The notes beneath the pieces were generated by a model. That model had not been told where the DNA came from. It did no database searches and saw only the letters and a program-made list of their open reading frames with translations. A DNA stretch of 64,000 nucleotides from Myxococcus hansupus (lineage in GTDB: Bacteria > Myxococcota > Myxococcia > Myxococcales > Myxococcaceae). How positions within the stretch are numbered: position 1 is the stretch's first letter; every line of letters begins with the position of its first letter. Where the stretch lies: NCBI RefSeq assembly GCF_000280925.3, contig NZ_CP012109.1:6344501-6408500 (forward strand). Direction: 5' to 3'. This document shows positions 1 to 64,000 of this stretch, one piece after another. A program made the translations under genes and the position numbers.

Positions 1-60
1 CAATTGGAGGCGCTGCACCAACAGATGCAGAGCGACCTCAGTGCGTGTGCGAGCCGATGA
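1..60 (+). CDS. C-terminal end of an upstream phage gene (partial)
   Basis: Frame 1 is open from the window edge for 19 codons, ending in residues QMQSDLSACASR and a TGA at 58-60. The stop overlaps an ATG at 57 in the ATGATGG context, the coupling expected between adjacent phage tail genes. Only the tail of the protein is visible, so no function can be assigned beyond membership of the tail module that follows. Confidence 0.35.
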   Translation, partial: QLEALHQQMQSDLSACASR

Positions 61-350
61 TGGCACGAAGGGCCGCCGCTGAGTCCGTGTGTTCACGGGC
101 CCGCCCGACGCGGATGGGCCCTGTGTCTTGCTGAAGTCCTCGGCCAGCTTTACCCAGGGTACCTGGCTGCACCTGCGATTGGACGTCAACGCCAACGGAG
201 ACGTCGTCCTCAAGGCCCTCCAGAATGACTTGGCAGCGCACCCGCGCGGCACGCCTCCCGACTGGCATCCCGTACCGGGCATGGCCGACCTTATCGACGA
301 CGGCCAACGTCTCGAAGCTCTCCGGCGTCCACACGGTGTGGCGTCCGCCT
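57..350 (+). pseudogene. Phage tail-module protein, frameshifted remnant
   Basis: A start at 57 reads MMARRAAAESV and then loses the frame in a GTGTG repeat near 86-92. From there another frame reads a convincing protein segment (TQGTWLHLRLDVNANGDVVL, then QNDLAAHPRGTPPDW) to about 290, after which the frame degrades again before the next gene at 379. Dense coding signal broken by indels, placed directly before a tail protein, suggests a decayed phage virion-associated gene. I do not recognise the family. Confidence 0.35.
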
Positions 351-378
351 GGAGCTCGTCTCCTCGTGAGGTGTCGCT

Positions 379-1709
379 ATGGCCACGGTTGAGCTACCCG
401 CCCTCTGCGTCGCCACCGTCTCCCTCTTCGCCGAGACGCGCCGCCCCCTCCTCCTCAACCGTGCTCCGAGGAGGCGGACGTCCCCATCGACACCACGCTG
501 GGGCTGGAGGTGGTGGACGTCGGCGTGGACGGCATTGCTCGGGCAGCGACGCGCGTCTGGGTGGACGAATTCCTCGCCTTCGAAGGCGGGGCTGACGTCG
601 AGGTGCAACCCGCCTTCGCAGGGCCTCTGGCGGAGGTGACGCAGACGGGGGATACTCTGCGCGTGGTGCTCCACCCGGCCGTGCCGCTGGACAGCCAGGC
701 CACCGTCTCCGTCCGCGTCGTATCGGCCACGGCGGGCGGCGCGCACCTCCTCGACGACACGTACACCTTCACCATGGAGGACAGGACAGCGCCCCGTCTC
801 TTGGGTGCGCAAGCCGTGGGGCCGAAGTCGGTGCGCCTCGCATTTGACGAGGACGTTCGGGCGCCACCCGCAGCGCGCTTCACCTTCACACCTCGCGGCG
901 CACCCGCAGTCCCGGTGGCCGCCACCGAGGCCGCAGCGGAAGGCGCCCTCGTCCACCTCGCCCTCGACACGGAGCTGACGCCGGACGTGGTGTACGAGGT
1001 GAGTGTAGAGGGCGTGACGGACACACACGGCAACCTGGTGCTCGCCCCGCACCATCGAGCCACCTTCACGGGCTTCCGGCCGGCCAGGCCGCCCTCCCGG
1101 CACTTCCAGCTCTGGGACATGCTGCCCCGCCACAACCGCCGCGCCGACGTGACGGGAGACTTGCACCGCTTCATCTCCTGCCTCCAGGAGGTGACGGACT
1201 TGCTCCTCTCTGACTTGGACGCCTTCCCCGACGTCTTCGACTTGGAGCGCGCGCCGGAGGCCTTCCTGGACGCCATCCTCCAGGACTTGGGCAACCCCTT
1301 CGCCTTCGAGATGGACGTCCTCGCCCGGCGCCGCCTGGCCGCCATCCTCACGGAGATGTACCAGCAGAAGGGCACGGCCCTGGGCCTGCGCAACGCCATC
1401 CGCTTCTTCCTCGGCATCGAGGTGCGGGCCATCTCCCCCTTCGCCTCGGACACCCTCGTGCTGGGCGAGTCCGAGCTGGGCGTCGACTGGGTACTGGGCC
1501 CTTCGGAGCGCTTCGCTCGCTACGCCTTCAACATCGAGGTGGAGCGTCTCCTCTCCCAGGCGGAGCGCCAGCGCCTGCGCACCCTCGTCGAGTACCTCAA
1601 GCCCGCCCACACCCACTTCGTGGACCTGGTGGAGCCCCTGCCGCCCGTCCTACCGGAGCACTGGGAGCTGGGACTCAGCGAGCTGGGCGAGACGTCACGC
1701 CTACATTGA
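379..1709 (+). CDS. Phage tail protein (TIGR02242-like baseplate/tail protein), apparent frameshift near 460
   Basis: Structural protein of a contractile-type phage tail or tail-derived particle. The first half (to about residue 220) has two beta-rich Ig-like segments. The second half, from [12 protein letters not shown] onward, has the helical pattern of the TIGR02242 phage tail family: [56 protein letters not shown], and [10 protein letters not shown] near the end. The uninterrupted frame begins only at a GTG at 510. A start at ATG 379, with GAGG eight bases upstream, reads [19 protein letters not shown] and would join the 510 frame if one C were restored at 459-460, giving [10 protein letters not shown]. 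The full product would be 443 residues. The missing base may be a real mutation or an assembly error. Confidence 0.7.
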
Positions 1710-1869
1710 ACGACATCTCCAAACAAAGACCGCAAAGGCTGGCGCGATAGCAACTTCAACTGCTTGTCTCAAAAAACGAGCGCTACTTGCGACTGACCTC
1801 ACTCCGTGCCAGAGTCTAGATCACATAGGCAAAGACGACTTCCTTGCCGTCAGTGGAGTAAACCCAGAA

Positions 1870-1907
1870 GGGGTGCGAATCCGTCGCAAGACGGTCGCAC
1901 CCCTTTT
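1870..1907 (+). terminator. Intrinsic terminator after the tail gene
   Basis: A nearly perfect hairpin has outer arms GGGGTGCGA and TCGCACCCC, an inner stem CCGTC/GACGG and a GCAA tetraloop, followed directly by TTTT. It lies 160 bases after the tail-protein stop and would separate that gene from the tail-fibre gene. Confidence 0.8.
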
Positions 1908-1932
1908 GTCGTTTCCAGTACGGAGTTTCCAA

Positions 1933-2280
1933 ATGAAGCGGCGCAAACCACGGCAACAATCCCGAAGGTCCTCCAATCAATCCCCTCTCTCCCTGCATAC
2001 AGACTCCAATGCAGCTCTCCTCAAGGAGGCTATTTTTTATTCAAGAAGACCCCCTGCAGCCTATCTGGGCAACACTCTAGCCATTCTCATCGCCAATCAG
2101 GTCAGTCAAAGAGCAAACAACCCCCAACTCACAATGGCGCTAATTGGACTCGGCACCCTAGCCGCAAGCACCCGAACGCGAGGCCAAACCACTGATTTTC
2201 TGTCTAGTTTTGGATTTCGGCTTATCTCCGAATCCTTGACTGCACGCGCGCAAGCACATGTCCCCGATATTGAGTCGTAG
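1933..2280 (+). CDS. Hypothetical low-GC small protein
   Basis: An open frame of 115 codons starts at ATG 1933 and ends just before the tail fibre. Its second half reads like protein (YLGNTLAILIANQ, NPQLTMALIGLGTLAAS), but the base composition is clearly more AT-rich than the flanking phage genes and there is no Shine-Dalgarno before the ATG. A hairpin with T6 (2012-2040) lies inside it. It may be a foreign insert, a remnant, or not a gene. Confidence 0.22.
   Translation: MKRRKPRQQSRRSSNQSPLSLHTDSNAALLKEAIFYSRRPPAAYLGNTLAILIANQVSQRANNPQLTMALIGLGTLAASTRTRGQTTDFLSSFGFRLISESLTARAQAHVPDIES
2014..2040 (+). terminator. Weak hairpin plus T-run
   Basis: TCTCCT and AGGAGG pair around a 2-nt loop and are followed after three bases by TTTTTT. 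The stem is only six pairs with one wobble, so this is a possible secondary terminator behind the strong one at 1870. Confidence 0.35.
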
Positions 2281-2283
2281 GGC

Positions 2284-2305
2284 TTTGTCCTCTTAGGAGG
2301 ACAAA
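2284..2305 (+). promoter_or_regulatory. Hairpin covering the Shine-Dalgarno of the tail-fibre gene
   Basis: TTTGTCCTC at 2284-2292 pairs perfectly with GAGGACAAA at 2297-2305 around a TTAG loop. Most of the gene's AGGAGG ribosome-binding site (2295-2300) lies in the loop and 3' arm. A perfect 9-bp stem over the ribosome site suggests control of translation of a structural gene. No U-run follows, so it is not a terminator. Confidence 0.6.
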
Positions 2306-2308
2306 ACC

Positions 2309-4217
2309 GTGGCGAACCGGCTGGACTTTTTTCAGGCAGCGCGTGACGGAGGCCGAGCTGGACTTGGCCTTCGCGCAGTTGGAGCAGGCGGACCGAAACC
2401 TCGCCGCGGACTTGGGCGTCCACGGCGTCATCTCCGGGGCAGTGCCCGCGCCGCACTCCCCCGTGCCCAACCTCACCGTCGACCTGACGGCCCCGGGCCG
2501 CGCCTACGACAACCTCGGCCAGCGCATCTTCTTCGGCACCGGGCAGACGGTGGACTGCGCTGTGGACTTGTCCGGCATCCCCACTGACGTCTCCACCTCC
2601 GGCAGCGAGCGGTGGCTAGGCATCTTCCTGCGCTTCACGCGCCTGATGTCCGAGCCGCGCACGGACGGCAACTCCCAGCAGGTGTACTTCCGCCGCGACG
2701 AGTCCTTCGAGCTGGTGGTGCGCCAGGCGCCGGAGGGCCTCGTAGGCCAGGCGCCCAAGCCCGCCATCCAGCCGGACGAGTTGCTGCTGTGTGACGTGCG
2801 GCGCCGCCCCGGACAGACGCAGATTCTCGCCGCGGACTTGGACACCTCCCGCCGCCAGGCCTTCATCTTCGCGCGCGGCACCTCAGTGGCCGTGGAGAGC
2901 GGCACCTGGGACGTCCTCAGCCCCAGCTCCGCGACGGTGCAAGCGACGCTGGGCGAGGTGGACGCCGAGTTGGCCGGGCACTTCTCGGGTGCCGCCCGAA
3001 GGCATGACGCCAGCACCGTGGACTGCAAGCCCCGAGGCTTCATCACTGGCACCACCGTGCAGGAGGCCGTGGACGACGTCGCGGACAAGCTCTCCTCAAC
3101 CGCCGCCGGCACACCGGGCGCATCCCTCGTTGGCGCGGACGCGGTACCGGGCACGCCCAACCCGCTGCCCGCGGGCACCGTGGACGCCCAGCTCTCCTCC
3201 CTGCTGGGGTTCCTCAACGCCCACCAGGGCGCCGCCACCGGGGCCCACCACGCCAGCGCCGTTGGCGCCACGCCCCACGGCTACGTCAGCAGCACCAGTG
3301 TGCAGGCCCAACTCCAGGAGGTCGTCACCCGCCTCGGTGAGACGACGGCCGGAAGCCCTGGGACGTCTCGCGTCGGAGGAGACGTGCTGGCCGGTACGCC
3401 CCATTCCCTTGCCGCCGGCAATCTGCGGCAGCAGGTGGCCGCGCTGCTGGGCTTCCTCAACGGGCACGTCACCCAGGGGGCGGGGGCCCACGCGGCCTCC
3501 GCCGTCTCCATCGCGGACACGGGAGAGTTCCTCGGTGCAGGTACCGTCGAGGCAGCCCTCGCTGAAATCCTCGCGGCCTTCAGCAGCGGGCACTACCGGA
3601 GCAACGAGACGGCGGCAGGCCAGCACAGGGCCATTCTCCAACCCAGGCTGGGCTCCGGCCGCGTCCTCCTCCTCGACGCCCTGGGCGTTGGAGGAGCAGC
3701 CGCGCGCCTTCGCCTCTACGCCGACAACGACTCGGTGTGGTTCACCCTCAACGCCGCCTGGAATGGCAGCGCCTGGGCCCGGGACACCTCCGGAGCGGCT
3801 GCAGGCGGCTTCCGCCTCTCGCGCAATGAGGCGGAGTTCCTCCACGACGCCAGCCTCACCGCCACCTTCGCCACCTGGACGCGCACGTTGCGGCTCCCCC
3901 TGAGCAGCACCACCAGCAACACCTCCTTCGAGTTGGCGGGCAGCGTGCGCGAGGTGGGCCGGCTCGGCGTCCAGTACAGCAACAGCGACACCGCCGCGCA
4001 CGACAACCTGTCCGGCGGTGGCTCGGTGACGTTCCGCAGTCGCTTTCCCACCGCGCCCTCCTCCATCACCCTGAGCCCCTACGCCTCCGCGGGAAGCTTC
4101 GTCGGCAATCCCATCGTCATGGTGCCGGACAGAGACGGCTTCGCCTTCTATTGCCACCAAACAATCTCCGCGCTGGGAGCCACGTACTGGTTCGGCGCGT
4201 ACACCGCTGTCGCGTGA
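2309..4217 (+). CDS. Phage tail fibre protein, apparent one-base frameshift at a T6 run
   Basis: Probable receptor-binding tail fibre of about 635 residues. A central block is built from repeated units (residues PHGYVSSTSVQAQL, then AALLGFLNGH and close variants, with LLGFLNAHQ in an earlier copy), typical of trimeric fibre shafts. The C-terminal part is beta-rich and ends in a distinct tip (residues FAFYCHQTISALG). The continuous frame starts at a GTG at 2343 with no ribosome site. A strong AGGAGG at 2295-2300 instead serves GTG 2309, which reads MANRLDFF into a T6 run at 2327-2332. Deleting one T gives MANRLDFFRQRVTEAELD and joins the long frame. Either one T is extra, or ribosomes slip there. 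The gene lies between the tail protein and a zinc-ribbon gene. Confidence 0.7.
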
Positions 4218-4228
4218 GGACTCCGCCC

Positions 4229-4669
4229 ATGGCCATTCATGAAGTCACCACCGAGGACGTCCTTCAGCGCTGCGCCCGGTGCGGTAGCGGCAACCGCCTC
4301 TCCATCGACTCCCTGGAGGTGGGCGTCGCGCGCCGGGAGGACGTGGACGACAGTCTCGTCCAACTTCCGCCCTGCCCCACCTGCCGCTCCACCGAGGTCC
4401 TCATCCGCGCGGCCGTAGGCGAGCCGGAGCATCCAGCGCCAGGCAGCTTCGGGCACCTGCACCGACTCCTCGTCGGCCATGTCCACGCGGAGCTCGTCCA
4501 GCGCGAGCGCCTGCACAGGGGCATCAAGCCCAAGGGGGGCAGTGCCAGCAAGGTGGTGGTGGTGCGGCCCCTGTCCCAAGAGACGCGCGAGCGCTGGTTC
4601 CCCCAAGGCCTCCGAATCTTGGTGCCTCCCGACGAGCAGCCCCACGCGCCGGAAGAGTCCAGTCAATAG
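4229..4669 (+). CDS. Zinc-ribbon phage protein, unknown role
   Basis: A 146-residue soluble protein starts at ATG 4229 with GAGGA eight bases upstream, 11 bases after the fibre stop, so it is probably cotranscribed with it. Two CxxC pairs (CARC near residue 14 and CPTC near residue 51) form a zinc-ribbon pattern. The C-terminal half (KVVVVRPLSQETRERWFP) has no recognised fold. Position suggests a tail accessory or assembly factor, but that is inference from neighbours only. Confidence 0.6.
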   Translation: MAIHEVTTEDVLQRCARCGSGNRLSIDSLEVGVARREDVDDSLVQLPPCPTCRSTEVLIRAAVGEPEHPAPGSFGHLHRLLVGHVHAELVQRERLHRGIKPKGGSASKVVVVRPLSQETRERWFPQGLRILVPPDEQPHAPEESSQ

Positions 4670-4744
4670 ACATACACTGCCAGCAAAACAGAGCCCCGAT
4701 GCGCCCGCGAAACCCCGGGCGCTGCGAATCCCTCCCCCCTCGAC

Positions 4745-4774
4745 TTGCTATGCCCCCAAGACAGAGCGTGTATG
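4745..4774 (+). promoter_or_regulatory. Repeated promoter-like element, copy 1
   Basis: TTGCTA (4745-4750), an 18-bp spacer ending CAGAGCG, and TGTATG (4769-4774), followed by stem CGCGC/GCGCG at 4781-4798. It precedes the gene starting at 4813. It matches five other copies in spacing and core sequence. Confidence 0.7.
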
Positions 4775-4812
4775 TCTTCACGCGCTACCCACTGCGCGCC
4801 AGGGAGACACGC

Positions 4813-5109
4813 ATGGTTATCGGCATCGACACCACCTACATCGGCAATGAAATCCCCGGACTCAAGGGGAAGAAGGTCCGCATCTTCGCCGTGTTGCACG
4901 GCGGCCTCCGCCCTGACGCCGACCCGGACGCGGATAACTACTACGCGGACACCGAGGAGAAGCTGGCGCGCCTCGGGGGCGTCACGGCCGAGGACCGCAT
5001 CGACGCTGCCTCCATTCGCCCGGGCGGCACCACCTCCTTCGTGCATGTCGACCCGCGCGCCATCGATTTGGAGTGCTTCGCGCACCTGCAAAAGCCTCGC
5101 GGAGAATGA
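4813..5109 (+). CDS. Hypothetical phage protein
   Basis: A 98-residue protein starting at ATG 4813 with AGGGAG six bases upstream. It begins MVIGIDTTYIGNEIPGLKGK and is acidic in the middle (PDADPDADNYYADTEEK). I recognise no family. It is the first gene driven by the repeated promoter-like element and appears to be its own transcription unit. Confidence 0.6.
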   Translation: MVIGIDTTYIGNEIPGLKGKKVRIFAVLHGGLRPDADPDADNYYADTEEKLARLGGVTAEDRIDAASIRPGGTTSFVHVDPRAIDLECFAHLQKPRGE

Positions 5110-5110
5110 C

Positions 5111-5140
5111 TTGCCATACGCGCGAAACAGAGCGCGTATG
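5111..5140 (+). promoter_or_regulatory. Repeated promoter-like element, copy 2
   Basis: TTGCCA (5111-5116), 18-bp spacer ending CAGAGCG, CGTATG (5135-5140), then a perfect stem GCGCCG/CGGCGC at 5149-5164. It begins at the stop of the preceding gene and serves the gene at 5181. Confidence 0.7.
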
Positions 5141-5180
5141 TCTCACGCGCGCCGCCCACGGCGCACGGAAAGACGAAACA

Positions 5181-5405
5181 ATGACATCCCGCAAGCCACG
5201 CCCCGTAAGCCCCCCGAAGCCTGACCCGGCCCTCGAAGAGACTCTTGGGCGCATTGCGCACGAGACGCTGAACATTGAAACCTTGAAGACACGCAACAGC
5301 GACAGTCTCGACTTTCACGAAGTGCCGGTGTGGCGGCTGAAGAAGGCCCTCAACGCGGCCTACCAAGCCGGTCTGAGCGCCGCCAGCAGCCCCCGCAGCA
5401 AGTAG
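5181..5405 (+). CDS. Small DUF6900-like protein
   Basis: A 74-residue protein starting at ATG 5181 with GGAAAGA upstream. The core LGRIAHETLNIETL plus NSDSLDFHEVPVWRLKKAL resembles the small DUF6900-type domain found in phages and plasmids, whose function is not known. The N-terminus is proline-rich and likely disordered. The family call is from memory of the motif and is not certain. Confidence 0.55.
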   Translation: MTSRKPRPVSPPKPDPALEETLGRIAHETLNIETLKTRNSDSLDFHEVPVWRLKKALNAAYQAGLSAASSPRSK

Positions 5406-5425
5406 CGCCTCCCCTCACCACTCAC

Positions 5426-5442
5426 GCCCCGTTCAGCGGGGC
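5426..5442 (+). terminator. GC hairpin between small phage genes
   Basis: GCCCCG and CGGGGC pair perfectly around TTCAG. No T-run follows, so it may be a weak terminator or an RNA-stability element. Confidence 0.35.
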
Positions 5443-5518
5443 AGCCGCGAAGGAGGGCCGCCGGGCCGCCCACCTGAATGGCAGACGTGTACCCACGGCC
5501 CGGAAAGGAACAACCACC

Positions 5519-6151
5519 ATGCCTCGCAACGCTGCACCGAAGACGAAGAAGCTGGAGTCCATGAACCTGACGGAGCTGCGCGCCCGCTTCCGCGAAGTGG
5601 TGGGCGAGGAGACGCGCAGCCCGAACAAGAAGTTCCTCATCCGCCGCATCGAGGAGTCCCTCGCCGCCAAGAAGCGGCGCAGCCCCTCCCGCCGGGCGAC
5701 GGCCACCGCCCCCAGCGCCCCTCCTCCGGCCCCTACTGCACCGGCCACCACCTCGGCCGAGGGCACGCAGCCCGCTCGCCAGCGCGGGCGCTTCGCCGGC
5801 GTGTCGCTGCAGCAGTTGCAGGAGAAGTACCGCGAAGTCGTCGGGCGTCCGACGGGCAGCAGCAACGTCTCCTACCTCCAGTGGAAGATTCGGGAGGCGG
5901 AGGCTGGACGAATCAACGTAGGCCCGCGGCCCGCGCGCGAGGTGAAGGTGCGCGAAGACGGCAAGCGCGTCATCCCCCTCTCCTTCGACGCGGGGGCCCT
6001 GGAGGCCCTGGACAAGGCCTGGCGCAACGCGGGCATGCCGAGCCGGACGGAGTTCTTCCGGCGCGCCATCCGCCGCTACCTCGTCGACATGGGGGCCCCG
6101 GAGGTCGCTGCCCTCTTCGCCCCGAATGAGGACGAGCAAGGCCCGGCATGA
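5519..6151 (+). CDS. Ribbon-helix-helix protein with two DUF2924-like repeats
   Basis: A 210-residue likely DNA-binding protein. It starts at ATG 5519 after AAAGGA. Two copies of one helical unit, at about residues 14-48 (MNLTELRARFREVVGEET, FLIRRIEESL) and 90-125 (LQQLQEKYREVVGRPTGSSN), resemble the DUF2924 unit. The C-terminal 60 residues (VIPLSFDAGALEALDKAWR, SRTEFFRRAIRRYL) form a ribbon-helix-helix domain. A proline/alanine linker joins the two repeats. It is the only evident transcription-factor-like protein in the module and is a candidate regulator of the repeated promoter elements around it. Its stop overlaps the next start (ATGA). Confidence 0.6.
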   Translation: MPRNAAPKTKKLESMNLTELRARFREVVGEETRSPNKKFLIRRIEESLAAKKRRSPSRRATATAPSAPPPAPTAPATTSAEGTQPARQRGRFAGVSLQQLQEKYREVVGRPTGSSNVSYLQWKIREAEAGRINVGPRPAREVKVREDGKRVIPLSFDAGALEALDKAWRNAGMPSRTEFFRRAIRRYLVDMGAPEVAALFAPNEDEQGPA

Positions 6152-6510
6152 CGACAAAGGAACAAGCCACCGACGCCCTTGTGTCGGTGGCACTTCGCAA
6201 GGCGCTCTCGGGAGCCCGCGTGGAAGTGAAGCTGGCCCTCCCCGACTCCGGCGCCGAGTTGCAGCCCGAAGTCGAAGTCACCTTTCCGCAGCGCACCTCC
6301 TCGCGGCAGCGCAACGCGGCCCTCCTCCTCCTCGCCGCACAGGTGGAGCTGCACACCCCGGCGCAGGAGCACTGGCTCGTCGAATCGGAGGTGCTCGACG
6401 ACGGGCTCACAGGCCGCGTCCACCTGCTGTTACTCGGGGACGGTGGCCCGCGGCCGACTCGTGACGAGGCAGAGCGAGGGCTACAAATCCTGCACAAGGC
6501 CCTCCGCTGA
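6148..6510 (+). CDS. Phage small-protein family, paralogue 1 of 3
   Basis: A 120-residue protein translationally coupled to the ribbon-helix-helix gene by an ATGA overlap. It shares an alpha/beta pattern with the two following genes: a strand before a basic Pro-x-R segment (VEVTFPQRTSSRQRNAALLL), an aliphatic helix, a pair L(R/H)TP, a tryptophan (EHWLVESEVL) and a final helix. I do not recognise the family. Confidence 0.6.
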   Translation: MTTKEQATDALVSVALRKALSGARVEVKLALPDSGAELQPEVEVTFPQRTSSRQRNAALLLLAAQVELHTPAQEHWLVESEVLDDGLTGRVHLLLLGDGGPRPTRDEAERGLQILHKALR

Positions 6511-6594
6511 CATGGGCATGCGGGGCGGCAGAACAAGCTGCCTCCCCGCCGCCCACTCAATGAAACATACAGCACCACAGGTCCAGAGAAGGAC

Positions 6595-6624
6595 TTGATA
6601 CACCCGCCAACCAGAGCGTGTATG
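6595..6624 (+). promoter_or_regulatory. Repeated promoter-like element, copy 3
   Basis: TTGATA (6595-6600), 18-bp spacer ending CAGAGCG, TGTATG (6619-6624), then stem GCG-A-CGG paired with CCG-CGC (6631-6654) with a bulged A. It serves the gene at 6676. Confidence 0.7.
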
Positions 6625-6675
6625 GCTTTCGCGACGGGCAACGAAGCGCCGCGCAAATCCACAGGAACGCACGTC

Positions 6676-7014
6676 ATGACCACCTCCCCCAAGCCCCTCC
6701 ACCTTGTCCAGATGACGGTGGTTGACTTTCAGAACACTACCCTGCGCCTGGACCTCGCCACCAGCCGGTACGGCACGCCTCAACCGCAGTTGGACGTCAT
6801 CCTCCCGCGCGGCTCAACCCACCGGCATCTGAGCGCGACGCTCCACGCCCTGTCAGCCGACCTGGAGCTACGCACGCCCTCTGCGGAGCGGTGGATTGTG
6901 CAGAGCGAGCGCCTCCTGGAGCCGAACCACGGCCGCATCTACCTGGAGCTGTCCGAGGGGGACCATGCCGAGGCCATGCGCGGAATGATGCTCCTCGGCA
7001 CCCTGCTGGGCTAA
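6676..7014 (+). CDS. Phage small-protein family, paralogue 2 of 3
   Basis: A 112-residue protein starting at ATG 6676 with AGGAA nine bases upstream. It aligns along its length with the next gene: RYGTPQPQLDVILPRG, LHALSADLELRTPSAERW and GRIYLELSEGD. The frame stays open back through the promoter element, but the ribosome site and the family N-terminus favour 6676. Function unknown. Confidence 0.6.
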   Translation: MTTSPKPLHLVQMTVVDFQNTTLRLDLATSRYGTPQPQLDVILPRGSTHRHLSATLHALSADLELRTPSAERWIVQSERLLEPNHGRIYLELSEGDHAEAMRGMMLLGTLLG

Positions 7015-7125
7015 ACGCAAGAGCCAGGGGAATCCGCGCCGCAGCACCGCGCGGGTTCCAGGCCAGACGAAAGCCGCCCAGTCTCGCGGGTGCACCGCAC
7101 GCCAGCGCCTCCTCTGAAACTCAAC

Positions 7126-7155
7126 TTGAATTGCATCCCCAGAAGAGCGCGTATG
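7126..7155 (+). promoter_or_regulatory. Repeated promoter-like element, copy 4
   Basis: TTGAAT (7126-7131), 18-bp spacer ending AAGAGCG, CGTATG (7150-7155). The stem that follows is the weakest of the set (CGGG/CCCG at 7166-7179). It serves the gene at 7203. Confidence 0.65.
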
Positions 7156-7202
7156 TCTTTCGCAACGGGCAACGCCCCGCCCCACAGAACGCGAGGACAA
7201 CG

Positions 7203-7508
7203 GTGGCCGCAACGAGCCAGCAGTCAATGATGGTGGGAGAGCGCACCGCGCGCTATGGGATTCCCCAGCCGTACATCGAGGTGCGCTTCCCGAGGGACAC
7301 GCACCAGCGCACGTTGAGAGCCGCGCTCCATCGCCTCTACGCCGACGTCGAGATGGCAACCCCGGAGGGAGCGCTCTGGAATGTGCACATTGAGTTCCTC
7401 CCGGACATCCTCATGTACTCCGGTGGCCGCGCGTACTTGGAGCTTGGCGAGGGCACTCCGGAGGAGAACGAGCGAGCGACGGCAATGCTCAAAAGCCTCG
7501 TGGGTTGA
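7203..7508 (+). CDS. Phage small-protein family, paralogue 3 of 3
   Basis: A 101-residue protein. GTG 7203 is chosen because GAGGA lies six bases upstream; ATGs at 7227 and 7230 are alternatives with no ribosome site. It shares RYGIPQPYIEVRFPRD, LHRLYADVEMATPEGALW and GRAYLELGEGTP with the preceding paralogue. Three different but related copies in a row suggest duplication followed by specialisation. Function unknown. Confidence 0.6.
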   Translation: MAATSQQSMMVGERTARYGIPQPYIEVRFPRDTHQRTLRAALHRLYADVEMATPEGALWNVHIEFLPDILMYSGGRAYLELGEGTPEENERATAMLKSLVG

Positions 7509-7803
7509 GCCCTCCTGAGAGCCCCTCGGCAGGCGCCACGCGGAACGCGCGCCCGCCAGCAGCCCGGCGTAGGCAGGAGGCTCCTCCGGCTGAGCCTGCC
7601 GCTGGGGCGGGGGAATCCAGCCTGGAGTGTATCGCCCCCGCATCCCGGCTGCCGAGGCAATCACACACACTGGAATTCCGCCGACCGCCCCAACCCAGGC
7701 AGACTTGCCGCACCCGCCCTGCAGACGGCCGCCGCGCAACCTCGCGAATTCTCGCAACTATTTCAAACACACAAATATCACCAACCCAGACATCGAAGAC
7801 GAC

Positions 7804-7833
7804 TTGCCTCATCCGCGCACCAGAGCGTGTATG
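7804..7833 (+). promoter_or_regulatory. Repeated promoter-like element, copy 5
   Basis: TTGCCT (7804-7809), 18-bp spacer ending CAGAGCG, TGTATG (7828-7833), then stem GCG-A-CGGG paired with CCCG-CGC (7840-7863) with the same bulged A as copy 3. It serves the amidoligase gene. The rest of 7509-7883 holds no gene I can support. Confidence 0.7.
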
Positions 7834-7883
7834 CGTTTAGCGACGGGCGCCACAGCCCCGCGCGAACGCGAGAGGCAAACCCC

Positions 7884-8849
<966 letters not shown>

Positions 8850-8968
8850 CGGGGCCTTCGCGGGCGCCACGGAGCCCTGGCGCCCGCCTGCGCTCGCGAC
8901 AGGGCCCCGGGAAAATCCGGGCGCCGGGCTCCCGCCTTCCTGCGGTCCCCGCCCCTCGCAAACAGCGC

Positions 8969-8998
8969 TTGCCTCAATGGCGAACCAGAGCGTGTATG
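8969..8998 (+). promoter_or_regulatory. Repeated promoter-like element, copy 6
   Basis: TTGCCT (8969-8974), 18-bp spacer ending CAGAGCG, TGTATG (8993-8998), then stem GCGA/TCGC plus GGG/CCC at 9005-9026. It serves the small gene at 9046 and perhaps the GGCT genes behind it. Confidence 0.7.
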
Positions 8999-9045
8999 TC
9001 TTTCGCGAAGGGCGGGTGCCCCTCGCCAACACAAGAGACGCACCA

Positions 9046-9249
9046 ATGAAAGCATACGGAATCACCCGCAAGGACAGAGGCTGCTGTCCGGGGCACGGCA
9101 AGTTCCCCGTCGAGAAGTACCGCGGGCGCCTCTCCCGGAAGGCGCACACCCGAGGGACACGCCTCGCGCACCGCCGCGCTCGGGCCTGGGAGAGGGCAGA
9201 GCTCTTCAACGAGAGGCGGAACGCCTCGCGTAGCGACAACGGGAGGTAG
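9046..9249 (+). CDS. Small basic phage protein with a CCPGH motif
   Basis: A 67-residue, strongly basic protein starting at ATG 9046. The N-terminus ITRKDRGCCPGHGKFP, followed by an Arg/Lys-rich helix (RKAHTRGTRLAHRRARAWER), is a pattern I associate with small phage proteins of unknown role. Its place between the amidoligase and the GGCT genes makes it a conceivable substrate or cofactor for them, but nothing in the sequence proves this. Confidence 0.55.
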   Translation: MKAYGITRKDRGCCPGHGKFPVEKYRGRLSRKAHTRGTRLAHRRARAWERAELFNERRNASRSDNGR

Positions 9250-9384
9250 GCCCCGCCGCGCTGGGCGGCGAACCCACCCCAGTACGCCTCTCCACCACGG
9301 AGGCACCGCACCAAGGCCCTGCAAGCGCCCTGGCTGACAACGACACCGGCGGGCCGCGCGCCCGCCCTCCACGGGAGAATCCCC

Positions 9385-9825
9385 ATGCTCTACTTCGCCT
9401 ACGGCTCCAACCTCGACAGGGCGCAAATGCGCACGCGCTGCCCCGGCGCCACCGTCGAGGCCCGGGCCACCCTTCCCGGCCACACCCTGGTGTTTGGCGG
9501 GTACAGCCGCCGCTGGGGAGGGGCCGTCGCCAGCCTCCATCGGGTGCGCGGCGCCCACGTCGAGGGGTTGCTGTACCGCCTCACCCCCGAGGACTTGCGC
9601 GCCCTCGACGCCTTCGAGGGGCACCCCTTCGCGTACCGGCGCGCCACCCGGCTGGTAACGGACAGGGCCGGCCTCCGCCGCCGCGCGCTGGTGTACCTGC
9701 AGCCCGAGGCAAGCATCGAGTCCTGGCCGCCCGCTGTCCGCTACTTCCGCGTCCTCTGGCACGCCTACGGACGCCTGGGCTTCAACCGCGCCGCGCTCGC
9801 GGACGCCCTGGGAGGTGCGGCGTGA
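9385..9825 (+). CDS. Gamma-glutamylcyclotransferase-like protein (GGCT/AIG2 fold), copy 1
   Basis: A 146-residue protein starting at ATG 9385 with GGGAGAA upstream. The N-terminal FAYGSNL is the signature loop of GGCT proteins, and LDAFEGHPFAYRR near residue 71 carries the glutamate that acts as general acid/base in the family. Known members release 5-oxoproline from gamma-glutamyl amines, or reverse gamma-glutamyl tags. It overlaps the next gene by 4 nt (GTGA), and both lie downstream of the amidoligase. Confidence 0.8.
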   Translation: MLYFAYGSNLDRAQMRTRCPGATVEARATLPGHTLVFGGYSRRWGGAVASLHRVRGAHVEGLLYRLTPEDLRALDAFEGHPFAYRRATRLVTDRAGLRRRALVYLQPEASIESWPPAVRYFRVLWHAYGRLGFNRAALADALGGAA

Positions 9826-10214
9826 AGCGCACTTCCACCGCAGCCACGCGCGTCTTCGTCTACGGGACGCTGCTGTCCGGCGAGCCCAACCACCGCCTCC
9901 TGCGCGGCGCACGCCGTATTGGCTCAGCGCGGACGCAGCCCCGCTTCAGCCTCTACGACTATGGGCCCTTCCCCGCCCTCGCCTCCAGGGGCAAGCACGC
10001 CGTCGAGGGAGAGGTGTACGAAGTCGACACCTTCATTCTGGCCGCGCTCGACAGGCTCGAAGGCCACCCTCATTTCTACCAGCGCACGTCCATTGCCCTC
10101 GACGGTGCCGGCCGCGTCGAGGCATACCTTTTCCCCAAGGCGCGGCTAACAGGTCGCCCCACAATCAAATCCGGCTGCTGGCGCACACACCTGAAGGAGA
10201 AGAAGTCATGGTAA
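9822..10214 (+). CDS. Gamma-glutamylcyclotransferase-like protein, copy 2
   Basis: A 130-residue protein with a GTG start inside the stop of copy 1 (GTGA), indicating coupled translation. RVFVYGTLL replaces the YGSNL loop, which is the AIG2-like variant of the fold, and LDRLEGHPHFYQR conserves the catalytic glutamate. The two copies are clearly different, so they may act on different substrates or as a heteromer. The C-terminus overlaps the next start. Confidence 0.8.
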   Translation: MKRTSTAATRVFVYGTLLSGEPNHRLLRGARRIGSARTQPRFSLYDYGPFPALASRGKHAVEGEVYEVDTFILAALDRLEGHPHFYQRTSIALDGAGRVEAYLFPKARLTGRPTIKSGCWRTHLKEKKSW

Positions 10215-10450
10215 TCGTCATGCGAGACGGACGTGTCTTCCAGGGCACGGCCGTCCAAATCGTGAAGGGTATGCAGGACATCGCATTCGGCGTGGAGCGC
10301 CTCTCGCTTCCTGAGTACATCGACTGGGTGGTGGCCAATGCCCAGCGCGTCGAGTCCGTCGCGCTGCGCGTCCAGGGTGAAACCGGCGACGAGAAGGCCG
10401 CCTCGCTGGTGCAAGAGATGCTGCGGACAGGCCTAGCGGCGCGAGGGTAA
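10208..10450 (+). CDS. Hypothetical small phage protein
   Basis: An 80-residue protein whose ATG at 10208 overlaps the stop of GGCT copy 2, preceded by AAGGAG. It reads VIVMRDGRVFQGTAVQIVKG with LSLPEYIDWVV in the middle, a compact alpha/beta pattern. Unrecognised family. It closes the plus-strand phage cargo operon. Confidence 0.55.
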   Translation: MVIVMRDGRVFQGTAVQIVKGMQDIAFGVERLSLPEYIDWVVANAQRVESVALRVQGETGDEKAASLVQEMLRTGLAARG

Positions 10451-10457
10451 CAGTGGG

Positions 10458-10680
10458 TCGCGCCTGCTCCGCCTCCGCCGCGAGCACAACCCCACACGCC
10501 CAGAGCCGCATCGTGTTGTAGATGCTCACGTCCAGCGCATCGAGGATGGCGTCGCAGCTGGTCTGGGCATCCTGGCCGTTGGCGACGAGGCCCTTGGAGA
10601 GCTGCATCCGCGCCGTACGCTCACGGTTTGAGACGGCGCGGTGCTGGCCCTTAAACGCTCTGAAAAAGCCGATGTCACTG
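10458..10680 (-). pseudogene. Possible gene fragment, unrecognised
   Basis: The minus strand carries a protein-like stretch (MQLSKGLVANGQDAQTSCD, then DALDVSIYNTMRLW) with no start region or clean stop of its own. It may be the remnant of a gene cut by rearrangement between the phage module and the Rhs locus. Confidence 0.25.
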
Positions 10681-10746
10681 AAGCAACGGTATGCAAACGA
10701 AGCGCGGAAGCGCGTAACAGGTGCAGCAAGCCCCTGTCACGCGGTC

Positions 10747-11199
10747 TCAGCGCCGCTTCTTCCTCAACCGAAGAAGACGAGTGCGTCGTTCGAGCAAGGA
10801 TTGACGCTCCTGTTCGCGAAGCGCTTCGGGATCATCACCATGCGCTCGAAGCATGCGATCCATTTCTCTATCCACCGCCCGTACGAATCGCGCCTCCGCC
10901 TCCTCGGTAAACCCGAACGGGAACGTTCGTGGCAGGAGCAGAGAAGGGTGTCCTAAGAACCGGAGTTCGTCCGCGATGGGCTCTAGCAGGACTCTCGCGC
11001 CTTCAATCGCCACCCACAGCGCCTGCACCGAGTCCACGCCCACCGCATCCGCCTTGAGCTTCGAGGGGCCAATGCCTACCACCTCGTACTTGCAGACATA
11101 GTTGCGTCGAGAGCGGACGGGCTTAAACCACCGGACCTCAATGTTTCCAGAGCCGTCCGCCCACTCATACTTTCTGGTTGCAACAATCACTCTTGGCAT
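10747..11199 (-). CDS. DUF6968-like protein, candidate immunity protein of the Rhs gene
   Basis: A 150-residue soluble protein starting at ATG 11199, only 8 bases after the Rhs stop, so the two are one transcript. The N-terminal half reads MPRVIVATRKYEWADGSGN, with YVCKYEVVGIGP and VQALWVAIEGARVLLEPI after it, resembling the DUF6968 family as I remember it. The C-terminal half is a charged helix rich in Arg and Glu. A small gene directly downstream of a polymorphic Rhs tip is the usual place for the matching immunity protein. The role is inferred from position. Confidence 0.6.
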   Translation of the reverse strand: MPRVIVATRKYEWADGSGNIEVRWFKPVRSRRNYVCKYEVVGIGPSKLKADAVGVDSVQALWVAIEGARVLLEPIADELRFLGHPSLLLPRTFPFGFTEEAEARFVRAVDREMDRMLRAHGDDPEALREQERQSLLERRTRLLRLRKKRR

Positions 11200-11207
11200 G
11201 AAGGCCC

Positions 11208-14200
11208 TCAGTTTCCGAAGTAGTTATAGCACCAGTTGTTGCAGGCACTCTGGCTCGAGTTCTCGTTCGCGTGGCAGATCATCCTCAGCTGGATGTCGGA
11301 GATTTTATCGCAGAACCTACGCCATGCATGAGGGAAACCCGAGCGCCGCGAAGCCGCACATGCATCAAGACACTGGGAGAGGGGTTTGCGTCCGTCCTTG
11401 CTGAGCTCGTCGTCTCCGTCGCCCTCGCGGCAAACCGGCTCCGCAACTGGCTTGACGGGAGTGTCTCTCGGGAACCAAGTGAATGGATTGCAGTATGGGT
11501 TCCCGGTAAGCGTGCAGATACCGTACCCCACACCAAAGCCTAGCACTCCCGCGATGCCCACTGCTGCCGCGCCGCCCCCAGCGCCAATCGCCCCGCCTAC
11601 CCCAGCCGTAGAGCCGCCTCCGGCGCCGACGCCAATGCTGATGCCGGAGATGATGGCTTCGTTCCCATCAGGGTCGACAAAGCCTAAAGGGTTGTTGAGC
11701 GCGTACCCGTAGACCGGCGCGCTGAGCCCCGCCATAACTTGCGCCCGGACCCACTCCGGGTCCGTGGCCATGGACTCCGGCTGCAGGAACCGACTCATAT
11801 CTGGATCGTAGTAGCGAGCTCTGAAGTAGTAGAGGCCGGTGCCGTCGTCCTCCCGCCCGATGAAAGCCTGCGTGTTGCCGACAGCATCCCCGGTGTGCGC
11901 CGTCGCACCATAGGGTGCATACGTGTACTCCGCGGTCAGCGCCCCCGTCGCATCCACCAGGGCCACCGTCGAGCCGAGCACGTCGGTGAAGTAGTCCCGC
12001 GAGCCCGTGGAGGTCGTCCGGCTGAACACCTCGTCCATACCCAAGCCCGTCAACAGGCGGGTGGTACTCCCTCCGCGCTGCTCCTGGATGATGTTGGTCC
12101 CGCTGTAGAGGTAGTCCGTCGTCACCCCCGCCACCGACTTGCGCATGCGCCGGCCTGCGGGCTCATAGGCGAACTCCGCGAGAGAGGCCAGGCTGTCACT
12201 CACTCGGGTGAGGTTGCCTCGCGCGTCCCAGGTGTAGGTCCTGAGTCCGTCCGACTCAAGGTTACCATTGGCATCATGGGCGAGCGTCCGGCCCTTCCAA
12301 GACGTCAACTGGCTGGCTGCGTCGTACGTCATCCCGGAGACCGCATCTGGGAGCCCGGTACGGGCATAGGTCCCTCCGACGGAGACGAGGTCGCCGTTCA
12401 AATCGAAGGTGTACGTCAAGTCGCCCAGGAAGGTAGTCCCTTGGCGGTACTCGATACGCTTGAGTCGGCCATCGGAGTAGCTGTAGTGCTGAGACGCCCC
12501 ACCTGGCAGGGTGACGGAGGTGCGCCGGCCCGCAGCGTCATATGTGAAGGACACCGTGCGACCGTCCTGAGCGATGGAGGTCAGCCGACCCGCAGCATCG
12601 TATGCGTAGGTGCTCTGCGCCTGCCCCGAAACGCCCATGCTCGTCAGGCGGCCCGCGACGTCATAGGTGGAGTCGATGGTGCCGTTGGACGACACCTGCT
12701 GCAGGGGCCGGTTGAGCACGTCATAGGTGAAGGTGGTAACCGGCCCCAAGCTGTCCTCGATGCGACTGAGCCGCCCGACAGTATCATACTCATACGAGAT
12801 TGTGCTGGTGTAGTCCTCGGGGGTGGCCGGGGTAGCGCCAAAGCCCTTCAGCACCAGCCGCCCCAGGGAGTCGTAGGCCCAGCCACTGACCTGCCCCTTG
12901 CGGTCCTGGAAGTTCTTCGCGCGGCCTGCGCTGTCGTAAGTGTATGCCTCGGTGCGGCCCAGCGGGTCCATGCGCTCGGCCAGTAATCCCAGCGCGTTGT
13001 AGCTATAGAGCGTCTCCTTGCCCCGAGGGTCGCGAACCCGCGTGAACCTGCCGGTCTTGTCATAGGTAAAGACTGTGACGTGACCGAGAGCGTTGGTGTG
13101 CCGGGTGAGCCGGTCGTGCGCATCGTACTCGTAGCGGTCCACCTGTCCGCCGGGGCCACGACGGGCCACGGCGCGCCCAAGCGCGTCGCGGAGGAACTCC
13201 GTGGTCCGGCCGGCCCCATCTGTCACCGCGACGAGGTCCGCGCCTTCGTATGTGAGGGTGATGGGCTCCTCCGTACCGGCACGCATGGTACGCACCCGCC
13301 CATGGGAGTCATATGAGTACTCGACGTTCCGCCCCGTTGCGTCCTCAAGCCGATTGAGACTCCCCTGGGAGTTGTAATGGTACCGGGTTATGTGGCCCAG
13401 CCCGTCCTTGAAGGTGGCGACTTGGTTGTCCGCCGTGTACGTATACTCCAGCGAGAAGGCCTGGGGCGTGCCCGCCAAGCGCGTCACCTTCGTCAGGTTT
13501 CCATGGGCGTCATGCTCGAACTCGGTGCGCCGGCCCTGGGGGTCAATCTTCGCCGTCCGGCGGCCGTTGGAGGGCGCCAGTTCGAATGCCGTCACCTGCT
13601 CCTGAGGCGTGCCCAGAGGATACGCGTCATAGATGATGTAGCCCGAATAGAACGTCACCCGCCGCGTCTGTCCAGAGCGGTCCTTGATGTCCGCGACGTT
13701 GACTTGGTCGCCTTCGCGCACGTTGCAGGGCCCGTTGGGCAGACATTGGGAAATCATCGACATCACGTAGGTGAATTCGTACGTGCTGCCGTCCGACAGC
13801 GTCTGCTTGGAGATGCGGCCCTTTGTCCCGTACTCGTTCTGGACGACAAGCCGGTCCTCCGCGTCCACCACGGTCTCCATGTAGTTGCTGGTGTTGTACG
13901 TGTACCTGCGGACGGCCCCCGTCGCATCCGTGACGTGGGTCAGCCGGCCCTGGGGGTCATAGGCATACGTGACGATCCTGCCGGCGTGGTCCTTCGCCTG
14001 GAGGACCAGCCCCACCTGGGTGCCTGTGCCGTTGGTGAACTCCACATAGCGGCCTGAAGGCCCGGTGATGCGGGTGATGGGGCCGGAGTTTCCATTCTGG
14101 CGCGTAAGGGTCACGACGTTGCCGTTGCGGTCAGTCATCCGCTCCAGCCGGTGGGCATGGTTGAACGTCCAGCGGCGGCCGTCACGGAAGCTAAGGTCCC

Positions 14201-16673
14201 AGCCCTGCAACTCGGTGTTGAAGACGATGCGCGAGCCGGCCCATGGGCCCGGGTACGTCGTGGCGAAGACCGCCGACGAGGCGCCCGTCCCAGGCGAGAT
14301 GCGCTCATAACGGATGCGCGTGCCGTCGGGGTTGACCAACTCGTACTCGGTGAAGTCGCTTGAGGACCGCCAGAGGAACCTCTCGTAGTCGCTGGTCATG
14401 CCGACGCCGAACTGCCGGCGCGTCAGGTCCAGCGAACGGTAGGTGCGCTCCACGCGCAGGGGGATGAGGTCCGCGACGGAGAGGTCCACTTCGCGGAAAA
14501 GAAACTGGCCGGAGGAGAGTTGGACGGGGTCTCCGCCCGTCAGGCTGCCGGGGCTGCCAGCGGAGCCGCCACCACAGTCGCCACCACCGCCCGCCCCTCC
14601 CCCACCAAGGCCACAGCACTCGGTGTTGCAGCCACCGCCCACGGGAGGCGGCGGCGCGTCCGGGTTCGTGAACCCCGCGCCGACGAAGCCATACAGGGCC
14701 ACCCCGTCATCGGGAATCACCTGGCGCCCGTCCGCGCTGACACTGCCCAAGCCGTAGGCATGCCAGCCGCTGCCATTGGCGTCGTAGTTCCAGAAGTTGG
14801 CGCGCGCCCCGGGCAGTTCGCCCCGGTAGTTGGGATAGTACAGCTTCGCGCCGCTGAAGCCCGGCGTCAGGCCCTCGAAGCGCGCATCCCCCGGCTGGAG
14901 CGTGAAGTACAGCGGCATGTCCAGATTGGGCAGCGGGAAGGGAGTCTGGTTGATGGGCAGCGGAGTGATGTTGATTTCGGTGAGCAGGTTGCCCTCGCGG
15001 TCGCGCACCACCGTGCCCGGAGGCAGCCGCAGCTCCAGTCCGGGGATGGCGGGCGTCGTTACCGTGACATCCTCCGTCGTAGGGCTGGGAATGGAGACGG
15101 TACCCTGCGGATCCAACCGGGGCATCCACACCGTGTGGCCAAGGGGATTGGTGACGCCGTCCTTCACGTCCACGTGCATGAAGAAGAGGCCGTAGCGGAC
15201 GTCGCCGTGATTGGCCGTCTGGCCGTTGACCTCCAGCGTCTGGCCGCCCTGATTGAGGCCCTCCACGAGGAAGCGTCCCTTCGCGTCCGTCACCGTGGCC
15301 ACGCCATGCACCACGATGCGGACACCCGCCAGCGGCTGGCCATTGAGGCGCAGCACGCGCCCAGAGAGGGCGGTGATACCCGGCGCCGCAGTCAGCGGTT
15401 CCACCGCCTCCACCTGGGGCTCGCTCGAACGCCAGTTCCCCGTGAAGTGCTCCGGCCCCGGCAGCCAAGTCTCCCCATCATCGAAGAAGGGACGCTCGGG
15501 CGCGAGCCACTCATAACGCCCATCCGGCAGTCGCCGTTCCGTGGCCCGCAGGGAGGCCACGGGTTGGGCCTTCGCCTGCGCGCGGCTCGACCTCGGCCGG
15601 GGGAGGCGCGCGTCCGGGCGTGCCTCTCCCGGAGCCAGGCTCGCGGTGGTGAAGCCCACCGTGGTGAGCGGCAGCTCCAGGCCGCCCTCGCCCTTCAGGC
15701 CCTGCGCGTAGAGCGTGTACGCCGTCGCAGGCAGGAGCGACTTCGTGGGAAGGAAGAAGAGCAGCCGTCCGCTCTCCGCGAGCGTGTGACGGCCCGCCAC
15801 CGAGCCCACCGGTCCCATCAGGCTGACGGTGCTCCCGCTGGCCTCGGACACGGGCTGGCTCAGGCGCACGGCCAGCAGGGTATTCACGGGCACCGAGATG
15901 GCCCGGTCCGCGGGCAGAGAGCCCGCCACCGCGAGCGCAGCGTTCGGCTTGGGCAGTCGCTCCAGTTCGGCTGCGTCCACCCGGAGGAACGTCTCCCGCG
16001 CCGGGTCGAAGAGCTCCGCGGTGGGTGTCGCGCCCGGCGCATCCCCGCCCCACAACAGCACCCGGCCATCCGGCAGCAACACGGCCGTGTGGCCTGCGCG
16101 GGCCACCTGCATGCGGGAAGGTAGCCGCGTCACCATGAGCGTGCGCGGGTCCATGAGTTCAGCGGTGTCGCTGTCACGCGCGTCGGATGTCTCGCCACCT
16201 GTGATGAGTACCCGCCCATCCGTCAGCACCGTGGCCGTGTGCCGGGCACGCGGCTCCAGCCGGAGCGCTTCCTCGTCCGCGAAAGCGCGACGCTCCAGCG
16301 AGAACCACTCGGAGGTCGCGACTAGGCGCCCAGAGGCGTCCCGGCCTCCCGTCACCAGGATCCGGCCATCCGGGAGCACCGTCGCGGTCGCGTGGGAGCG
16401 CGCGTGCCGGAGGCCCGGAATCAGCGGCTCCAGGGCCCCATCTACGCCCTGGATTACGGAGTCGCGCGAGGAGGTCTCGCCGCCCAGCAGCAGCCAGCGC
16501 CCGTCCGACAGGCGCGCCGCGCCGCGACCTTCTCGTTGAGGGGACCGGTCCACGGTCAGCGGCCGCACGAGTGCGTCCGGCACCACCGCGAAGGGAGCTT
16601 CTTCCGCGCAGCCACCCATCACGCCCGTCAGGGCGAAGCAGGCGGCCGCGAACACACGTCTGGCTCGATGCAT
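11208..16673 (-). CDS. Rhs/YD-repeat lipoprotein with kelch repeats and a cysteine-rich C-terminal tip
   Basis: A 1821-residue exported protein. ATG 16673 gives a lipoprotein-like signal (RRVFAAACFALTGVMGGC) after GGAAAGA; ATG 16712, overlapping the upstream stop, is an alternative. Domains in order: kelch-like repeats to about residue 290 (DGRILVTGGRD, DGRVLITGGET), Ig-like segment, carboxypeptidase-regulatory-like fold near 430-490 (GQPLAGVRIVVHG), Gly/Cys linker, DUF6531 segment near 718 (GDPVQLSSGQFLFREVDL), YD repeats (RYTYNTSNYMETVVDAEDR), and the Rhs core near 1560-1640 ending FRARYYDPDMSRFLQPES. The last 150 residues start with a Gly/Ala-rich hydrophobic segment and end in a cysteine-rich tip (QCLDAC, FCDK, ICHA, CNNWCYNYFGN). 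Rhs shells usually deliver a C-terminal toxin in contact-dependent competition. No known catalytic motif is visible in this tip. Confidence 0.8.
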   Translation of the reverse strand: MHRARRVFAAACFALTGVMGGCAEEAPFAVVPDALVRPLTVDRSPQREGRGAARLSDGRWLLLGGETSSRDSVIQGVDGALEPLIPGLRHARSHATATVLPDGRILVTGGRDASGRLVATSEWFSLERRAFADEEALRLEPRARHTATVLTDGRVLITGGETSDARDSDTAELMDPRTLMVTRLPSRMQVARAGHTAVLLPDGRVLLWGGDAPGATPTAELFDPARETFLRVDAAELERLPKPNAALAVAGSLPADRAISVPVNTLLAVRLSQPVSEASGSTVSLMGPVGSVAGRHTLAESGRLLFFLPTKSLLPATAYTLYAQGLKGEGGLELPLTTVGFTTASLAPGEARPDARLPRPRSSRAQAKAQPVASLRATERRLPDGRYEWLAPERPFFDDGETWLPGPEHFTGNWRSSEPQVEAVEPLTAAPGITALSGRVLRLNGQPLAGVRIVVHGVATVTDAKGRFLVEGLNQGGQTLEVNGQTANHGDVRYGLFFMHVDVKDGVTNPLGHTVWMPRLDPQGTVSIPSPTTEDVTVTTPAIPGLELRLPPGTVVRDREGNLLTEINITPLPINQTPFPLPNLDMPLYFTLQPGDARFEGLTPGFSGAKLYYPNYRGELPGARANFWNYDANGSGWHAYGLGSVSADGRQVIPDDGVALYGFVGAGFTNPDAPPPPVGGGCNTECCGLGGGGAGGGGDCGGGSAGSPGSLTGGDPVQLSSGQFLFREVDLSVADLIPLRVERTYRSLDLTRRQFGVGMTSDYERFLWRSSSDFTEYELVNPDGTRIRYERISPGTGASSAVFATTYPGPWAGSRIVFNTELQGWDLSFRDGRRWTFNHAHRLERMTDRNGNVVTLTRQNGNSGPITRITGPSGRYVEFTNGTGTQVGLVLQAKDHAGRIVTYAYDPQGRLTHVTDATGAVRRYTYNTSNYMETVVDAEDRLVVQNEYGTKGRISKQTLSDGSTYEFTYVMSMISQCLPNGPCNVREGDQVNVADIKDRSGQTRRVTFYSGYIIYDAYPLGTPQEQVTAFELAPSNGRRTAKIDPQGRRTEFEHDAHGNLTKVTRLAGTPQAFSLEYTYTADNQVATFKDGLGHITRYHYNSQGSLNRLEDATGRNVEYSYDSHGRVRTMRAGTEEPITLTYEGADLVAVTDGAGRTTEFLRDALGRAVARRGPGGQVDRYEYDAHDRLTRHTNALGHVTVFTYDKTGRFTRVRDPRGKETLYSYNALGLLAERMDPLGRTEAYTYDSAGRAKNFQDRKGQVSGWAYDSLGRLVLKGFGATPATPEDYTSTISYEYDTVGRLSRIEDSLGPVTTFTYDVLNRPLQQVSSNGTIDSTYDVAGRLTSMGVSGQAQSTYAYDAAGRLTSIAQDGRTVSFTYDAAGRRTSVTLPGGASQHYSYSDGRLKRIEYRQGTTFLGDLTYTFDLNGDLVSVGGTYARTGLPDAVSGMTYDAASQLTSWKGRTLAHDANGNLESDGLRTYTWDARGNLTRVSDSLASLAEFAYEPAGRRMRKSVAGVTTDYLYSGTNIIQEQRGGSTTRLLTGLGMDEVFSRTTSTGSRDYFTDVLGSTVALVDATGALTAEYTYAPYGATAHTGDAVGNTQAFIGREDDGTGLYYFRARYYDPDMSRFLQPESMATDPEWVRAQVMAGLSAPVYGYALNNPLGFVDPDGNEAIISGISIGVGAGGGSTAGVGGAIGAGGGAAAVGIAGVLGFGVGYGICTLTGNPYCNPFTWFPRDTPVKPVAEPVCREGDGDDELSKDGRKPLSQCLDACAASRRSGFPHAWRRFCDKISDIQLRMICHANENSSQSACNNWCYNYFGN

Positions 16674-16711
16674 GGTCTTTCCGGGTTGAAATAAGGAGGA
16701 ATGGAGATTCA

Positions 16712-19700
16712 TCACTGGCCCCCGACCTGTGAGGGCGCGAAAGGAGCGCTCTGGGTCTGCACCCGCAGGGAGAGCTGCCCGGTGCTGGCCAGGTACGGGT
16801 CCACCGTGATGGCATGGAGGCCTGTCGTCGTCGGGGTGAAGTCGACCGTGTAGCCCGAGGAAGAGCCGAGCGTCCGGGTGGCGAGCTGGGTGCCATCGGG
16901 CCTGAGGACGCGCACCAACGTGTTGCTGGCGAAGGTGTTGCCCGCGAGCACCAACGTCAGGTTGGAGCCGACGCTCGCATCGAAGGTGTAGAAGCCATCC
17001 TGGCCCACGCGCGTGGTGCTGAAGGTGAGCGCGGAGCCGTCCACCGTGAGGACTCCGCCCAGCGACGTGGACAGCAGCAGGCCCACCTCCGCCGTCGCCA
17101 AGCCCGAGGGGTTTACCGTCACGAAGTACGTGCCCGTCACGGGTAGTGCCGGCAGGTCGCACTCGCCCGGCGCCGTGAAGTTGCCGCAGTTGACCAGCGA
17201 AGTGCCGTCCGGCTTGAGAATGGAGATGGCGACGTTGCCTGACGGGGAAATGGCGACGCTCGTCACGCCCAGGCCCAACCGGTCTCCGGCCGTGCCGCTG
17301 AAGGCGTAGCGGCCCTTCTGTCCCGCCCCAGCGACACCGTCGTCGCCGCGCTGTCCGGGACGCCCGCACTGCCGTTGACCTCCTCCACCAGTTGGAGCGT
17401 CATCTGCCCGGTGCTGGTCAGGTACGGGTCCACCGTGATGGCGTGGAGGCCCGTCGTCGTCGGGGTGAAGTCGACCGTGTAGCCCGAGGAGGAGCCGAGG
17501 GTTTGGGTGGTGAGCTGGGTGCCATCGGGCCTGAGGACGCGCACCAACGTGTTGCTGGCGAAGGTGTTGCCCGCGAGCACCAACGTCAGGTTGGAGCCGA
17601 CGCTCGCATCGAAGGTGTAGAAGCCATCCTGGCCCACGCGCGTGGTGCTGAAGGTGAGCGCGGAGCCGTCCACCGTGAGGACTCCGCCCAGCGACGTGGA
17701 CAGCAGCAGGCCCACCTCCGCCGTCGCCAGGCCCGAGGGGTTCACCGTCACGAAGTACGTGCCCGTCACGGGTAGTGCCGGCAGGTCGCACTCGCCCGGC
17801 GCCGTGAAGTTGCCGCAGTTGACCAGCGAAGTGCCGTCCGGCTTGAGAATGGAGATGGCGACGTTGCCTGACGGGGAAATGGCGACGCTCGTCACGCCCA
17901 GGCCCAACCGGTCTCCGGCCGTGCCGCTGAAGGCGTAGCGGCCCTTCTGTCCCGCCCCCAGCGACACCGTCGTCGCCGCGCTGTCCGGGACGCCCGCACT
18001 GCCGTTGACCTCCTCCACCAGTTGGAGCGTCATCTGCCCGGTGCTGGTCAGGTACGGGTCCACCGTGATGGCGTGGAGGCCCGTCGTCGTCGGGGTGAAG
18101 TCGACCGTGTAGCCCGAGGAGGAGCCGAGGGTTTGGGTGGTGAGCTGGGTGCCATCGGGCCTGAGGACGCGCACCAACGTGTTGCTGGCGAAGGTGTTGC
18201 CCGCGAGCACCAACGTCAGGTTGGAGCCGACGCTCGCATCGAAGGTGTAGAAGCCATCCTGGCCCACGCGCGTGGTGCTGAAGGTGAGCGCGGAGCCGTC
18301 CACCGTGAGGACTCCGCCCAGCGACGTGGACAGCAGCAGGCCCACCTCCGCCGTCGCCAGGCCCGAGGGGTTCACCGTCACGAAGTACGTGCCCGTCACG
18401 GGTAGTGCCGGCAGGTCGCACTCGCCCGGCGCCGTGAAGTTGCCGCAGTTGACCAGCGAAGTGCCGTCCGGCTTGAGGATGGAGATGACGACGTTGCCTG
18501 ACGGGGAGGTGGCGACGCTCGTCACGCCCAGGCCCAGCCGCTCCCCGGCTGTGCCGGCGAAGTCATAGAAGCCGTTCTGTCCCGCTTGGCCGACGAAGGT
18601 CGTCTCCGCCCCGTCCTTCTCAAGCACCTCCCGCGCGGCACGCACCAGGGCCAGTGAAACGCTGAACCCGGTCGTCGTGCCGGTGGCCTGCACCACCGCA
18701 GTGTAGACGGCGTCCCGGCTCGCAACGGGGAGGTCGTGGACACCTCCCGCTGCCGACAGGGGGAAGCTGCCAATCTGCGCACCCATCTGGTCATGGACCT
18801 GCAGCGATGCCGAACTCGCGCCGCCCAGCACCATCGACGACGATACGACGCTCACCTGCTCGCCTCGCGACACCGGGAAGCTCAGCACCGCCCGGTGCGA
18901 GGCATCCGCCAGCGAGACCGCGCTGGGAGGCCCGCCCACCTCGGCATAGAGCAGGGTGTCCGCGGCGCCGGGCACGAGGCTTGAAGGGAGCACCAGAAAG
19001 TCCGAACCGCTGGTCACCCGTCCCGAGGGTGTGGCGACCTTCACCCGCCCCGTCTCGCCCAGGTTCGAGACCTTCACCTCCAACTGCGAGGGGCTGGCGG
19101 AGACCACGAAGGCCTGGATGTCGCCGAAGAAGACGCGGTTCAAAAGACGGTCGGGGTGGAAGTTGCTCCCCATGAGCGTCACCGTCGTGCCCACTGGCCC
19201 GCCCACCGGCGAGAAGCCGGTGAGAACCGGGCCGGGCACGGCGGCGGTGACGACGTAGTCCTCGGCGCTGGCGACCGTCGTGCTCCCCACCGTGACGCTG
19301 ACCGGCCCCGTGGTGGCACCCGCCGGGGTGGTGACCACCAACCGCTGCGTGCTCGCCGCAGTCACCACGGCATCCACGCCGTTGAAGCGCACCGTATTGC
19401 CCGCGGGCGTCGGGTTGAACCCCGAGCCCGTCAAGGTCAACTCCGCGCCGGGTGGCCCGGAGTTGGGCGTGAAGTCGAAGATGCCTATGTCCGTAGCCGT
19501 TAAGCGCTTTATTTCGAGAATGTTTCCACCTTCGTCATAGACGTACTGGGCACTAGCACCCGTCCCGTCGTAGACGCCCACCAACCGCCGAGCTCCGTCA
19601 TACGCGTATTGAATGGGTGGGCCTGCATCAGCGCTTCCAGTGGCACGGGCCACAGTACCCATCGGCGCTTGTTCCAGAGCAGAGCCCTCACCGCCACATG

Positions 19701-19767
19701 CGACGAGGAGAAGAACACATGCCAAGACGTACATGCCAAGGCATTGTCCTATCGAAGGTATCTTCAC
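16712..19767 (-). CDS. YD-repeat/IPT-TIG lipoprotein with 630-bp internal repeats, frameshifted
   Basis: A predicted outer-surface lipoprotein, about 1018 residues if intact. GTG 19767 follows GGAG and starts a signal with lipobox LLVAC. Two YD repeats (IQYAYDGARRLVGVYDG, AQYVYDEGGNI) are followed by two IPT/TIG Ig-like domains (TPNSGPPGAELTLTG, SPVGGPVGTTVTLMG) and then near-identical 210-residue repeats (FTFDASVGSN-type core, DFTPTTTGLHAITVDPY). In the last repeat a run of four C at 17326-17329 replaces the five C at 17955-17959 in the copy before. This throws the frame, so translation would stop at 17263, whereas restoring one C carries it to 16712. Start and stop overlap the neighbours (GTGA upstream, TGATG downstream), indicating one operon with the peroxidase and the Rhs gene. 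Confidence 0.65.
16750..18560 (-). repeat. Three near-identical 630-bp tandem coding repeats
   Basis: The same sequence recurs with period 630 (for example CTGCCCGGTGCTGGTCAGG at 17404 and 18034, and with one change at 16775). Copies 2 and 3 are almost identical. The spacing 16775 to 17404 is 629 because one C is missing. The third copy diverges beyond about 18540. Such similarity implies recent duplication or gene conversion and makes copy number unstable. Confidence 0.85.
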
Positions 19768-20885
19768 CGGGAACTCCTATTCAGAAACGTTGAAGGCGCT
19801 GAAGCCGCCGCGGCAGGCACCGTGGCAAACGTTGAGCTCGTCATTGAATGAAGGAAGGCGACCAAGTCTTCTCTCTCGGAAGGGGTCAAGTCGCCCACCC
19901 GCAGCCCGCCTTCCGTGCGGTAGTAGAGTTCTCTCTCCACGGCCTCAGCCAGCGTGGGAATGCTACCGTCGTGCATGTACGGTGCAGTCAACGCCACGTT
20001 ACGCAGTGAGGGCGTACGAAAACGGCCGATATCATCCGGCCGGAGCGTCACGATGAAACGTCCCAGGGCTGCCACCTCGCTGCGTGTGGAAACTGCGGCC
20101 CGCCGCGCCTCCGGTGACATGCGGGCTGTAGACCGGGCTATAGCCGCAAGCTGAGAGAGCGAGGCCGGCGTAGCCACTTCACCGGGATGGAAGTCCCCAT
20201 CCGAATGAGCCTCCTCCACAAAAGGATGGCAACGGCTGCATGCCGCACGGCCAGAGAAAAGGGCAAGGCCGCGCCGCTCGGAAGCACTGAGTGCGTCGGC
20301 TTGCCCTGCCAAGTGACGCTCCAATCGAGAAGGGCCTCCGACGAGGCTGCGAACATATGCCGCTAGGGCACGGGCTACCGTCGCTGGCGTTATGCCCTCG
20401 CCCGGGAATGCGCGTGCAAAACCGGGCGAATGACGTGCGCGCACGATGGGTAGAACCTGCTCCATGTCAGAAAAGCCGTGCTCCACCGGCGTGGTGAGAG
20501 GGTCCAGGACGAGTTCCTCAAGGGTGGCGCGCCGCCCGTCCCAGAAAAGCGCCCCCTGCTTCTCCAGTCCTAAAAGACTCGGAACGTTGCGCGTACCCAC
20601 CCGCCCAAACACCCCTCTCGGGATGGCTTCGCCACTAGAAAAAGCAACTTCGGGTCGATGGCAGGTGACACACGCCACTTTCCCGTCAGCACTCAGGGCC
20701 TTGTCGAAAAAGAGAGCCCTGCCCAGTTCCACGCTGGCACGTGCACCGGCACTTAAAACTGGCTCACTAGCCACCCCCGCCGTCGGCAATACAAATAAAA
20801 TCCACGCCAACCGGCACGTGCATGCCAACCACTTCAAACAAGAAAAAGAATGTGCACGGACCCAGAAACTCAGCAACAGTCCCAT
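19764..20885 (-). CDS. Di-haem cytochrome c peroxidase family protein (CcpA/MauG-like)
   Basis: A predicted exported di-haem protein that reduces hydrogen peroxide, or oxidises another protein as MauG does. Two haem-binding motifs are present: CVTCH near residue 70 and CSRCH near 216. Other family segments are LGRALFFDKALSADGKVAC, GTRNVPSLLGL, FRTPSLRNVALTAPYMHDG and DLVAFLHSM. An N-terminal hydrophobic stretch ending PTAGVASEP fits a signal peptide. ATG 20885 is my choice; ATG 20924 and TTG 20990 are alternatives, as no start has a strong ribosome site. The stop overlaps the GTG of the YD-repeat lipoprotein, so the enzyme is coexpressed with surface Rhs-type proteins, which is an unusual association. 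Confidence 0.75.
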   Translation of the reverse strand: MGLLLSFWVRAHSFSCLKWLACTCRLAWILFVLPTAGVASEPVLSAGARASVELGRALFFDKALSADGKVACVTCHRPEVAFSSGEAIPRGVFGRVGTRNVPSLLGLEKQGALFWDGRRATLEELVLDPLTTPVEHGFSDMEQVLPIVRARHSPGFARAFPGEGITPATVARALAAYVRSLVGGPSRLERHLAGQADALSASERRGLALFSGRAACSRCHPFVEEAHSDGDFHPGEVATPASLSQLAAIARSTARMSPEARRAAVSTRSEVAALGRFIVTLRPDDIGRFRTPSLRNVALTAPYMHDGSIPTLAEAVERELYYRTEGGLRVGDLTPSEREDLVAFLHSMTSSTFATVPAAAASAPSTFLNRSSR

Positions 20886-20990
20886 TTCCCCTACACCCCA
20901 AGCCAATGGCGCGCGCCTCTCCATCTTTGAGCACTCAAACAAACGCTTCCCCTCCACTCTGGGACTGCCTACGAAGGGCGCCACCAACAA

Positions 20991-22183
20991 ACCATCTCCA
21001 AGTGGTCCTCAAACGTCCATACACCAGGGCTCTGACAGGAGGTGCCAAGGAGTCCACCCTAGAGTCTCGACAACCCAAAAAGAGGGAGCCGGAGCATCTA
21101 GACTGTGGCGGGCTAACTGTGTCCCAGGCGCAAGAATGGAGCGCAACGACGTGACGAACGAAGCCCCATAGATTTTCCCTACATGCAAACGGGCCCTGCG
21201 GCGATTAGTGGTCCATTTGAGGCGGCGCTTCTGTGGATGAGTCTTTCAACACCGCCGCCTTGCACTCCTTCGTACCGTAGCCATGTACGACTCATTCGCG
21301 CTCCTCTGGGGATGCGTCAAAGCCAGCACCTCCAGGGGTTGCTCCTGTCTAAAGCCAAATAAAAGTCCCTCACTTCCGAAAGGGATGTGTCACACCAGCT
21401 TCATTCCTTCATCACGATTTCATCACGAGTGAGCTACTCAAACGCACCGACCTGACCAGGGCCAGCGTCTAATCCCGCATCAGGACGCTGCTCGTCATCG
21501 GCAACTCGCAGAGGATGAGCCTACCCAGCGCTTGCCGATACAGCCCGTCTGAACCGCGAAGCTGTCGATGACCACCCCCATCCCGAACTCCTGACGGGAG
21601 TGCGGCATGAGTGCCATCACCCACGCCAATTTTATCAATAGGTTGCGCGCCAGAAGCCGTCCTCAAGCTGGACGCCCATCCGACTTCCTAGACGCGCGCG
21701 GTAGTCGCCGTTCCGCCTGAGGCGGGAATGCGGAGGGGGCGGAACTACCAAAGAGGCTACGCTGCCTCGAGGTTCGCCCCCGTCAACTCCGTCCACTCCC
21801 CCTCGGAGCAGTATTTACTCGATGGGGACATGCACCAAGCGGAGCTGGGCGCCCTCTCCCGCCGTCGCGGCTTCCTCGCCCCTCGGTCTCGCAAGTATGC
21901 GGTTCCGGCCCAAGCAAGAGCACGCAACCAACTCCTGCACCTGCTCAATGCGCTGAGGTCCGAATGGAGAAACGCCGCCAGTCCCTCTCAGGCACTTTGC
22001 CCTAGACAAGAGGCCAATCATGTGCAGCCAAGCCATCTTGCGGTGGGCGGCCGCCCCTACCACGCGGGTCTGACATGAACGAAATGACAGTGAATCCAGC
22101 AGGTTGACGCGTATTTCCGCCCTGGTTACCTAAGAGGGGAACCCATCTGTCCGCGCCAATCGGGCCGGAAAAGGAAGCCAGCA
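20991..22183. other. 1.2-kb region without a supported gene
   Basis: No frame here has consistent codon bias, a ribosome site and a protein-like translation together. A 13-bp palindrome CCGCCTGAGGCGG lies near 21714. The region probably contains decayed sequence and the promoters of the peroxidase operon and of the DUF2188 gene. Confidence 0.4.
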
Positions 22184-22414
22184 ATGACGAAGAAGAATGT
22201 CCATACCGTCCCGTCCAAGGGTGGCTCGGGGTGGGACAATAAGGTCGGTGGTGAAGTAGTTAGCCACCACCAAAAGAAGGAGACTGCCGTCGAGAAGGGC
22301 CGGTCCATTGCACGGGCGAATGAGGCTGAACACGTCATTCACGACAAGGGGGGCAAGATTCAGCAGAGCAACAGCTATGGGAATGACCCCAACCCACCGA
22401 AGGACCAGCGGTAG
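22184..22414 (+). CDS. DUF2188 family protein
   Basis: A 76-residue protein starting at ATG 22184. The N-terminal KNVHTVPSKGGSGWDNKVGG, helix VEKGRSIARANEAEHVIHD and tail GGKIQQSNSYGNDPNPP match the DUF2188 pattern in order and length. The family is widespread and small, with no established function. It converges on the XseA-like gene with a strong hairpin between them. Confidence 0.8.
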   Translation: MTKKNVHTVPSKGGSGWDNKVGGEVVSHHQKKETAVEKGRSIARANEAEHVIHDKGGKIQQSNSYGNDPNPPKDQR

Positions 22415-22441
22415 CTGAGAGCCTTGCTCCACAGCCCCTTG

Positions 22442-22471
22442 CGCTGCTCGCGCTCGTTACCGCGAGCAGCG
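22442..22471. terminator. Bidirectional hairpin between convergent genes
   Basis: CGCTGCTCGCG and CGCGAGCAGCG pair perfectly over 11 bp with an 8-nt loop. It lies between two convergent genes (22414 and 22497) where a shared terminator is expected. No T-run is present on either side. Confidence 0.6.
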
Positions 22472-22496
22472 GCGCTCCAAAGCTCGGCTAATGCGT

Positions 22497-23792
22497 CTAT
22501 TCGAAGGCGCCAGCCGACTCTGCAGAAGGGGCACGCCGCTTTCGCTTCTGCGTTTCCTTCTTAGCGGGCTCGACGGCAGCAGGCACAGGGGGAGGAGCAT
22601 CCACCGCCGGCACACCAGGGCTTGGCACAAACTGCGCCTCGGGCCGAACAAGGCCGTCCCATCGCGCAGCTCCCTTCCACCCCACAACGAAGGCAAGACC
22701 GAGCGCGAGGACTCCAACGAGTCCCCAGTAGGTCTTCCAGGCCACCCGCTTCGCAGTCCCAAGCCATCTGGACGTCCGCCGCACCTCGTCATCGGACACC
22801 GCTGCCGAGGGCACCTGCGCGGGCAGCGCCCGCACGCGTAGAGCCTCTGCAGGGCCTGGATTGCGGGAGGCCCCACCAGAAGGCAACACGACTACGGGAC
22901 GCGGGGCAGTGGGAACCTGGGCCGTGGCAGGCAGCGGCGTGACAATACGAACCGGCGTGGACTGCTCCGACAGCGGCTGGACTCGCCGGAAGAGTCGAGC
23001 GACGAGGTGCGCCGCAACGGAGGGAGTCCGTGCCCGATAGGCAGCGAAGCGCTGTGCCTCCACCCTCGTCCTAGCGTGCCCCACGGCCACAATACACGGC
23101 TTCGTCAGCTGGCAAAGGGCTCGAGCGACCACCGGCGAGTTGAAGGGCTGCAAGTCAATCCGCGAGCCCCCTCCGCGGGCTAGGACGACCACTTCCGCAC
23201 CGCCATCCTGCGCCCGGCGGAGACCATCCGCGATGGACTCCTCGTCGTAGAGCCCTACCGGAATGAGCTCCACCTGAACGCGGATGCCGATGGTGTCTTC
23301 GAGCTGACCGCTGAAGTCCGCCACCGCTTCGCTCCCCTCGGACGTGACGAGCGCCACGCGAGTGAAGGGCCTGGTGACCTTCGGCGGCGGGGACAGGCGT
23401 CCCGCTGCGATAGCGTCGAGCTCGGCCTGATGTCGGGCATGCCGACTTGAGGGGCCGCGGTCCGTCCAACTCTTCGCCATGAAGCGCACGTCGATGCCGC
23501 CGCGCTCCTCATCCACGAAGGCCCTTGCACTGCCCTCGAACTCCACCATGTGCGCCAACCCAGGGAGCCAAGTGCAATCGCCCGGGAGCACCACCCAGAC
23601 GCGCTTGTCGAAGCCATAGGTGTCGGCCAGGCACACTCTACGCCCGCGGACCTCGACAACCTCCCCCACCAGAATCATCTCCCGCGACGGCAAGGCCTTC
23701 CGCGCGAGAGGCTGGACATCATCGGAGATGAGCTTGATGACCGACCGGATGGAGAAGTGTTGCGCCTTCTGCTTTCGAAGTCCCCGCTGCAT
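22497..23792 (-). CDS. Membrane-anchored homologue of exonuclease VII large subunit
   Basis: A 431-residue protein starting at ATG 23792 after GGGAGGG. Residues about 30-110 look like an OB-fold (ILVGEVVEVRGRRVCLADTY). Residues about 150-280 match the XseA catalytic region: VALVTSEGSEAVADF, VVVLARGGGSRIDLQPFNSP near 205-225, VAVGHARTRVEAQRFAAYRA and APS-like RTPSVAAHLV. Real XseA follows this core with a long coiled coil, whereas here a Pro-rich linker leads to one membrane helix near 360-385 (YWGLVGVLALGLAFVVGW) and a Lys-rich tail. No XseB-like partner is adjacent. It may be a membrane-tethered nuclease with a defence or DNA-uptake role. Housekeeping exonuclease VII is unlikely because of the architecture and the context. 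Confidence 0.65.
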   Translation of the reverse strand: MQRGLRKQKAQHFSIRSVIKLISDDVQPLARKALPSREMILVGEVVEVRGRRVCLADTYGFDKRVWVVLPGDCTWLPGLAHMVEFEGSARAFVDEERGGIDVRFMAKSWTDRGPSSRHARHQAELDAIAAGRLSPPPKVTRPFTRVALVTSEGSEAVADFSGQLEDTIGIRVQVELIPVGLYDEESIADGLRRAQDGGAEVVVLARGGGSRIDLQPFNSPVVARALCQLTKPCIVAVGHARTRVEAQRFAAYRARTPSVAAHLVARLFRRVQPLSEQSTPVRIVTPLPATAQVPTAPRPVVVLPSGGASRNPGPAEALRVRALPAQVPSAAVSDDEVRRTSRWLGTAKRVAWKTYWGLVGVLALGLAFVVGWKGAARWDGLVRPEAQFVPSPGVPAVDAPPPVPAAVEPAKKETQKRKRRAPSAESAGAFE

Positions 23793-24029
23793 GCGCCCTC
23801 CCTCACATCGGGCACCATACCCGACTTGTGGGTGGGGGTATGCCAGATAGGACTGACCTGCCGTGGCATGCGGGGTCAACAGAGACTCAGTCAAAATCCG
23901 AGTTCGTCCTAGCATTGACGAACCAAAGCCCTATTTAATCGGATTAGCCATATTGATTCCCTAATGCCATCAACAGGCCGTTGAGTATCGCCAGGGCGAG
24001 AGCCCGGCAGAGGCCGCGAGTTCATTAGC

Positions 24030-25754
24030 ATGAAGAAAAACCTCGGATTCAGTTCATACATTTCCGCCCAAAGCGCCACAGGAGTTCCTGTTCACGCCCA
24101 CAAACTTCGAGAGTTCATAGCGCGCTTTTCGTGGGAAGAAACGTTCATGAAACTAGCCATGCTAGCTGGCGCTCTCGCCAACTATCGCACCAATGGCGGA
24201 GAATACTACTCGCAACACGTCTACAACGAACTAACCAAGCTGCGCTTCTCGTTTCGCAAAATCGACTGGCTCATCGGAGACCATGTCCTCAGAAACAAAG
24301 AGAATCCAGTCGCACACGAGCAGGCAATTTACTTCCTTCAATCCCTGGCAATTCTATACGGGAAAACCATCGGCCCCACCCCATCCGACCTAGAGGTCGG
24401 CCAACTCTTGCTCGCGGCCAATGATCATCTGACCTCATGGAAAGAAGAAGACGCGCCACCGCTATCTCGCTCTGATCGGCTCACGGCGGAATTCTGTCAC
24501 CTCGCGCGCTTCAACACGCACCACGACCCACTCAGAGGCATCGTCCGAACGGCCCTGATTTTTGAACACCCCCCTAAACAGGGGCTTCTCTCAGACCCTG
24601 CCAAATGGACGGACCTACAAGAACGCGCCTTTGGCACGTCCTTCACTGAATGGCTCGAAATATTCCTACTCCCGCTCTTCTATTTCTCGCAGACCTGGGG
24701 AACCCATAAAGATGGGAAATGGATAGCGCCAATTATCACGCCCCAAACATGGTATGCCAAGACGGCGCTTCAGCCCACATGGACAGACCACCACTTCAGC
24801 TCCCTCACGACGACTCGGGTCGAAGCTCGTTCGCACATTGAGGCGTCACTTCGTAGCGATGGGCTCCCACATGCCCCAACTTTCTTCATCAGAACGCCGT
24901 TCATAAAGCTCAACTCTGGCAACCTAGTAGCTGCATCTCCCTGGGCGATACGCGAGCAGCTTCGTGGTGGAATTTGGATGCGGCACAGGGAAGCAACGCG
25001 CTCCTTTTCAGACGACATCAGGACGTGGACAAGCGCTTTTGGACAAACATTCGAAGCCGCATGCCGAAACATCGCCCTTGAGACCATTGGGCAATCAAAC
25101 CCGACGACCAAGCTCATACTATCAACTGCCATCGGCTCAAGCGACGAGCTTGAAGACATCGTCACCATCGAATCCGACGGAATCGTTCTGTTTTCCGTCA
25201 AGTCACGCCTGGTGCTGGAATCGGTAGCTCGCCAAGCAGTGTCGCGCCGAAATCTACTTAACTGGTATGAGGAGTTCCTATTTGGTCCCGGCAACAAGAA
25301 AAAGAAACATCAACCTGGGGCACTTCGCCTCCTCGACGCAAGAATTCACGCAATCAGATCCGGGCAGACGGAAATTAGAGAGACCCTCGCCCCGATCTTC
25401 CCCGTCCTGGTCACCTTTGACGACCTATGCGAGAACGGCGCCCTCGACAGGTGGATCGCAAAAAAATACTCTGAACACGACATGCCACGCCCTCCCAACA
25501 CTCACCCTCCAGTCCTCCTGACAATCAATGACTTCGAGGCACTGATGTCGCTATCATCAAGCGGCCATTTAATCACATCGATCCTGAGTCGAAAACATAG
25601 CGAAGAATGGCGCGACGCTACTATGAGCGCCCTCCTGCTGAGCTACAGCCCTAACGGAAGTCTATTGTGTGCAAAGTCCTTCCTGAAGCGATTCAGCGAG
25701 ATTGACGAGCGAGCATTTTCTCGGTTCTTTCCAGACGCCGCGCATTCGCGGTAG
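24030..25754 (+). CDS. Hypothetical protein with a possible PD-(D/E)xK-like core, low GC
   Basis: A 574-residue protein of unknown family starting at ATG 24030. It is visibly more AT-rich than its neighbours, a sign of horizontal transfer. The N-terminal half is helical (FMKLAMLAGALANYRTN). Around residues 375-395 a strand-turn-strand (IVTIESDGIVLFSVKSR) resembles nuclease cores such as NERD, but with Ser where the acidic residue of E-x-K is expected. It is transcribed divergently from the XseA-like gene across a short AT-rich gap at 23793-24029. Its setting among defence-type genes suggests a defence function, but this is inference. Confidence 0.5.
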   Translation: MKKNLGFSSYISAQSATGVPVHAHKLREFIARFSWEETFMKLAMLAGALANYRTNGGEYYSQHVYNELTKLRFSFRKIDWLIGDHVLRNKENPVAHEQAIYFLQSLAILYGKTIGPTPSDLEVGQLLLAANDHLTSWKEEDAPPLSRSDRLTAEFCHLARFNTHHDPLRGIVRTALIFEHPPKQGLLSDPAKWTDLQERAFGTSFTEWLEIFLLPLFYFSQTWGTHKDGKWIAPIITPQTWYAKTALQPTWTDHHFSSLTTTRVEARSHIEASLRSDGLPHAPTFFIRTPFIKLNSGNLVAASPWAIREQLRGGIWMRHREATRSFSDDIRTWTSAFGQTFEAACRNIALETIGQSNPTTKLILSTAIGSSDELEDIVTIESDGIVLFSVKSRLVLESVARQAVSRRNLLNWYEEFLFGPGNKKKKHQPGALRLLDARIHAIRSGQTEIRETLAPIFPVLVTFDDLCENGALDRWIAKKYSEHDMPRPPNTHPPVLLTINDFEALMSLSSSGHLITSILSRKHSEEWRDATMSALLLSYSPNGSLLCAKSFLKRFSEIDERAFSRFFPDAAHSR

Positions 25755-25939
25755 CAGTCTCTGTGCCCACCCTAAGCTGGACGCTGCGCCGCGAGCGCGT
25801 CAGCCACATCGCGCCGTTGGCCGCGCGTGCGGCTGGGGCAGAGGTACTGCCGAAGCGCTCTTCCAGGGACTGGAGCACGGGCCCCGTCGTGCGCGGCACC
25901 GCGTCGTCCGCCCGAGGACGGCAGCATGGAGGGCCCCAG

Positions 25940-26215
25940 CCTCGTCCGTCACCTCGACGCAGGCATCCCGGGCACGCCAAGCCCTCGCGCCACTTCGCAC
26001 GCGGCACAGCCCCCGCGCCGTCACCCGCACCGTGGCCGTGCCGCTACCCTGGCGGTTGAGGACCACCGTCCCACGCAGCTACCGCACTCGCCACTTAGCG
26101 CCCGCAGGCTGGAGCTCGGCGACACCGCCCCGCCGCCTCATGACCGGATACCTCTACCCTCAGCTCCAACCGGCCGTCGTCCTCCTGCGCAACCTCCTGC
26201 GCTAGCCGCATTCGA
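25940..26215 (-). pseudogene. Decayed copy A of an unrecognised gene
   Basis: Minus-strand fragments (DDGRLELRVEV, then GSGTATVRVTARGLCRVRSG and RARDACVEVTDEAG) are broken by stops and frame changes. The DNA aligns clearly with 32290-32570. The two are remnants of one family, whose function I cannot name. The surrounding 25755-26467 holds no intact gene. Confidence 0.4.
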
Positions 26216-27086
26216 ATGGGGCCCTCCGTTCGCGGTAGGCGTTGGGAGCGCGGCCGGAGGCAATACCCCAAGGGAGAAGGCTTCAGCGGTGAACGCGCCT
26301 GCTCTTCGAGTAGGTTCGCGACCCGCAGTCCCCGGGCCCGAGGCGGAAGTCCTCAACCATTCACGTTCTGGCTGGCCACCGGGGTATGCTTGCGCACTGC
26401 TCAGCAAGCTAAGTGCTCCAGCCCCCCGGGGAACACCCGGACCTCTACTTGACGTTTCCGCCCCACTATGGACTCAACGCCCCTCGAGAAGCCTGACGTG
26501 ATTCAGACGGCCGCTGACCTGCTCAATGAGCTCTTCAAGAAGGAACAGGAGATGCTCGCTAGCCACCAGATCTCGCATGCACCGACGATTGGAGAAATGT
26601 ACGAGGGGCTCACACAGAAAGGACTCAAGCAAAGCCTTCCCACTTTCTTGAAAGTGGTTTCCGGGTTCGCCCGAGATGCGGCCGGGGACCTCAGCGGACA
26701 GCTTGACTGCATGGTGGTTGTGGGCGAGGGCGAGCAGGTACCTAACACTCATCGTTGGATTTATCCCATCGAACAAGTCGTCGCAGTGGTTGAGGTGAAA
26801 AAGAACTTCACGCGCACGGACCTGATCGAGGGGGGCGAGGCACTGGGGAAGCTCGCATGGGCCATGCCCGCCAAAACTGGAGTGCGACGAATTACAGTGG
26901 AGCGTGCGTTTGAGACGATCTCAGGATATGCATTCCCGGACAACAAGAACAGCATCCCTTCCGACTTGAGAACAATCTACCATTTCCTCGTCGGGGAAGC
27001 TGTCAGTCCAGTGCGGATTCTCCTGGGATTCCACGGGTACAAGACAGAGAACGGCCTCCGCAAGGCTCTGGCAGAAGTCATGGCTA

Positions 27087-28165
27087 CGACGGTGATCACG
27101 GCGGTTGAGGCGGGTAGCCGCAGAACGCGAACCAAGCCGCTGCGTCCTGTGGCCGCACGGTTGCGAGTGCCTCTCGCATCGCTTCACGGAGGGCCACGTG
27201 TGTACGGGCGCCGATGGCCCGCATGCGCGTCTTTACCTTCAACCAGCACGACTCGATGGGGTTGAGCTCAGGGCTGTAGGGAGGCAGGAAGAGAAGACTC
27301 GCCTTGCGGCTGCGAATGAGCTGCTCGACCACTGGCCGGTGATGGACGCTGAGGTTGTCCATGACCACCACGTCGTGCGGCTTGAGGATGGGCAGAAGCC
27401 CCTCACGGACATATGTTTCGAAGCGGTCGCTGTTGGTAGCGCCTTCAAAAGTCAGTACCGGCCCCACTCCTCGAAGCGTCAGGTCCCCTATCATCGTGAC
27501 GAGTTGGCGACGACCCAGGGGCACGTAGCCGCGAGCGCGCTGCCCTCGTCGAGCACGCCCATACCGTCGTGTCATTGTGAGGGTCGCGGCAGTCTCGTCG
27601 ATGAAGTGGAGGTGCGCAGGCTTCAGTTGGGCGGCCGTAGCCAAATACCGCCTGCGGGCTCGGCGATTCTTCGCCAGCCGCCGCTCGGAGGCGAGAAGCG
27701 ACTTTTTTTGCGCGTATATCCCAATCGGCGGAAGGCACGTCCCATGGTGGCGCGGCTTACGCACACGCCCGTTTGCTTGACGTATGCATCCGCGATTTCC
27801 TGGGTCGTACTATCGGGCGCGGAATCCAGCAGCCGTTTCACCCGGCCCAGTTGCGAATCCGGGATGCGGAAGTAGGGACGAGGGCCTGGGCGCTTTGGCT
27901 CAAGCGAGCCGGTACGCTTCCAGCGGCCAATGAGGCGATCAACCGTCGCGACCCCTACTCGAAACCTCCTGGCGAGTTCTCCCCAGGACTCCGCTCGCGT
28001 CAGGTACGCGTCGAGTATCCGCTGCCTCAAGTCCATTGAAAGTGGTGCGCCCATGTCCTCAATCTATGGGCTCTGGCGCGCTCGCCCTTGCTCGTCACCC
28101 CTCGGACTGGCCCACCAAGGGCCACTTCCTGCGCTTCCCTCAATCAACGTCCGTGATCACCGTCG
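27087..28165 (-). mobile_element. IS630-family insertion sequence, complete
   Basis: The ends are inverted repeats beginning CGACGGTGATCACGG, identical at 21 of 22 positions. The element is flanked by TA on both sides (27085-27086 and 28166-28167), the target duplication of the IS630/Tc1 group. Length is 1079 bp and it carries one transposase read with a frameshift. The exact ends and the intact interrupted gene indicate a recent insertion. Confidence 0.9.
27096..28054 (-). CDS. IS630-family transposase (DDE), expressed by frameshift
   Basis: The upstream frame, from ATG 28054 or 28036, encodes helix-turn-helix domains (DLRQRILDAYL, ELARRFRVGVATVDRLIGRW). The downstream frame, to 27096, encodes the DDE catalytic domain: HFIDET, VVMDNLSVHH and NPIESCW, with 34 residues between the last D and E. 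The frames meet at seven A on the coding strand (27713-27719 on the plus strand) in the context A AAA AAA G, a classic -1 slippery site. A -1 shift there produces one fused transposase, as in many IS630 elements. Confidence 0.85.
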
Positions 28166-28965
28166 TAATGCATTGAGCACGAAGAAGGGAGGATACTCTC
28201 CAAGGGAGTTGCCCTCGCTGATTGTGGGTCAGGACACGGTCGCAATGAAGGGGAACGCTCTTCCTTGGGGCGTTCCGATGACAGACGGTTGGTGGCACTT
28301 GTTGTTCACTTCCGGGAAGATCGGGCGAGGGCGGGCCATCCTCGAAGTGATTTGGAGCCGCCTGAACCACCTTGGGATGGTTGGCCCTGACGTATTCGGT
28401 GATGATCGCAAGGTCGATGCATGGAACCTGCTGCTGAGCGCCAAGTTCCACGCCAACCCAAATGGGTGGGAGTACACCCTTCTCCCAGCCAAGCCGCCTA
28501 GGGCTGTCAGGTCCGTCAACGCTGTCAAAGTCAGTGCTTCTTGGGAGCCGGCTCGTCTCACAACCGAAGAGGCGGTCCTCGTGACGTGGCTGTGCAAGAA
28601 TGACGAACTTGACCTCGATAAGCCTCCGAGTGATGCGCCTCCCCGTAAGCAGCTTGAGGCCCTTCTTCATCGTCTTGCGAGCACGGGCCTTGTTGGGCCT
28701 GTTGCCGGAGCGCCCAGCCGTTACCGCTTACTTACGACAGAATGCGGTGTTGTCTGCATGCCCGACGGCACCTCTGTTGCCGGAGATAACAGTTCGGGTC
28801 GCTTGACCCGCTGGGTTCTGGAGCAACAGGCGAACCGAAAGAAGGGGGCTCTACCATAGGGCATATGAAGCGTTCTGGCGAGCCGGAGAAACGGTGGGCG
28901 CGAGAATCGATTCTCCACAATCGAGAGAGGCTCCGAGGCGACTCGGAGCACTTCGCTGCTGCGGA

Positions 28966-29163
28966 CTACGGCTTCCACTTCGAAATCCGGAACCTCCTGA
29001 GCCTTTCGTGGAACGACTCTTGCGTCCGACAGGCCTCGCATGGCATCCGCGGCTGGAAGTTCCCGTTCCCCCAGTAGACGCCGAAGCAAGGGTCAACCGG
29101 TTTCGTTTTCCCGCATTTCAGGCACCGTTGCAGGACCTGCGTCCAGTCGGGAATGTCACGCAT
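28966..29163 (-). CDS. Small zinc-ribbon protein
   Basis: A 65-residue frame with two CxxC pairs (CLKCGKTKPVDPCFG and CEACRTQESFHERL) and a convincing composition. It lies 90 bases downstream of the metallophosphoesterase-dynamin gene on the same strand and may be cotranscribed with it. No clear ribosome site, and a plus-strand frame overlaps it (28865-29077), so this remains tentative. Confidence 0.45.
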   Translation of the reverse strand: MRDIPDWTQVLQRCLKCGKTKPVDPCFGVYWGNGNFQPRMPCEACRTQESFHERLRRFRISKWKP

Positions 29164-29253
29164 ATTAGTGGCGCCTGTGGCTGGTGTGCACCGCCACCTG
29201 GCTCGCTCCCCAACCCGCCAGGGAGAGGGCCTCGGCGAGGGGGCGCTCCGTGT

Positions 29254-32211
29254 CTACTTCGCCGCCTGCAGGATTGCCTGGAGCGACACCGCGGCCTGCT
29301 CCGTCTCCGTCTTCATCTGTTCAAAGAGCTGGTGCTCCTCCGGAGTTACGTCACGGATGTCCTCGAGCTGGCTCCACATTTCCCTCATGAACCGTGTCAT
29401 ATTAGAGCGAACTCTCTGAGCGAGCGACTCGCCAATCTCACTGACATGATCATCCATGCTCGTTGCGAACTGGTTCCAGCTCCTTTCGAATGCTTGAGCC
29501 ACGGCTTCTTCCAGCTCGGACGGGGTGTCGGCGCTGTCGGTGAACAAGCCAACGACCCACGAAACAGTCGTGCCAATCAGGGCCCCCAGCCCGACCAGAT
29601 GCCCCATAAAAGCTGCAATGCCGAAAGATGCAATGCCGGCGACCCGAGCCAACTGGCGCCCTTGATGCTCGGGGACTGATAGCTCCATCTGCGTCTTCCA
29701 AGCAGAAAGCGTCTGCGAGAGGCTCTGCATCTGTTGAGTTTGGGCCGCCCTCCCCGCCTCCGAACGCAGAGCCAAGAGGCTCTTCCGCATGTGCGATTCG
29801 ACCCGCGTCAGCTTACCTTCTAACTTCTCCTGAACCTGCTCTGCAACCTTGCGCCTACGGCTCATCATTGAGGCTTTCAGCGCGTCCACGCCCGCAGAAG
29901 GCCTGGGCAGCCCCTGTTCGACGGGCAAGGCTTCGACCCACTTGCGGACCTCGTCCCTAAGCTCCGTCCTCTCCGCATTGATGAGCCGCGCACCATGTGC
30001 GCGTACATACTGGATGGCCTCGTCGCCGTCCGCGACGATTTCCTTTCGCTGCTCCTCACAACGCTGGAGTGCTTCGCGGAGCTTAATGCGCTCCGGTTCC
30101 TTTGCCTGCCGGGATGCGATTAACATGGCAACTTCATCACTGGCGAGTTGCAGTCGCTCGAAGACCCGATAGAGGCGGCGCAGCCCAATGGCCTCCGTGT
30201 TCCAAAGGCTCTCCCAGAGCGAGTCATAGAATACATTGAATGCAGGCGGACTCGCTTTCCCCTGTTGCCGGGGAACAGTGACCGCATTGGCGCTCAGGAA
30301 GAACGGCGGATGCGTCAGCGTGTCCCAGACACCAAATCGTTCGAGAGCCGACTGCACCATCATTTTCGCTTCCCGGTTTTCCTCCGCATTTAGCTGATCT
30401 GCCTTGTTGCAGACGACGAATACGGCGCACTGCCGCTTCTGAGCGTCCAAAAGCAGCTCTTTCGTCTGCTTGTCCAAGGCGAAGCCGCCAGCCCGAACCG
30501 TAGAGACGTCCAGGACAAGCACGAGCGCATGCGCGGTCTGGAGAACCTCTGCCGTGGAAGACCAGATCCGACCATTTGGGTCATCGAACCCAGGGATGTC
30601 CACGTACATGACACCGAGGTCGAGAACCTCGTCTCTCAAATCCACACGGATGTCGATAACCTTCTTCTCGTTGTCCGGGTTGTGCTGTTGGTCCGCATAG
30701 GGGGCAACCATGTCCTGCGTTACCGGACCATCGCCCAGTCGCGGGCGCTCTCCCTCAATATTCACAGTGAGGGACTCCCTCTCTCCTGGTTTAATAATGA
30801 TGGGAACCGCAGTGGTGATAGTTCGTCGCACCGGGCAGATGGCCCGCCCCACCAAGGCGTTGAGGAGCGTGCTCTTTCCCGCTCGCGATTTTCCCGTGAT
30901 GACGACCCGGTAGGGCTCCTGATGAAGGACCTTAAGAAGGTCCTTTCCCTGTTCCGCCACATTGTACCAGCTGAGCTTCTGAGCAATCGTGCTCAGCCGT
31001 TCTACCGAGAGCCGCGCACGCCCATGCAGACGCGCGTAGTCGCCTGCCGAGAGCTGGGAGCGCATAGAGGGCGCGCCGACCTCCAACTCTGCGTTCCACG
31101 AGGGCTGAGTGTCAGCGGGTGCGGCCGGCGACGCCAAGCGCTTCCGTCCTCTCTTTCCTCTTGGCGTGAACGTCTCGGTCCAAGCACCGCGTTCATCCAG
31201 GTTGGCCCTGGAGTCAGGACCGAGCGCTCGGAAGTTACCTTCCTTGAGTGTTGCAGCCCGAGGCCAAATGCTCAGCGTGGCGTCAGATTTCTCTATATCG
31301 ATCTGCCCCGCGACATAACCATGAATTCGCTGGATTCGGCTCTCCTCGCCAAACTCCTCCAGCCCGAAGAGGGATGGCCCCTGGATAGAGCGGCGAGGTG
31401 TGCCTCCCCCACGTCGTGTGCTTTGCGAAGCACCAAGGTGCATGTGTCCGAACAAATGAAGAGTGAAGTTGTCACTCGCCAGGATCTCCTGCTCAAACGA
31501 TGAAACCGCATTGGGATGGAGCCAGTTCTGGGGATGATGAGTCAGCAGAATCGTCGCATCGTGTCGGGCCAACCAATCCGACGAGTCACCGCCGCAAGCG
31601 CCCTGGAATTGGCGAGCGTCGAGCGCTAGCTTTCCTTCGAAGTTCTCAGCCGTCAGTTGGAGGAACGCAGAGTTCAGGCCCACCACCCCCAAGCTCACGT
31701 CGCCCTTCTCCAGGGTGAACGAAAAGTCCCCTGGCAGCAGCCCGGACGTCAGGGGCTGTCCATGAAGCCGAGACGAACGCTGCCAGTCGCTGAACGGTTT
31801 GAAGGCGGTCGCGACCACTTGCCTGTACTCGCTGATTTCGTCCTTCCAGAACTCATCGGAAATATCCGAATCGTCCCACCAAGCCCCCAGCGCTTTGACC
31901 GCAGCCTTCCTGGGAGCGGGTCTCACCAAGTCGTGGTTACCTGGAACCGCGAGCAGGCGCGGACTCGATCCAAGCTCCTCAAGATGCGCCCACAACCGGT
32001 CAAGGGTCTCGTCTAACGCCTTAAACTCCTCGGCAGAGCCTCGCTGCGTGAGATCTCCGGTAAATAGGACGAGGTCCCATGGGCCCCCCACCTTCTCCTG
32101 AAGCCGAGCCAGGTCATCAAAGACCTCCGTCCTCATCCTCGGCCAGAGCCACTTCTGCCCCCCCATCCCCTGGTGGAAGTCGGTGAGGTGCAGCCAGCGA
32201 ATCGCGGTCAT
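29254..32211 (-). CDS. Metallophosphoesterase fused to a dynamin-like GTPase
   Basis: A 985-residue fusion starting at ATG 32211 after GGGGGA. Residues about 5-280 are a calcineurin-like phosphoesterase: HLTDFHQG, FTGDLTQRG, VPGNHD near 90, LLTHHP and LFGHMH near 253, giving the complete metal-binding set. After a linker comes a dynamin-type GTPase: P-loop GKSRAGKSTLLNALVG near 436-451, switch TITTAVPI, DIPGFDDP near 538 and NKAD near 601. A long helical region follows, with a hydrophobic hairpin near 857-892 (GIAAFMGHLVGLGALIG) and a C-terminal helix. Bacterial dynamins remodel or patch membranes, and some act in anti-phage defence. Fusion to a phosphoesterase suggests a GTPase membrane sensor coupled to nucleotide, nucleic-acid or phospholipid cleavage. 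Confidence 0.85.
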   Translation of the reverse strand: MTAIRWLHLTDFHQGMGGQKWLWPRMRTEVFDDLARLQEKVGGPWDLVLFTGDLTQRGSAEEFKALDETLDRLWAHLEELGSSPRLLAVPGNHDLVRPAPRKAAVKALGAWWDDSDISDEFWKDEISEYRQVVATAFKPFSDWQRSSRLHGQPLTSGLLPGDFSFTLEKGDVSLGVVGLNSAFLQLTAENFEGKLALDARQFQGACGGDSSDWLARHDATILLTHHPQNWLHPNAVSSFEQEILASDNFTLHLFGHMHLGASQSTRRGGGTPRRSIQGPSLFGLEEFGEESRIQRIHGYVAGQIDIEKSDATLSIWPRAATLKEGNFRALGPDSRANLDERGAWTETFTPRGKRGRKRLASPAAPADTQPSWNAELEVGAPSMRSQLSAGDYARLHGRARLSVERLSTIAQKLSWYNVAEQGKDLLKVLHQEPYRVVITGKSRAGKSTLLNALVGRAICPVRRTITTAVPIIIKPGERESLTVNIEGERPRLGDGPVTQDMVAPYADQQHNPDNEKKVIDIRVDLRDEVLDLGVMYVDIPGFDDPNGRIWSSTAEVLQTAHALVLVLDVSTVRAGGFALDKQTKELLLDAQKRQCAVFVVCNKADQLNAEENREAKMMVQSALERFGVWDTLTHPPFFLSANAVTVPRQQGKASPPAFNVFYDSLWESLWNTEAIGLRRLYRVFERLQLASDEVAMLIASRQAKEPERIKLREALQRCEEQRKEIVADGDEAIQYVRAHGARLINAERTELRDEVRKWVEALPVEQGLPRPSAGVDALKASMMSRRRKVAEQVQEKLEGKLTRVESHMRKSLLALRSEAGRAAQTQQMQSLSQTLSAWKTQMELSVPEHQGRQLARVAGIASFGIAAFMGHLVGLGALIGTTVSWVVGLFTDSADTPSELEEAVAQAFERSWNQFATSMDDHVSEIGESLAQRVRSNMTRFMREMWSQLEDIRDVTPEEHQLFEQMKTETEQAAVSLQAILQAAK

Positions 32212-32289
32212 TCGTCCCCCGGAGGTGTAGCCGGAGCGCTCTAGTACCAGACGTCTCGCTGCGTAGAAACTGGTGACTCGATGTCCCAT

Positions 32290-32570
32290 CCTCGTCCTTC
32301 ACCTCGACGAAGGCGTCCTGAGTACGCCGGGGACACTCGCGACACTTCGCGTGCGGTACAGCCTCGGCGCTGCCGCCATCACCGAAGCCGTGCCGCTGTC
32401 CTGTGAATTGAGATCCGCCGCCCCACACAGCCACCGCACGCACCACTCAGCGCCCGCTGGCGGGAGCGCGGCGAAGCCGTCCCGCCGCGTGTGGACGAAT
32501 ACCTCCACCGCCAGTTCCCGCCAGCCGTCGTCGTTCTGCTCCACGCCCCGCCGCATCCACATCCGCCTGG
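32290..32570 (-). pseudogene. Decayed copy B of the unrecognised gene
   Basis: Minus-strand fragments (DDGWRELAVEVFVHTRR, PPAGAEWCVRWLCGAADL, then CRECPRRTQDAFVEVKDEDG in another frame) match copy A at 25940-26215 in order and spacing. It is frameshifted and has no usable reading frame. The gap 32212-32819 contains nothing else I can support. Confidence 0.4.
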
Positions 32571-32819
32571 GTGGCCGACGCCGTCAGCAGTAGGCGTCGG
32601 GGTGCGGCCAGTTCGACACCGCCAGCGGAGGATTGTTGCGTCCATCCATCGTCCGCACTACGTTTGCTTTGGGCGGTCGCCTACCGCCTGACCCGCACTG
32701 GTCTCCCCCCACGGGACCTGAGAGCGAGGCAAAGGGGCCACCAGACCTCGGGCGGTTGTCGCGATTCCTAGCCAACAGGCTCAGGTGGGGGATGAGACCG
32801 CGTTGGCGTGGAGTCTGCG

Positions 32820-33554
32820 ATGACCGACGAGAAGAAGTTCAAGGCCCGCGTGCGTGCGCGCATGGATCGAACGCGCGAGCGATTCATGACAGCGAAGCGC
32901 AATCTGGAGGCCGAAGACGCTGCACGTGGAGCAGGAGCAGATACCCATCCCCGTGGCGAAGTACCACTCGCCTACGTCGACCGGAAGCCAGAGGCTGTAG
33001 ACGTTGAGGGGCAGCAACCTTCCCTGGGAGCCGCGGCCAGCGAGAAGTTGGAAGCCGCAGGCACCGCAGGTCAGGAACCTTCAGCGGCAGCGCCTACGTT
33101 GATGTCGGAAGCGCCCATCAGTCCGGAGGCCGGGGTGAGCTGGCTGTCAGAGTCCATCCGCGCCGAGAGGGAGTCGTTGGCGCGCATCATGGACCCAGAG
33201 TCCATCCGCGCCGAGAGGGAGTCGTTGGCGCGCATCATGGACCCAGAATCCATCCACGCCGAGAAGGAGTCGTTGGCGCGCAGCCTGGAGCCGGGGGCCA
33301 TTCGAGCCACGAGGGAGCTGATGGAGCGCTTCCGGGACCCAGGTGGTGTTCGAGCCATGAAGGAGCTGGTGGAGAACGTCCGCGACCCGGGCGGCGTGCG
33401 CGCCGCGAAGGAGCTGGTGGAGAACGTCCGCGACCCGGGCGGCGTGCGCGCCGCAAAGGAGCTGATGGAGAACATCCGCGACCCGGGCGGCATGCGCGCC
33501 ATGCGGGAGCTGATGAGGAGCATTCGCGCCCCCCTGGGAAAGCGCCGCTATTGA
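32820..33554 (+). CDS. Protein with eight 16-residue helical repeats
   Basis: A 244-residue protein starting at ATG 32820, with GGAG seven bases upstream. A basic N-terminus (KFKARVRARMDRTRERF) and a disordered linker lead to eight tandem 16-residue units from about residue 111 to 238, evolving from ESIRAERESLARIMDP to GGVRAAKELVENVRDP. Each unit starts with small residues, has an alternating Arg/Glu amphipathic helix and ends in D-P or A-P, which should give a rod of short helices. No family recognised. Repeat number may vary between strains. Confidence 0.6.
   Translation: MTDEKKFKARVRARMDRTRERFMTAKRNLEAEDAARGAGADTHPRGEVPLAYVDRKPEAVDVEGQQPSLGAAASEKLEAAGTAGQEPSAAAPTLMSEAPISPEAGVSWLSESIRAERESLARIMDPESIRAERESLARIMDPESIHAEKESLARSLEPGAIRATRELMERFRDPGGVRAMKELVENVRDPGGVRAAKELVENVRDPGGVRAAKELMENIRDPGGMRAMRELMRSIRAPLGKRRY
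33150..33533 (+). repeat. 48-bp tandem repeat, eight copies
   Basis: In-frame 48-bp units encode the 16-residue repeats. The first two units, and units five to seven, are nearly identical at the DNA level, indicating recent expansion by slippage or unequal exchange. Confidence 0.85.
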
Positions 33555-33601
33555 TCGATCTCCGGTAGGGCAAACGGGGGAGACCAGTACCGATGTCTCC
33601 C

Positions 33602-33735
33602 CTGTGCCTGCCCGAGATTCGGGCGCCGAGTCATGCGGGGCGTCAAGGCCACGTTCGACAGTGCATCAAGGCGAGTGCGCGCGACGCGTACGGGACCGAG
33701 GCCATCGAGCGCCTGTAGCGGCGAAGGGAGAGGTG
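33602..33735. repeat. Interspersed repeat, copy 1 (diverged)
   Basis: CTGTGCCTGCCCGAGATTCG begins a diverged copy of a motif seen at 33988, 50701 and 55073. The later CTGTAGCGGCGAAG resembles the sequence following copy 3. No gene is supported in 33555-34247. Confidence 0.45.
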
Positions 33736-33987
33736 GAGCGCCGGGGGCGGCAGCGGGGCGTACCAATTTGCTGCTGCGCGCGGCCTGGCTCGACCCGGCC
33801 TGCGAAGGCCTGCCCTCGCAGGCCGTGGACCACTGCCGGGTGGGTCGCGATTGACCACGGGAGCTCGAGGCCGAGGCCCTCGCACATCCCAGGTCCCGCG
33901 CGCGCCTCGACGCGTAGCCCACGCGCGCCGCCCTGCACCCGATGTGAAGGAGGACGCCGAGAGGAGCAGAACCATGGACGAGAGGCC

Positions 33988-34040
33988 CCCCTGTGCCTAC
34001 CCAAAATTCGGTCGCTGCGTCATGAGTGCGTCAAAGCTGC
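33988..34040. repeat. Interspersed repeat, copy 2
   Basis: CCTACCCAAAATTCGGTCGC followed by TGCGTCATGAGTGCGTCAAA is the clearest copy of the dispersed motif, lying between the 16-residue-repeat gene and the transposase. Confidence 0.5.
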
Positions 34041-34247
34041 GTCAAAACGCGCGTCATGACGTGAGCGATGCGCATGACGAGCCGCTCGGTCCTCTCTTCC
34101 ATTTCATGGAGGTCGGAATTACGCCCGGCTCAGACGCCTCAACACCTCTCTGCCCGCGTGTGGACACTCCCCTGCCGTCCAGCGAACGCAGGTGGGCTGA
34201 TGCAGCATGCGCGGATCTGCGAGGGTGTTGGTAGAAGGACCGAGACG

Positions 34248-35285
34248 CTACGCAGCGCGGCGCTCGTACCGGTGGTGGAGCCCGAAGACTTCCCGTAGCT
34301 CTATCACCTTGGCTCCGTGATCCGGGCCCTGCACCTCACGCGTCTCGGGCGCATCTTTCCCGAGCGACAGGTGCGTCCGGCTCGCATTGTAGTAGCGCTG
34401 GTACTCACGCAGCAGGCACCGAGCGTGGGCTTCGTTCAGGACGACGACATGGTCCAGCAGCTCCCTACGTATCGAGCCGATGACTCTCTCCGCATAGGGA
34501 TTCTGCCACGGACACCGTGCTGCACTCGGCACCTCGCGAATCCCCAAATGGGTAAGCGTGGCGCGAACGCCCTCGGAGTAGAGCTTGTCCCTATCTCGGT
34601 GCAAGTATCTCGGAGCACTGGTCCAGGGAAAGGCCTCTCGCAACTGCTGCTTCGTCCATTCTTCCGTCGGATGCGCTGTCACATTGAGGTTGAGGATTCG
34701 CCTGTCTCGGTGACGCACAACCACAAATCCCAACAGCACTCCAAACGTCGCAGTCGGAATGACAAAGAAGTCCATCCCCGCGGATTCCGCCAGATGCAAG
34801 CGCAAGAAGTTCCGCCATGTTGGTGACGATTTCGGCGCTCCCCTTCCCGGTCTGGGCATGTACCGAGCGACCGTTGTCTGACCAACCTCCATCCCCAGCT
34901 TTAGTAACTCCCCGTGAATGCGCGGGGCACCCCATGTCGGATTGGCTTCGGCCATGCGCCGAATCAACGCGCGCACCTCTGGAGTTGCCCGAGGCCGCCC
35001 CACCTGACTCCGGGACTTCCATCGCCAGAAGAGTCGAAAGCCCATCCGATGCCACTTCACCACTGTCGCAGGCTGCACCAAGCACAGTGGCCTCCGCCAG
35101 CCCTGCCAGAGGCGTTGGAGAAACACCCAGAAGAGGCGGTCGCCCCGCGCAAGCCGCGGTGATGCGCGCTTCTCACGAAAGACTGCGAGTTGCTGGCGAA
35201 GAGCCAAGTTCTCCAGCGCCAGCTCCGAACGGCTCGGAAGGGCCAAGCGTATCGTCTCGACCAGCGCCTTCACGAAGACCCGCAT
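34248..35285 (-). CDS. Integrase-core (DDE) transposase
   Basis: About 345 residues from ATG 35285; an upstream ATG at 35390 in the same frame is less likely. An N-terminal helical part (SELALENLALRQQLAVFREK) and HTH-like region (WGAPRIHGELLKLGMEVG) precede the retroviral-integrase fold with GMDFFVIPTATF, HRDRDKLYS and NPYAERVIGSIRRELLDH carrying the D, D and E. The C-terminus reads YYNASRTHLSLGKDAPE. It belongs to the IS481/IS3-like integrase-core group. I could not find terminal inverted repeats. It sits directly downstream of the defence operon and may have truncated its last gene. Confidence 0.75.
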   Translation of the reverse strand: MRVFVKALVETIRLALPSRSELALENLALRQQLAVFREKRASPRLARGDRLFWVFLQRLWQGWRRPLCLVQPATVVKWHRMGFRLFWRWKSRSQVGRPRATPEVRALIRRMAEANPTWGAPRIHGELLKLGMEVGQTTVARYMPRPGRGAPKSSPTWRNFLRLHLAESAGMDFFVIPTATFGVLLGFVVVRHRDRRILNLNVTAHPTEEWTKQQLREAFPWTSAPRYLHRDRDKLYSEGVRATLTHLGIREVPSAARCPWQNPYAERVIGSIRRELLDHVVVLNEAHARCLLREYQRYYNASRTHLSLGKDAPETREVQGPDHGAKVIELREVFGLHHRYERRAA

Positions 35286-35390
35286 CTTGCCATTCTTGCC
35301 GACTGTAGTCGGCAGGCCAGAATTCTGCCATGCCCTGTCACGCGCCGCTTGGTGCCACAAAGGCAGCCACGCGCGCTCACCCACTTCCAC

Positions 35391-35600
35391 CTATTCTGCC
35401 CCCAGCACACATTGGGGTCCTGCACTCTTCAGAACCCATTCGAAGTACCGTGCATGAAATAACGCGTTCGCTGACGCACGCGTAGCGTTGGACCCGAATT
35501 TCCGGTAGCCCCAGCAGAGTGTCTCGCCAGCGCGCTTCAGCGTGAGCGTCTCGGACTCGCCCTGGACGATGCGCGAATGGAGGGCAGCTACGGTGCTCAT
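35391..35600 (-). CDS. 69-residue protein at the end of the defence operon
   Basis: ATG 35600 overlaps the stop of the HNH gene as ATGA, the same coupling used throughout the operon, which is the main reason to believe it. The product begins MSTVAALHSRIVQGESETL and contains GYRKFGSNATRASANALFHA. It has no recognised domain. Because the transposase lies about 105 bases further on, this could be an intact small subunit or a gene truncated by that insertion. Confidence 0.5.
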   Translation of the reverse strand: MSTVAALHSRIVQGESETLTLKRAGETLCWGYRKFGSNATRASANALFHARYFEWVLKSAGPQCVLGAE

Positions 35601-36367
35601 GGCCCAGATCCCAGAAAGACCCTCTGCCGGTGCCACGGCAGGTAGCTGCGATGCCCGTCCGCGAGGCCGTGTACCCCAAGCGGATGCTCGAGACCGAGGA
35701 TCACGCGCGCTCTCTCATCGAGCGCAGCGCTAACGATTATCGCGCCGTCGTCCTGCACCGTGATGAAGCCTCGGTCGAACGCAGCGTCGAGGTGCGGTGC
35801 GAGGAGGAAGCCATTGTAGACGTCAAGTCGCTCGGCGTCGGACTCGCAGTCGGCCCACGGCTTGATGTGGCTCGCGCGCAGGAGCGAGTGGACCGCGAGG
35901 CCGGTGACGGCGCAGCAGCCCTCCCACAGGTTCAGGAGGCCGTCGCGGAACAGGCTCTGCCCGACACGCTGGACTACGAGACGTTCGGCCTCCGTCGTCT
36001 TCGGCAGCGCGGCGACCTGCTTCTCAAACGTGTGAAGGAGCTCGTTAGGCAGAGCCTTCGAGAACTGGAACGCTCGCCGCAGGAGCCGATGCAGCGCGGG
36101 CACGTCGGGCACGGTGCGCCCACCAGCGGCGCCCTTCGGCATAGGCGCGACCATCGGAGTGCCGTACTCGCCGAGGGCGCGAGAGACGTTGTGCTGTGAG
36201 AACGCGGAGAGAAAGACGGCGTCGCCGAAAGCATCAAGCCACACACGCAGCGAGCACTGAGTGCTGGCGAACACGAGCCAGCCGCCCTCCTGCGGAAGCT
36301 GCCGGTCGAAGCCGTTGTCCATCGCAGCCTTCTCGAGGCGGGTCTGCGTCAGCGGCGAGAGGGTCAT
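35597..36367 (-). CDS. HNH endonuclease (HNH_2 type)
   Basis: A 256-residue predicted nuclease whose ATG overlaps the PtuB-like stop (ATGA). The N-terminal half is an unrecognised domain (GGWLVFASTQCSLRVWLDAF). The C-terminal half is the HNH_2 fold: CCAVTGLAVHSLLRASHIKP near 150-169, then NGFLLAPHLDAAFDRGFIT and a final strand. The histidine of SHIKPW and the later N and H are in the expected places for metal-dependent DNA cleavage. It is the second HNH nuclease of the operon. Confidence 0.8.
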   Translation of the reverse strand: MTLSPLTQTRLEKAAMDNGFDRQLPQEGGWLVFASTQCSLRVWLDAFGDAVFLSAFSQHNVSRALGEYGTPMVAPMPKGAAGGRTVPDVPALHRLLRRAFQFSKALPNELLHTFEKQVAALPKTTEAERLVVQRVGQSLFRDGLLNLWEGCCAVTGLAVHSLLRASHIKPWADCESDAERLDVYNGFLLAPHLDAAFDRGFITVQDDGAIIVSAALDERARVILGLEHPLGVHGLADGHRSYLPWHRQRVFLGSGP

Positions 36368-37080
36368 CGACCAACCCCGAGTTGACCGTTCAAGTAGGCC
36401 AGCCTCGCGCTGATGAAATCGTCGCGGCGTGGCTGCGCGAGCAAGGCGGCGACGCGCTGCTGCTGCTGCGCCGGAGTAGTCGGTGGCACGCCCTCTTCAG
36501 CCTCGATGGCGGCAGCGCGGGCCTCGCGGAGCGCGGGTTGGTTGAGGTTCAAGGTGCTTCGAGCGACGGGCGGCCCGGGCTGATCCTCGAGGGCGAGTTC
36601 GAGCGCCTGCCGGAGCTGCGGTGGCACGGCCACATCGGCACGCACGTACATGCGACCGCCGCTCGTAAAGCCCAGGACGTCCTCATACTGGAAGCTCACT
36701 GGCCACGGCAGTTTCAGCTCGACGCTCTTCTTCCGATCGTCACAGGTGTCGACGGTCCGACATGAGAGGTGGAGATTGTTCCAGTCGAATACTTGGTGAA
36801 GGAACAGGCTGAGTGGGTTCCAGTGATCGATGGGTGGCGGCGGTTGGACCTCATCGATCGCCCTCTCGCAGTAGACGCAAAGGTAGCGCTGCTCCACGAA
36901 GAGCAGGTCGCGCAGATACCGCTTGTGCATGTCGTCAAATTTCGATCGCGCATGCTTGCTGGGGTCGGCTGCGGTGGCGGCGCTAACTTGGTACGCAGCG
37001 CCCCACACGGCGAGCGAAGCCTGCTGTTGACTGGGTGGTGAGACGTTCGTGGGCGGCGGCCCCTTGGTCAATCTGCGCAT
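36364..37080 (-). CDS. PtuB-like HNH endonuclease (Septu/retron-effector type)
   Basis: A 238-residue protein. ATG 37080 lies 3 bases after the ATPase stop. The HNH core is YLCVYCERAIDE near residues 66-77, then PPIDHWNPLSLFLHQVFDWN and NLHLSCRTVD, with CxxC and the His of IDHWNP, as in the TIGR02646/PtuB group. In Septu and in retron Ec78-type systems PtuB pairs with the ATPase PtuA and acts as the toxic nuclease. Here the PtuA-like gene is immediately upstream. No reverse transcriptase is visible in the window, so this is not a retron. Confidence 0.8.
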   Translation of the reverse strand: MRRLTKGPPPTNVSPPSQQQASLAVWGAAYQVSAATAADPSKHARSKFDDMHKRYLRDLLFVEQRYLCVYCERAIDEVQPPPPIDHWNPLSLFLHQVFDWNNLHLSCRTVDTCDDRKKSVELKLPWPVSFQYEDVLGFTSGGRMYVRADVAVPPQLRQALELALEDQPGPPVARSTLNLNQPALREARAAAIEAEEGVPPTTPAQQQQRVAALLAQPRRDDFISARLAYLNGQLGVGR

Positions 37081-37083
37081 TGC

Positions 37084-38319
37084 TCACATCCGGTCTACGC
37101 GCGCCTTGCGACGAATGAGGTCGGGGTCGAGCGTGCCCCACAGCGTGAGCAACTCGGCGAACTGCCGCTTGGCTTCCTCGGCATTGCCTGCGTCGATCAC
37201 GTCATCGAGTGAGGCTAGCTTCTTGGCACCTTCCTCGTCACGAGCATCGGTGTCGAAGTACTCGCGCATGATCGAGTTGCTGTCGCGCCCCTCGACGTGG
37301 ATCGTGCCGGGCCATAGCTTCCCGTTGTGGATCAGCCGTACCTGCCGGTTGAGCGCGCTGCTCAGCACCTGCGGCGAGTGCGTGGTCACGACGAACTGAA
37401 GCCGCGGGAAGATCCTGCGGAGGCCGTCGAGCACGACGCGCTGCCAACGCGGGTGCAGGTGCAGGTCGATCTCGTCGATCAGCACCACGCCCTCGACGAC
37501 GCTCGGCGCGTCGCTCCCATCTTGCTCGTTGAGCATCACCGCGCGGCGGGCGAGGTCGGTGACGAGCGAAAGGTAGACGTGGAAGCCGTCTGACAGCTCC
37601 TTCCACGTCGCAACTTCGCCCGTCTCGAAGCGCATGACGGGGCTGCGCTCCTTGGGATCATACCAAGCGCGCGTCACGCCGGGCGTCGCCTTGGCGACGG
37701 TGTCCATCACAGCGGTGGCCAAGAAGCGCTCGGGCTCGTTGTTCTGGCGGCGCACGGTGTCGGCGAGGATCTCCTCGAGGAGCCAGGTCAGGAGCGCCGA
37801 GTCGTCCTGCGCCGGGTCGAGCGCGGAGGAGTAGCCCTCCCAGCGATCGGGGCGCGTCGGCGCGGGCTTGGTCGAGGCCTTGCTTCGCCCCATTCGGTCC
37901 ACGCCGTAGAACGCGAAGAGCGGCCAGCGCGCGCCAGGCACGCGCACCTTCTCGATGGCCTCGAGCACGGCGGCGTGATCGGAGGTCTTGCGGTTCGAGG
38001 CGGGGTTTGCGCTATTCGACCACTTGGCGGCCTCGTCGCCAACCTTCGCGGTCCATGCGAGGGTGCAAGGGCCTGCGGCCTCGCGACGACCACGCTCGTC
38101 GAGCGTGACCTTGCGCGCGTCGCGCTGGGCATCGAGCTTCAGTAGACGCGGTGAGCCCGCCTGAAACGATGTCAGCCCTGCGGCGAGCGCGTGCAGGATG
38201 GCCGTCTTGCCGCCACCGTTCTCGGCGAAGAGCAGAGTGAGGTCGTCTTCGAGCGCCAGCTCTAGGTGTTCGAAGCAGCGGAACTGGTCGAGAGTAAGCT
38301 GCTGAAAACGAAAGGTCAT
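37084..38319 (-). CDS. PtuA-like AAA/ABC-type ATPase
   Basis: A 411-residue ATPase with an ABC/SMC/RecF-like layout. Walker A is LFAENGGGKTAILHAL near residues 30-45; Walker B is GVVLIDEIDLHLHPRWQ near 278-294, followed by FVVTTHSPQVLSSAL. The N-terminus LTLDQFRCFEHLELALEDDL is typical of this group. ATG 38319 shares one base with the methylase stop (TAATG). Together with the next gene it looks like a Septu PtuA-PtuB pair embedded in a larger operon. Confidence 0.8.
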   Translation of the reverse strand: MTFRFQQLTLDQFRCFEHLELALEDDLTLLFAENGGGKTAILHALAAGLTSFQAGSPRLLKLDAQRDARKVTLDERGRREAAGPCTLAWTAKVGDEAAKWSNSANPASNRKTSDHAAVLEAIEKVRVPGARWPLFAFYGVDRMGRSKASTKPAPTRPDRWEGYSSALDPAQDDSALLTWLLEEILADTVRRQNNEPERFLATAVMDTVAKATPGVTRAWYDPKERSPVMRFETGEVATWKELSDGFHVYLSLVTDLARRAVMLNEQDGSDAPSVVEGVVLIDEIDLHLHPRWQRVVLDGLRRIFPRLQFVVTTHSPQVLSSALNRQVRLIHNGKLWPGTIHVEGRDSNSIMREYFDTDARDEEGAKKLASLDDVIDAGNAEEAKRQFAELLTLWGTLDPDLIRRKARVDRM

Positions 38320-41300
38320 TAGGCCCTCCTCGGTGGGCCGAGCGGTGAGACGTATGGCTTGCCACTGGCCGCAGAAGCAGCGAGCGCGTCGTAGCGTTCA
38401 AGCACGACGCGCTTGGTACGGAACTCGCCGTAGGCCTTCTCGTCGTTCTTCTTCACAACCGGGAAAGTGCCCATGATGTAGTCCACGTCGTCGCGTGAGA
38501 GCCCGTAGAGGTGGAAGAAGGCGGCGTCGAGTTCGGCGCGCAGCAGGAAGCGACGTTCGGGGTCCCACACGTACGGCGGGCCTCCGTCGCCGACATCGAG
38601 AGCGAATGGCTCAAGATCCCAGGCGGTATAGGTGAGCTCGATGACGCGCGGGGTGATCCAGTCACGGATCGGCATCCAATCCCATGGAGCGTTGCGCAGG
38701 AAGAAATCGGGCGAGGGAACGGGAAACTGGCGCATATAGCCATGCGTAAGGTTGGTGCCGCCCACCTTCTGTCTCGCGGCGTAGTCGACGACGAACGAGA
38801 CCAGCGTCGCGTACAGAACTGCTAGTTCCAGCGGCGGCCGGGACGCGGTCATGAGATGCATGGAATGAGCGACACCGACTGCGGGAAAGAGCGACATCAG
38901 CACAGTCCTTTGATCTGTGCTCCGACAGATGTTGCGCCAGCCAAGCAACCATCCTCGAGACCAGCGCTCCGCCAAACGGTCCCGAACATCAGACGAAGGA
39001 ACCCAGTAATTCGGGAGCGTCAGCCGATTGGGATCAGCGTGCGCCGCATCGTCGAATTCCGGCAGCTTACCTTGATTGGCTTGCGCTTCCGACTGCCCTT
39101 CATACGTGCCGTAGCGATGGTCGAAATGGTGCACCATCTTCGCCTCGATGAGCGGCAGTGCGCGCTGGGGGTTGAGCACGAAGCAGTTGCCGTCGAGCTT
39201 CCAACCGGCCGCCTCAAGCTCGGTGCGCGTGCGGAACAGACCCGAGTCGTTGGCCATGTGGAGCATGGCCATGAAGCGCACGCCCCACGGGTTGCCGTCG
39301 GGGTCATCCTCGCGCCACAGAACGCCGACACGGCGATACATCGCGAGGTTGATGTCGGCGTCACGGCGCGAGCGAAACGTCGGGCAGGTTCGTGTGTTCG
39401 GGTTGAGCGCCTCGAAGTCGGCCGGCGTGAGCGAGAAGTGGCGCTCGGGGTCGTCCAGGGCTGTGACCTGTCGAGCGAAGAAGACGAGGTCGGCAGCAGC
39501 CTTGGTCTGCGCACGCGTGACCGTCAGGAGCGCGAAGCGAAAGGCGTGATGGACGCCAGGGAAGACGAACTCCTCGTTCTCGAAGCTGTAGAAGGTTGCT
39601 AGCTCGCGTCCAGTGACGAGCGTGCCGAAGTACTCCTTCGTTGTGTCGTCCGTCGCGATGCCCGTCGGCACGATGAAGCCAGCGCGGCCGCAAGGCCCAA
39701 GCACGCTGCGGTTGTGCTCGGCGAAGATGGCATAGGTATTCACGTCGCCCTTGCCGCACAGCGGATAGCGCCCTGACTGCCGGATCGTGTGGCTCTCGCC
39801 CTCGGCCCTGCGGCTCGCGGTGGTCCACTCCTCCCATAGCGCCGGGTTCGTCGCGGGCAGCCGCGCGATGAGCTTCTTGCGGGCCGACGCATTGGGCGCG
39901 TTCGCGATCTCTTCGTCGCGTGGCGCGAAGAACTCCTGCTCTTGCAGCTTCACGCGCTCCCACGGCGGATTGCCGAGCACGACATCGAAGCCACCCTTGG
40001 CGAACACCTGGGGGAACTGCAGGTGCCAATGGAAGAAGCGGTACTGCTCGGCAAGCTCGCTCGTTGTCGTCGTGGTGGTCTGCGACGCCGTGCCCACGTC
40101 GCGCAGCCTGTGCCACACACCGTTCGTGGGCGCTGCCTCGGCGAAGGGGCCGGGATGCTTCGGCCAGACGAAAGCGGAGCACCAGGCATCAGCGACCAGC
40201 TTCTGATGCCGGTACGCATCCGACGAGAGGATGCCGGTCCAGTGCTGCTCCTTGCCTTTGAGGCTCGCCGCATCCGTATCGCTCTCGGCGTCGAGGTCCG
40301 CCACGGCCTGCGTGACGGCCTTAGCTTCATCGACCGCGCGCGAGCTGAGGTTGAGGGTGCTCTGCTTGGCCTCGACCTTGTTCTTCTTCCTGAGCGCGCT
40401 CGCGGTCTTCTTGTCGTCGCCCTCGATCGGGTCCCACGCGGCGTCGGGGACGCCATTCGCCATGAGCGCGGGCGTGGTTCCGATCAGCGCGTTGCCGTGC
40501 TGGATGTGCGAGTCGAGAAAGGTGAGCGGCAAGCCAGGATCGACCGCCTCCATCCACAGGCTGACCTTGCAAAGCTCTATGGCCATCGGGTTCAGATCGA
40601 CGCCGAAGATGCACTTGGCCACCACCTGCCGCAGCGCGCGCTGGTACTCCTCGGCGGATGGCGTGCCGCTCGCCGAGACGCGGGCTACGTGGGTGGCGAG
40701 CCTGCGCGCAGCGACCAACAAGAAGTGCCCCGAGCCACAAGCAGGATCGACGATCGCCAGATCGAGCAACGCCTTCGCCGTCGACGTCGGATGCTTGGCG
40801 ATCGTGTCGGCGATGACGGGCTCGAGCGCGCTGTCGAGCAGCACCGAGACGAGGCTTTCAGGCGTGTAGTAGCTCCCTGAGGTCTTGCGATCGTTGCCGC
40901 GGTGGTCAACCAGCGAGAACGTCCTGCCGTCTTGGGTGATGTGCGGGTCGAGTTCGAGCAGCCCCTCGTAGACGTACCCCAGCTCGTCGGCGCCCATGTC
41001 GCGCCAGTTTACGCGCGAGAGGCCACTCGACTCACGCAGCCAGCAGAGCTTGAAGACCGCGCCGAGCAGCGCGCGGTTGTCGAGGCTCGCCCCGTCGAGG
41101 TTCGGGCACTGCGTAGGCGCGAACAGACCGCCGAGCGCGGGCAGGCCGAGCGCGGCTTCGCCGTTCGAGAGCCCACGGAAGACGACCTTCAACGCCTCCC
41201 AGAAGTCGCCGTGCCGGTCCTGCGCCGCGCGTCGCGAGGAGCGGTCGCGCAGGCGCTTCATGCTGTAGCCAAGGGCGTAGCGCGCCTTGGCGTCGTTCGT

Positions 41301-42257
41301 CGCGTTCTTGGGGTGCAGCAGCTCGCGCTCTTCGATGGCGAGCAAGAAGATGAGCCGGTACACGAGGCGCAGCAGCTCGCCGAAGTAGGCCTTCTTCGTC
41401 AGCGAGCCGTCGTGCAGTGCCTTGCGAAGCGCCTGATTCGACGGGTGCGAGAGGAAGCCCTGGCCGAGTGCCAGGATCGCATCTTCGAAGCCACCGCGCA
41501 GGCGCTCCCGGGCTCGGGTTCCCTCCGAACGCGCTGATGAGTGCCACGCTTCGAGCGCGCAGCTCGCGGGATCTCGGTCTGCGCGCCCGAAGCGCGAGCG
41601 GTGGAGCACCAACCACGCGGCGGCGAAGTCGGGATACAGGCGCTCGGTGAAGATGCGCGCGAGGTCGATCTCGATCCAAGCGGGGCGCGTGAGGCTCGCG
41701 TTGTCGCGGACAATCCGCAGCGTGAGCCCGTCGGAAGCGAGGCCCCACAGGGCGTCCTTCGAGAAGTTCAAGAACTCCTGGATCAGGCCAAAGGCGCTGC
41801 GCTTGCGGTGCTCGTCGCCGAGGCAGCGATGCGGAGTGTCGAGCCCACTCCCTGCGGGTGCGCACACCAGAGGGACGCGCCCTGTGCCATCGATGGAGGT
41901 GAGCGGCCAGCCTCGCCCGTCGAGCTCGAGCGATTGTTGTTGCTCCGCAAGGTCGCCATAGCCCAGCGCTTCACGGAGGAGCGAGAGGGTGAAGCGACGA
42001 GACAAGGCGTCGGGCTCTGCCTTGGCTTTGCGACCGGCCTCGAAGTCGGCCCAGTGTGCCTGGGCGATGCGCCAGGACCGCCCGATCTCGTCACGCAGCT
42101 CAATGCCCTTGGGAACGCCGTAGTCGGCCGGGTCTTGGAGGGGCGCCTTGAGCTGGGCGGCGCGCGACAACCAGTCCGCCGCGAGCAGGCCGCCCTCAAT
42201 GGAGATGGCGTTGAAGGCAAGCTCCGCAGCCCGAGTAGTGGAGAGACGTCGTGCCAT
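38319..42257 (-). CDS. Eco57I-type adenine-specific DNA methylase (DrmMI-like)
   Basis: A 1312-residue N6-adenine methyltransferase. Motif I is VDPACGSGHFLLVAARRL near 505-522 and motif IV is VVLGNPPWERVKL near 757-769, with a further conserved segment CIFGVDLNPMAIELCKVSLW between them. A long N-terminal region of Eco57I/type IIG style contains no clear nuclease motif, and the C-terminal 400 residues would recognise the target. Length and position next to a DrmD-like helicase match the methylase of class 1 DISARM, which marks self DNA. The start lies 3 bases after the SNF2 helicase stop. Confidence 0.85.
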   Translation of the reverse strand: MARRLSTTRAAELAFNAISIEGGLLAADWLSRAAQLKAPLQDPADYGVPKGIELRDEIGRSWRIAQAHWADFEAGRKAKAEPDALSRRFTLSLLREALGYGDLAEQQQSLELDGRGWPLTSIDGTGRVPLVCAPAGSGLDTPHRCLGDEHRKRSAFGLIQEFLNFSKDALWGLASDGLTLRIVRDNASLTRPAWIEIDLARIFTERLYPDFAAAWLVLHRSRFGRADRDPASCALEAWHSSARSEGTRARERLRGGFEDAILALGQGFLSHPSNQALRKALHDGSLTKKAYFGELLRLVYRLIFLLAIEERELLHPKNATNDAKARYALGYSMKRLRDRSSRRAAQDRHGDFWEALKVVFRGLSNGEAALGLPALGGLFAPTQCPNLDGASLDNRALLGAVFKLCWLRESSGLSRVNWRDMGADELGYVYEGLLELDPHITQDGRTFSLVDHRGNDRKTSGSYYTPESLVSVLLDSALEPVIADTIAKHPTSTAKALLDLAIVDPACGSGHFLLVAARRLATHVARVSASGTPSAEEYQRALRQVVAKCIFGVDLNPMAIELCKVSLWMEAVDPGLPLTFLDSHIQHGNALIGTTPALMANGVPDAAWDPIEGDDKKTASALRKKNKVEAKQSTLNLSSRAVDEAKAVTQAVADLDAESDTDAASLKGKEQHWTGILSSDAYRHQKLVADAWCSAFVWPKHPGPFAEAAPTNGVWHRLRDVGTASQTTTTTTSELAEQYRFFHWHLQFPQVFAKGGFDVVLGNPPWERVKLQEQEFFAPRDEEIANAPNASARKKLIARLPATNPALWEEWTTASRRAEGESHTIRQSGRYPLCGKGDVNTYAIFAEHNRSVLGPCGRAGFIVPTGIATDDTTKEYFGTLVTGRELATFYSFENEEFVFPGVHHAFRFALLTVTRAQTKAAADLVFFARQVTALDDPERHFSLTPADFEALNPNTRTCPTFRSRRDADINLAMYRRVGVLWREDDPDGNPWGVRFMAMLHMANDSGLFRTRTELEAAGWKLDGNCFVLNPQRALPLIEAKMVHHFDHRYGTYEGQSEAQANQGKLPEFDDAAHADPNRLTLPNYWVPSSDVRDRLAERWSRGWLLGWRNICRSTDQRTVLMSLFPAVGVAHSMHLMTASRPPLELAVLYATLVSFVVDYAARQKVGGTNLTHGYMRQFPVPSPDFFLRNAPWDWMPIRDWITPRVIELTYTAWDLEPFALDVGDGGPPYVWDPERRFLLRAELDAAFFHLYGLSRDDVDYIMGTFPVVKKNDEKAYGEFRTKRVVLERYDALAASAASGKPYVSPLGPPRRA

Positions 42258-42260
42258 CGG

Positions 42261-45071
42261 TCAGCCAACCTTCGGGAGCAGGACGAAGACGCCGATCACG
42301 TCGGGTCTGGGCAGGGCCTCGACCTGCGCGCTACGCGCGCGGGTCTCAGCCTTTTCGTCATGGTAGGCGGCGGCGCGAACGCGCAGGTGGTCGTCCAAAA
42401 GGGCGTTAGCGCGCTCCTTCGCGAAGGCCTCCAGTTCGTTCGCCCGTTCACCGAGCAGCGCGAGCGCCTTTGCGGCCTCGCGCTCGCGCACATGAGGCGG
42501 AACGTCGGCCAACGGCGGCGCATTGAGCAGAGCCATGACCTCGGATCCCCGAAGAAGCTGACCGGACTGCCCCGCCCACGCGAGTCCAGTGGCCTCTTCG
42601 ACGAGCAGCGTGCTGTCTCGGCGACCTCGGCGGATGACGAGCTGGTGGCGCAGCCGCAGCAGTGCCAGCGTCGTGCGCTTGGTCACCGCGTCCGACACCC
42701 AGCAGCCGACGCGACCGAGCACCGAGGGGGAGTTGGGGTCCGCAACGCTGTTCAAGCTGCGCTCGAGGAGCGTCTCGGCGAGCACCGCGACCAGCGGATG
42801 GCTCCGCTGCACCGCACGACACGGCGGCGGCGCTGGATACCGGAAGTCGATCCGCAAGGTCCCCGTCAGGCCCTCGGCATCGAGGCGCTCGCGTACCTCT
42901 TCCGGGAGCGACGCGGTGGGTGCCTTGAAGCCGTGCCGCATATCTTCGAGCCCGGCGCCGAAGCGCGTGAGCGCGCGGTCGGTGAAGCGCTTGACGGCGT
43001 CGCGCCCACCGATCGCAGCGAGGCTTTTGTTCCATTCAGGCAGGACGTCTTCGGGCCTCAGTCGGCGCTGCGCAAAGATGGTGCGGTTCGCCTTGGCCTT
43101 CTCTTCGGCCGTCGCCCAGCCCTCCTCGAAGAGCGCGAGCTGCTTCGTCGGCATGGGCGTTTGCGCATCCTTACGCCGCAGCAGCACGCCTTTGAGCAGC
43201 GCCTGTGTGAGCGAGTGGCCCTCGTCGGGAATTGGAACAGGCACGCCGAGCTCTTTGCGGATGCGCTCGGCCTTGCGAAGGATCACCTCGAGCACGGCAC
43301 CGTCGACCGGGTTATTGCTGCCGTACATCAAGGTCGCGCGCACCGTGGGGCTGGTCTGACCAAAGCGATCGACGCGGCCTTCGCGCTGTTCGTGGCGCGT
43401 GGGGTTCCACGACAAGTCGTAGTGGATAACCGCATCGAAGTGGTCTTGCAGGTTGATCCCTTCAGACAAGCAGTCGGTGGCGACGAGCACGCGGTGCCCC
43501 TCGACATCGCCGAGCTTCGCGACACGCGCTTCTCGCTCCTCTGCCGGAAGCTCGCCCGTGATCACCTCGACGGTGGCATCAGGGAGGCGCCTTTTGAGGT
43601 GTTTGCCTAGGTAGTGCGCGGTCGTGATGTAGCGACAAAAGATGACGGGGTGGTAGGCGTGATCCTTATCGTTCAGTAGCTCGACGACGTGATCGGATAC
43701 GACCTTGAGCTTCGGATCGCCCGCTTGACCGGCAAGCTTCTCCGCTTGCGCCGCGAGCGCTGTGAGCGCGGGATCATCGGTCGCGGCCGGCGGCTCGACG
43801 TCATCTTCGACCAGGCTGTCGGCGTCGCCATCGAAGAGGCGGTCGAGCAGCTCCCCTCGCTCGTCAGGCGACAGCTCCTCGCCCGCACGGGTACGGAGCG
43901 CGAGCACGGCGGCCATTGGGCTCGACGCCGCGCAGCGGAGGAGCGCGAGCGTGCCCCAGAAGTTCAGGCGCTGCGCGGCCGCGTTGTTCTCGTCGCCCGC
44001 GACGATCTCGGCGCAGTAGTCGAGCACGGCGTTGAAGAACGCCTCCCACTCACCCGTGAACTTGTAGGTGAGCTCGCGGGTCTCGCGCTTGGGGAAGAGT
44101 CCCGACTCCTGCCACTCGGCGATGTCGACGCGGCGCCGCTGCACGAAGTGGCTGCCGAGGCGCTCGCGCAGCCGTTCGCGTTCCTTCTTGTTCTCGGTCG
44201 CGGCTTGCAGTCCCTCGAAGCTGCGGTCGAGGAGGCCAAGCAGGCGGTAGAAGGCCGTGTCGTCACCGCTGTGCGGAGTGGCAGTGAGCAACACCAAGTG
44301 ACGGTCGGCGTCGTCCGCGAGCCCGCGGAGCAGGTTGTACCGTTGATGGTGTCCCTGCCCATTGCCAACGCAGGCGTGCGCCTCATCAACGATCACAAAG
44401 TCCGGGCAATGGTGGAGGAAGTTCGCGCGTCGCTCTTGGCTCTTGATGTAGTCAAGGCTGACGACGGTGTGTGGGTGGACCTGGAAGAGGCTGACGCCGG
44501 GAGGAATGGCGCGCTCCAGCCGCTTGGCGCTCGAAGCGGTGACCGCGACGGCTTGCAGGTTGAAGTGCCCCTCGAGCTCGGTGACCCACTGCTCGACGAG
44601 GTGGGGCGGACACAAGACGACGCTGCGCTCGATGTCGCCGCGATCTAGCATCTCGCGGAGGATGAGCGCGGCCTCGATGGTCTTGCCGACGCCCACATCG
44701 TCGGCGATGAGCAGGCGTACCGGCTCCAGCTTAAGCGCCATCAACAGCGGCACGAGCTGATAGGCGCGCGGCTCGACGGAGATCTGACCGAAGCTGCGGA
44801 AGGGGCCAGCGCCTCGGCGCATCGAGAGGAGGAGTGCGTCGCGGAGCAGGAGTGCGGCATCGTGGCCACCAAGGTGGCGCTGGTCCGGCAAGGGGAAGCG
44901 CGCCTCGCGTACACCCTGCGGCTCGAGCGGCAAGTAGATGAGAGTCTGGTCCTCCTCGGAACCCGAGATCGGTCGCACGCGCAGGGTGTCGGCGGTGCTC
45001 CCCGCGAGCACCATCCACTCGCGGCCTCGAGCCGTTACGAGGGTTCCGGGGCTGAAGGCAACGTCGGTCAT
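42261..45071 (-). CDS. SNF2-family helicase (DrmD-like)
   Basis: A 936-residue DNA-stimulated ATPase. Motif I is IADDVGVGKTIEAALIL near 122-138, motif II VIVDEAHACVG near 226, motif III LLTATPHSGDD, and motif VI SWNPTRHEQREGRVDRFGQ near 560-578. The N-terminal SPGTLVTARGREWMVL looks like a small beta-barrel. This is the architecture of DrmD, the SNF2 protein of class 1 DISARM. ATG 45071 overlaps the stop of the DUF1998 helicase (ATGA). Confidence 0.85.
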   Translation of the reverse strand: MTDVAFSPGTLVTARGREWMVLAGSTADTLRVRPISGSEEDQTLIYLPLEPQGVREARFPLPDQRHLGGHDAALLLRDALLLSMRRGAGPFRSFGQISVEPRAYQLVPLLMALKLEPVRLLIADDVGVGKTIEAALILREMLDRGDIERSVVLCPPHLVEQWVTELEGHFNLQAVAVTASSAKRLERAIPPGVSLFQVHPHTVVSLDYIKSQERRANFLHHCPDFVIVDEAHACVGNGQGHHQRYNLLRGLADDADRHLVLLTATPHSGDDTAFYRLLGLLDRSFEGLQAATENKKERERLRERLGSHFVQRRRVDIAEWQESGLFPKRETRELTYKFTGEWEAFFNAVLDYCAEIVAGDENNAAAQRLNFWGTLALLRCAASSPMAAVLALRTRAGEELSPDERGELLDRLFDGDADSLVEDDVEPPAATDDPALTALAAQAEKLAGQAGDPKLKVVSDHVVELLNDKDHAYHPVIFCRYITTAHYLGKHLKRRLPDATVEVITGELPAEEREARVAKLGDVEGHRVLVATDCLSEGINLQDHFDAVIHYDLSWNPTRHEQREGRVDRFGQTSPTVRATLMYGSNNPVDGAVLEVILRKAERIRKELGVPVPIPDEGHSLTQALLKGVLLRRKDAQTPMPTKQLALFEEGWATAEEKAKANRTIFAQRRLRPEDVLPEWNKSLAAIGGRDAVKRFTDRALTRFGAGLEDMRHGFKAPTASLPEEVRERLDAEGLTGTLRIDFRYPAPPPCRAVQRSHPLVAVLAETLLERSLNSVADPNSPSVLGRVGCWVSDAVTKRTTLALLRLRHQLVIRRGRRDSTLLVEEATGLAWAGQSGQLLRGSEVMALLNAPPLADVPPHVREREAAKALALLGERANELEAFAKERANALLDDHLRVRAAAYHDEKAETRARSAQVEALPRPDVIGVFVLLPKVG

Positions 45072-48000
45072 GCGGTTCTCCTTAGGACACTCACTAGACG
45101 TTCGAACGCCCCCGACCAGGTTGAGCGCGCGTCAAAGCGGATGACCTCGAAACCCAGGTCATCGAGCCGCGCGACCAAGTCGGGAGAGACCTCGCCGTGG
45201 AGAGCAACGACGTAGTGGCGACGCCAAACGAGCGGGAGCTTCACCCCACCGACAACGAGAGGCTCAGCGTCTGCGGGCGGCACGCCACACGCCGCTGCTT
45301 CGGTCGCCCAATCTCCGGTGGCGCCAGGCGAAGCGAACGAAGGAGGAGGTATCGTCGGCGCACTCTGAGCACGCGCCTTTGCCAGACGAAGCAGCAGCGC
45401 ACGCGCGCCCTCGTCGCGCCGGTCGATCCTCTCGTGGTCCGGCTGGTTGTAGTAGGACATCAGGCAGCGGTAGCAGGCTGCGACGCACGCGGTCTCGGGC
45501 TGGTCGACGAGCTGCTCAGCATCACTGGGCAGCACGCCCTCATCGGGAACGTCGAAGTGCATCACCTGCAGCGCCCTGCGCGCGACTGTCGCTAAGCTTT
45601 CGGGCTCTGCGACGAGGCGAGCGAGGACGCCGGCACCGCCCTCGGTTGCCTCGTAGCAGAGGAAGGCGTTGCGCACGTCGCGCGTGGGCATGGGCTCAGC
45701 GAGGATCTCGCCCACTTCGAGCTGGAAGACGGCCTCGATGCCACGGAGCAGCGCGTGCTGCAGCGTGGCGATGCTCGTCTCATTCAGCGACGTGTCGAGT
45801 GGCGTGAAGAGCAGCGCGTTCTTGTGATCTTGCACGCTGGGCACAATCCATTGCCTCGGTGATGCGGTCGGGTCTTGGTTGTCGTCTTCGTCCTCGTTTT
45901 TCGCCCAGTAGCCCGAGACCGGATCAATCTTGAAGCCGAGAACTTCCTTGTCAGCGCGGCGGCGAAGTCCCTTGTTCAAACGCGTGATGGTCGCACCAGG
46001 CCCATAGGCAAGACGAGCTACATCGCCGCTCGCATCGACGACCGTCGCGTTGCGTACATCGAGCTCGTGATCGCGCTGCGCCCACTTGAAGGTGGTCTGG
46101 AGCTCGAAGCCTTGCCGCTGACGCTCCTCGTCGTTCGCCGTGATGCGCTCTGCCGGTTGGGTCGCGACGTTCTCGATGCGGTAAACGTGGTTCACGATGT
46201 CCGCGCTGCCGAGCGACGTTCCGCAGGCGTGGCACATCGATGCCTGGTCATCGAAGTGCCCCGCACCGCAGTGGGCGCAGATTCGAACCGACTTTGTCGG
46301 CAGCTGCGCGTCGGGCGTGGAGGCGTCACGCTGGCCGAGCGACAGCAAGGCGCGGACGACGCGGTAGGCGCGCCCCTCGTGGTAGACGAGGCTGCGCGGG
46401 CCGAACTCGGAGAGCGCGAGAAAGCGCGGGCGTTGGAGATAAGTCTGCTTGCCGCGCCCGTCTGTCGTCGCGGGTACGTAGGCCATCAGCGGCAGTCGCG
46501 GGAAGTTGTAGCCGGGTAAGAACCCTTCGGTGGCGAGGTAGCGGTAGGTGTAAAAGTCGCTCGACAGGCTGCGCGTCCCGCGCTGCAGCAGGTTGAGCTG
46601 ATCGATGGCCTGCGCATGCCGTACCTGCGCGGCACGCTTCTCCTGATAGGGCGCTGCGTAGTCGTCCATCGTGCGTCGCGCGGCGTCGCGCTGCTCTTCG
46701 GCCGCCGCGAAGAGGTCGCGCCAACGGCCAAAGGCTTTGCTGAAGCGATCGACGGCGGTCGCCGTGATCGACGCAGCGTAGGACTCGCGGCCCGTGTACC
46801 AAGGGGCCATCTCGGGCGTGAGATCCTCGGCGACGAGGTCGAGCACACGCTCGATGCTCTCGACAGCGCGGACACGAACGCGATCTTCACGCATCGCGGC
46901 CAAGAGGTCGTCCCGCAGGGGCCTCTGCGGCTCCGCGAGCACGAGCAACTCGGCGATGCTCGCGTCGAGCGGCGCCTCGACGCACGAGAGCCAGACGGCC
47001 TGCAGGTGGCTGTCGACGAGGTCGCGGTTGGCGAGGTCGAGGAGCGGCGCCTTCACCGCGCCATGCACCATGGCCCGCGGGTCGCGGAAGAAATACTGGT
47101 CGTGCGGGCTCTGCGACGACGCGTAGGTCAACACCAGCGCAGCCTGCCCGCTTCGGCCCGCCCGACCGCTCCGCTGCGCGTAGTTGGCGGGCGTCGGCGG
47201 CACGTTGCGCATGTGCACGACGTTAAGCGCCGAGATATCGACGCCCAGCTCCATCGTAGGTGAGCAGAAGAGCACCGGGAGAAAGCGGTTCGCCTCCCCC
47301 AGTTCGTACAAGCGCGCCTCTTCTGCGTTGAGTTCTTCTCGTTCCTTCTCTCCATAGCGGAAGCGCTTCTCGCGCACCGCGCGCCGCTCACCATCAACCT
47401 GCGCCGTGTGCTCGCGCGCCTCGAAGCCAAAGAGCGGGTGCATCCGCGCGCTGAGCATCTCCGCGAGGTTGCCGTAGAGGTCGCGAAAGAAGGCGTTCTC
47501 CGTCGAAAAGCGCGGGCCGATATTGGGCTCGCCAAGGCGGAACAGCACCGCGGCGTCGTTCAGCCGCCAACCCGGCTGATCGAAGGGCGTATTCTCCTCG
47601 GACACCAGTCCGTGAGCAGAGGCCGCGCGAAGCAGATCGCTGATCAGCGCGTCGAGTTCCTTCGACTTGAGGTTGCGCGCCGCGCCGTTGCCGTTCCACA
47701 GCCGACTCTCGCGCAGCGTCCTGCCGAGCGCGCTCCGCGAGCCGCCACGAACGATGAGGTCCATGTCGCGCAGCGAGTTCTCTTTGCGCTTCGGGGCGGC
47801 GATCATCAGCCAACGCGCGCCCCGAGGCTTCTCGTCAGCGCCGAAGCCCCACGGAGTTCGAATGCGGCTGTGCGCCCGAGCGACCATCTGCTCGAGGACG
47901 GTCGCGTCGAGCACCTGGCTCTTGATCGCCATCCACTTCCGTAGGTGGTCGAGCAGCTCGCGATAAAGGTTGGCGCGCACGTCTGCCGTCGCGCTCTTCA

Positions 48001-50362
48001 GCAGCGGATGGGCGTTCGCGAACTCGTCTTGGTCGGCCGCGAGCGCGTCGAGGCCCTGGTACTCGACCCGCACAAGCCCGAGCTGCTCGAGGTTCGGGTT
48101 GGTGTATCGCCAACCTCGACGCTGATCGTACCAGACGCGGTAGGCGAGGACCTGCCGAAGCGTGCTCTCTGCTTCTTGGAGGTTGAAGCCCTTGAGTACG
48201 GGCTCCTGAAGCCACTCGGCGCGGACGTCTTGCGCCGTGCGATCGAAGCCAAGGGCGCGCTGCTGAGCTGCACCGACTTCATCGCTTCGCAGACCGCTGT
48301 TTCCTGCTGCACGGAGCGCCCCCAAGAAGCCCGCGCGAATCAGGCTGACGAAGAGGAAGTCGTTGAAGTGCCCGGCTTGAAGGGCGGCGTCTTGGCGGTT
48401 GTCGGTGAAGCCGAGAAGCTTGCGCGTGAAGACCTCGAGCCCGGACTGTGCGCCGTGCATCCACCGCAGGACGCTGGCGACGAGTACCGTAGTCGCCGAG
48501 CTGCGGCCTTCGGCAGAGAGAGAAGCGAGGCGCGTGCGATCTCGGGCGGCACCTCCCTGCGTGAACCCGCAGCGCAGGCAGAAGCGGAACTTGCCGGGGA
48601 TGAACCAGACACGCGTGCCCGAGCCGATGCGACCATCGGGAGCCACGTGGAGCGTCGCGGGTCGCGCGCCGCGATAGTAGGGTTTGAGCCGCGCGTTGCC
48701 GCCCGCGTCGTACTCGATCCAGGTCTCGGGGAAGTCCTCGTCGCGGTCGTTGAACGCGAAGTCCGCGTCACCAAGCGGGTGAATCGTGATGAAGCCAAAC
48801 TGCTCGACGTCGTCGCCACCGCCATCGGACGAGGGTGCGTCATCGCCTGCGCTCACCGGGGCGTCGTCGATGCTGCGCGGAAGTGATGTGCGCTGACCAT
48901 TGTCATCGACAAGACGAACGGGGTGGTATTCGTGCCCGCATTCGCGGCAGAAGTGGATGGGGTAGAGCCGCTTCTCCGGCTGACTCGGTAAGAACTGCTG
49001 TCCGTCGACCGTAACCGTGCGCTGGCCTGCGGCTTCGAGCGTGGCATAGGCGTGACCTGCCCCGGAGATAAACTGGTGCAGCTTGAAGGCGAAGAAGCTG
49101 CGTGCACTCGACTGGTCGTCGCGGGTGCGGTCCTTCTCCGGCACGCTTGAGACGAGGAGCAGATCTCGAAGGGCCGCCCGACACGCGGCTTCGGCTCGAC
49201 CAGACGCGGCGGCCAAAGAGGTGACCGCTTCGGTGACCGTCATCGGGCGCGCGCGAACCCATCGTTGATCGACGTCTGAGAACGTGACACCGAGCCGAGT
49301 CTCGACCCAGATCGAGAGAGGGTGCTTCGCCAGCTCGGCGTTGGTGATCGCAGGTGAGATGCCTGCGTCGATGACCGCGGCAAGGCCGGGCACCACGGAG
49401 TCCCCGCTCGCCGACGGGTCGGTAATGCGCTCGAGAGTCTCGACGATCACGTTGCTCTCGGAGATCGCAGCGGCGAACAGCTTCGACGCCACGCGGGCAA
49501 CGACGCGGCTCTTGTCTTCGATTGAGCCTTCGCTTGCCATCGTCGCTGACGTCCCGATGCACTGGAGTTGCTCGGGGCGCAGTCGCTCTCGCACGCGGCG
49601 CACGAGCAACGCGACATCGGCACCTTGGCGACCGCGGTAGGTGTGAAGCTCATCGAGGACGAGGAAGCGCAGCCCGACGCAGTTGTCGATGACGCGACGA
49701 TCGACCTCCTCCTGCCTCGTCATCAACAGCTCAAGCATCATGAAGTTGGTCAGCAGGATGTCGGGCGGGTTATCGGCGATTCGCTTGCGCTCCTCCGCGT
49801 CTTCCTGTCCCGTGTAGCGGGCGAATGTGATCGGAGGCGCTCCCGCGACATTGCCCACGAACTTGCCCAACTCCTCAAGCTGCGAGTTCGCGAGCGCGTT
49901 CATCGGGTAGATGATGATCGCGCGCGTCCGCGCCTGGCCGCGCTTTTTCTTCTCGGTGAGCACCCGATGCACGATCGGGATGAAGAAGCAGAGCGACTTG
50001 CCCGAGCCGGTGCCTGTGGTGACGACGTAGCTCTCTCCAGCCTCGGCGAGCGCCACGGCCTGCTCTTGGTGCTTGTAGAGCGAGAGGGGCGTGCCCTTGG
50101 TTTGGAAGATCTCCGCGCACACCGGATCGAGTGCGCCTTGTGCTACGAGGCTGCGGATGTCAATCGAACGCTTGTAGCTCGGGTTGATCTGGATCAGCGG
50201 CTCGGGCCAGTAGCGCTCCTGGGCGTAGATCGCTTCGACCTGCGCCTTGATGTCGGGCGCATGGATCGTCGTGAACGAAGTAGCGAAGTGCTTGTACTCG
50301 GCGATGACGAAGTCCCGCAACGCGAAGATGTCGAGGACCGGTCCCGTGGGCACGTTGCTCAT
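45068..50362 (-). CDS. DEAD/DEAH helicase with C-terminal DUF1998 (DrmA-DrmB fusion-like or DruE-like)
   Basis: A 1764-residue helicase. Motif I is VVTTGTGSGKSLCFFIP near 110-126, motif II LVLDELHTYRGRQGADVALL near 232, motif VI AQRSGRAGRSGQAALVL near 1063. Several cysteine clusters (FCRECGHEYHP; ICAHCGAGHFDD with CHACG; CVAACYRCLMSYYNQPDHE near 1630) mark the DUF1998/MrfA-like zinc-binding end. DISARM splits these parts between DrmA and DrmB, while Druantia DruE keeps them in one long chain. The length fits either view. The DrmD-like helicase and DrmMI-like methylase next door favour a DISARM-related core. The start overlaps the HTH gene stop (ATGA). Confidence 0.8.
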   Translation of the reverse strand: MSNVPTGPVLDIFALRDFVIAEYKHFATSFTTIHAPDIKAQVEAIYAQERYWPEPLIQINPSYKRSIDIRSLVAQGALDPVCAEIFQTKGTPLSLYKHQEQAVALAEAGESYVVTTGTGSGKSLCFFIPIVHRVLTEKKKRGQARTRAIIIYPMNALANSQLEELGKFVGNVAGAPPITFARYTGQEDAEERKRIADNPPDILLTNFMMLELLMTRQEEVDRRVIDNCVGLRFLVLDELHTYRGRQGADVALLVRRVRERLRPEQLQCIGTSATMASEGSIEDKSRVVARVASKLFAAAISESNVIVETLERITDPSASGDSVVPGLAAVIDAGISPAITNAELAKHPLSIWVETRLGVTFSDVDQRWVRARPMTVTEAVTSLAAASGRAEAACRAALRDLLLVSSVPEKDRTRDDQSSARSFFAFKLHQFISGAGHAYATLEAAGQRTVTVDGQQFLPSQPEKRLYPIHFCRECGHEYHPVRLVDDNGQRTSLPRSIDDAPVSAGDDAPSSDGGGDDVEQFGFITIHPLGDADFAFNDRDEDFPETWIEYDAGGNARLKPYYRGARPATLHVAPDGRIGSGTRVWFIPGKFRFCLRCGFTQGGAARDRTRLASLSAEGRSSATTVLVASVLRWMHGAQSGLEVFTRKLLGFTDNRQDAALQAGHFNDFLFVSLIRAGFLGALRAAGNSGLRSDEVGAAQQRALGFDRTAQDVRAEWLQEPVLKGFNLQEAESTLRQVLAYRVWYDQRRGWRYTNPNLEQLGLVRVEYQGLDALAADQDEFANAHPLLKSATADVRANLYRELLDHLRKWMAIKSQVLDATVLEQMVARAHSRIRTPWGFGADEKPRGARWLMIAAPKRKENSLRDMDLIVRGGSRSALGRTLRESRLWNGNGAARNLKSKELDALISDLLRAASAHGLVSEENTPFDQPGWRLNDAAVLFRLGEPNIGPRFSTENAFFRDLYGNLAEMLSARMHPLFGFEAREHTAQVDGERRAVREKRFRYGEKEREELNAEEARLYELGEANRFLPVLFCSPTMELGVDISALNVVHMRNVPPTPANYAQRSGRAGRSGQAALVLTYASSQSPHDQYFFRDPRAMVHGAVKAPLLDLANRDLVDSHLQAVWLSCVEAPLDASIAELLVLAEPQRPLRDDLLAAMREDRVRVRAVESIERVLDLVAEDLTPEMAPWYTGRESYAASITATAVDRFSKAFGRWRDLFAAAEEQRDAARRTMDDYAAPYQEKRAAQVRHAQAIDQLNLLQRGTRSLSSDFYTYRYLATEGFLPGYNFPRLPLMAYVPATTDGRGKQTYLQRPRFLALSEFGPRSLVYHEGRAYRVVRALLSLGQRDASTPDAQLPTKSVRICAHCGAGHFDDQASMCHACGTSLGSADIVNHVYRIENVATQPAERITANDEERQRQGFELQTTFKWAQRDHELDVRNATVVDASGDVARLAYGPGATITRLNKGLRRRADKEVLGFKIDPVSGYWAKNEDEDDNQDPTASPRQWIVPSVQDHKNALLFTPLDTSLNETSIATLQHALLRGIEAVFQLEVGEILAEPMPTRDVRNAFLCYEATEGGAGVLARLVAEPESLATVARRALQVMHFDVPDEGVLPSDAEQLVDQPETACVAACYRCLMSYYNQPDHERIDRRDEGARALLLRLAKARAQSAPTIPPPSFASPGATGDWATEAAACGVPPADAEPLVVGGVKLPLVWRRHYVVALHGEVSPDLVARLDDLGFEVIRFDARSTWSGAFERLVSVLRRTA

Positions 50363-50565
50363 CGGTCACTGCCTTCGGCGTCCTCGGACTCGGCGCCGCC
50401 CTCCTCGACCCATGCGTCGACCTGGGAGAGCTTGAACTTCCAGAGGCGGCCGATCTTGTGGGCTGGCAGCCCGCGGGACTCGATCCAGCGGTATACGGAG
50501 TCCCGCGCGACCCCGAGGTGCTTCGCGACGTCTTCGACCGACACCCAGGGTTCGGTGGTTGTCAT
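50359..50565 (-). CDS. Excisionase-type HTH DNA-binding protein
   Basis: A 68-residue protein starting at ATG 50565, with GGAG eight bases upstream. WVSVEDVAKHLGVARDSVYR followed by WIESRGLPAHKIGRLWKFKL is the MerR/excisionase-like winged HTH (HTH_17), with an acidic tail. It is the first gene of the eight-gene operon and its stop overlaps the helicase start. It probably controls the operon, or serves as a DNA-binding specificity subunit of the complex. Confidence 0.8.
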   Translation of the reverse strand: MTTTEPWVSVEDVAKHLGVARDSVYRWIESRGLPAHKIGRLWKFKLSQVDAWVEEGGAESEDAEGSDR

Positions 50566-50700
50566 CAGCAATACTCCGCTCGGCATGCGTGGTTCCTGCG
50601 CACGCGAGCAGGATGCACCAGGCGGACTGCACCTACAAGAGTCGAAGAGAGTCGGATACCGCCGAGTAGCCGCCCCGTCAGACCGAGGGGGCGGGGAGCC

Positions 50701-50800
50701 CGGCGTGCCTACCCAAAAGTTAGATCGCTGCGTCACGAGCGGCTCAAGGCGAGTGAGCATGGTGAGCACGAGGCCGGCGAGTTCCCGTAGCGGCGAAGCG
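50701..50800. repeat. Interspersed repeat, copy 3
   Basis: GTGCCTACCCAAAAGTTAG followed by ATCGCTGCGTCACGAGCGG, then a CCGTAGCGGCGAAG tail like that of copy 1. It lies about 130 bases upstream of the operon's first start codon. I see no gene between 50566 and 51028. Confidence 0.5.
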
Positions 50801-51028
50801 GGTCGGACTCGCCGAGGCACCGCCCACGCCATCTCGCGCGCCCAAGAGGCTGCGCGCGCGTGACGAGGGGAGCGCCAAGTTGGGCCCGACGACCGCAAAC
50901 CGCTCGGAGACGACCGCAGGCCCAGTCGGCCAGCATCGCGGTACTTTCAGCCAGCGGTTCGCCCTTCGCACTGCGCGCGCCCCGAAACTTTGCGCCCCTC
51001 ACCCACATCCGCATCTATAAGGAGGAAG

Positions 51029-51172
51029 TTGACAACGACCTTCGCCATGACATCCGGGTACACACCAAGTGAAGTTTGCGGAGATTCACTCGGACCCCGA
51101 TTGAAAAGCTCGCCCAGCCCCGTCTTTGAACCGCTGGATATTACTCGTTTTTCGGCCACTCAGCGAGTTTGA
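51029..51172 (+). CDS. Possible small protein ahead of a strong terminator
   Basis: TTG 51029, or ATG 51047, follows a perfect AAGGAGG (51019-51025) that itself overlaps TATAAG. The TTG frame encodes 47 residues, including MTSGYTPSEVCGDSLG and FEPLDITRFSATQRV. The TTG spacing is short and the ATG spacing long, so the start is uncertain. A strong terminator follows at 51232. It may be a real small protein or a leader peptide. Confidence 0.3.
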   Translation: MTTTFAMTSGYTPSEVCGDSLGPRLKSSPSPVFEPLDITRFSATQRV

Positions 51173-51223
51173 GTCCTCTGAGAGATAAGCCGAGAACGAG
51201 TTCGCGCAGGGCTTCAATCGGGG
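51095..51223 (+). ncRNA. Candidate structured RNA closed by an 11-13 bp helix
   Basis: CCCCGATTGAA at 51095-51105 is perfectly complementary to TTCAATCGGGG at 51213-51223, with GC/GC extending the helix after a 2-nt bulge. Inside are smaller pairings (GAAC/GTTC and ACTCG/CGAGT). A strong intrinsic terminator begins eight bases later. A long-range closing helix followed at once by a terminator is the layout of a small structured RNA. Confidence 0.35.
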
Positions 51224-51231
51224 AGCTACTT

Positions 51232-51263
51232 AAAGGGCCCTACCAACCGGTAGGGCCCTTTTT
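51232..51263 (+). terminator. Strong intrinsic terminator
   Basis: AAAGGGCCCTACC and GGTAGGGCCCTTT form a perfect 13-bp stem with an AACC loop, running into five T. A second, imperfect hairpin (AAGGGCCTCGCGAT paired with ATCGCGGGGCCTT, 51271-51300) follows directly. Confidence 0.85.
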
Positions 51264-51300
51264 GTTTAACAAGGGCCTCGCGATGACATCGCGGGGCCTT

Positions 51301-52035
51301 CGTGCTTAAGCCGCTGAATCCCAAGGGACTCTGGCTCGCGGTGATGAAGAGGGCGCTCTCGGCCCTCTACCCCGCAGAGCGAGATGCCCCCTCTTCTCCC
51401 CCACCGATTGAGCTCTCTGGACCGCTCTTTCACCCGTTTTGGGGAGAGAGAGGCCGAGAGCAGTTAACAGTTTTGTTAACCACTTCGGGCGACCGGTTCT
51501 GACAATCCAGGGCTTTCGATGTCGTACCTTCCAGAGTTACTTCGCTTCCCTGTCTCCAAGGCGGCTCGGAGCCATTCGGCGACGGATTGGCCCGTCGTGG
51601 CTGTTAACCGAGAGAGCGAAACGCGGCGGAGGCTTACCGGGTACTCTCGATTTCGTCGCGCGGCGCAGACTCTCCGAGACGACTCTCAGAACCTCTTGGC
51701 CAAGTCCTCGCCCCCTACCGCGCCTCGCGGCTCTTGCCCGCGCGCGTACTGGGCAAGTAGGGACGGCGCGGGAATACGCCCACGTATGCCCGCGGCTGTG
51801 ATGAGCCGTCCAGGGGCCCACGCAAGTGTCCGCCCACGACGGCTGCGTTGATCCGCTGTGGCGAAGCTGCGCTTCCGCCCGCGAGGAGCCGCGCCTGAAC
51901 GAGCATCAGCCGACTGGGTGGGCTCAGCGTGTGAGGGGCGCGCGTCCACTGCTGGTAGCGATCACGCGACGGTATACGTTCGCCTTTTCCATCCGCGGCA
52001 CCTTGTCAGCCGCCCAACCAGACCGAAGACCCACG
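51301..52035. other. Region without a supported gene
   Basis: Several frames are open but none combines a ribosome site with protein-like sequence. GTTAAC occurs twice around 51463-51480, separated by six bases, and again near 51602. The end of the region should hold the promoter of the SEC-C gene. Confidence 0.35.
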
Positions 52036-52680
52036 ATGAACCTTACTGCTCCAGCCACCATCACCCCAGCCATTCTTTCCTTTTCAAAGGATCTCACCGG
52101 CAGGAACACTCAACCCGTCTACGTGCCCATCGTCCCGCCGGTGGATGCCAAGGAACTCGACTGCTATGTCAACGCAAAGAACGTGGCGGAGAAGTGTGGC
52201 GGGCAAGTTGTCTACGGTTGGCGGATATGGGAGTGGCCGGGAATCCTCCTGGAAGCCCAGGCTCATGCGGTCGTGCAGAAGCCTGATGGCTCATTGGTGG
52301 ATGTCACTCCTCCGCATGACGGAAGCGACCAAGACCTCTTCTTGCCCGACCCGCGAATTGTCTACAACGGCAAACGAATCCCCACGCGACAGAAGGCCCT
52401 GGCCGCAAGCCGAACCGTGGACAAGTACATCGAAGCAGTCGCAGTAGTGGGTAAGCTTGAGGCCGCGAACTACGTCGACAACGGCGACGATGAGGCTGGG
52501 GTCTACCTCGATGAGCGAGCAGCACGAGAGCATCACAAGCTCACGGAGAAACGCATCGAGGCACTGATGCGCCTGGAAGGATTCAGCCAGCGCCGGCCTG
52601 CTCAAGTACCTGAAACTGGCCGATGCACTTGTGGGAGCGGCGACAAGGTCGAGGACTGTCACGGCCCCCGGCCGTTGTAG
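52036..52680 (+). CDS. SEC-C motif protein
   Basis: A 214-residue protein; ATG 52036 is preferred over longer in-frame starts because protein-like sequence begins there. The C-terminus GRCTCGSGDKVEDCHG is a SEC-C zinc-binding motif (CxCxSG, then C and H). The main part (CGGQVVYGWRIWEWPGILLE, then AHAVVQKPDGSLVDVTPP) is a domain I have seen in uncharacterised SEC-C proteins but cannot name. SEC-C motifs usually mediate protein or nucleic-acid contacts. Confidence 0.65.
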   Translation: MNLTAPATITPAILSFSKDLTGRNTQPVYVPIVPPVDAKELDCYVNAKNVAEKCGGQVVYGWRIWEWPGILLEAQAHAVVQKPDGSLVDVTPPHDGSDQDLFLPDPRIVYNGKRIPTRQKALAASRTVDKYIEAVAVVGKLEAANYVDNGDDEAGVYLDERAAREHHKLTEKRIEALMRLEGFSQRRPAQVPETGRCTCGSGDKVEDCHGPRPL

Positions 52681-52742
52681 ACGCCTAAGACAAGGTCAGG
52701 ACAGAGGGCTGGCACGAAGAGGCGCTCCTCTTCGTGCCGAGG

Positions 52743-53236
52743 TTACATTCCTCTCCTACTCCTCCACGTGGACGACCTGCCCCCTGAATGAAGAAGTACC
52801 CCGTGGTGGTTGAGGACCTTCCCTCCGAAGGCATTCTTTCCTCGGAAGGAGCTCTTCACAATCCAGTAGGCATCGCGGGCAACAGGAGCCGACGTCGAGA
52901 CATGCACGTAGGAGTCAGGGTCATTCATCGCCTTCTTGAGGTATCGCTCCACCTCCGGCACCGGGCCATCCCACGGTAGATCGTAGGCTTCGCCCCGCCC
53001 ATCTCCACCATCAGCTTCTAGGCCTCGCGCCGGAGCTGCCCCAGCCCGGGCTGGATGCGCTTGCGTTGATGAGCGGCCTGGCCCGACAGGGTGCTCCACT
53101 CCTTCGACTTGGCGACCTTGAAACCCTCGAATGCCTTCAGGGTGGCGTCAGCAGCGTTCAGCTCCGTCTCCGCCTCTTCCCATTCCTTCGCCTTCGCATG
53201 GGTCAACGCCTGCGCCAACCCAGCGGGAACTTCCAA
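52743..53236 (-). pseudogene. Broken gene with a conserved C-terminal domain
   Basis: The first frame (53236-53018) gives a charged helix (ALTHAKAKEWEEAETELNAA). The gene then continues in another frame as AYDLPWDGPVPEVERYLKKA, DPDSYVHVSTSAPVARDAYW and SFRGKNAFGGKVLNHHGV, a pattern common at the C-terminus of uncharacterised bacterial proteins. A further shift seems to precede the end. At least one indel, probably two, separate the pieces. Confidence 0.5.
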
Positions 53237-53302
53237 ATCCCCCCATATTGCTCCAAATGCTGGGCTTCCAGACGAGTGCCGCGTGCTCTAGACTCCAGAC
53301 AT

Positions 53303-55003
53303 ATGAACAAGCCCCCAAGCAAGCAGGACGACATCCTAGCGCTGACACAGAAAATAAACAACCTTGAGCATCTCCACCAAAAAGGCAGGCTCCACCCCTC
53401 AAACCACACAACCAACATCCAGCGAGACCTCCAGAACATCCGGCGTGATGGCAATGGATTGGTGATTCCAGAGTCCGTCTCGCCCGCGCTTAAAGCGACG
53501 GCGATTGCGGCGTCTTACGCGGAAGGCGTCGAGCCAGGAGCCCCCACCAAGCTAGCCGATCCAATCAAATCCCAACGCGAACTCTTTTCGATTTTTCAAG
53601 ATCTTTTCGCATCCATCACAGGCAGAGACCACTCCCACTACTCATCCACAACACAAATAAACGATGACATCCTAAAACAACTCAAATCCAACTACAAAAA
53701 ACTAGCCAAGAATTTCAACCACACCATTGAGCGCCTCGTAAAATTCTACAACACCGAAAAATCACACCTTCTCAGGGAAGCACAACAAATTGCAGGCCTA
53801 AAAATCGTACTAGGGGGACAGTCCCAGTTCCTTGGCAGTCAGCTAAGCGGCGTGCGCCAGATGATGCTCTATGCGGACACGATTCTAATTGCCGACCCCG
53901 TCTACCATTTCATTGAAGCAGACATCAGGGATGTGGCAATACCCACCCGCATTGCAACTACCCTCTTTCACTTACTAGCACTAAAGCCACTAGTAGACGC
54001 AGAACTTGCATATCCTGCGATCTTCGTCTTTCCGAGCTTCGAACGTGCATTGGAAGCCCGAGATGTCGTAACACAACAGGGAATATTCCAACTAGCCATA
54101 AAGCTCATACGCAATGCTACTGGCCTAGAAATCCACTCCATGCAGGAAGTGGCTGACTTTGCCGTCGAACGCGAAGCGGAGTTCATGACGGCAATAACGC
54201 GGAGCCAAATCTTCCTCCCTCCTGGATACACGCCACCTGAACCTATCGATGCATACAAAGCCTGCGGGATCTATCTTGACGAGATCGCAGGGACACGCCC
54301 AGAGCCTGCTATCGCGCTCATGAAATCATTGCCACCCGGCCATCTTGCGCTCCAGGGGATCCTTGAACGCGTCGGACCCCAATATCACTTACAAGAAAAC
54401 GCCGAAGTGCTTTCAGCACAACCCATGGTTGTCCTTCCGGTCCACTGGCACTATATGGAGCGAATCTCGGAAGCTTCGGCCAACGAACTTGAGCGTAAAG
54501 GCATCCTACCCAAAGGCAGTCTTGGCACCTTCCGAGGACTCCAGGACCCTTCATTAACATGGCTCGGAAATGTCCCGATTGATGCACTAGTAAACCTCCG
54601 GCGAGACGAAGCGAACAAGGAATTTCGGAAGCGCATGGCCGAGCTCTCAAAGGAACTTGACTCGGCATCCATCCTGGATGCCCAAAAGGTCGCTCGTGAG
54701 GTTGCTCATGGACTCGCATCCCTCATAAATTCGCATCAAAAGGAAATTCGAGAACTCGAAGCAAAGTGGTTCCCGAAATACGCCAAAACATTCATGTTGA
54801 GCGGAGGAGCCGGACTGCTGACACTTGCAGCTCCATACCTACCTATCTTGGGTTCCATCGGTGCAGCGGGCTCCGCCATGGCCGCCGTGGGTGGAATTAC
54901 AGCAGCCTACGCAAGAGACAAGATTGACGAGCGAGCCGAAAGGAAAAGGCTCAGCCGATCTCTAATAGGAGTCCTCGCATCCGCCAGACAATCCTCAAAG
55001 TAG
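53303..55003 (+). CDS. Hypothetical protein with C-terminal hydrophobic segment, low GC
   Basis: A 566-residue protein starting at ATG 53303. It is markedly more AT-rich than its surroundings, like the gene at 24030, which suggests import from a different donor. The N-terminal 160 residues are helical (NNLEHLHQKGRLHPSNHTTN). The middle is alpha/beta (VLGGQSQFLGSQLSGVRQMM, AELAYPAIFVFPSFERAL). A Gly/Ala-rich hydrophobic stretch near 495-535 (MLSGGAGLLTLAAPYLPILG) could insert in a membrane. No family recognised. A pore- or membrane-linked defence role is possible but unproven. Confidence 0.5.
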   Translation: MNKPPSKQDDILALTQKINNLEHLHQKGRLHPSNHTTNIQRDLQNIRRDGNGLVIPESVSPALKATAIAASYAEGVEPGAPTKLADPIKSQRELFSIFQDLFASITGRDHSHYSSTTQINDDILKQLKSNYKKLAKNFNHTIERLVKFYNTEKSHLLREAQQIAGLKIVLGGQSQFLGSQLSGVRQMMLYADTILIADPVYHFIEADIRDVAIPTRIATTLFHLLALKPLVDAELAYPAIFVFPSFERALEARDVVTQQGIFQLAIKLIRNATGLEIHSMQEVADFAVEREAEFMTAITRSQIFLPPGYTPPEPIDAYKACGIYLDEIAGTRPEPAIALMKSLPPGHLALQGILERVGPQYHLQENAEVLSAQPMVVLPVHWHYMERISEASANELERKGILPKGSLGTFRGLQDPSLTWLGNVPIDALVNLRRDEANKEFRKRMAELSKELDSASILDAQKVAREVAHGLASLINSHQKEIRELEAKWFPKYAKTFMLSGGAGLLTLAAPYLPILGSIGAAGSAMAAVGGITAAYARDKIDERAERKRLSRSLIGVLASARQSSK

Positions 55004-55072
55004 TGCATGACAGGTGTTCTCTCCTCCCCAGGACTGATTGAAAACCTTGACCATGCATAGCATCCCTGCGCC

Positions 55073-55145
55073 CCTCTCAAATTCGGTCGCTGCGTCATCG
55101 GCGAGTCTGTCTATCTAAAACTCGAACACTGCGTCGTCGATGTAC
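55073..55145. repeat. Interspersed repeat, copy 4
   Basis: CTCAAATTCGGTCGCTGCGT matches the core of copies 2 and 3, and a diverged echo (AAACTCGAACACTGCGTCG) follows about 40 bases later. Confidence 0.4.
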
Positions 55146-55353
55146 GTTGAGCCTCCACTGGACAGCTCTTCAGGGAAAGTGAGCAATGAGCCTCAGCTTC
55201 TATCACCACATCGTTGCAGGGCATGAGGACACTGTGGGCAGGAGAAGAATACAATAGCGGGTCGGGTCTACGCGTCATGGGAGCTCCCGCCGGCCCTCCT
55301 GAACTGCGCGCCAGCTTTCCGCAGCCTGGCGCGCGAGAAACTTTAGCCCCACG

Positions 55354-55557
55354 TCAGGGCCGGTACCGCTCCGCCTCCTTGAAGAACTGTGTGAGCGAGT
55401 ACGCCAAGAGCGACTCGCGCGACTGCATGTACCGACGTGCGCGAAGGAAGGGCAGCCAGACGCGCGTTCCAACGCGCACCTGGGACTCCTCCATCTCCTG
55501 TCGCAGCACCCACGGACCTCCCAGTCGCCGCACCAGCACCGCTTCCAGGTAGGCTCC
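55354..55557 (-). pseudogene. C-terminal fragment of the 57698 paralogue family
   Basis: The minus strand reads GAYLEAVLVRRLGGPWVLRQ and FLRARRYMQSRESLLAYSLT, almost identical to the C-terminal 65 residues of the gene at 57698-58375, and ends at the matching residues EAERYRP. The upstream two-thirds is missing and the sequence before it is unrelated. 55558-55919 holds no gene I can support. Confidence 0.65.
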
Positions 55558-55919
55558 AGTGGCCCAGGGTAGGAGGAGTGCGGCGCGTTTGAAGGCACCA
55601 CCGAGCCTCCTGGTCCATACCACTCAGGGGTTAGGCCCGGGCGGCCGGCAGCTCCTCGACGCCCCAGCGATGGCTCGCTACTGTCCCTCACGATGAGCGG
55701 CAGCGCCTTCATGCCGCGCAGGGAACGCCCAATGCCCAAGAGGGTCCAGAGCGAATTGAACGGCAGGGTGTTCGAGGCCTCCGACTTCCGCTGGGCACTG
55801 CTAACCCTCGGCCGAGCGCGGGTGCTGTCGCTGACGCCGCCAGCCTCGCGGACCTAGTAGGTGTCCGCACTACAGGTCGATGGCGACCGAAGTGGACGGG
55901 TTGTGTTAGGCAAGCCCCT

Positions 55920-57407
55920 TCAGAACGGGTCATTCGGCTCGTCGCCGCCAGCAGGGGAGATGGAATCCTGCCGTGGTGGGAGGACGAGACGCCTGACGGG
56001 ATAAGCCTCAGAAGTAACCTGAATCGCCGTGATCCGGTGGACCTCCAAAGTAGCCGTGTCTAGGAGAAGTGCAGGTACGCGTTCGTCGGCCGGCATTCGG
56101 TCAGGTGGCCAGATTTCCCAGATGGACTCGAAGACCGACGGCTGCGTGGGGGGGGTCTTCGGTGGAGTCACGAGGATGACGTAGTCCGGTTCTGGCCCAT
56201 CCTCCGAATGCCCCTGGAGCGACACATCGACCTCAGTGCCCTTTTGCAACTCCGAAGCCTGCACCCGTGCGGCTTTGTGAAACAGGACCATGTTGAGTTG
56301 CCCTGAGCTCGCTTGCGCCGACGGATAGATGATCCCGTCGATGGCAGGAGCATCCATGGAGGCAAGATAGTCCGCAATGACCTGCGTTGGCAGGTATTCG
56401 ATAGCTTCGTCGTCAGGCATGATTGGCATCGAGATACGCTGACTCAGATGCTCCAGGAACATGGCGTGCTTGCGCTTGCCGATGAACTCGGGATCGAAGT
56501 AACTGCCCGTGACGTAGATGTCGCGAAGGACGGTCAAATCCAATAGCCGAAGGGGCCGAAGCAGAGAGAACCTACCGACAACAACTTGACTGCCTACCGG
56601 AGGCCGAACCTCGGCCAACGCGGTTTCCGGCGTGTTCGTCCCGTAGAACACAGAGATCCCCCGGGAGTTCATTCGCAAACCTGGTGCGATAGCGGATGGC
56701 GGAGGGCCCAGGTCCTTCTCTGGCTGGCGGAGGGCAGCCTCAAGCTTTTCGTCGGACTGGAAGACCCGCGCTCGAAAGAGCGCATCAATGGGTTTGCCAG
56801 GCCCAATTTCTACCAGGGCGGAACGTTCGCTGCGGTCGCGCAGCCCATCGATACCGTGGAACGTAGCCGCCAGGATTTTTTCGGCCGAACGGCTGAAGTA
56901 CCGGGCCTCGGTCTTCAGACTCCTCTCGAAGTCGTCCCATTCCTCCTGGAGTTCTGCAGCGCTCAAGCGGGCGAGTTCGTAGTGTGCCTCGGAGTCGAAC
57001 GGAGATTCCTCCCACCCTTCGTCCGAATCATGACTTGAGGTCCGTTCATTGAGAATGGCACGAACATCCTCGGCCGGCTCCGCCCCAATTCCCGCCACCT
57101 CCGCGATAACGTCCACCACGCGCTCCCCATGCCGGAACCATTCGTACTTGGATTCAGGGGCCCGCATCATCAGGTCTTCAAAGTCGTCCGGTTCTGTCGA
57201 TGTGCGGCGAAAGTGACTCTCGAACGCCAAAGCGACGCGGTCGGCTAAACCTTCAATCGCCTCTGTGAGCCCTTCACGCTCACAGAAGGAGCAGGTCGCC
57301 ATCTCCGCCCGGGCCTCGATGGCGGCATTGAGATACGACTCGCCAATGCAGTCCGAGCAGATGCGCTTCGTTCCTACGCTGTCGTCAGGTGTCTTGCCGT
57401 GGGTCAT
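55920..57407 (-). CDS. HEPN/RES N-terminal domain plus RES domain protein
   Basis: A 495-residue protein starting at ATG 57407. Two CxxC pairs at the N-terminus (CSDCIGE and CSFCERE) and a helical region to about 180 fit the HEPN/RES N-terminal domain. The RES domain spans about 215-390: IDALFRARVF, NSRGISVFYGTNTPETALAE with the conserved Arg-x-Tyr-like context, and IDGIIYPSAQASSGQLNMVL. RES toxins are ADP-ribosyltransferase-fold enzymes that destroy NAD+. Here the domain sits in a larger protein without a visible Xre antitoxin gene, so it may be a self-regulated defence effector. The gap 57408-57697 shows no gene. Confidence 0.75.
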   Translation of the reverse strand: MTHGKTPDDSVGTKRICSDCIGESYLNAAIEARAEMATCSFCEREGLTEAIEGLADRVALAFESHFRRTSTEPDDFEDLMMRAPESKYEWFRHGERVVDVIAEVAGIGAEPAEDVRAILNERTSSHDSDEGWEESPFDSEAHYELARLSAAELQEEWDDFERSLKTEARYFSRSAEKILAATFHGIDGLRDRSERSALVEIGPGKPIDALFRARVFQSDEKLEAALRQPEKDLGPPPSAIAPGLRMNSRGISVFYGTNTPETALAEVRPPVGSQVVVGRFSLLRPLRLLDLTVLRDIYVTGSYFDPEFIGKRKHAMFLEHLSQRISMPIMPDDEAIEYLPTQVIADYLASMDAPAIDGIIYPSAQASSGQLNMVLFHKAARVQASELQKGTEVDVSLQGHSEDGPEPDYVILVTPPKTPPTQPSVFESIWEIWPPDRMPADERVPALLLDTATLEVHRITAIQVTSEAYPVRRLVLPPRQDSISPAGGDEPNDPF

Positions 57408-57697
57408 ATTTTTTGGACCGAAAGCACCTTAGTGTGCCATGAACACTATGTCAAGAGAACCGTACCGCCCCCGGCCTCGACCTGAGTCTCCATCAGGCGA
57501 CGTCAGGAAGTAACCTGACCCAGAGAGCCTCTGGTGACGGCCCATAGGTTCTGGTGCGGTCTGCCGTCGAACGACGCCATAACCTGCCGCATCCCGCATA
57601 CCCTGCGAGTTCACCGGCCCCCCCTGACATGACGACTGCGGCGGTAGCGATCAGCATCACCTAGCAACCGCTGCAGTCGTGCATGCCTGCACCCCAG

Positions 57698-58375
57698 TCA
57701 GGGCCGGTATCGCTCCGCCTCCCTGAAAAACTGGGTGAGCGAGTACTCCAACAGCGACTCGCGCGACTGCATGTACCGGCGGGCGCGGAGGAAGGGCAGC
57801 CAGACGCGCTTGCCGACACGCACCTGGGACTCTTCCATCTTCTGCCGCAGCACCCACGTTCCTCCCAACCGCCGCACCAGCACGACCCCCAGATAGGCTC
57901 CAAGTGCCGGTATCGTGTGTCCGTCGAGGACGTCGCGCGTGTAGCGCTCGGGGAAGTGGGTCTTCCAGAAGTGGAAGTCGAGGTCCGTCAGCGACTCAGG
58001 CGTCTCCTTCATGATGGAGGGCACATCCGTGTGAAGCACAGCCACGAGGCCTTCGGACAAGTCTCCGTAGGATTCGAGGACGCGCTCCGGATTTGCCACG
58101 TCCGAAGGATGAGCGACAGGGAGCCACTCCTCCGGCACCGGCGGCCGGAAGGCGTTGAGTTCGGCAATCTTCCTTTGTCGCTCGCTGATGGCGAACTCGT
58201 CCGGCATCCTCATGAGGAACGGCGCCACGTCCGGGTGGAACCGCGGCTCAACGGGCACGAGCGCGGCGCTGCGCTCCCGCAGCGTGCTCAGCACCGTGTC
58301 GAAGTTGAGGTCCGGCCGTTGGACGACCAGAAGTACTCGTCCACCCTTGGCCCTCGTGCTGTGATGCATCACCAT
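57698..58375 (-). CDS. Hypothetical protein, full-length member of a local paralogue family
   Basis: 225 residues from ATG 58375 (MVMHHSTRAKGG); an in-frame ATG at 58435 is less likely because it would overlap the divergent gene. Distinct segments are VLLVVQRPDLNFDTVL, LTDLDFHFWKTHFPERYTRD and VRVGKRVWLPFLRARRYMQS. Family and function unknown. Two partial copies flank it at 55354 and 59140, so the family has been duplicating and decaying here. Confidence 0.6.
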   Translation of the reverse strand: MVMHHSTRAKGGRVLLVVQRPDLNFDTVLSTLRERSAALVPVEPRFHPDVAPFLMRMPDEFAISERQRKIAELNAFRPPVPEEWLPVAHPSDVANPERVLESYGDLSEGLVAVLHTDVPSIMKETPESLTDLDFHFWKTHFPERYTRDVLDGHTIPALGAYLGVVLVRRLGGTWVLRQKMEESQVRVGKRVWLPFLRARRYMQSRESLLEYSLTQFFREAERYRP

Positions 58376-58433
58376 GGGCGATTGGGCGGTGACAACGCAC
58401 TGGGCACGTATTCGGCCACGAATGCCTGAAGCC

Positions 58434-59093
58434 ATGGACTTTCCGGACCACCGCTGGGCAGCCCGCCTTGGCCAGGTGGCTCCCGGGCTCTGGCAGTTGG
58501 AAACGCTCCAGAAGTACGGCTACTACCGTGCCCCCGAAGGGACCGCCGCCGTCGGGGGCCAAGCTCCCGACGGCTATCTGGTGGAATACGGAGGCGGCCC
58601 CTTCTCCGCGGCCTGGAACTACCTCGTCACCACAGAGCGCTCCGGCGCAAGCCGCTTCGCGCAAGCCGCGGGGCTGCTGGGTGAAGACGCATCCCTCCCG
58701 CCTGCGACTCAACACGCGGTGCTGTGCCTGCGCACCCCCATCCGTTTCGAGCGCCCTCTCGCGTCCTGGAATCTGAGCGAAAGCCATCTGGACTCAGCCC
58801 CCGCCGCCCGCGTCGCTGAGGCGCTCCTCACCGGAGCCCCCCCTCCTCGCCGGGGACGGACGGAATGCGTGGTGGGACTCTTCACTTTCGAGTTCGGCTG
58901 GGTCCACACAGGCGCCCTCACACTGTTCATCGACAATTCGATGGAACAAAGTTGGGCCGAACTCGAAATGACAGGCCGATTCAACGCACTCTCCGGGACA
59001 AAGGAGGTCGGACCGTTCGCGCACTCCATGTACATGGAGCGTCCCACCCCCGTCCCAACGCCCCTCGTCGCCTGGCCCTTCCCAACGAAGTAA
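58434..59093 (+). CDS. Hypothetical protein, divergent from the 57698 gene
   Basis: A 219-residue protein starting at ATG 58434, 58 bases from the divergent start at 58375. It reads FPDHRWAARLGQVAPGLWQL early and LFTFEFGWVHTGALTLFIDN later, with strong GC3 coding bias. No signal peptide and no recognised family. The short shared upstream region suggests common control with its neighbour. Confidence 0.55.
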   Translation: MDFPDHRWAARLGQVAPGLWQLETLQKYGYYRAPEGTAAVGGQAPDGYLVEYGGGPFSAAWNYLVTTERSGASRFAQAAGLLGEDASLPPATQHAVLCLRTPIRFERPLASWNLSESHLDSAPAARVAEALLTGAPPPRRGRTECVVGLFTFEFGWVHTGALTLFIDNSMEQSWAELEMTGRFNALSGTKEVGPFAHSMYMERPTPVPTPLVAWPFPTK

Positions 59094-59139
59094 GGGCTCG
59101 CGCAAGAAGAACCGTTCTTTCCCGAAGGAGAGATGGGGG

Positions 59140-59424
59140 GTGAACAGTCCAGCAGAAACCGGCGGGGCGGCGTGTACCGGCGGGTGAGGAAGGAGCCGCC
59201 AGGCGCGCTTGGCGACACGCGTCCTGGCGCCTTCAACGCCTGCCTCCGTTCCCTGCCCCGCCCAATCGCCGCACGAGCACGTCTCCCAGGTAGGCGCCGA
59301 GCGGAGGTGCGGTGTGTTCGTCGATGAGATCCCGCGTGTAGCTCTCGGGTAGTTCTCCCTTCAGAACAATAAGTGCACGACGAATTAGCTCTCGTGGGCA
59401 TTGCCGAGTAGCGCCCTCACGCAA
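59140..59424 (-). pseudogene. Second broken copy of the 57698 family
   Basis: The minus strand reads ELPESYTRDLIDEHTAPPLG then AYLGDVLVRRLGGAG, matching ERYTRDVLDGHTIPALGAYL of the intact gene. After that it loses frame, although the DNA stays similar (CATGTACCGGCGGG-like segment near 59173). Confidence 0.6.
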
Positions 59425-59448
59425 CGCACTCCTGCAGTGAGGAGCGCG

Positions 59449-60033
59449 TCACCAATCCGACTCGGTCCGAGGCCGTGCGCCGCAGGAGACCAGAACGTCA
59501 TACGTTTGGTCGACCAGCTCAAAACTATTTGTCCCCGCCATCAGCATGAGCCAAGGAGGCTCCGGAATCAGCGTGACCCCCTGGAGAACAGGAAGTGGGG
59601 CAACAAGCTCGAACCATGGTTCGTAAGGGGTCGGCAACCCGCCATCGCCACCTCCCAAGCTTCGAATCTGCTCATGCACCTCCAATGAACTGGGCGCGCC
59701 CTTTTGAAACTCGAAGCGATGCTTGAATCTGTTCCACTCCAGTAACTCAGGGGGGCCTGCAGTCCCCCCCAATGCCACCAGGGCACGGCACAAAAGCATG
59801 TAGTTCGGGTTCTGCTCGAGCGGTTTCGAAAGATCGAGCGAGTGCGTTTCGACCTCAAGGGCGTGCGCGCTCGGCACAAGGCGGATGGGCCACTTCTCCC
59901 TCACCTCGATGTGGAAACCCGCTGGATGCTGGATGAGCTCCACTCGAAGTTTCAGCCTCTCGCTCACCATGTCCCGCACGAGTTCCATTGGCGGCAAGCC
60001 GTCAAGGGAGACGTATTCGATGCATAAGCCCAT
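59449..60033 (-). CDS. Hypothetical protein
   Basis: A 194-residue protein starting at ATG 60033. The N-terminus MGLCIEYVSLDGLPPMELVR, the middle EVREKWPIRLVPSAHALEVE and ETHSLDL, and the end NSFELVDQTYDVLVSCGARP look like a compact cytoplasmic alpha/beta protein. Unrecognised. It may belong with the small orphan genes to its left. Confidence 0.5.
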   Translation of the reverse strand: MGLCIEYVSLDGLPPMELVRDMVSERLKLRVELIQHPAGFHIEVREKWPIRLVPSAHALEVETHSLDLSKPLEQNPNYMLLCRALVALGGTAGPPELLEWNRFKHRFEFQKGAPSSLEVHEQIRSLGGGDGGLPTPYEPWFELVAPLPVLQGVTLIPEPPWLMLMAGTNSFELVDQTYDVLVSCGARPRTESDW

Positions 60034-60138
60034 TGACTAATCTCCATTTGTCGCGCCTAGGAACTACGATAGCGCGACAAACGCCAGGAGCGGCACACAG
60101 ACACCAGTGGAGAGAAGGGCAATCATCCCACTCTTCGA

Positions 60139-60480
60139 GTGAGGGAGGAGATTGACGGCTACCTCATGGGCTTCGAGGAGGCGTTGGCCGAGGGGCGCGT
60201 GCGCGTCGACAACCCCACCGACTTCAACACCATGGTCCGCTTGAAGGAGTTCGTCCAAGGCGGCGCCGACTCCCGCCAGGAACTGCACGCCAGCTTCTCC
60301 CTGGAGGGCCTTCAGGCCCGGCACGCCCAGGCCCTGCGAGCTGCGCGCGAGACGACGACCGCCGTGCGCGGCGAGGTGGACGCGGAGGTGGTGACCAGTA
60401 GCGACGACGAGGTCCTCGACACGGCCTCCTCCGAGAGCCCCAACGACGACACCCTCGTGGACCCTCCCATTGCCGTCACG
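60139..60480 (+). pseudogene. 3' fragment duplicated from the phage packaging-like gene at 61814
   Basis: From about 60146 to 60400 the DNA and protein ([40 protein letters not shown]) closely match 62242-62490. The 5' two-thirds, including the HTH, is absent. After AARETT the sequence becomes unrelated. It abuts the broken end of the pilus chaperone gene, so it probably arrived by recombination that removed the rest of that operon. Confidence 0.6.
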
Positions 60481-60509
60481 CCCCCCGCCGACCCGCTTGA
60501 GACACCTCT

Positions 60510-60877
60510 ACAGGACTCACTTGGCGACGGCGAGCACCGTCTGACTGTGGAAGTTCACCGTCCAGTGGAGCCGAGGAGCTGACCACCCGGATGGGGCGGG
60601 ACTCCTCGGGCCCCAGCGTCAACATGGACGGACAGAAAAACAGGTCCTGCGGCGGCGCGAGCGACATGCGCCCTTCTTCGTCCTGGACCTAGGAATGGAC
60701 AGAGGCTTGGAAGCGTGTGGTTTCACTGCCCTTGTTCCTCACGTTCATCACCGCTCCACGAGCGCCGGAATCCAGTTCAAGCCGGCTCGGGCTGACATCG
60801 AGTTCGGCGTCGCTCGCGTTCCCCAGGACAATCCATTTCAAGGCAGCCGAAAACATCAGGCCACCAGCCCAAGACAT
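60510..60877 (-). pseudogene. Chaperone-usher periplasmic chaperone, amber-interrupted and truncated
   Basis: ATG 60877 starts a short signal-like segment and then ELDVSPSRLELDSGARGAVM and NVRNKGSETTRFQASVHS, the first strands of a pilus-assembly (PapD-like) chaperone. A TAG at 60689-60691 replaces an expected Trp. The same frame then continues as VQDEEGRMSLAPPQDLFFCP and [20 protein letters not shown], diagnostic chaperone sequence, before similarity stops near 60510. The second domain and the usher gene are missing. Confidence 0.7.
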
Positions 60878-60910
60878 AAGATGGTCACGAATGTTCTGTC
60901 GCCCTTCAAA

Positions 60911-61450
60911 TCAGAACGTGATGGTGGCAACGACGATGTCGTTGTAGGTGCCAGAAGGGACGTTCTGACCGCGCGGAACCGTGCCATACACCAGCACGGG
61001 GACGGGCAGGCCCGTGCCGAGGAACGGGAGGCCCGTACCTGCGGTGTTGCCCCAAGCGACGATACGGGTGACGTCCTGGTACAGGCTGTACGCGAGGAAG
61101 TCTAAAGAGGCCGTGTTGCGCATCCGGCGCAGCGGCGCCGCGTCGGTCGAGCCGGCGGCCGGGTACACACCCTGGCCAAGGGTGATGACCGCGGGGCGGA
61201 GCAGGGTGCACTGCACGCTCAACGAGCCCGTGCCGAACAGGTCGATGCCCAGCGCGGAGTTGACGATGACGGGGTCGTACGTGCCGAAGTTCAACGTGCC
61301 TCCGCCAATGCCGGAGCCAATGCTGCAACCGCCATCGACGTTGGCGGTGACGTTCAGGTTGGCGGTGGCGGTGGCGGCCTCAGCGGGCGAGAAGGCGACG
61401 AGGGATGCGGCGGCGGTGACGGCGGCAATGGCAGTCTTGACAGCGTTCAT
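60911..61450 (-). CDS. Spore coat U (SCPU) domain pilin-like protein
   Basis: A 179-residue exported protein starting at ATG 61450, with signal peptide MNAVKTAIAAVTAAASLVAF cleaved after AEA. The mature part (TANLNVTANVDGGCSI, GTLNFGTYDPV, LSVQCTLLRPAVITLGQG, and the terminal GTYNDIVVATITF) is the SCPU fold of archaic chaperone-usher pili. Two cysteines (in GGCSI and VQCT) can form the usual disulfide. In Myxococcus such proteins are spore coat or surface components. Its chaperone gene, 33 bases downstream, is broken, so this subunit may not be assembled. Confidence 0.8.
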   Translation of the reverse strand: MNAVKTAIAAVTAAASLVAFSPAEAATATANLNVTANVDGGCSIGSGIGGGTLNFGTYDPVIVNSALGIDLFGTGSLSVQCTLLRPAVITLGQGVYPAAGSTDAAPLRRMRNTASLDFLAYSLYQDVTRIVAWGNTAGTGLPFLGTGLPVPVLVYGTVPRGQNVPSGTYNDIVVATITF

Positions 61451-61813
61451 TGACAGTTCTCAGTCCAGCGGCCGGTTGATTCCGGCGGCAGCGGCGCATT
61501 GCAACACGCTCGCCAGCCCTCGCTCAGTGATGCGCCCTCTCCCTTCGGCGCATGTCGTACGCATGCCTGCCGTGTGTTCCCAGGCAACGCGCGAAAGCGA
61601 CTGCTTGCTTGTTTTTGGGGCGAAACGCACACATGTCCCTGAAGGGAGCCCTTCAGTGAGGGACGGACAGGCTCTGGGGGCCACGCGAATCCATTGGCAC
61701 GCGGCTTCCAGGGGCGGCGCCTGCCCATCTGGGAGAATTCCGTTTCACTGACGAGGGAGAAGAATGCCCGCCGAGGGTCCCCTCGAGGGACCATGCGCAG
61801 CGGCGTCCAGCCG

Positions 61814-62521
61814 ATGACACCGGTATGCCTTCGCTGGACGAACGTGCGCCGCCGAGCAGATTCCGGGCTGCGGGCCAGCGACCTCCCGAGACGCGGGGGG
61901 CCGACCGAGACGCCACCATCTTCACAACCTCCGAAATGCAAGACGGGCCGTCCTCGCAAGTCCGAGGAGCCCGCTCTCCCACGCCAGGAGCTCGACAAGG
62001 CCCTCGTCTTCGATGACGTGAAGACGCTGCCCGACGGCTCCACCATGACGAGCGATGCCCCGTACCGCGAGCTGGCCGAGCGATTTGGTGTCGCCACCTC
62101 CCTCGTCGCCAACTACTCGAAGGAGCACAACTGCCTGCGCCGCCGCGAAGAGGCCAAGACGCGCATCGCCACCAACGCGGACCAGAAGCGCATCGAACTG
62201 CGCGCCAACGCCATCGCCGTCTCGAAGGACGACGCGCTGGAGATGATTGACGGCTACCTCCTTGGCTTCGAGGAAACGCGGTCCGAAGGCCGTGTGCGCG
62301 TCGACAACCCCACCGACTTCAACCCCATGGTGAGGCTCAAGGATTTCGTGATGGGCGGCGCCGACTCCCGCCAAGCGCTTCACGCCACGCTCTCGGTGGA
62401 TGGCCTCCGGGCTCGGCACACCCAGGCCCTGCGCGCTGCTCGTGAGACGACGCCCGCCGAGCGCGGCGAGGTGGACGCTGAGATGGTAAGCCGAGATAGG
62501 CGTAGAAAACAGCGGGCCTAA
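61814..62521 (+). CDS. Phage HTH protein, small-terminase-like
   Basis: About 235 residues from ATG 61814. The frame is open further upstream and no start has a good ribosome site, so the N-terminus is uncertain. KTGRPRKSEEP is an AT-hook-like basic stretch. PYRELAERFGVATSLVANYS is a helix-turn-helix. The following helices (EEAKTRIATNADQKRIELRA, EMIDGYLLGFEETRSEGRVR) and DNPTDFNPMVRLKDFVMGGA are typical of a myxophage protein that I believe acts in DNA packaging, though I cannot prove it here. No large terminase gene follows in the window, so this is probably a prophage remnant. Confidence 0.55.
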   Translation: MTPVCLRWTNVRRRADSGLRASDLPRRGGPTETPPSSQPPKCKTGRPRKSEEPALPRQELDKALVFDDVKTLPDGSTMTSDAPYRELAERFGVATSLVANYSKEHNCLRRREEAKTRIATNADQKRIELRANAIAVSKDDALEMIDGYLLGFEETRSEGRVRVDNPTDFNPMVRLKDFVMGGADSRQALHATLSVDGLRARHTQALRAARETTPAERGEVDAEMVSRDRRRKQRA

Positions 62522-62631
62522 CACCAGGCGAGCACGTCAATGCTGCTTCGCCAAGACGAAGCGCCTCCAACGCCTCAAGTCTCCCGTCCCTTGTGTCCTG
62601 CTTGCCCAGGGGAATCGGAAGAGGAGGAGCG

Positions 62632-63123
62632 TCATTCCATCCGCTTCTGAAGCGGATAGTTACACTCAACCCAGCGCAGCACGTCGAAACCAGCCATGTC
62701 TCCTGGAAGAGTCAGGTCGAGTCCTCCTCCCCAAATGCGCCAGTAATCGGGCACCTCCCGGCACTCATTCGGCAAGAGGCGACGCTGGAGGGCAACGAGT
62801 ACACCGTCCTCGCGCATGAATCCCTGAGAGCCGCGCAGCCAGTGGCCGATCCCGGCTACATCGGACTCCAGGCAGTGCCCCCACTCAACCAACTTTTGCA
62901 GTGCGAATGGCATGGACTGGAGTTCCCGTAGCACATGTCGGCAGTCTGGATTCGCCTCATGCCAACCCAAGGCGGCTCGTACGACTCGGAGAGCGATGCA
63001 TCCCCGCCGACCCCGCTTGAGACGAGCGCTCTGAAAGTGAACGCGGATACTTTCGCGATCATTTTCGCCGTTCACTTTCACCGCGCCAGGCCGCGCCTGG
63101 CCACTTTCCCCATGGAGCTCCAC
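62632..63123 (-). CDS. Hypothetical protein, N-terminus doubtful
   Basis: An open frame of 163 codons. The C-terminal 100 residues look real (RELQSMPFALQKLVEWGHCL, NECREVPDYWRIWGGGLDLT, GFDVLRWVECNY). The first 50 residues run through an inverted AAGTGAAC repeat and look non-coding, so the true gene is probably a shorter or 5'-truncated one. Function unknown. Confidence 0.4.
   Translation of the reverse strand: MELHGESGQARPGAVKVNGENDRESIRVHFQSARLKRGRRGCIALRVVRAALGWHEANPDCRHVLRELQSMPFALQKLVEWGHCLESDVAGIGHWLRGSQGFMREDGVLVALQRRLLPNECREVPDYWRIWGGGLDLTLPGDMAGFDVLRWVECNYPLQKRME
63033..63079. repeat. Inverted repeat GAAAGTGAAC / GTTCACTTTC, site 1
   Basis: Two perfect 10-bp arms, 27 bp apart, flank a GATCATT core. 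The same boxes recur at 63869-63932. Confidence 0.6.
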
Positions 63124-63868
63124 TTGGCGCGCGGAAGCACACGCTTGGCGCCACAGCCCCGTAGTTTCGCCAAGTTAGTGCGGCCAGCCACCAGGTCCTC
63201 GAGCACCGCGGTACGAGTTCGGGCCAGAACTCCTGCCTGGAAGCACACTCCGTCCAGCAGGCCGGACTCCTGCGCGCCGTTCACTTCCTCGGCCCGATGG
63301 CCCCCTCCCCACCGAAGCCCCGCTGGCCGCCACGTGGCCCACCTGGCGCAAGGCCCCGGTCCAGGCCCCGCGCGCCAATGCATCGGCTGCGTGGCGCCCC
63401 ATTCGTGCGCGTGTCCCCCAGTTCTTCGGGCCGCAGGCCTTTGTCCTCCTCGTGAGCCCCACGACTCCGAGCCAAGCCCTCCGCGTCTCCACACTCCGCC
63501 CCGCGCGCACCTGGGCGCGCGTGCCGTTACCAGGGCCGAGCCGAATGGCCGAAAATGGGCAAGAGCGGCCATTCGGCGTCACGGCCCAACGCTGTTTTCG
63601 CGCGCTTACGAGGCCTCGTGAGGGGCCGAAGTGCCGAAGCCCATGGCCGCTTTCCGCAGGTTGGCGCCACCTGCCGCCCGTCACGCGGCCCAGCGCCTCC
63701 CCGCTCACCTTCCCTGCCTGTCCCCGCCGGGCGCAACCATGCCTACCGATGACGCCAGCACGCATACCCCGCCTACCCTTGACACCAGGGTGGGGGGTGC
63801 GTTTTTTCGTGCGGGCAGCGCCCCCAGGGCGTGTACCTGGGGCCCTTTTCGAGAGACTCAGGCCCGAA
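63124..63868. other. Very GC-rich region without a supported gene
   Basis: Many frames are open because of extreme GC content, but their translations are Arg/Pro/Gly-rich and unlike proteins. Only a terminator-like hairpin near 63766 stands out. Confidence 0.4.
63766..63807 (+). terminator. Terminator-like hairpin with T6
   Basis: ACCCCGCCTACCCT can pair imperfectly with AGGGTGGGGGGT around a short loop, and TTTTTT follows after three bases. No gene that it would terminate is evident. Confidence 0.45.
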
Positions 63869-63932
63869 AAAGTGAACACCTCCCCCTGATCATTTGCACC
63901 CGGTAAGTGAACGCCTCGCGCTGTTCACTTTC
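63869..63932. repeat. AAGTGAAC boxes, site 2
   Basis: Direct copies AAAGTGAAC (63869) and TAAGTGAAC (63904) and an inverted GTTCACTTTC (63923-63932) surround a GATCATT, as at 63033-63079. Confidence 0.55.
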
Positions 63933-64000
63933 GCCGGCTGCGCCTGGGGCGGCGCGCGCGGGCGCCGCGCACAAGCCCCACCTCCCCGCCTCCGCGCGGC

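Follow-up and report, generated by a model that had tools for sequence, protein, structure and literature searches.

A predicted membrane-anchored exonuclease VII derivative carried as cargo by a lineage of Myxococcus prophages

We analyzed 64,000 nucleotides of Myxococcus hansupus DNA (hereafter the window, positions 6344501-6408500 of a genome that forms one contig of 9,490,432 bases), in which the gene at 22497-23792 encodes P0001, a protein with the catalytic fold of XseA, the large subunit of exonuclease VII (ExoVII), and a predicted membrane anchor. A preliminary description had correctly set the gene at these coordinates; it lies on the minus strand. The features that bear on the gene are as follows.

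510-4217, plus strand: a pair of prophage-type genes (one of them weakly tail-like) with 88-89% identity to tailed-prophage genes of genome G009
7827-10214, plus strand: an amidoligase gene and two gamma-glutamylcyclotransferase genes, a marker block ahead of the cargo zone
22184-22414, plus strand: small DUF2188 protein (Pfam; padloc PDC-S16), the tail-to-tail neighbor
22497-23792, minus strand: membrane-anchored XseA-core gene, product P0001; open frame with ATG at 23792, 431 codons and a stop
22500-22664, minus strand: tail (last 55 residues), Pro/Ala-rich with a KKETQKRKRR cluster in the sequence
22665-22733, minus strand: predicted transmembrane helix, residues 354-376; Kyte-Doolittle peak 1.87, a helix in the model at pLDDT 59-66
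22734-22967, minus strand: Pro/Ala-rich linker, residues 276-353, fast-evolving, standing where XseA has its coiled coil
22992-23372, minus strand: ExoVII catalytic-fold region, residues 141-267, from Pfam, alignments, and the model compared with 8txr
23463-23684, minus strand: possible OB-fold region, residues 37-110, collinear inside the hhalign alignment of residues 37-267
23808-23824, minus strand: near-palindrome TCGGGTATGGTGCCCGA, lying 16-32 bp before the start codon
24030-25754, plus strand: divergent neighbor of 574 aa with no family match
63002-64000, no strand assigned: part of the right copy of a 1.7-kb integrase repeat, 78.3 kb from the left copy and bounding the unit

A longer in-frame ATG lies upstream at 23915. 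We preferred the start at 23792, which GAGGGAGGGCGC precedes, because this ATG and its spacer recur in four relatives of clade A, the clade of P0001. The ribosome-binding site GAGGGAGGG precedes the ATG at 23792 and is conserved before the same ATG in these four relatives. The near-palindrome, which by eye is similar in four clade A relatives and whose pattern matches nowhere else in the window, is a possible repressor operator. Full-length orthologues of P0001 are encoded in genomes G011 (78% identity) and G018 (75%), and these orthologues, together with the purifying selection described below, rule out a chance open reading frame or a sequencing artefact.

Three lines of comparison place the middle of P0001 in the XseA fold and bear out the XseA core named in the preliminary description. 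Pfam assigned Exonuc_VII_L to residues 141-267 (E 7.9e-24), matching profile positions 12-141 of 315 only, and P0001 scored 89.9 bits against the NCBIfam xseA equivalog, below the cut-off of 180. In a profile-profile comparison of eight family members with five ordinary XseA rows, hhalign aligned P0001 residues 37-267 with E. coli XseA residues 28-263 (probability 99.6, E 1.3e-23). An AlphaFold2 model whose input alignment was shallow, at 5 rows (mean pLDDT 55.3, pTM 0.43), was confident only at approximately residues 121-270, and in VIA-align its catalytic domain matched 8txr, which is the H238A mutant of E. coli ExoVII according to the structure title, with Z 20.3 and rmsd 2.2 over 151 residues. 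The next VIA-align entries were other Rossmann-like folds with Z 11.0 or less, which we did not accept as relatives of P0001. The Foldseek TM-score of the model to 8txr was 0.33 when normalised to the query, the good match being that of the catalytic domain alone.

The claimed OB-fold, expected in the N-terminal region, fared less evenly. The region is collinear with XseA within the hhalign alignment, but the N-terminal 125 residues aligned alone reached a probability of 6.4, compared to 0.2 for a catalytic-part control, Pfam made no OB-fold match in P0001, and model confidence was low over that region. In the clade C relative L067, the match to the phage exonuclease profile phrog_9454 begins at residue 33. 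Position and collinearity are thus suggestive of an OB-fold in the strand-rich region before the catalytic fold, short of proof.

Beyond the catalytic fold, P0001 departs from XseA. The XseB-binding coiled coil is not present in P0001, where the Pfam profile match ends at position 141 of 315 and the linker is disordered; as the preliminary description had proposed, a linker takes its place, rich in Pro, Ala, Val, and Arg and mostly with pLDDT below 50 (28-47 in blocks across residues 281-350). The single transmembrane helix that it had placed near the C-terminus coincides with the hydropathy peak at residues 354-376. A hydrophobic helix follows the core in all seven full-length members scanned, the weakest being that of G136 (1.64), and the predicted C-terminal transmembrane helix is kept across clades. 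In G008 and G022, a core strand just before the GH motif also exceeds the hydropathy threshold. The N-terminal domain would lie inside the cell and the tail in the periplasm. No xseB partner lies near the gene, and the sole XseB match in the genome adjoins the housekeeping xseA at 2.65 Mb. Several defining features of xseA are lacking from P0001, which rules out a plain xseA identity.

P0001 keeps the RGGGS..FN motif along with D159, R206, and H239, which correspond to D155, R205, and H238 of E. coli, while T242 stands at the position of E. coli D241. In the alignments, E. coli GHETDVTIADF reads GHARTRVEAQRF, so that the GHExD of XseA becomes GHART, and the three clade A relatives that span the site also carry Thr, as GHARTR or GHARTK. 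D155, R205, H238, and D241 reportedly emerged from work by Poleszak in 2012 as the essential residues of E. coli ExoVII, and all four are among the invariant columns of the ordinary XseA alignment. Among 31 distinct genes compared as a control, the 28 ordinary XseA genes all have Asp three positions after the His (H+3) and the 3 clade A genes have Thr. Within the family, D159, R206, and H239 are invariant in all eight aligned members, and the H+3 position is Thr in three (clade A), Asn in one (clade B, G023), and Asp in four (clades C and D). Across the GHETDVTIADF stretch, clade A has replaced every E. coli acidic residue and gained one new Glu. P0001 therefore has three of the four residues considered catalytic in XseA, the D241 equivalent being replaced by Thr, and from the alignments its clade is probably without ordinary ExoVII cleavage.

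These results divide the earlier reading of P0001 as a tethered nuclease that acts in defence. The RGGGS...FN region is there and an alignment confirmed the D, R, and H equivalents, but the catalytic set is incomplete. The XseA catalytic fold, the membrane anchor, the lost XseB-binding region, and a defence-type setting stood up, but the word nuclease is unsupported for P0001 because one of the four presumed catalytic residues is missing, as it is in the three orthologues that span the site. The preliminary description also missed the prophage cargo-zone setting and the Asp retained in divergent relatives. Outside this family, a further, distinct XseA paralogue of approximately 530 aa, which retains the catalytic Asp, occurs at three loci (L033 9117-10715, L034 9090-10688, and L035 9239-10837, from genomes G109, G110, and G107, respectively); the N-terminal extension of the L033 protein, the one scanned, is weakly HARP-like (18.6 bits, cut-off 25).

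A search of 195 genomes of the phylum at E <= 1e-24 matched 27 genomes, of which we counted as family carriers the 10 with a best match of at least 156 bits; the other 17 reached at most 102.5 bits and were read as ordinary XseA. The carriers comprise 9 of 27 Myxococcus genomes and G136, which belongs to the same taxonomic family. The frame is intact in seven (the genome studied here, G011, G018, G023, G008, G022, and G136), the alignment row for G023 beginning at a residue of our choosing. The other three carriers have only broken copies, with a frameshift in G012, an interruption in G025, and a truncation in G002, and G022 holds clade A remnants in addition to its intact gene. In G025 (L029 5292-15628), the clade A gene is broken after residue 142, and about 9.4 kb, occupied by the gene for an FG-GAP repeat protein and by others, separates it from a 3' remnant.

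Pairwise dN/dS among P0001 and its orthologues in G011 and G018 was 0.09-0.14 for core residues 1-275, 0.51-0.74 for the linker (residues 276-345), and 0.25-0.60 for the transmembrane helix and tail. By these values, the core is maintained by purifying selection despite the loss of the Asp. In a tree of the catalytic region, a single branch (SH-aLRT 93) separated the nine family rows from 30 ordinary XseA sequences, which suggests, without being strong enough to settle it, that the family stands apart from ordinary XseA. The long branches of clades B and D make the order of the clades uncertain, as well as the choice between a single and a double loss of the Asp. In phages and plasmids, XseA-type matches were only partial, with a query cover of at least 80% in 0 of 54 and 0 of 82 records, respectively. 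Scans of viral contigs with P0001 gave no match, and those with ordinary XseA found two distinct contigs. In broader genome contigs, searched by short peptide patterns only, we found one locus, in Myxococcus sp. CA023, that is 93% identical; the family may thus also occur beyond the phylum. In the literature library searched, the titles and abstract openings listed for ExoVII and XseA describe no membrane-anchored XseA-type protein.

The gene lies within a unit bounded by direct repeats 78.2-79.3 kb apart, which include integrase copies; one repeat pair of 1.7 kb, 85.6% alike, holds a tyrosine integrase. Genes at window 510-10497 have 45-95% protein identity to two elements in G009, and one of these, by PHROG, carries terminase, portal, head protease, head-tail adaptor, tape-measure, and baseplate genes. 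The window's own unit gave no match to the G009 head genes and most tail genes, and other genes, among them one for an AAA_5 ATPase with weak resemblance to MoxR, fill that part. Since these matches are missing and other genes stand in their place, the copy in the window is defective or chimeric.

The cyclotransferase marker occurs in 11 of 27 Myxococcus genomes, namely in 9/9 carriers compared to 2/18 non-carriers (Fisher 1.2e-5), and the integrase, searched at E <= 1e-40, in 10 of 27 (8/9 carriers compared to 2/18 non-carriers, Fisher 1.7e-4). The integrase was not found in the carrier G023, and the two genomes with element markers but without the XseA-like gene are G009 and G019. Gene and marker lie 8.5-12.3 kb apart in three genomes with intact clade A genes, and copies of clades A, B, and C share flanking element genes, either RDD and HEAT-repeat proteins or the marker block. 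Judged from these flanks, clades A, B, and C sit in one cargo zone. For G136 (clade D) and G002, no shared flanking element gene was found on the contigs or contig ends that hold the gene, the clade D copy being on a 5.3-kb contig with no other gene in common with the rest. Together, these findings show that in Myxococcus the gene is linked to a lineage of tailed prophages resembling Mx-alpha. It is not essential to the element, since the copies in G012, G025, and G002 are all broken, and because it sits in a prophage cargo zone, the likely beneficiary is the element itself, through superinfection exclusion or competition.

The immediate neighbors of the gene vary. The DUF2188 gene is also found beside the copies in G011 and G012, though not that of G018, making three clade A copies in all, and the slot of the 574-aa neighbor holds other genes in G011 and G018. 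An all-against-all comparison of window 11-36 kb and 11 neighborhoods revealed no constant partner besides the element genes. The neighbors of relatives include GmrSD (G011), an nSTAND1 NTPase and HNH_5 (G018), and Imm11 (G008), and 5 of 10 scanned neighbors near relatives' copies had no Pfam match. By their predicted families, the neighbors are of a defence or antagonism kind; guilt by association is nevertheless weak because the neighborhood is mixed.

Elsewhere in the window, a compact run on the minus strand at 35597-50362 contains HNH, PtuB-, PtuA-, DrmMI-, DpdE-, and DruE-like genes, with matches to models of several named defence systems. A single protein at 29254-32289 (minus strand) joins an N-terminal calcineurin-like phosphoesterase to a dynamin-type GTPase and is weakly PDC-S60/LeoBC-like, and a DUF6602 protein at 26468-27265 (plus strand) weakly resembles NucC and PD-DExK effectors and lies near a putative IS630-type transposase recognized by eye. 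From its YD repeats, likewise by eye, we assigned an RHS/YD-repeat gene to 11208-19767 (minus strand). The front part of this gene (16775-18616) contains repeated stretches of about 630 bp, 94-98% alike, and, since the frame changes across these copies, the gene has probably been rearranged or frameshifted. Tandem Repeats Finder reported no array in window 11000-24500. PF09535, which we take to be a SitI-type family and which was the only sit family searched, has 10 matches in the genome, none of them within 6.28-6.45 Mb.

Altogether, P0001 is a genuine and conserved ExoVII derivative with a predicted membrane anchor, belongs to a prophage lineage of Myxococcus, and is not XseA by membership; perhaps it works like a tethered DNA trap or nuclease. 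We tentatively favor, as one possible account among several, a role in prophage exclusion or defence through DNA binding at the inner membrane. In this account, the XseA-like catalytic-fold domain, probably preceded by an OB-fold, would face the cytoplasm; a flexible linker would connect it to a single membrane helix, beyond which a short, cationic tail rich in Pro would reach the periplasm. Such a tether would hold the DNA-binding domain away from the chromosome, at the entry site of foreign DNA. A remodelled cationic cleft, with D, R, and H kept and the acidic GHExD turned into GHARTR, might then bind incoming DNA at its ends or where it is single-stranded; the DNA would be stalled in its entry or first use, which would shut out rival phages or further copies of the element. 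Clades C and D, with the full residue set, may also cut; clade A would act more like KwaB of Kiwa, and clades C and D possibly like SNIPE. Established here are the conservation and the element linkage of the gene, its defence-type neighbors, and, in the sequence of its product, the catalytic fold, the lost residue, and a predicted membrane helix. The OB-fold, the topology, the DNA binding, and the exclusion are what we infer, and part of the proposed DNA binding would depend on an OB-fold that is not established when the region is aligned alone. A broader version of this account, which we regard as doubtful, is an undescribed Myxococcus prophage exclusion system of allelic membrane-tethered XseA cores, in which clades C and D cut, clades A and B are non-cutting DNA traps, and the alleles diversify in one cargo zone against rival phages or element copies.

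Other readings account for parts of the same evidence. It is rather unlikely, in our judgment, that P0001 is an active membrane-tethered single-strand nuclease of the SNIPE type, in which the Thr or a neighbor, for example the Glu three positions on, replaces the Asp. Clades C and D do retain the Asp, the D, R, and H equivalents are invariant in 8/8 aligned members, the core is under purifying selection, and excerpts of the SNIPE study offer a precedent (PMC13190303). In clade A, however, no acidic residue of E. coli GHETDVTIADF survives, a single new Glu stands in the stretch, and Asp occupies H+3 in 28/28 ordinary XseA, with E. coli D241 reportedly essential. The gene could instead belong to kin discrimination, its product being an immunity or accessory protein that encounters nuclease toxins, or the DNA that they target, at the inner membrane. 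The RHS-type gene at window 11208-19767 (by eye), the Imm11 gene near the G008 copy, and the SitA, T6SS, and Rhs effectors that Mx-alpha elements carry according to excerpts of PMC5562445 and PMC10047993 would suit such a role, but no constant pairing exists beyond the element genes, and the SitI1 immunity protein described in those excerpts is of the SUKH family, unlike P0001 (PMC5562445, PMC10047993). We consider this reading improbable.

A service to the prophage, in which P0001 acts at the membrane on DNA of the element itself, for example in excision, transfer, or packaging, would explain why the gene travels with the element and recalls the XseA-like exonucleases that phages carry. We give it only a slim chance: the G009 element that has head, packaging, and tail genes is without the gene, which lies in a variable cargo zone and has only broken copies in 3 of 10 carriers. 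A functionless, decaying duplicate of the host xseA is very improbable and was largely refuted by the selection test. The lost Asp, the three carriers with only broken copies, and the remnants in G022 would fit decay, but a core dN/dS of 0.09-0.14 does not, nor do the split of nine family rows from 30 ordinary XseA (SH-aLRT 93) and the predicted C-terminal transmembrane helix kept across clades.

ExoVII is regarded as a housekeeping repair enzyme. If the exclusion or defence account is true, the ExoVII fold, minus its XseB interface and one catalytic Asp, has been recruited for a role in exclusion or defence, and the idea behind SNIPE, in which membrane location separates incoming DNA from self, would extend to another nuclease fold, unrelated to the first. 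Whether such proteins cut DNA or merely hold it is directly testable, since natural alleles that keep the Asp and alleles that lack it exist.

Compared to XseA (PF02601; 8txr), P0001 shares the catalytic fold, RGGGS..FN, the equivalents of D155/R205/H238, and possibly the OB-fold; unlike XseA, it has no coiled coil or XseB site, has gained a transmembrane anchor, and carries Thr in place of the H+3 Asp. SNIPE, as described in excerpts of its report, is a membrane-bound protein of the inner membrane with DUF4041 and a GIY-YIG nuclease that cuts phage DNA during injection, and SNIPE without its membrane helix attacks the chromosome (PMC13190303). Set against those excerpts, both proteins would pair a single-pass anchor with a cytoplasmic DNA-processing domain, the orientation of P0001 being predicted, and both have a poorly conserved anchor-side region. 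On the other hand, their nuclease folds are unrelated, the anchor is C-terminal in P0001 and N-terminal in SNIPE, and the active site of SNIPE is intact and its defence demonstrated, whereas P0001 has an incomplete residue set and a proposed role in defence. Pfam, searched with E up to 1, found neither DUF4041 nor GIY-YIG in P0001.

KwaB of Kiwa binds injecting DNA without cutting it, according to excerpts of PMC12904381, and P0001 may be like it in action, holding injecting DNA uncut at the membrane. Kiwa, as far as these excerpts go, consists of two proteins, KwaA and KwaB, in contrast to the one found here, and we liken them by mode of action, not sequence. At the level of the element, the portions of the literature that describe Mx-alpha of M. 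xanthus give it a length of about 80 kb, sometimes several copies, and a highly polymorphic nature (PMC6070905, PMC5562445, PMC10047993, PMC5030687). Like Mx-alpha (PMC6070905, PMC5562445, PMC5030687), the unit in the window is about 80 kb, with tandem direct-repeat organization and polymorphic cargo. Mx-alpha particles are reported in these portions to be tail-less, whereas the G009 element has tail genes. By its organization and cargo, and not by sequence alignment with DK1622 or DK101, the unit that carries the gene for P0001 closely resembles Mx-alpha.
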